In this document: positions 1-21,383 of the stretch, one piece after another | Layout of the letters: each line of letters begins with the position of its first letter | Numbering within the stretch: the stretch's first letter is position 1 | Origin: Spirogloea muscicola | Taxonomy: Eukaryota; Streptophyta; Zygnematophyceae; Spirogloeales; Spirogloeaceae | Reading direction: 5' to 3' | Length of the DNA: 21,383 bases | NCBI GenBank assembly: GCA_009602725.1 | Contig: WELB01000338.1 | Span: 75,964 to 97,346 of the forward strand | Notes under the pieces: model-generated | Databases searched by the model: none | What the model saw: only the letters and a program-made list of their open reading frames with translations | Told to the model about the DNA's origin: nothing | Made by a program: the position numbers and the translations under genes

Positions 1-66
<66 letters not shown>
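1..66. repeat. (GA)n followed by (TA)n microsatellite
   Basis: About 38 bases of GA repeat run directly into about 28 bases of TA repeat at the window edge, just upstream of gene A1. The TA tract lies 117 bases or more before the A1 start codon, where other A copies have a TATA-like box, so it may sit in the A1 promoter. The GA tract marks the place where sequence homologous to the other A upstream regions stops. Confidence 0.9.
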
Positions 67-69
<3 letters not shown>

Positions 70-182
70 ATATATATCCCCCTCTCTTCTCCGCTTCGGA
101 AAGAGTCCCGCGGTGCTCGGCCCCTCCGCTCGGGCGCGCCTGGCTCTTACCTCCACACCCGACTGCCCGCTGCTACCTGCAC

Positions 183-1625
183 ATGGCGCCATCCAGTCTG
201 GCTTGCGAAGCTCGGCGGCTGTGCTTCCGTTACCTCGTGCTGCTTGCCGTTTTTGCACCTTTTTGCTGCAGCCATGTCAACGCTGTCAAGGAGGAGCTCG
301 AGTACGCCATTCTCAGCGACGAGACCGGGGAGATGTTCCACCGCAAGGAGCTGCCAGTTGGCATGACGACCAACAGTGACGACTGCATTCTGGTGCATCA
401 CACTGGCTGCACTTCGAGGGCAAGGTGAGTCGACAAACTGCCCCCTTGGGTATAGGGTTCAGGGTTAGGGTTCATGCACTGAGGTGGCCGTCTTTTCTAT
501 GTCGTTCCTCTCTACTCTGTGCATCCCAGAACACAAGCAAATCCGTGCAGATCAGCAGAGGTGAGCGTCTTGTGTAAGCCTTCAGAGATGTGGTCCCTGG
601 AATTGACTGCTTCTTTCTTGTTGCGGCAGATGGCGCTGTGTGACATGTGAGGCAGGAGATCACGTGGCCGCTGATCGCTTCACCAGCTGCCATGTCAAAT
701 TCGAGCCCGTGGAAGGAGCATCCTTAGTCCGTTTGACTTGTCAGGCTCTTAACCACATGACAGAGGGAGTCTCCGCGCTTGTGGATACTGGCTACTACCC
801 CAAGCTTTTTCCAACAGCGCTACGCAAGTGCACCTGGCCTCATGAGCGTGTCCCTCCACTCCGGCCTCATCGCACAAAGCTCTGTAATGATACCCAGGAG
901 CGTTATGAAGGGCTTCAACGCGAGAGACGACTGGCAGGTGGCGGCTCCACGTGCTCAAGTAATGGCTGCCAAGCCAAGCCGTGCAGTGGCGCTCCTGGCG
1001 GTACCGCAGGCAGTTGTGGCTGCCAAGGAGGCTGCACCCCTTCATGTATAGCACTCCTCCACCCATTCATGTCACTACCAGATTCCAAATCGTCATACAT
1101 GAATTTGAAGTGTTGTGTTGTGGTTTCAAAGCATGAGGCCAGCCACGGGAACGTCCTGCACACCACACAATTACTGCATTCGTCCACACAGAAGTACTTA
1201 TTCACGTCTGAAGTGAAATACAATTTTAGCACCAGTTTCGTTGTCAATTCTTGCATATTTACTTCATGGCCTGCGATGTGAGTATGGGATGAAGACTAGC
1301 TCCTGCTTGTTGTTGCCGCTTTCTTGCAGGCGGGTGCGCATGCCAAGACGTAGGGACCAATGGCAACACCGACTGCCAGTGCGTATCAACAGCTTCCAGC
1401 AATGGCATTAAGGCTACGAGCTCTTCATCGCGTTGTTGCAAGGAGAACTGCCATTACATTAAGGCGGAAACGTGCAAAGGTACTACCGCACTTGCTTGTT
1501 GCTGGGAAACTCAAGGAGTGAAGCAGGATTGCTCAAGATGCACTGCTGCAGATGCTGGTAACCCTCCGCCAGGGTTTATGTGCGGTTGCAACAACGTGCT
1601 TTCCGCAAGTACTGGTGTCTGTTGA
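183..1625 (+). CDS. A1: secreted cysteine-rich protein, three exons, intact
   Basis: Exons are 183-424, 630-1045 and 1330-1625, giving 317 residues. Intron 1 (GTGAGT...GCGGCAG) is phase 2 and splits an Arg codon. Intron 2 (GTATAG...TTGCAG) is phase 1 and splits a Cys codon. Both joins keep frame. Residues 1 to about 34 form a signal peptide with core YLVLLAVFAPFCC. The mature part carries EELEYAILSDETGEM, DDCILVHHTGC, then WRCVTC, TSCHVKFEP, GYYPKLFP and RKCTWPHE. The tail is dense in Cys (CGCQGGC, RCCKENC, ACC, MCGC) and ends GVC-stop. The mature protein has about 30 cysteines, which suggests a disulfide-rich extracellular protein. Retaining intron 2 would leave the frame open to 1281, with a different tail. 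I do not recognise the family. The gene structure is inferred from splice consensus and from paralogues B2 and A3. Confidence 0.8.
453..472 (+). repeat. Short telomere-like tract inside A1 intron 1
   Basis: The 20 bases read TAGGGTTCAGGGTTAGGGTT, a degenerate run of TTAGGG/TTCAGGG units. The corresponding introns of A2 and A3 lack it. It is too short to be a true interstitial telomere. It may be chance or a repair filler. Confidence 0.45.
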
Positions 1626-1692
1626 ACCCATTAGCCGCTTGTAAAATGGCTCAAACTTGACCGCACATTGCTGAAGATGATATCTCAATAGC

Positions 1693-2410
1693 ATGGCAAA
1701 GATGACGCCAGTAGCAATGCTCGTGCCGTTGCTAGTGCTTGCATACAGAGTCAGAACGATGTACTGTTGTTTAACAGGATCTTGAATAGCAATGAAAACA
1801 ATAAGGTGTCCTTTCGCTACTACGACCACTGCCTGCAATGCTTTTACGGCACCAACTGGCTCGCTTGCAGGCGGGGATATCACCCTAGGCCCGAGTGATG
1901 CTCTAGTATTGACCGGTAGTTGCTGTACAGACAGCCCCAGTGCGTTCTTCATGGCCAGCGGTGGTTGTACTACAACAACTGACCTGAGCAGTGTACGGCA
2001 TCGACTGGCTCGCTTGCAGGCGGGGGTATCACCCCAAGCCCGAGTGATGCTCTAGCACTGACTGGTAGTTGCTAAAAAGACAGCGCCAGTGCGTTCTTCA
2101 TGGCCAGCGGTGGTTGTACTACAATAACTGACCTGAGCAGTGTACGGCATCGACTGGCTCGCTTGCAGGCGGGGATATCCTAAGCCCGAGTGATGCTCTA
2201 GCACTGACCGATAGTTGCTAAACAGACAGCACCAGTGCGTTCTTCATGGCCAGCGGTGGTTGTACTACAACAACTGACCTGAGCAGTGTTACACCAGGAA
2301 ATAGCTACCCCAACAATAATCAGATGTACACTTGCACTTGGATAGGTCAAGAGGGCTCCTTTCTTATAGTAGATAATGCAGTAGTGGGAACTTGCTGCAA
2401 TAGTGTGTAG
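1693..2410 (+). pseudogene. C1: secreted protein gene broken by frameshifts and a 149-bp triplication
   Basis: An ATG at 1693 begins a signal-like peptide (MAKMTPVAMLVPLLVLAYRV). A one-base loss near 1752 then moves the frame, and the matching copy C2 lacks this loss. Downstream, coding sequence resumes with KVSFRYYDHCLQCFYG, GDITLGPSDALVLTGSCC, SAFFMASGGCTTTTDLSSV and TPGNSYPNNNQMYTCTWIG. It ends VVGTCCNSV-stop at 2408-2410. A further one-base insertion lies near 1852. The middle is tandemly triplicated with a 149-bp period, which is not a multiple of three, and copies 2 and 3 carry TAA after the Cys. The apparent ancestor was a secreted protein of about 140 residues with paired cysteines. 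The family is not recognised. Confidence 0.65.
1856..2290 (+). repeat. 149-bp tandem repeat, about 2.9 copies
   Basis: Units start at 1856, 2005 and 2154, each with CTGGCTCGCTTGCAGGCGGG and each running through GGTGGTTGTACTACAA to CTGAGCAGTGT. The third unit is slightly shorter. The mirrored locus in the right arm has one unit, so the expansion followed the duplication. Because 149 is not divisible by 3, it breaks the C1 reading frame. Confidence 0.9.
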
Positions 2411-2740
2411 AAGCCTGCTCTTTATGGTCTTATGGCCCTGCACTTACAGCACGTATTATCCATGTAGAAATATAGTTATGCGCTGGAGCAGCATCATTAT
2501 CTATACACACCAACATGGCTGGACTGCCCCTTTTGGAGGCTTCATTGTTGCGGTCTCCAGATTGATTGCTGCTATTACAGGCTCACAAGGAGCAAAGATT
2601 GTAAAAGTGATGTCCATAAATAATAGGGAGACAATCAGAACACCTCAATCAGACGGACGGAGACAAGGCTTTTTCACTCACTCATACTACCCTGATAATA
2701 AGCATAGCTTATAAATGGGGGCATCATATCCTTCTCTATA
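2411..2740 (+). other. Conserved open segment downstream of C1, possible exon
   Basis: The frame from 2403 to 2714 is open and includes STYYPCRNIVMRWSS and GWTAPFGGFIVAVSR, then IAAITGSQGAKIV. The right arm (19200-19457, -) keeps the same frame open with substitutions rather than frameshifts (STYYPNRNIVMRWSS, GWTAPFGGSIVAISR). This hints at a coding exon, perhaps of an alternative C product or a neighbouring gene. No splice junctions or start could be fixed, so the call is weak. Confidence 0.3.
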
Positions 2741-2862
2741 GACCTATCTAGTGTGATAAACTTTGTAAATTGTGTGGCTTGGACAACAGTAAGGTACCCT
2801 CTACTTGCAATTCAGGGGCCACCTTAGCATCGTATCAAACGTACCCAAGCAGACGCTCCATG

Positions 2863-3557
2863 TGTAACGATTTTACATGGCTGGAATGTCAATGCAGCTG
2901 TAACGTATTGACAGATGCCTGGAGATTAGACACCTCATCCGGCTGATCAATAAATTGACTGTCAGTGCCGCAGGAAAGGCTTGACAGATGCCTGGAGACG
3001 GACAATTTCACCAGGCTGGGCAGCGTGGCTTTGATATAGAGCTGAGAGCGGCGCAACCCGGAGTCGTGACACGCGAGACAGCATGGTGCTGGCGCTGGAA
3101 CGGCGACGGGAGGTGGCAGAGCTGTAGACTGCCTTGACGGCGTCGTTAGCCGTTAGTGCTGACGGGAACGATAGACGGCTGACGATAGCCTGGGGTAGTG
3201 ACCGTCAGCTGTAGTGACGGGGGACCGTCAGTATGGCGGTGGTTGCCGATGGATGGGTAGGTTGTCGGTGGTAGCCCGTTGAAAGCCGTCGACAGGACGT
3301 GGACGGGTCGTCAACGAGAGACTGGGTGCCAAATGTCCCATCCGGGCCCGTATGGTCGGGATCGCCGTCCGTCGGGCTATAAAGGGGGCACCCGAGATGG
3401 GAGAGGGGGTGAGTTCTTCACCCAACCTCGGACCCCTGGACCCTTGCCCCTGCAGTAACCGTTGCTCAGTTTTACCGTTGCGGCCCCATCCCAATGCCTC
3501 CCGCTTCTCCTTGCGCTGCCGGCAGCCCGGGCTTGGCGATCCACAGCATTCGTTACA
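2863..3557. mobile_element. Solo LTR (695 bp), probably Ty3/gypsy type
   Basis: The insertion starts TGTAACGA and ends TCGTTACA, with TG...CA termini and an 8-bp inverted terminal match. It is flanked by the 5-bp duplication CCATG (2858-2862 and 3558-3562). The right arm has the uninterrupted site with one CCATG copy (19032-19036, reverse strand), so the boundaries are firm. A TATAAA box at 3378-3383 is a plausible LTR promoter. An 18-bp direct repeat TTGACAGATGCCTGGAGA occurs at 2908 and 2981. No internal gag or pol sequence remains, which is the usual result of LTR-LTR recombination. The Ty3/gypsy assignment is inferred from the TGTAAC...GTTACA ends and the 5-bp duplication. Confidence 0.88.
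3378..3383 (+). promoter_or_regulatory. TATA box of the solo LTR
   Basis: TATAAA is followed by GGGGGC inside the solo LTR, about 180 bases before its 3' end. If active, it would drive transcription rightward toward D1. Confidence 0.5.
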
Positions 3558-3615
3558 CCATGACTGGTAAATTGACAGATATGTGATGCTTGTGCTATTG
3601 CAGATAACAGAGGTG

Positions 3616-4414
3616 ATGATGTTGTTTCCGACGCTCCTCTCTTTGATGAGCATTCGTGTTGTCGTTGCAGCTAAAGCAAGCTGTGCAATTATAGACAGTG
3701 TCAAGGGCGAATTATTTCCATGGGAAAACAACGAGGAGTGCTGGATAGAATCACTGGCAGAACGAGGCGGAGATAGATTATGGCATAATCTGTAGGTGCA
3801 ATGGTATCAACCATGGAAAGAAGCCCAGTTGGTACCAAGAAGTGCATATTCGTGTTTGGCATGACAAATGGTGACATCTCTTATGCACAATCTGAGCTGG
3901 TTGATCTGAAGACTAACGTGCAGCCCGTCCTTATTAGGCATGGTAACATACCATCGACTACTTTGTGACCGAAAGGTCTTGCACTATACCTGAAAATATG
4001 TCACATTCAAAGTCTATCATCTAGTGGAAGATGTGATTGCCATAGCCCGATATCGAGCTCAAGAGATGGGAGGATACTTGAAGGAGGGCTACTACCAGCA
4101 TGCTGTGCTGGAGTTGCAATCGCGAGTGCACAGACATGGGCCCAAGAACAGATAACCCTTGCCTTTATGAGATACCATCAAAGTGCACAGGGACATGGAA
4201 AGGCCCCCCCTGCAGCCTAATCTATTTTGACTGCGACTGTGTGAATCATGTTTACCATCCTGTGCTCGCACTTGCAGCCTTGTTTAGCTATGCATGTGCA
4301 ACAGTATCTCATCGCGGAAGCGCCAATGACCAAGTGTGTGCATCAAAGAGCACCATACTAGGTGCAGATTCTGTGATGACCAGACACTTGGGCCGGCGCG
4401 GTCAGCATGCATGA
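3616..4414 (+). pseudogene. D1: degraded secreted Cys-rich gene fused to E1 signal peptide
   Basis: The 5' part encodes a signal-like peptide MMLFPTLLSLMSIRVVVAAK, then KASCAIIDSVKGELF and ENNEECW. A middle stretch (KKCIFVFGMTNGDISYA) follows in another frame. The tail exon probably begins at 4025 after CTAG with GRCDCHSP. A one-base loss near 4110 shifts it relative to D2, after which ECTDMGPRTDNPC, CTGTWKGPPC and DCDCV follow. At 4261-4268 (TGTGCTCG) the sequence jumps into the E signal peptide (ALAALFSYACATVSH), because 95 bases present in the right arm are deleted. The fused frame ends at 4414 after an E frameshift. Confidence 0.6.
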
Positions 4415-4914
4415 ATACCGGATCAGTGAGGCCCACAAGAGAGAGAGGCACAGCCATGCTGCTGCCTGCTGCCTCGGCAGCACGTCGTTGCGGATCTCTA
4501 CCGGCTCTTCTGTGAGTAGTCTGTGGCTACTCCCCTTGGCCAACATTTGTGGCTCTTGAGAGAGGCGAGACGCCGCCTGGCGGCGGCACCTCAGGGCAAC
4601 TTACTCCGCTGCGTTATTTACGTGGTGCTTCACTGTGTTGGAGGTTTGCTTCTAAATGCCCAGTGACCAAACCGAACAAGGACGTTCTCTCCAAACGCTA
4701 GCTGTCACTAATGTACCAGCATGAGGTCGTCACACACGTCAATCACAAATGTCACTAACCAGATAAGGCCAGGGCGGCATGCAGGTCATGTAGTACCACA
4801 GCAAGGACAGGGTACTCTGATGCCAGTGGAGACCACATCTGCAGCAAGTACCTCTGCGTGAATCGGCATTCAAAGGACAATGTCGTTACAAGCACGCAGG
4901 GTAAGGAAACATGA
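4269..4914 (+). pseudogene. E1: broken copy of E2
   Basis: The start codon and first signal-peptide residues are deleted. The remainder of exon 1 runs to the donor at 4511/4512 (CTTCT|GTGAGT). A one-base loss near 4370 (GATTCTGTG against GATACTTGTG in E2) shifts the frame. Exon 2 at 4773-4914 stays open and nearly identical to E2, with AACRSC, DHICSKYLC and a stop at 4912-4914. E1 cannot make the intact protein. The mirrored copy E2 is intact. Confidence 0.65.
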
Positions 4915-5280
4915 GGCTTAAGATATCCAGAATCCATCCGGCTTTGTAAGTCAATTTTTCATTGTGCAGTGCGGTGTTTTAGAATCTGCCTACATGTTGA
5001 CATTGTGGTACTTCAATTCTCCTTGCAAGTACATTGCAAAAACATGTCAAGTGGGCATATACATACTTCTATATCGTACAGCCGACTTGGCACTCCAGTG
5101 GTAGTCAGGGCTGAAAGCAGGGCATGTTGCACAGGCAGAAGGATTCCACTCAGCCTTCAAAAGCATCAGGCTTGAGGGGCTGGAAGTTGGTCCAGCGACT
5201 GCATTCAGCAATGTAGTCAACAAAGCCACGCCATGACAGACAGTCCGCTAGGTTGTGTATCTGATTAGCCAACTCTTGAT
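4915..5280. other. Intergenic segment conserved between arms
   Basis: This stretch lies between the E1 stop and the B1 terminal exon and matches 17212-17584 in inverted orientation. The E-direction frame includes ALQ, then a shared TAG, then SGLKAGHVAQAEGFHSAF in both arms. The opposite strand has a 60-codon frame starting at a GTG. Neither reading has supported starts or splice sites, so I see no gene here. Confidence 0.5.
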
Positions 5281-6555
5281 CTATTCTCCGCAACTACAAG
5301 TTACTGTACCACTTGGGGATTTCGTGGCCGTACAATCCCGGAATTGGCAGTCTCGTCCATTTGCGCATCTGCCCATGCAGTCTCCCTGCGAATTAGGAGT
5401 CACGTCCTTGCAAAGGTGGATTTACGCCTGGTAACCTCCTAATGTGGCAATTACAATCACTATTGGGATCTGCCATTCGACAATCGCAGCCGACATTCAT
5501 ATTTTTGCCTGTTCACAACAATGTTGCAGAGAGGTATGAGTGGGTAGTCTTATATGAGATAAATCATAGCATCAACCGGGTGCTGGAAGTCACCACATCC
5601 TGCACGCCTCCATCAAGCTTCAGAGCAAGTTGACGTCCTGTCAACATCTACGCAGATGTACACCGAGCTGCAAGTCAAGTATATAAACACTTTCATCGCA
5701 AATCTAAGAAGGATAGCTTGCAGCCTTCACCTGTACTGCAGCATGCACCCAGGCAACCACAGCCAGTGCCTGCTGTACCGCCTTGGCCCTCACATGGCTT
5801 ATTCCGGCATTTATTAGACGGATCTGAAGAACATGGATTTCCTACATCATCCAAAATTCTGGTCCGGCGGAGCCCCTCATAGAGCTCCTGGGTCTCATTG
5901 CACTTTGTCACACGATCGGGGCGCATGGGTGGACATTCTCATGTGGCCAAGTGCACTTGCGGAGAGACACAGGGAAGCGCTTGGGGTAGCATCCCGTGTC
6001 AACCAATGTGGAGAGGCCTTCTGTCAGATGCTGGACAGCTTTGCAAGTAAGACGTACCGAGGAAGCTCCTTCTAGAGGCTCAAAGGTCACATGGCAGCTC
6101 GTGTGGGGTTCTGCATGTATATGGTCACCACTGTCGCATGTCACGCACTTCCACCTGACATCACTCAAGCCAGCAAACGAGGAAAACGTCACAAAGCTGG
6201 ACCTGGTCATATTGTTGTAAGCCGACAGCTGGGGCATGCGCAGATGTAGATGCCTTGTTGACCAGCTTCGCTCAGACCAAAGACCAGCCGGTCAAAAATC
6301 AAGTACATGCCTATTTCTGGGCAGCACTGTGCGAACGAGCTACAGATTGTGGTGTGTAAGATCAAGCGCCTCGCAAGTACGTTTGCCTAATGAGCTGGAA
6401 TGCAGCTCTGACGCCTTACCTGGCTTCGGAGGTGCAGCCAGTGTGGTGAACCAAGATGCAATCCTGTGAATCTGTTGTCGTGCCACTAGGCATTATCTTG
6501 GCCTGGTGCATCTCGCCGGTCTCCTCATTGAGGATGGCGTACTCCAGCTCTTCCT
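5281..6555 (-). pseudogene. B1: broken copy of B2, signal peptide lost
   Basis: Exon 1 remnant 6420-6555 starts at KEELEYAILNEETGEM. The signal-peptide codons are replaced by sequence found upstream of A genes, giving an unrelated in-frame upstream extension. Exon 2 (5731-6154) is 424 nt, one base shorter than in B2; the loss near the WPHENV codons shifts the frame. Exon 3 (5281-5508) is 7 bases longer than in B2: a 6-base in-frame change (DPNSDCNC against DGKCDC) and a one-base frameshift near NPPLQGR. Splice sites are conserved. B1 is therefore a pseudogene of the secreted Cys-rich type, lying tail-to-tail with E1. Confidence 0.75.
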
Positions 6556-7086
6556 TGCCAGCCCGAAAAGCAGTGACAAAGTTCGAAGGGGCCAGATTAC
6601 GAGGGGCCTGAAGCGCTTTTGCTGAACGGGTGTAGGATGGGCACAAAAGAAGCCTGCTGCTGATGTTAAAATAGCGGCTGTGAAAGCCAGCCAGGTTCAT
6701 GCACACCTTTTTTTGTGGCCATATAGCAGAAAATGCGCGGGCGTAGCGACGCCTTCCACTCCCACTCCCAAGTCCCCTCGCTCTCTGCCGCCCCTCTCCC
6801 CTATTTCCTTTACCCCACTAGACTGCTGTTTGCCTGGACATTTTATTGGCTTGATTTGGCCACCCTTAAGCCATGCGCACCGCATGCCTTTTTCTCTCCT
6901 TCTGCACTTTTGAAGCTCGTCCCTCCCCCTCTGAGTCAATCTACCTCTTTTACAAAAAAAATTAGCTCTTGAGGTTTGACAGCAGTGTCTGTAAGAGGCC
7001 ATATAAGAGTCCCGAGGTGCACAGCCCTCAGTTCAGACGCGCCTGGCTCTTGCCTCACCTCTGCTCGCCCATCTGGCTACCTGCAG
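6556..7086 (+). promoter_or_regulatory. A2 upstream region with conserved blocks and TATA-like box
   Basis: The same upstream sequence is present in inverted form before A3 (12086-12618). A shorter version is present before A4 (about 9710-10023). It contains GGCTGTGAAAGCCAGCC near 6677, then CATATAGCAGAAAATGCGCG with GGGCGTAGCGACGCC (6718-6753). A TATAAGAG box lies at 7002-7009, followed by a leader block AGTCCCGAGGTGC and GACGCGCCTGGCTCTT shared by A1-A4. The TATA box is 78 bases from the A2 ATG, leaving a short 5' leader. Confidence 0.6.
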
Positions 7087-7922
7087 ATGGCGACATCCAG
7101 TCTGGCTTGCGAAGCTCGGCTACTGCGCTTCCGCTACCTCGTGCTGCTTGCCGCTGTTGGACTTTCATGCTGCAGCCATGTAGACGCTGCCAAGGAGGAG
7201 CTCGAGTACGCCATTCTCAGCGGCGAGACTGGGGAGATGTTCCATGCCAAGGAGCTGCCAATTGGCATGAAGACCAACAGCGACGACTGCATTCTGGTGC
7301 ATCACACAGGCTGCACTTCGAGGGCAAGGTGACTAGACGGACTGCTTCCTTGCTACTGCTGTCATGCCTTGCGGTGGCAGTCTCTTCTATGCCCTTCCCT
7401 CTGCTCAGTGCATCCTAGAATAAGTGGCAAATCTGTGCAGATCAGCAGAGTGGGTATAAGTCTTCAGAAATGTAGTCCCTGGCGTTTATTATTTCTGTCT
7501 TTGCGGCAGATGGCGCTGTGTGACATGTGAGGCAGGGGATCACGTGGCGGCTGATCGTTTCACCAGCTGCCATGTCAAGTTCGAGCCTGTGGAAGAAGCA
7601 TCCTTAGTCCGTCTGACTTGTCAGGCTCTTAACCACATGACAGAGGGAGTGTCCACGCTTGTGGAGACTGGCTACTACCCCAAGCTCTTTCCAACAGCGC
7701 TACGCAAGTGCACCTGGCCTCATGAGCGCGTCCCTGCACTCCGGCCTCATCGCACAAAGCTCTGTAATGATATCCAGGAGCGTTATGAAGGGCTTCAACG
7801 CTAGAGGCGACTGGCAGGTGACGACACGTGCTCAAATAATGGCTGCCAAGCCAAGCCCTGCAGCGGCACTCCTGGCGGTACCGCAGTCGGTTGTGGCTGT
7901 GAAGGAGACTGCACCCCTTCGT
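7087..7922 (+). pseudogene. A2: A-family copy with premature TAG and no tail exon
   Basis: Exon 1 (7087-7328) is intact, with ATG, signal core YLVLLAAVGLSCC, EELEYAILSGETGEM and DDCILVHHTGC. The GTGACT donor and GCGGCAG acceptor keep phase 2 into exon 2 (7510-7922). Exon 2 carries WRCVTC, TSCHVKFEP, GYYPKLFP and RKCTWPHE. At 7802-7804 a TAG replaces the GAG of A1, just after YEGLQR. Beyond it the frame stays open to a normal phase-1 donor (T|GTAAGA). Intron 2 is interrupted at about 8063 by LINE sequence and no third exon is seen. If expressed, it would make a secreted protein of about 175 residues without the Cys-rich tail. Calling it a pseudogene rather than a short isoform is inference. 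Confidence 0.7.
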
Positions 7923-8062
7923 GTAAGATACTCATCCACCCATTTGTGTCATTACCAGATTCGAAGTAGTCATACTTGATTCTGAGGTTTTGTGTTGATC
8001 TCAAAGCATGAGGCCAGCCATGGAAACGTCCTGCACGTTACACAAGTACTGCAATCGTCACG

Positions 8063-9275
8063 CACACAATGTCAAGTGTGCGGCGATGATGACGTCCCTG
8101 GGCGTCCGTGGTGATAGGCATGATATCGTTGACTTCCACGACCGCACGGTAGCCGGCGTCGCGCATCAAGCCCGCCAGGGCATCGCGGAGGAGGTTGTGG
8201 ATGCCCACCACTTCTGGTCCAGTGGTGCATCTCAGCATGTGAGCGGCGAGCTCAGCACCCTCGGCACGGAAGCCGCGCTCACACTGGCGCACCCCAATCA
8301 GGCAGTTAGGGTGGAGGCCAAGGAAGAGTTGAAGCGACGTCCGAAAGGCCTCGGAGCTGATGCTGAAGGCGTTGGAGACGGCGTGTGAGGTGATCCAGTC
8401 GGTGGAACCAGGTGTGGCTAGAGAAGTAAGTCTTGCCAGGCTCCTTGGATTGTTCTGAATCTCTGGCAGCCTCCTCAACCTTCTGCGGCGCTCGTCTTCC
8501 ACTCTAACCAGTCTGGATTGTGCCCCTCTATCAGAAACTTGGGCGAGGGCGGAGATTGGAGTGAGGAGGGGTTGGAGAGAGGGGAAAGAGCCGATGGCTG
8601 AGTCGCGGATGCTCCTCAGATCCGCTTGGAAGGGGAGGGAGCCTTCCTCCATATTGCGTACAGGTCATGGAGGCAAGGGAAGCGCATTGGGAGCAAAGAG
8701 GCGATCTGGTGCCAGCAGCCCAGGAAGGCTGCTTGCGCCGTTTGCTCCAACGACCGGCAGCCAAGGCCGCCCATGCGAGTGGGGAGGGAGGCCTGGAGGG
8801 AAGCTGAAGCTGAGGGGAAAGATGAAGAATGTAGTAAAGTTGCCAGGGACTGCAGAAGGGAGTCATCATATTCCTTGTAGAGCTCCATCACCATGCCCAA
8901 TGGGCGACTGTTCGTTGCAGATAGCAAGCCCGTTGCCCGATGCGGCGGGTGAGGGTGGCCAACGCCAGCTGTGTGTTCCCAAGAAGGGGAAGGAAAGGGA
9001 GGGGGGCGAGGTGTTTATGAAGGCGTTCCCGCAAGTCCACCGCCACTTGAGCTGGTGTACCGAAGGGACCTTGAGGACGGCCAGCCCATTGGCAGGGGTC
9101 TGACAGCCGTGGGGGAGCTGCAGGTTGGCGGGGAGACCGCGTGGGGACCATGCCACGTTCTTGGACGGGCAGACCCGCAGGCTCATCAGGTCCAACTCGC
9201 GAACGAGCATGGGGTAAGCCGCCATGACATCAGCTGGAGGTCCAATGATGTGTGTATCATCTGCGTAGGAGAATA
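8063..9275 (-). mobile_element. Truncated LINE reverse-transcriptase fragment
   Basis: On the minus strand the fragment starts abruptly at the reverse transcriptase active-site motif YADD (9256-9267), followed by THIIGPPADVM and ELDLMSLRVCPSKN. Other frames continue with LPLLGNTQLALATLTRRIGQ, SLPTRMGGLGCRSLEQ, AFSISSEAFRTSLQLFLG, HMLRCTTGPEVVGIHN and RDALAGLMRDAGYRAVVE. At least two frameshifts separate these blocks. The fragment ends inside coding sequence near 8063, so both the 5' and 3' ends are missing. It is a dead non-LTR retrotransposon remnant lying in A2 intron 2. Confidence 0.85.
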
Positions 9276-9756
9276 GAGAATAGGGGCTGGGAAAGGCCAG
9301 CCCAAAAGAGAATCATCTTTTCTGAACAATGTGCGAAGGGGCCAGGGGAAGGGCAAAAGCTAGCACATGTGGAATTAAGCAGCTAAGGAACACTCAGTAA
9401 CCCTGCTAAGCAGCCGCAGATCAGAGAGACTGGGCCCCGCGAAGCCATCCGCCGTGGCGGTCGGCAGCCGGCCAGCCCGGCAGCCGGCAGACCGGCCGTC
9501 CGGCCGTCAAGGAAGGCACAAGCGTGGCACTCGCGAATTGAAGCGAAGTGCCGCGCCCACGTGCCTGTGACGGCCACACGTGCGCGCCAGCCACGGCGGC
9601 GGTTGCCGCTGCGCGCCGGCAGAATAGTACGAGGGCTGCGCCCATTGAGGCTAGGGGCTAGAGAAATCCAGCCAAAAAAAAGTGAACAAATATGGGCTGC
9701 TTCCTTTGGAAAGAGCGGCTGGAAAAGCCAGCAGGTGCATGCAGAGGGTGTTCATG
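9276..9756. other. Repeat-like spacer bounded by GGCTGG...CCAGCC motifs, no gene seen
   Basis: It begins with GGGCTGGGAAAGGCCAGCCC (9280-9299) and ends near CGGCTGGAAAAGCCAGC (9717-9733). The inside has a GC-rich block of GGCCGGCCAGCCCGGCAGCC type (about 9430-9640). The end motifs match the motif upstream of A2 and A3. No supported coding sequence was found. It may be an insertion in the A4 upstream region. Confidence 0.45.
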
Positions 9757-9793
9757 ACCATATAGCAGAGTGATGCGCGGGCCTTGCGACGCC
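9757..9793 (+). promoter_or_regulatory. Conserved upstream block of A4
   Basis: CCATATAGCAGAGTGATGCG followed by CGGGCCTTGCGACGCC matches the block at 6718-6753 before A2 and at 12418-12452 (reverse) before A3. Conservation in three copies at about 230-335 bases from the ATG suggests either a regulatory element or simply shared ancestry. Confidence 0.4.
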
Positions 9794-10023
9794 TCCCTGT
9801 GCCTCATTTCATTGAGAATCAGCAGCCGCAATATCCCGCCTCACCAAAACCCCCTTGCTGTTGCCTGGGAAAGCATATTTTCTCTCCTCCCCTTCATCTG
9901 CGCATCCGTGGACTCCTCCTTCCCCCTATCTCCTCCGCTTCTCAGGGAGTCCCGCGGTGCTCGGCCTTCGGCTCAGACGCGCCTGGCTCTTTCGTCCACC
10001 TGCTTGCCGACTGCTACATGAAG

Positions 10024-10238
10024 ATGGCGCAATCCAGTCTAGCTTGCAGGGCTCGGAGGCTGAGCTCCCGTTACCTCGTGCTGCTTGCCGCGAGTGCACC
10101 TGTCTGCTGCAGCGATGTCGACGCTGCCAAGGAGGAGCTCGAGTACGCCAGTCTCAGCGACCGGGGAAATGTTCCACGCCAAGGGGCTGCCAATAGGCAT
10201 GACAATTAACAGCGACGACTGCATCCTGGTGCATCACA
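10024..10238 (+). pseudogene. A4: truncated A-family exon 1
   Basis: ATG at 10024 opens MAQSSLACRARRLSSRYLVL, the A signal peptide, then DAAKEELEYASLS. A 5-base deletion in the ETGEM codons shifts the frame. The correct family frame resumes as GEMFHAKGLPIGM and DDCILVHH. Homology stops at GTGCATCAC (about 10238), before the second Cys and the splice donor. No exon 2 follows. The 3' side is A3's terminal exon in the opposite orientation. Confidence 0.75.
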
Positions 10239-10439
10239 AGCCGACCCTGAGTATAAGCAGCCGCATTCTCTCTTCATGATTGTCAATGTTCTAGCACGTC
10301 CGTTTGAGTCATCAAGCTCTGCAACCTACAAGTGCCTGTCGACCACTAAGGCAGGGCAAGTTGAAACTTCATATTAGTGTACGTTCTCGTCGCAACGATA
10401 TCAAGCTCTGCAATCCCACACAGTCGCAAGTCGACCACT

Positions 10440-12085
10440 TCACATACAGAGACCACAACTAACGCCGCTACATCCCACAGAAGTCCCAGTATTTGCTCCG
10501 CCCTCTCCGCCAGAGCACCCACTACATCCGTCTATTGGGCATCTGCAGAGGTAGCCGCCCATCACTGCACTACAGTCACATCCATGATTCGCACAGACTG
10601 GACAAGCTGCCAAAACAATGCGAAGTCATGAGGTTCTGCTACCAAGGATCACAGTAGTTGCTCAATGGCAGAGCACAGCAGATGTACAGGATGCATACGA
10701 AATTGGCGGGTTGCTGGAGCTGACACCTGCACGACTGTCAGTTCCTGTGCAGCTAGCATGATGAGGCCTTGCAAGTGTGACCGCGTCTAGCCATACACAG
10801 GAGCTATAACCGTGGAGTTCCTGAATTCAGACTGTCTTGCTTTGAGAAAAACTCACCTGGGTCTGCAGCCTTCTTGCCATTACTGGAAGCTGTACTTACG
10901 CACTGGCAGTCGGTGTTTCCATTGGTCCCTACGTCTTGGCATGCGCACCCGCCTGCAAGAAAGTGGCAACAACAAGCAGGAGCTAGTCTTTATCCCATAC
11001 TCACATCACAGGCCACGAAGTAAATGTGCAAGAATTGACAACTAAATTGGTGCTAGAATTGTATTTCAGTTTAGACGTGAATAAGTACTTCTGTGTGGAC
11101 GATTGAGTACTTGTATGGTGTGCAGGACGTTCCCATGGGTGGGCTCATGCTTTGGAACCACAACACAAGACTTCAAGTTCGTGTATGACCATTCGGAATC
11201 TGCTAATGACACAGATGGGTGGAGGAGTGCTATACACGAAGGGGTGCAGCCTCCTGGGGTGCAGCAACACTGCCTGCGGTACCGCCAGGAGCGCCACTGC
11301 ACGGCTTGGCTTGGCAGCCGTTACTTGAGCACGTGGAGCTGCCACCTGCCAGTCGCCTCTCGCGTTGAAGCCCTTCATAACGCTCCTGGGTATCATTACA
11401 GAGCTTTGTGCGATGAGGCCGGAGTGCAGGGACGCGCTCATGAGGCCAGGTGCACTTGCGTAGCGCTGTTGGAAAGAGCTTGGGGTAGTAGCCAGTATCC
11501 ACAAGCGTGGACACTCCCTCTGTCATATGGTTAAGAGCCTGACAAGTCAGACGGACTAAGGATGCTCCCTCCACAGGCTCAAATTTGACATGGCAGCTGG
11601 TGAAACGATCAGCCGCCACGTGATCCCCTGCTTCACATGTCACACAGCGCCATCTGCCGCATCAAGACAGAAATAATAAACGCCAGGGACTACATTTCTG
11701 AAGGCTTATACGAGACGCCCACTCTGCTGATCTGCACAGATTTGACACTTATTCTAGGATGCACTGAGTAGAGGGAAGGGCATAGAAGAGACTGCCACCG
11801 TAAGGCATGACAGCAGTAGCAAGGAAGCAGTCCGTCTAGTCACCTTGCCCTCGAAGTGCAGCCTGTGTGATGCACCAGGATGCAGTCGTCGCTGTTGGTC
11901 GTCATGCCAATGGGCAGCTCCTTGGCGTGAAACATCTCCCCAGTCTCGTCGCTGAGAATGGCGTACTCGAGCTCCTCCTTGGCAGCATCTACATGGCTGC
12001 AGCTGGAAAGTCCAACAGCGGCAAGCAGCACGAGGTAACGGAAGCGCAGTAGCCGAGCTTTGCAAGCCAGACTGGATGTCGCCAT
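10440..12085 (-). pseudogene. A3: four-exon A-family gene with a different Cys-rich tail; one frameshift
   Basis: Exons on the minus strand are 12085-11844, 11653-11236, 10952-10857 and 10606-10440. Exon 1 has the A signal peptide, EELEYAILSDETGEM and DDCILVHHTGC. Exon 2 has WRCVTC to RKCTWPHE. Compared with A1 it gains 2 bases after GTAGS (two bases longer overall, 418 nt), losing the SCGCQGGC motif and shifting the frame. Exon 3 starts like A1 exon 3 (GCACQDVGTNGNTDCQC) but ends at a GTGAGT donor after KKAADP. Exon 4 (acceptor TTTTGGCAG, phase 1) encodes CPVCANHGCDCSAVMGGYLC, then RCPIDGCSGC, and ends VSCGLCM-stop. All phases agree except for the exon 2 indel. It is recently broken, or a splice I cannot see restores it. 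Confidence 0.65.
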
Positions 12086-12618
12086 CTGCAGGTAGCCAGA
12101 TGGGCGAGCAGGGGTGGGGCAAGAGCCAGGCGCGTCTGAACCGAGGGGTGTGCACCTCGGGACTCTTATATGGCCTCTCACAGACACTGCTGTCACACCG
12201 GAAGAGCTGTTTTTTATTGTAAAAGAGGTAGAGAGACTCAGAGAGGGAGGGACGAGCCTCAAAAGTGCAGAAGGAGAGAAAAGGCATGCGGTGCGCATGA
12301 ATTAAGGGTGGCCAAATCAAGCCAATAAAATGTCCAGGCAAACAGCAGTCCAGTGGGGTAAAGGAAAGAAGGGAGAGGGGCGGGAGAGCGCGAGGGGGCT
12401 TGGGAGTGGGAGTGGGAGGCGTCGCTACGCCCTTGCATTTTCTGCTATATGGCCACAAGAAAAAGTGTGCATGCACCTGGCTGGCTTTCACAGCCGCTGT
12501 TTGAAGATCAGCAGCAGCAGGCTTTTTTTCTGCCCATCCTACACCCGTTCAGCAAAAGCGCTTCAGGCCCCTCCGTAATCTGGCCCCTTCGAACCTTGTC
12601 ACTGCTTTTCGGGCTGGC
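11070..12618 (-). repeat. Right arm of inner inverted repeat (A3 side)
   Basis: This is inverted relative to 6556-8062 and includes the upstream region, exons 1-2 and the start of intron 2. The match runs out into GCTTTTCGGGCTGG (about 12606-12619), the motif at which the B1 breakpoint lies on the other side. Confidence 0.8.
12163..12170 (-). promoter_or_regulatory. TATA-like box of A3
   Basis: TATAAGAG on the minus strand, 78 bases upstream of the A3 ATG, is identical in sequence and spacing to the one at 7002-7009 before A2. Confidence 0.6.
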
Positions 12619-12619
12619 T

Positions 12620-13037
12620 TAGCACAGCCCTTGCCCCCACTGGGAGAGCCACTTCTGCCCAGCCCGCGCGCCGCGGCGGCCGACCGCCATGCCTGGCGTG
12701 CCGCACGGCTCGCAGCGGGCGGCACAACGGCGCTCCAATCACCAGAGAAAGAAATCGGCGATGATATCTTATCGGGCAAGGGCCATGCTCGCAACGTCCT
12801 GGCTGGCCGGCCGCCCGGCTGCCTGGCCGACCGCAACTGCCACGGCGAGCCCTCGGCGTCGGCGCCTGGCCCGGGTGCGCTGCGCCGTGGGTCGGTTATG
12901 GGTCCTGGGCGGCGCGGGAGGAAGGTGTCAGCTCACGCACGCCCGGGCCAGTCAGGCTTCGCGCCGAGAGCCCGGGGCCCCGCCCTGTTAGTGCCCGCCG
13001 ACTGCCACCTCACAGAAGCGCGGCCAGATTGACTGGT
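12620..13037. other. GC-rich spacer, no gene seen
   Basis: Long overlapping frames here come from high GC (GCGCCGCGGCGGCCG, CTGGCCGGCCGCCCGGC). They show no domain, splice pattern or family match. The composition resembles the GC-rich blocks at 9430-9640 and 15010-15330. Probably repeat-derived. Confidence 0.4.
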
Positions 13038-13652
13038 GGCTGCAAAGGCCAGCCCAAAAGAATGGACAGTGTCTGAGGAAGCCTGAGTGCGAACGACTAG
13101 GACTAAGACATCAGCCAGGGAACGTTCAGTAACCTCTAGACTGGAGATGCAGGTCCGAGAAGCTAGCTGGCGGAAAGACGTCGCCCTAACGGAAGCCGGA
13201 GGCCGCCGCCAAAGCTCGGCCTGCGCGCAAGTGAACCGCGAAGGCGAGGGACCGCTGCATCGAGACGGCCAAACGCATACGGAAAACCTGAGCGAGGGAC
13301 CCGGCTACGTTGAAGCCGGGCTGCTCGCCCTGCTGCCCGAGGCGGCGGGCCGCTGCACGCCGCGCCAGGCGGTGGAGCAAGTCAAGCCTCGACGTGCAAC
13401 TTGCAGATGCGAGGGGCCCGGCACCGACGGACGCAAGTATTGCATCGCAGTAAGGTGCATTTCTTCGATTGCCATTGCTCCACTCACTCGTTCCGACAAG
13501 ATGACGTTTTTCAGCCGTGTACTCTGACCGTCACTCGCTGACCAGAGATTGTTGAGCGCCCACTCGCAGGGGACATGGCCAATCTTTCGTGCTTTTTGCG
13601 GCTTCCGGCCCTTTTCGACCTTGTACATTCTTTTGGCTGGCCTTTCACTGCC
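13038..13652. mobile_element. Candidate non-autonomous element with terminal inverted repeats
   Basis: The left end GGCTGCAAAGGCCAGCCC plus AAAAGAATG (13038-13064) pairs with the right end CATTCTTTTGGCTGGCC plus TTTCACTGCC (13626-13652). This is a 27-base imperfect inverted repeat, separated by about 560 bases. The interior has one long frame (13087-13527) with no recognisable domain. No clear target-site duplication was found. The end motif recurs elsewhere in the window (6677, 9280, 12480, 12606, 14460, 14700), consistent with a dispersed family of such elements. Confidence 0.5.
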
Positions 13653-14550
13653 ATTGCCTTAAATTGGAGGGCCTGTTCCCTTTGTTCTACAGAGCACTCC
13701 TACACTTCCACGCAGATGATGTATACTTAAAGTCGGTTCTTTCATTTTCTACAGAAGAAACATGAGGGTAACTGTCTCAATATTCACTCCAAATGATTGT
13801 GAGAGTCGCTGAGGCCAAGGGGCGGGCATTTCCTGCCGCACTGTCGGCGCGATCCGTGACCTCCAACTACCTCAATATTGAATATTCCTGATTCTATTCC
13901 TATTTCTCGTTGTTACTGAGCGGGTCAGCTTAGCAGCACGTGATCTGTATCCGTCTGTACTAGGGTTGCTTGTACTTGGCCACAGAGGCCCTCCATCAAT
14001 TCATACACACTCCATCCCTCCCCAACCCCCTCTCTTCTCCCACTCCCCCCATCTCCCTTTCCCGCTCTCTAAGCCATCGCCCTTTACTAGAAAATTTCTC
14101 TTTCATTTGAAAAGGAGGTGATCTTCTCGTTTCCCCTCCCTCGCTTCCTCCCTCCTGGCAACTGCAAGTTGCACGTCCAGGTGGCTGCTGGCGGGCCGTG
14201 ATTGGGCGATTTCCCAGCTCGGCGCGCAGCTCTGGCAGGCTCGGGCGTGCGTGGGCCTGACACCTTGCCCCGTACGACATGCCCCCCACGACCGGCGTGC
14301 CCCAGGGGCGGTGCTTTCGTGAACCGACAACCCCCTCCCCGGAGCGCAGCCACGACCGGCGTGCCCCAGGGCGGTGTCAGCCAAGTGGCGGATTTCATGG
14401 TGGCCCCCCAGGTCGTCGTTACAGTGCTAACGGCATTTTGTCCATTTATTCATCTTACTTCTGGGCTGGCCTTTCACAGCCACCGCCCTCTCCTTGGAGC
14501 CTCCTTCTGTTTCTTAGCGCTTCCCCTGGCCCCCTTCTCGTACTCTATTC
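13653..14550. other. Intergenic spacer with short repeats, no gene seen
   Basis: It is AT-richer to 14000, then pyrimidine-rich (CCCTCCC/CTCTCC) and GC-rich. It holds a 27-base direct repeat around CCACGACCGGCGTGCCCCAG (14286 and 14350) and another GGGCTGGCCTTTCACAGCC motif at 14463-14481. No supported coding sequence. Confidence 0.5.
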
Positions 14551-14608
14551 ATTCCTTTTCGGGCTGGTTGTTCCAGCCCCTATTCTCAATGGGCGAGCAC
14601 TTTCTTCT
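14551..14608 (+). repeat. 58-bp direct repeat, copy 1
   Basis: Nearly identical to 14806-14863, differing at about one base. Both contain a hairpin GGGCTGG-TTGTT-CCAGCCC followed by CTATTCTCAATGGGCGAGCA. Confidence 0.9.
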
Positions 14609-14641
14609 AACGACAACTGTCTGATGCATCTGAGCGTGCGC

Positions 14642-14679
14642 GAGTCGAGAGCCCCGAGAGCTCAGAAGGCTCTCGACTC
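14642..14679. repeat. Perfect 12-bp inverted repeat (hairpin)
   Basis: GAGTCGAGAGCC at 14642-14653 pairs exactly with GGCTCTCGACTC at 14668-14679 across a 14-base loop. It lies between the two copies of the 58-bp direct repeat. It could be a transposon end or footprint. Confidence 0.8.
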
Positions 14680-14805
14680 ACTCGTTCAAGGTAAGGAGAT
14701 GGCTGTGGAAGGCCAGCCCAAAATAAGGTAGGAACCAGGTCCGACAGAGATATCGTTGTTCTGTTGTAAAGCAACGGCTGGGAGAAAGGGGCTCTATCTC
14801 TGTTC

Positions 14806-14863
14806 ATTCTTTTTCGGGCTGGTTGTTCCAGCCCCTATTCTCAATGGGCGAGCACTTTCTTCT
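14806..14863 (+). repeat. 58-bp direct repeat, copy 2
   Basis: Second copy of the 14551-14608 unit, offset by 255 bases. The pair may mark the ends of a small composite insertion carrying the 12-bp hairpin. Confidence 0.9.
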
Positions 14864-15361
14864 ATCCGAAGTGGGCTGTGAGAGGGCAGCCTAAAGCGTT
14901 GTGCAATATCTGATAGGACCGAAAGAGCACGAGCATTTAAGGTTAGAACTGGCAATCAGTAATAGCTTCGACAACATTACTTACAGAGACTGATGATACA
15001 TATCACTTTGAGCAAACCCGCGGGATCTTGGGCCGGTGAGCCCGCGGGATCTCTGGCCGGCAGCTACGCGGCCCGCGAATCGCCGGGGGGCAAGCGGGCA
15101 CGGGGGCCCACGCCTGCTGGCCCTCGTCGTTTCACCCGCCGGGGGCAACGTTTGCTACTCTCAGCCAATTGCTGAGCAGCATCTGGCACACACATCCGGC
15201 CGGGCGTTCCGTGGGCTCCCAACCAACCGACAAGCTCTACTGGCAGCCGCCCGGGTCGGCCCACTAGGCTTGACAAGCCGGCTTAGTCGCCTGGGGCCCA
15301 GCCGCGCTGCCAGGCGAGTGGCAGGGCCGTGAGGGGAGAGAGGGGGCGGGCCCCCCCCCCC
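14864..15361. other. Spacer with GC-rich block, no gene seen
   Basis: About 15010-15330 is GC-rich with repeated GCCCGCGGGATCT words (15018 and 15041) and GGCCGG/CCGGCC words. Overlapping long frames reflect composition. No domain or splice evidence. Confidence 0.4.
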
Positions 15362-15608
15362 CTTTCTACTCTCTCTCTCTCTCTCGCCCCCTCCCTCCCT
15401 CTCTCCCCCTCTCTCTCCCTCCCTCCCTCCCTCTCAATATCTCTCTCTCTCTCTCTCTCTCTGTCTTTGTCTCTGTCTCTGTTCTTCTCTGTCTCTCTCT
15501 CTATCTCGCTCTCCCTCTTTGTCTCTCGCTCTCCCTCTCTCTCTCTCTGTCTTTGTCTCTGTCTCTGTTCTTCTCTGTCTCTCTCTCTATCTCGCTCTCC
15601 CTTTTTGN

Positions 15609-15642
<34 letters not shown>

Positions 15643-15686
15643 AGGGGGAGAGAGAGAGAGAGAGCGAGAGAGAGAGAGAGAGAGAG
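15362..15686. repeat. (CT)n / (GA)n low-complexity tract with single N
   Basis: CT-rich sequence runs to 15606, then one unresolved base at 15607, then GA repeat. A unit of about 70 bases beginning TGTCTTTGTCTCTGTCTCTG is duplicated with an 86-bp period (15462 and 15548). The CT-to-GA switch at the N makes the tract self-complementary, a fold-back structure that may reflect an assembly join. Confidence 0.9.
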
Positions 15687-15850
15687 TTTCACGCACGCGA
15701 CACTCGCCCTCCCCTCTCCTTGCGGCCAAGTGAAGCGCTGCCTCCCTCTGAAAGCTGTGAAACGTCCACACAGGCGCTCTCACTTTCAGGGCTCGCTGGT
15801 ACCAGCAGATCAGCGGCAACCTCCTCCCGCGAGCGCGACAGCCCAACAGA

Positions 15851-17211
15851 ATGGGCGCTATCGTGCCACGGCAGCTTGTCAACTTGCTCGTAGCTGGCGC
15901 CTTGACTGCGACACTCTGCATGAGTTGCTGTCATGGAGCCAAGGAAGAGCTGGAGTACGCGATCCTCAATGAGGAGACCGGCGAGATGCACCAGGCCAAG
16001 ATAATGCCTAGTGGCACGACAACAGATTCACAGGATTGCATCTTGGTTCACCACACTGGCTGCACCTCCGAAGCCAGGTAAGGCGTCAGAGCTGCATTCC
16101 AGCTCATCAGGCAAATTTACTTGCGAGGCGCTTGATCTTACACACTACAATCTGTGTCTCGTTCGCACAGTGCTGCCCAGAAATAGGCATGTACTTGATT
16201 TTTGACCCGCTGGTCTTTGGTCTGAGCGAAGCTGTTCAACAAGGCTTCTAACATCTGCGCATGGCCCAGCTGTCGGCTTACAACAGAATGACCAGGTCCA
16301 CCTTTGTGACATTTTCCTGGTTTGTTGGCTTGAGCGATGTCAGGTGGAAGTGCGTGACATGCGACAGTGGTGACCATGTATATGCAGACCCCCACACGAG
16401 CTGCCATGTGACCTTTGAGCCTCTAGAAGGAGCTTCCTTGGTACGTCTTACTTGCAAAGCTGTCCAGCATCTGACAGAAGGCCTCTCCACATTGGTTGAC
16501 ACGGGATACTACCCCAAGCATTTCCCTGTGTCTCTCCGCAAGTGCACTTGGCCACATGAGAATGTCCCACCCATGCGCCCCAATCGTGTGACAAAGTGCA
16601 ATGAGACCCAGGAGCTCTATGAGGGACTCCGCCGGGGCAGAATTTTGGATGATGAAGGAAATCCATGTACTTCAGATCCGTCTAATAAATGCCAGAATAG
16701 GCCATGTGAGGGCCAAGGCGGTACAGCAGGCACTGGCTGTGGTTGCATGGGTGCATGCTGCAGTACAGGTGAAGGCTGCAAGCTATCCTTCTTAGATTTG
16801 CGATGAAAGTGTTTATATACTTGACTTGCAGCTCGGTGTACATCTGCCTAGATGTCGACAGGACGTCAACTTGCTCTGAAGCTTGATGGAGGCGTGCAGG
16901 ATGTGGTGACTTCCAGCATCGGGTTGATGCTATAATTTATCTCATATAAGACTACCCACTCATACCTCTCTGCAACATTGTTGTGAACAGGCAAAAATAT
17001 GGATGTCGGCTGCGAGTGTCGAATGGCAGATGGTAAATGTGATTGCCACATTAGGAGGTTACCAGGCATAAATCCACCTTGCAAGGACGTGACTCCTAAC
17101 TCGCAGGGAGACTGCATGGGCAGATGCGCAAATGGACGAGACTGCCAATTCCGGGATTGTACGGCCACGAAATCCCCAAGTGGTACAGTAACTTGTAGTT
17201 GCGGAGAATAG
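15851..17211 (+). CDS. B2: secreted cysteine-rich protein, three exons, intact
   Basis: Exons are 15851-16077, 16344-16768 and 16991-17211, giving 290 residues. Intron 1 (GTAAGG...GTCAG) is phase 2 and intron 2 (GTGAAG...AACAG) is phase 1, at the same places as in A1. The signal peptide (core VNLLVAGALTATLCMSCC) ends before AKEELEY. Conserved blocks are ILNEETGEM, DDCILVHHTGC with Q for D at its first position, WKCVTC, TSCHVTFEP, GYYPKHFP, RKCTWPHE and GTAGTGCGC. The tail differs from A1: VGCECRMADGKCDCHI, then PPCKDV, GDCMGRC and RDCQFRDC, ending VTCSCGE-stop. The mature protein has about 26 cysteines. Retaining intron 2 gives a shorter protein ending SFLDLR. It is probably extracellular and disulfide-rich; function and family are not recognised. 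It sits convergent with E2. Confidence 0.82.
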
Positions 17212-17584
17212 ATCAAGAGTTGGCTAATCAGAACTGTGATACACAAACTAGCGGACTGTCTGTCATGGCGTGGCTTTGTTGACTACATTGCTGAATGCAG
17301 TCGCTGGACCAACTTCCAGCCCCTCAAGCCTGATGCTGTTGAAGGCTGAGTGGAATCCTTCTGCCTGTGCAACATGCCCTGCTTTCAGCCCTGACTACTA
17401 CTGGAGTGCCAAGTCGGCTGTACGATTTAGAAGCATGTATATGCCCACTTGACATGTTCTTGCAATGTACTTGCAAGGAGAATTTAAGTACCACAATGTC
17501 AACATGTAGTTAAATTCTAGAACACCGCATTGCACAATGATAAATGGACTTACAAAGCCGGATGGATTCTGGATATATCAAGCC
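17212..17584. other. Conserved spacer between B2 and E2
   Basis: Matches 4915-5280 in inverted orientation. No complete reading frame with a proper start or splice sites is seen. The segment is the shared 3' flank of two convergent genes. Confidence 0.5.
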
Positions 17585-18259
17585 TCATGTTTCCTTTCCC
17601 TGCGTGCTTGTATCGACATTGTTCTTTGAATGCCAATTCACGCAGAGGTACTTGCTGCAGATGTGGTCTCCACTGGCATCAGAGTAGCCTGTCCTTGCTG
17701 TGGTTCTACATGACCTGCATGCCGCCCTGGCCTTATCTGGTTAGTGACGTTTGTGATTGACGTGTGTGACGACCTCAAGCTGGTACATTAGTGACAGCTA
17801 GCGTTTGGAGAGAACTTCCTTGTTCGGTTTGGTCACTGGGGATTTAGAAGCAAACCTCCAACACAGTGAAGCACCACGTAAATAACGCAGCGGAGTAAGT
17901 TGCCTTGAGGTGCCGCCGCTATGCGGCGTCTCGCCTCTCTCAAGAGCCACAAATGTTTGCCAAGGGGAGTAGCCACAGACTACTCACAGAAGAGCCGGTG
18001 AAGACCGGCAATGACGGGCTGCTGAGGCAGCAGGCAGCAGCATGGCTGTGCCTCTCTCTCTTGTGGGCCTCACTGATCCGGTATTCACGCATGCTGACTG
18101 TGCCGCCCCAAGTGTCTGGTCATCACAAGTATCAGCACCTCGTATGGTGCTCTTTGATGCACACACTTGGTCATTGGCGCTTCTGCGATGAGATACTGTT
18201 GCATATGCATAGCTAAATAAGGCTGCAAGCGCGAGCACAAGGCATAACAAGCGAGCCAT
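17585..18259 (-). CDS. E2: small secreted cysteine-containing protein, two exons, intact
   Basis: Exons are 18259-17988 and 17726-17585 on the minus strand, 137 residues. The intron (CTTCT|GTGAGT...GGCCAG|G) is phase 2 and keeps frame. The signal peptide is MARLLCLVLALAALFSYAYA. The mature part has NDQVCASKS, ADTCDDQ, SACVNT and ARHCRSSPAL before the intron, then AACRSC and DHICSKYLCVNWHS, ending TQGKET-stop. The phase-2 intron followed by two residues and CxxC mirrors exon 2 of A and B (WRCVTC, WKCVTC), so E may be a distant, shorter relative. This link rests on structure, not clear sequence identity. The left copy E1 is broken. Family not recognised. Confidence 0.65.
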
Positions 18260-18318
18260 TTTAGCAAATCAATAGAGTGCACTCTTCATCAGAGTACACT
18301 CACTCTTATCTATGAATA

Positions 18319-18978
18319 CTAGACGACGAGCACAGGATGGCAAACATCATTCACACAGTCGCAGTCATTATAGATTAGGCTGCAGGGGGGGCCTTTCCAT
18401 GTCCCTGTGCACTTTGATGGTATCTCATAAGGGCAAGGGTTATCTGTTCTTGGGCCCATGTCTGTGCACTCGCATTTGCAATTCCCAGTACAGCATGCTG
18501 ATAGTAGCCCTCCTTCAAGTATCCTCCCATCTCTTGAGCTCGATATCGGGCTATGGCAATCACATCTTCCACTAGATGATAGACTTTGAATGTGACATAT
18601 TTTCAGGTATAGTGCAAGACCTTTCGGTCACAAAGTAGTCGATGGTATGTTACCATGCCTAATAAGGACGGGCTGCACGTTAGTCTTCAGATCAACCAGC
18701 TCGCATCGTGCATAAGAGATGTCACAATTTGTCATGTCAAATACGAATATGCACTTCTTGGTACTAACTGGGCTTCTTTCCATGGTTTATACCGTTGCAC
18801 CTACAGAATATGCCATAATCTATCTCCGCCTCGTTCTGCCAGTGATTCTATGCAGCACTTCTCGTTGATTTCCCATAAAATAATCGCCCTTGACACTGCC
18901 TATAGTTGCACAGCTTGCTTTAGCTGCAACGACAACACAAATGCTCATCAAAGAGAGGAGCGTCGGAAACAACATCAT
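18319..18978 (-). pseudogene. D2: secreted Cys-rich gene, probably degraded
   Basis: The 5' part (ATG at 18978) encodes MMLFPTLLSLMSICVVVAAK then ASCATIGSVKG. It differs by indels from D1 and soon meets TAG. A middle open stretch has KKCIFVFDMTNCDISYARC and ELVDLKTNVQPVLIRHG. The tail (18571-18319, after a CTAG acceptor, phase 2) is clearly Cys-rich: GRCDCHSP, LLSACCTGNCKCECTDMG, then NPCPYEIPSKC, PPCSLIYNDCDCVNDVC and a stop at 18319-18321. The phase-2 start two residues before CxC matches A, B and E. I could not join the parts with good splice sites, so it may be a pseudogene or an unresolved multi-exon gene. It lies directly upstream of E2. Confidence 0.5.
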
Positions 18979-19031
18979 CACCTCCGTTATCTGCAGTAGC
19001 ACAAGCATCACCTATCTGTCAATTTACCAGT

Positions 19032-19036
19032 CATGG
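19032..19036 (-). other. Empty insertion site of the solo LTR
   Basis: CCATG on the minus strand occurs once, between flanks that in the left arm are separated by the solo LTR and its duplicated CCATG. This fixes the LTR ends to the base. Confidence 0.9.
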
Positions 19037-19484
19037 AGCGTCTGCTTGGGTACGCATGATACAATGCTAAAGTGGCCCCTGAATTGCAAGTAGAGGGTAC
19101 CTTACTGTTGTCCAAGCCACAAAATTTACGAAGTCTAATACACTAAATAGGTTTATAGAGAAGGATATGATGGCCCCATTTATGAAGCTATGCTTATTAT
19201 CAGGGTAGTATGAGTGAGTGATAAAGGCTTGTGCCTCCGTCCGTGTGACTGAGGTGTTCTGATTCTCTCTCTATTATTACAATAGTTGCTCCTTGTGAGC
19301 CTGTAATAGCAGCAATCGATCTGGAGATTGCAACAATGGAGCCTCCAAAAGGGGCAGTCCAGCCATATTGTTGTATTGTGGAGATGAAGCTGCTCCAGCG
19401 CATAACTATATTTCTATTTGGATAATATGTGCTGTAATTGCAGGGTCCGAGAGCCATAAGACCATAAAGAGCTGGCGCAGGCTT
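19037..19484 (-). other. Conserved spacer with possible exon downstream of C2
   Basis: Mirror of 2411-2860. The frame 19457-19200 on the minus strand is open (CNYSTYYPNRNIVMRWSS, then GWTAPFGGSIVAISR), as in the left arm. No start or splice site is supported. The rest is AT-rich spacer. Confidence 0.3.
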
Positions 19485-19899
19485 CTACACACTATTGCAG
19501 CAGGTTCCCACTACTGCATTATCTACTGTAAGAAAGGAGCCCTCTTAATCTATCCAAGTGCAAGTGTACATCTGATTATTGTTGGGGTAGCTATTTCCTG
19601 GTGTAACACTGCTCAGGTCAGTTGTAGTACAACCACCGCTGGCCATGAAGAACGCACTGGGGCTGTGTGTTTAGCAACTACCGGTCAGTACTAGAGTATC
19701 ACTCGGGCCTAGGGTGATATCCCCGTCTGCAAGCGAGCCAGTCTCGCCGTAATAGCATTGCAAGCAGTGGTCGTAGTAGCGAAAGGACACCTTACTGGTT
19801 GCTATTCAAGATCCTGTTAAACGACAGTACGTCCACTCTGACTCTGCATGCAAGCACCAGCAACGGCACGAGCATTGCTAATGGCGTCATCTTAGCCAT
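19485..19899 (-). pseudogene. C2: secreted protein gene with frameshift and stops
   Basis: ATG at 19899 starts MAKMTPLAMLVPLLVLACRV, a signal peptide, followed by DVLSFNRILNSN. A short deletion next to this segment shifts the frame before KVSFRYYDHCLQCYYG. Later blocks are GDITLGPSDTLVLTGSC, then TAA, SAFFMASGGCTTT and MYTCTWID, then TAA. It ends VVGTCCNSV-stop at 19485-19487. There is one copy of the unit that is triplicated in C1. Lesions differ from those of C1, so the two copies decayed separately. Confidence 0.65.
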
Positions 19900-19965
19900 A
19901 TTACTGAGAGATCATCTTCAGTAATGTGCGCTCAAATGTGAGACTTTTAGAAGCGGTTGGGGGGT

Positions 19966-20959
19966 TCAACAGACACCAGTACTTCTGTAAATCACGTTGC
20001 TGCAACCGCACACAAACCCTGCCGGAGGGTTACCAGCATTGTTGGCAGTGCACCTTGAGCAATCCTTCTTCACTCCTTGAACTTCCAAGCAACAAGCAAT
20101 TGCGGTAGTACCTTTGCACATTTCCGCCTTTATGTAAAAGCAGTTCTCCTTGCGACAACGCGATGAAGGGCTCATAGCTTAATGCCATTGCTGGAAGCTG
20201 TTGATACGCACTGGCAGTCGGTGTTGCCATTGGTCCTTTTATCTTGACAAGTGCACCCGCCTGCCAGAAAGTAGCAGCAATAAGCAGGCGCCGTGGTCAT
20301 CATCCCATAATTACATTGCAGGTGACGAAAGTTGACGTGCAAGCATTGACAATGTAGATGGTGCTAGAATAGGACTTCATTGTAATTGTGAATAAGTACT
20401 CCTGTGTGGACGATTGCAATACTCGTGTGACGTGCAGGCCGTATCCATGGCTGGCCCCATGCTTTGGAACCAGCACAACACTTAAAAGAAGGTATGACTA
20501 TTGCGAAATTGGTAAGTGACAAAGTTATGTGGAGGAGTATCTTACACGAAGGGGTGCAGTCTCCTTTGCAGCCACAACTGCCTGCGGTTCCGCCAAGAGC
20601 GCCGCTGCACGGCTTGTTTGTGCAGCCGTTACTTGAGCACGTGGAGTCGTCACCTGCCAGTCGCCTCTTGCATTGAAGCCCTTCATAACGCTCTTGGGCA
20701 TCATTACAGAGTTTTGTGCGATGAGCCCGGAGTGGAGGGACGCGCTCATGAGGCCAGGTGCACTTGCGTAGCGCTGTTAGGAAGAGCTTGGGGTAGTAGC
20801 CAGTATCCACAAGCGTTGAGACTCCCTCTGTCATGTGGTTAAGAACCTGAAAAGTCAGACGGACTAAGGATGCTCCTTCCACGGGCTCGAATTTGACATG
20901 GCAGCTGGTGAAGCGATCAGCCGCCACATAATCCTGCCTCACATGTCACCCAGCGCCAT
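19966..20959 (-). pseudogene. A5: A-family copy lacking exon 1, with frameshifts
   Basis: Exon 2 (20959-20546) begins WRWVTC, where A1 has WRCVTC, so one conserved Cys is lost. A 2-base deletion follows in the AGDHV codons. Further on it has TSCHVKFEP, LTFQVLNH (Cys to Phe), GYYPKLFL, RKCTWPHE and SCGCKGDCTPS. Exon 3 (20260-19966) matches A1 exon 3 (DCQC, GTTAIACC, FVCGCSNV, GVC-stop) with a 1-base deletion after NGI that creates TGA. Splice sites persist (T|GTAAGA, CTGGCAG). Exon 1 is absent: upstream sequence is replaced by GT/GA repeats and a copia fragment. Confidence 0.8.
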
Positions 20960-21000
20960 CTGCGGCAGCAAGAAAGAAGCAGTCAATTCCAGGGACCAAA

Positions 21001-21383
<383 letters not shown>

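Follow-up and report, generated by a model that had tools for sequence, protein, structure and literature searches.

Which proteins are encoded by two genes of Spirogloea muscicola that begin alike and end in unlike cysteine-rich tails, and how did the tails become different? The window analysed here is the whole stretch of 21,383 bases, and positions are counted from its first letter. A1 and B2 are three-exon genes and the sole intact-looking copies in it. A1 consists of exon 1 (183..424, +), encoding a hydrophobic leader and KEELEYAIL...CILVHHTGCTS, exon 2 (630..1045, +), encoding the conserved Cys core, and exon 3 (1330..1625, +), encoding an alpha tail of 97 aa with a CxC start. B2 consists of exon 1 (15851..16077, +), core exon 2 (16344..16768, +) and exon 3 (16991..17211, +), the last encoding a hypervariable B tail with a 10-Cys framework. 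The sequence-only reading had placed the junctions at 424/630, 1045/1330, 16077/16344 and 16768/16991, with intron positions and phases common to both genes. All four are GT...AG and yield open A1 and B2 proteins; in both genes intron 1 is phase 2 and intron 2 is phase 1. The N-terminus is hydrophobic as judged by eye. We consider it reasonably probable (about 0.6) that these genes belong to a clustered family that evolves by birth and death and encodes apparently secreted proteins, in which a constant core serves as chassis and variable Cys-rich tails have been diversified in three ways, likely for recognition or defence. Exons 1 and 2 would supply the common chassis, a leader plus the conserved Cys core (about 180 residues), and the 3' exon or exons a small Cys-rich head as the variable part.

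A large, imperfect inverted repeat makes up the window: the left arm (583..6557) is paired with the right arm (15940..21006) read backwards from 21006 to 15940, and the pieces are about 86-95% identical. Inverted and segmental duplication, which is seen directly, multiplies the loci and is one of the three sources of diversity. Six copies of the core (exon 2) are present, together with one isolated and broken exon 1 (10024..10237, +). Besides A1 and B2, the copies are A2 (7087..7922, +), a pseudogene with TAG within exon 2 and no tail exon found behind it; A3, described below; A4 (19969..20933, -), with exon 2 and a broken alpha tail, for which no exon 1 was found; and B1 (5281..6562, -), a dead copy of B2 that has lost the leader and has a broken frame. 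Gene C (3558-4268 and 18327-19036) resembled a diverged core by eye, but we do not claim it, since hhalign with one of its exons reached no better than E 0.23, across 8 columns.

In the genome of 153 Mb, which is probably a triplicated one, B2 exon 2 had 59 matches at E<=0.001, merging to 48 core loci, and the family is clustered. Core loci open in one piece were 28 of the 48, and the remaining 20 were not. All family sequences compared here are paralogues from one genome. Cores evolve slower than non-coding DNA, with dN/K of 0.68 in subfamily B, 0.19 in alpha, 0.21 in delta and 0.13 in beta.

Splice sites were checked in 28 gene models. The first donor was GT in 23/25 and the second in 26/28, and the first acceptor was AG in 28/28 and the second in 24/27. 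Two of the seven misses are genuine non-GT first donors (the plus-strand copy of L018, and L031 with GC), four (L024, L029, L035 and L039) come from coordinates off by one codon, with AG or GT present, and in A3 the GT is shifted by a 2-bp frameshift. The acceptor sites indicate that tail exons are entered by phase-1 introns, the pattern of phase-1 exon shuffling. The tails could still be artefacts of the gene models, open frames that lie next to a core gene by chance, and we regard this as hardly credible: the splice sites are conserved across the 28 models, homologous tails with fixed cysteines recur at many loci, and the tails contrast with their flanks in divergence.

The family had been called unrecognised, and the library searches agree with this for the core and for the tail exons tested. 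With exon 2 of A1 and of B2, no family was found in Pfam up to E 1 or in NCBIfam up to E 5, and phmmer against PDB with B2 exon 2 and with a 28-row profile returned nothing at E<=10. A core profile against viral and prokaryotic sequences gave 9 and 5 pattern matches, none of them a relative. Among eight tail exons no Pfam match exceeded the cut-off, the best toxin match being scorpion Toxin_2 (E 0.67) and no defensin appearing; profiles of the B, alpha and beta tails reached at best E 0.55 in PDB. An EGF domain was looked for in the beta tail of L010, and Pfam gave 0 families up to E 10. The delta tail matched PF22812 weakly (E 0.035), confined to a Pro stretch, and this assignment was rejected. 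Among the matches listed in a search of open-licence literature, we found no report of such a family in algae. By these profile comparisons the core is a protein family undescribed by the libraries searched here.

Tails are of several kinds, each beginning behind a phase-1 intron. The alpha (A1-type) and B (B2-type) tails had been described as unalignable, and hhalign agrees (probability 0.6%, E 0.1); they have in common only a CxC...CxC start. A third tail had been described in A3, and it is there. A3 has exon 1 (11844..12085, -), exon 2 (11235..11653, -) with a 2-bp frameshift near its end, a CxC exon of 96 nt and phase 1-1 (10857..10952, -; ends read from sequence), and then a different Cys-rich exon, the beta terminal exon (10440..10606, -), with CANHGCxC...GGYLCxC. 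The B and L020-type tails are related (E 7e-6). We found no convincing relation between alpha and L020-type tails (E 0.12), beta and alpha tails (E 0.048) or beta and delta tails (E 0.011 over 7 columns). Invariant Cys columns number 10 in B tails and 15 in alpha tails. Terminal exons of the gamma, delta and epsilon kinds, and most of those of the beta kind, contain PPPP linkers, whereas alpha and B tails have none.

Exon replacement had been offered as the source of this variety. Tail turnover does occur, and it is seen both in the mixing of alpha and beta tails on the core tree and in an inserted exon; as the only mode, replacement does not hold, and subfamily B shows hypervariability in place. 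On the core tree the alpha label needs 5 changes and the beta label 6. For each label at least 2 of these are required by well-supported branches, but support is weak at 10 of the 18 inner branches. Tail labels are clustered overall, requiring 7 changes, a number equally low in 1 of 200 shuffles. In L033 a clean insertion of about 676 bases (gamma) lies ahead of an intact beta exon and supplies a predicted in-phase new terminal exon upstream of the old one. The gamma insertion shares sequence with L024, at the same junction, and with the C403 gene, whose start is related (E 6e-18) to another leader-bearing family, the D family, with a gene start in the window (17984..18268, -). Four places share the insertion junction, and on sequence an exon has moved between gene families, as in exon shuffling. 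Two of the new terminal exons share their junction with a neighbouring gene family. Tail kinds would be swapped between cores in this manner, the terminal exons arriving in matching phase 1; one insertion is observed, and the rest would follow the same course.

In subfamily B the change is confined to the tail. Among five B genes the mean nucleotide identity is 0.644 in the tail, 0.903 in intron 2, 0.878 in the 3' flank and 0.916 in exon 2, and the drop in identity coincides with the ends of the tail exon. The dN of B tails is 4.17 times the non-coding K, with 10/10 pairs above K, and the bootstrap ratio of pN to non-coding DNA is 3.32 (2.57-4.31). Six B tails keep 10 invariant cysteines with 63/77 columns variable, that is, hypervariable loops between invariant Cys. 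By alignment, the B tails are homologous and keep a fixed Cys framework, and they diverged in place between a near-unchanged intron and 3' flank. Constraint could have been lost and the tails set free to drift. Alpha and delta tails do change at about the non-coding rate, 1.00 (0.75-1.28) and 1.05 (0.74-1.38), which is neutral, and 20 of the 48 core loci do not read open in one piece. We judge drift very unlikely, because the B tails at 3.3-fold above the non-coding rate are incompatible with it and Cys columns stay invariant in B and alpha. Beta tails, at 0.60 (0.39-0.86), lie below neutral, and the rates of the alpha, delta and beta tails count against the main reading.

The cause of the fast change in B needs more care. 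Pooled pN/pS is 0.86, and classical dN/dS is not >1 because silent sites are raised as well (mean dS 0.58 in B tails vs 0.11 in non-coding DNA); therefore amino-acid selection can explain only part of the change. Change directed to the tail without selection, through segment switching limited to exons, conversion by old paralogues or hypermutation aimed at the tail exon, would account for dS rising together with dN and for a fall in identity that matches the exon ends, and exon segment switching is described for snake toxins in PMC2474615. We find this unlikely. Cys codons keep to their positions, being identical in 150/160 pair comparisons vs 72/95 for other two-fold residues (the contrast is weaker in alpha tails, 142/150 vs 150/164), and gene conversion would hardly be expected to leave tracts that end at both exon ends. 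The dead B1 tail also has little excess change, being 96.4% identical to B2 against 93.6-99.3% in the rest of the gene, for one pair only; changed sites are 8/221 in the tail vs 10/454 for intron 2 and flank together, numbers too small for a decision. Selection stays the favoured cause for tail loops that outpace non-coding DNA between fixed cysteines.

Coding exons seldom diverge beyond their own introns, and such cases often point to an arms race; the B tail exon exceeds its own intron in divergence three- to fourfold. Judged from the diversification pattern alone, secreted recognition or defence proteins would be the most likely role. Tails would bind changing outside partners, be they microbes, grazers or mates; the core would meanwhile keep folding, anchoring or delivery constant. 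Such a diversification pattern is also typical of reproductive proteins, and Pro-rich linkers occur in hydroxyproline-rich wall glycoproteins. The proteins might then serve in gamete or mating-type recognition, or in cell wall or mucilage, instead of defence, and the PPPP linkers agree with it. We rate this as improbable on balance, since alpha and B tails carry no Pro linkers and nothing puts the loci at a mating locus.

Several known systems resemble this family in part. Plant defensin-like, NCR and SCR/SP11 families are likewise Cys-rich and, as our proteins appear to be, secreted, with a conserved signal exon and a variable mature exon, but their mature peptides are short and have no comparable core. 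Conotoxins keep the leader part constant, as here. According to PMC3823881, conotoxin superfamilies also share hypervariable loops between fixed cysteines and position-specific conservation of Cys codons. Unlike in conotoxins, the tails here remain joined to a conserved Cys core of some 180 aa, those measured are 60-99 aa and the host is a green alga; the likeness is in the mode of diversification, with no detectable homology, and venom function is not implied. In snake three-finger toxins (ASSET; PMC2474615 and PMC2711939), introns are similar and exon segments clearly different among paralogues, as here, whereas the change in our genes is limited to one terminal exon and the tails have no Pfam match over the cut-off. 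The citrus SCAmpP genes (PMC4409773) are a clustered plant-lineage family in which conserved gene sequence surrounds a hypervariable product domain; they encode precursors of about 50 residues for cyclic peptides of 5-10 residues, in contrast to Cys-rich domains on a conserved protein. In brown algae, exon shuffling with diversifying selection has been described for ROCO/LRR genes, proposed as algal recognition proteins (PMC11378527). Their variable modules are exon-borne as here, but they are GTPase/LRR proteins of an unrelated lineage, and our tails are Cys-rich and apparently secreted.

Snail and snake venom genes are the better-known examples of such a tail pattern, which suggests a system for recognition or defence. 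It is conceivable, and we offer it tentatively as a rather less likely extension, that this alga from the sister group of land plants has a diversity-generating secreted recognition system, in which an array of constant cores takes up and exchanges tail cassettes of phase 1, some even out of another gene family, and afterwards makes the tail loops change several-fold faster than neutral DNA, as a plant-lineage counterpart of venom-type diversification. A streptophyte alga with a hypervariable tail and a phase-matched captured exon would offer a testable case of how repertoires of secreted proteins for recognition or defence arise, close to where land plants began.

As to the assembly itself, it gave no match to the RuBisCO large subunit. 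A PPR search aimed at linking the contigs of the family to the plant genome was of no help, for among 143 matches, from 150 of 541 candidates scored, none was on C338, C248 or C215. The same PPR search of the assembly showed genes present in near-identical threes.

Matches to exon 2 of B2, the exon for the conserved Cys part (core), were found at 59 places in the genome and merged into 48 core loci, spread over 11 contigs; 28 of these loci are in a single open piece of 380 nt or more. Searches of Pfam, NCBIfam and PDB gave no relative of the core, nor did a scan of viral and prokaryotic contigs with a core profile. The family is therefore unrecognised in the searches run, as the sequence-only reading had proposed. 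Exon 1, which includes the leader, has a hydrophobic N-terminal start, which suggests secretion, and its DCILVHHT block is invariant in 16 rows; exon 2 has 26 invariant columns in 28 rows.

A1 (183-424, 630-1045, 1330-1625) and B2 (15851-16077, 16344-16768, 16991-17211) each read openly through three exons. Their introns are GT...AG, in phase 2 after exon 1 and in phase 1 after exon 2. The common intron phases claimed for them hold. Among 28 gene models, taken from this window and elsewhere in the genome, the splice-site classes are kept in 23/25, 28/28, 26/28 and 24/27. Four of the seven misses are model coordinates off by one codon, two are truly non-GT first donors (the L018 plus-strand copy and locus L031), and one is the second donor of the frameshifted copy A3, where the GT is shifted by that copy's own frameshift.

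A 97-kb contig ends with the window (C338:75964-97346); the assembly has 153,112,186 bases in 471 contigs. The window forms a large imperfect inverted repeat (583-6557 vs 21006-15940, pieces about 86-95% identical). In it are six core copies, of which A1 and B2 alone appear intact, and an exon 1 standing by itself. In the spacer between the arms (12500-14900), short inverted motifs GGCTGG...CCAGCC recur by eye, and a 67-bp repeat lies at 14543 and 14798. A light-harvesting exon elsewhere in the assembly has its best matches in two moss chains, leaving aside a long LHCI-2 chain with repeats that leads by summed score; chains of spruce, angiosperms and green algae come next, which indicates a streptophyte. 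Three Lhcb loci (contigs C130, C37 and C98) form one near-identical set (82-87% at DNA level) and several PPR genes likewise occur as near-identical threes; passages of PMC7994812 describe a genome triplication in Spirogloea muscicola.

The core is followed by Cys-rich tails of several kinds, entered in phase 1 in the tail exons looked at. The alpha tail, the long tail of A1, gave 22 matches: nine full or nearly full, two that are the pieces of A4 (a copy whose alpha tail is broken) and 11 of the CxC start only. The beta tail is a CxC exon (phase 1-1) and then a Cys-rich terminal exon with 16 matches, and the delta tail (four matches) is a Pro-rich linker with a Cys head. Gamma (L033) and epsilon (L024) occur in a single place each. 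B tails, the B2 type, are related to those of L020, L021 and L037 (E 7e-6). Alpha and B tails gave no significant alignment, in line with the sequence-only reading of the part after the phase-1 intron, and Pfam gave no score over cut-off for eight tail exons, the small gene E and a piece of gene C. Locus L049 (C3:896000-902500) carries two beta tails with no core match on contig C3, and near one of them is a core remnant broken up by a long simple repeat. At L023 9720-9944 (+), a B-type tail exon is orphaned: its intron end and flank are of B type as well, and the stretch fetched has no core beside it.

Seven B-type loci, B2 counted, match B2 exon 2 at 84% or more. The rate comparison used five open-frame genes; L007 and B1, a dead copy of B2, were left out as broken. 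Mean nucleotide identity is 0.955 in exon 1 (four genes), 0.916 in exon 2, 0.888 in intron 1 (four genes) and 0.903 in intron 2, and 0.644 in the tail versus 0.878 in the 3' flank; the drop coincides with the exon ends. Measured against non-coding K, tail dN is 4.17 times as high and lies above it in 10/10 pairs, with a bootstrap ratio of 3.32 (2.57-4.31). Ten Cys, which may form disulfides, are unchanging across six B tails (L007 included). In these tails 150/160 comparisons of Cys codons show identity, versus 72/95 for other two-fold residues. In the one pair of B1 and B2, the tail is 96.4% identical and its surroundings 93.6-99.3%, with 8/221 changed sites in the tail and 10/454 in adjoining non-coding DNA. 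Silent sites of B tails are raised as well (dS 0.58), which counts against simple selection, and the classical ratio stays below 1 for this reason (pooled pN/pS 0.86).

The rate ratio is 1.00 (0.75-1.28) for five alpha tails, with L035, the L018 copies and A4 excluded from those fetched as broken or partial, and 1.05 (0.74-1.38) for three delta tails. These tails therefore evolve at about the neutral rate, and the cores of the same genes at about 0.2 of it; by themselves they would be no evidence of positive selection, but alpha retains each of its 15 Cys columns. Beta tails gave 0.60 (0.39-0.86) in five genes (A3, L026 and L042 excluded as broken, L033 not used).

When 21 A-type cores are placed on a tree, the alpha and beta labels intermingle (5 and 6 changes), and well-supported branches force at least two changes each; delta is one clade, and support is weak for 10 of the 18 inner branches. 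Taken over all five labels together, the tails are clustered on the core tree, with 7 changes, as low in 1/200 shuffles. Gene conversion among cores could also produce the alpha/beta mixing. The clearest event of tail turnover is at L033, where, compared with L031, L032 and L010, the CxC-beta intron is longer by about 676 bases, inserted with clean ends. The gamma exon lies in the insert, behind which L033 keeps its original beta exon intact (C248:126647-126832). Over 101 bases the upstream part of the insert matches a gene on contig C403 at 88% identity; the start of that gene is a relative of D, a gene of the window from another leader-bearing family (34/60 identical, E 6e-18). A common junction peptide occurs at four places (C248, C403, C102, C111); the C102 place is the epsilon gene, where a stop lies upstream of the acceptor. 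From the insert and this peptide, A-type genes have taken up D-type sequence, in one case by an insertion that can be seen and probably in one more; the transfer presumably ran from D to A, and the gamma and epsilon exons may be used as tails. The proposed exon replacement is thus partly right, with cases of tail turnover and the L033 insertion in its favour; B tails change in place between fixed Cys.

A constant core carries a variable Cys-rich head, in genes multiplied in clusters, and the heads are renewed by both in-place change and tail turnover. This pattern suits secreted proteins of recognition or defence that meet changing partners, which the heads might bind; the genes may instead encode mating-recognition or wall proteins, and Pro-rich linkers are present in several tails. 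Parts of the pattern are in common with conotoxins (PMC3823881), snake three-finger toxin exons (PMC2474615, PMC2711939) and, by description, citrus SCAmpPs (PMC4409773) and the exon shuffling of brown-algal ROCO genes (PMC11378527). The Pfam and PDB searches run gave no sequence relation to toxin families. The family can be placed with hypervariable secreted Cys-rich families, here joined to a large conserved core and exon capture in a streptophyte alga.

Gene E (1692-2410 (+), 19488-19900 (-)) has a leader-like start MAKMTP... by eye. It adjoins alpha tails about 200 bp downstream in 8/9 cases in fetched loci (A1, A4, L012, two at L018, L030, L035, L039; L023 is without E), as would follow from joint copying of the two in one block. 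Within gene E, at 1845-2289, a 149-bp unit, not a multiple of 3, stands three times in tandem; the other arm has one copy. Gene C (3558-4268 (+), 18327-19036 (-)) has a leader-like start, a Cys-rich end and broken frames, and its likeness to the core, seen by eye, was unsupported on comparison. Directly 3' of the pseudogene A2 is a reverse-transcriptase-like remnant (8038-9312 (-)), LINE-type by eye, for which Pfam gave no significant match. A copia-type integrase-like frame, again by eye (21173-21383 (+)), follows a (TG)n(GA)n tract at the end of the contig.
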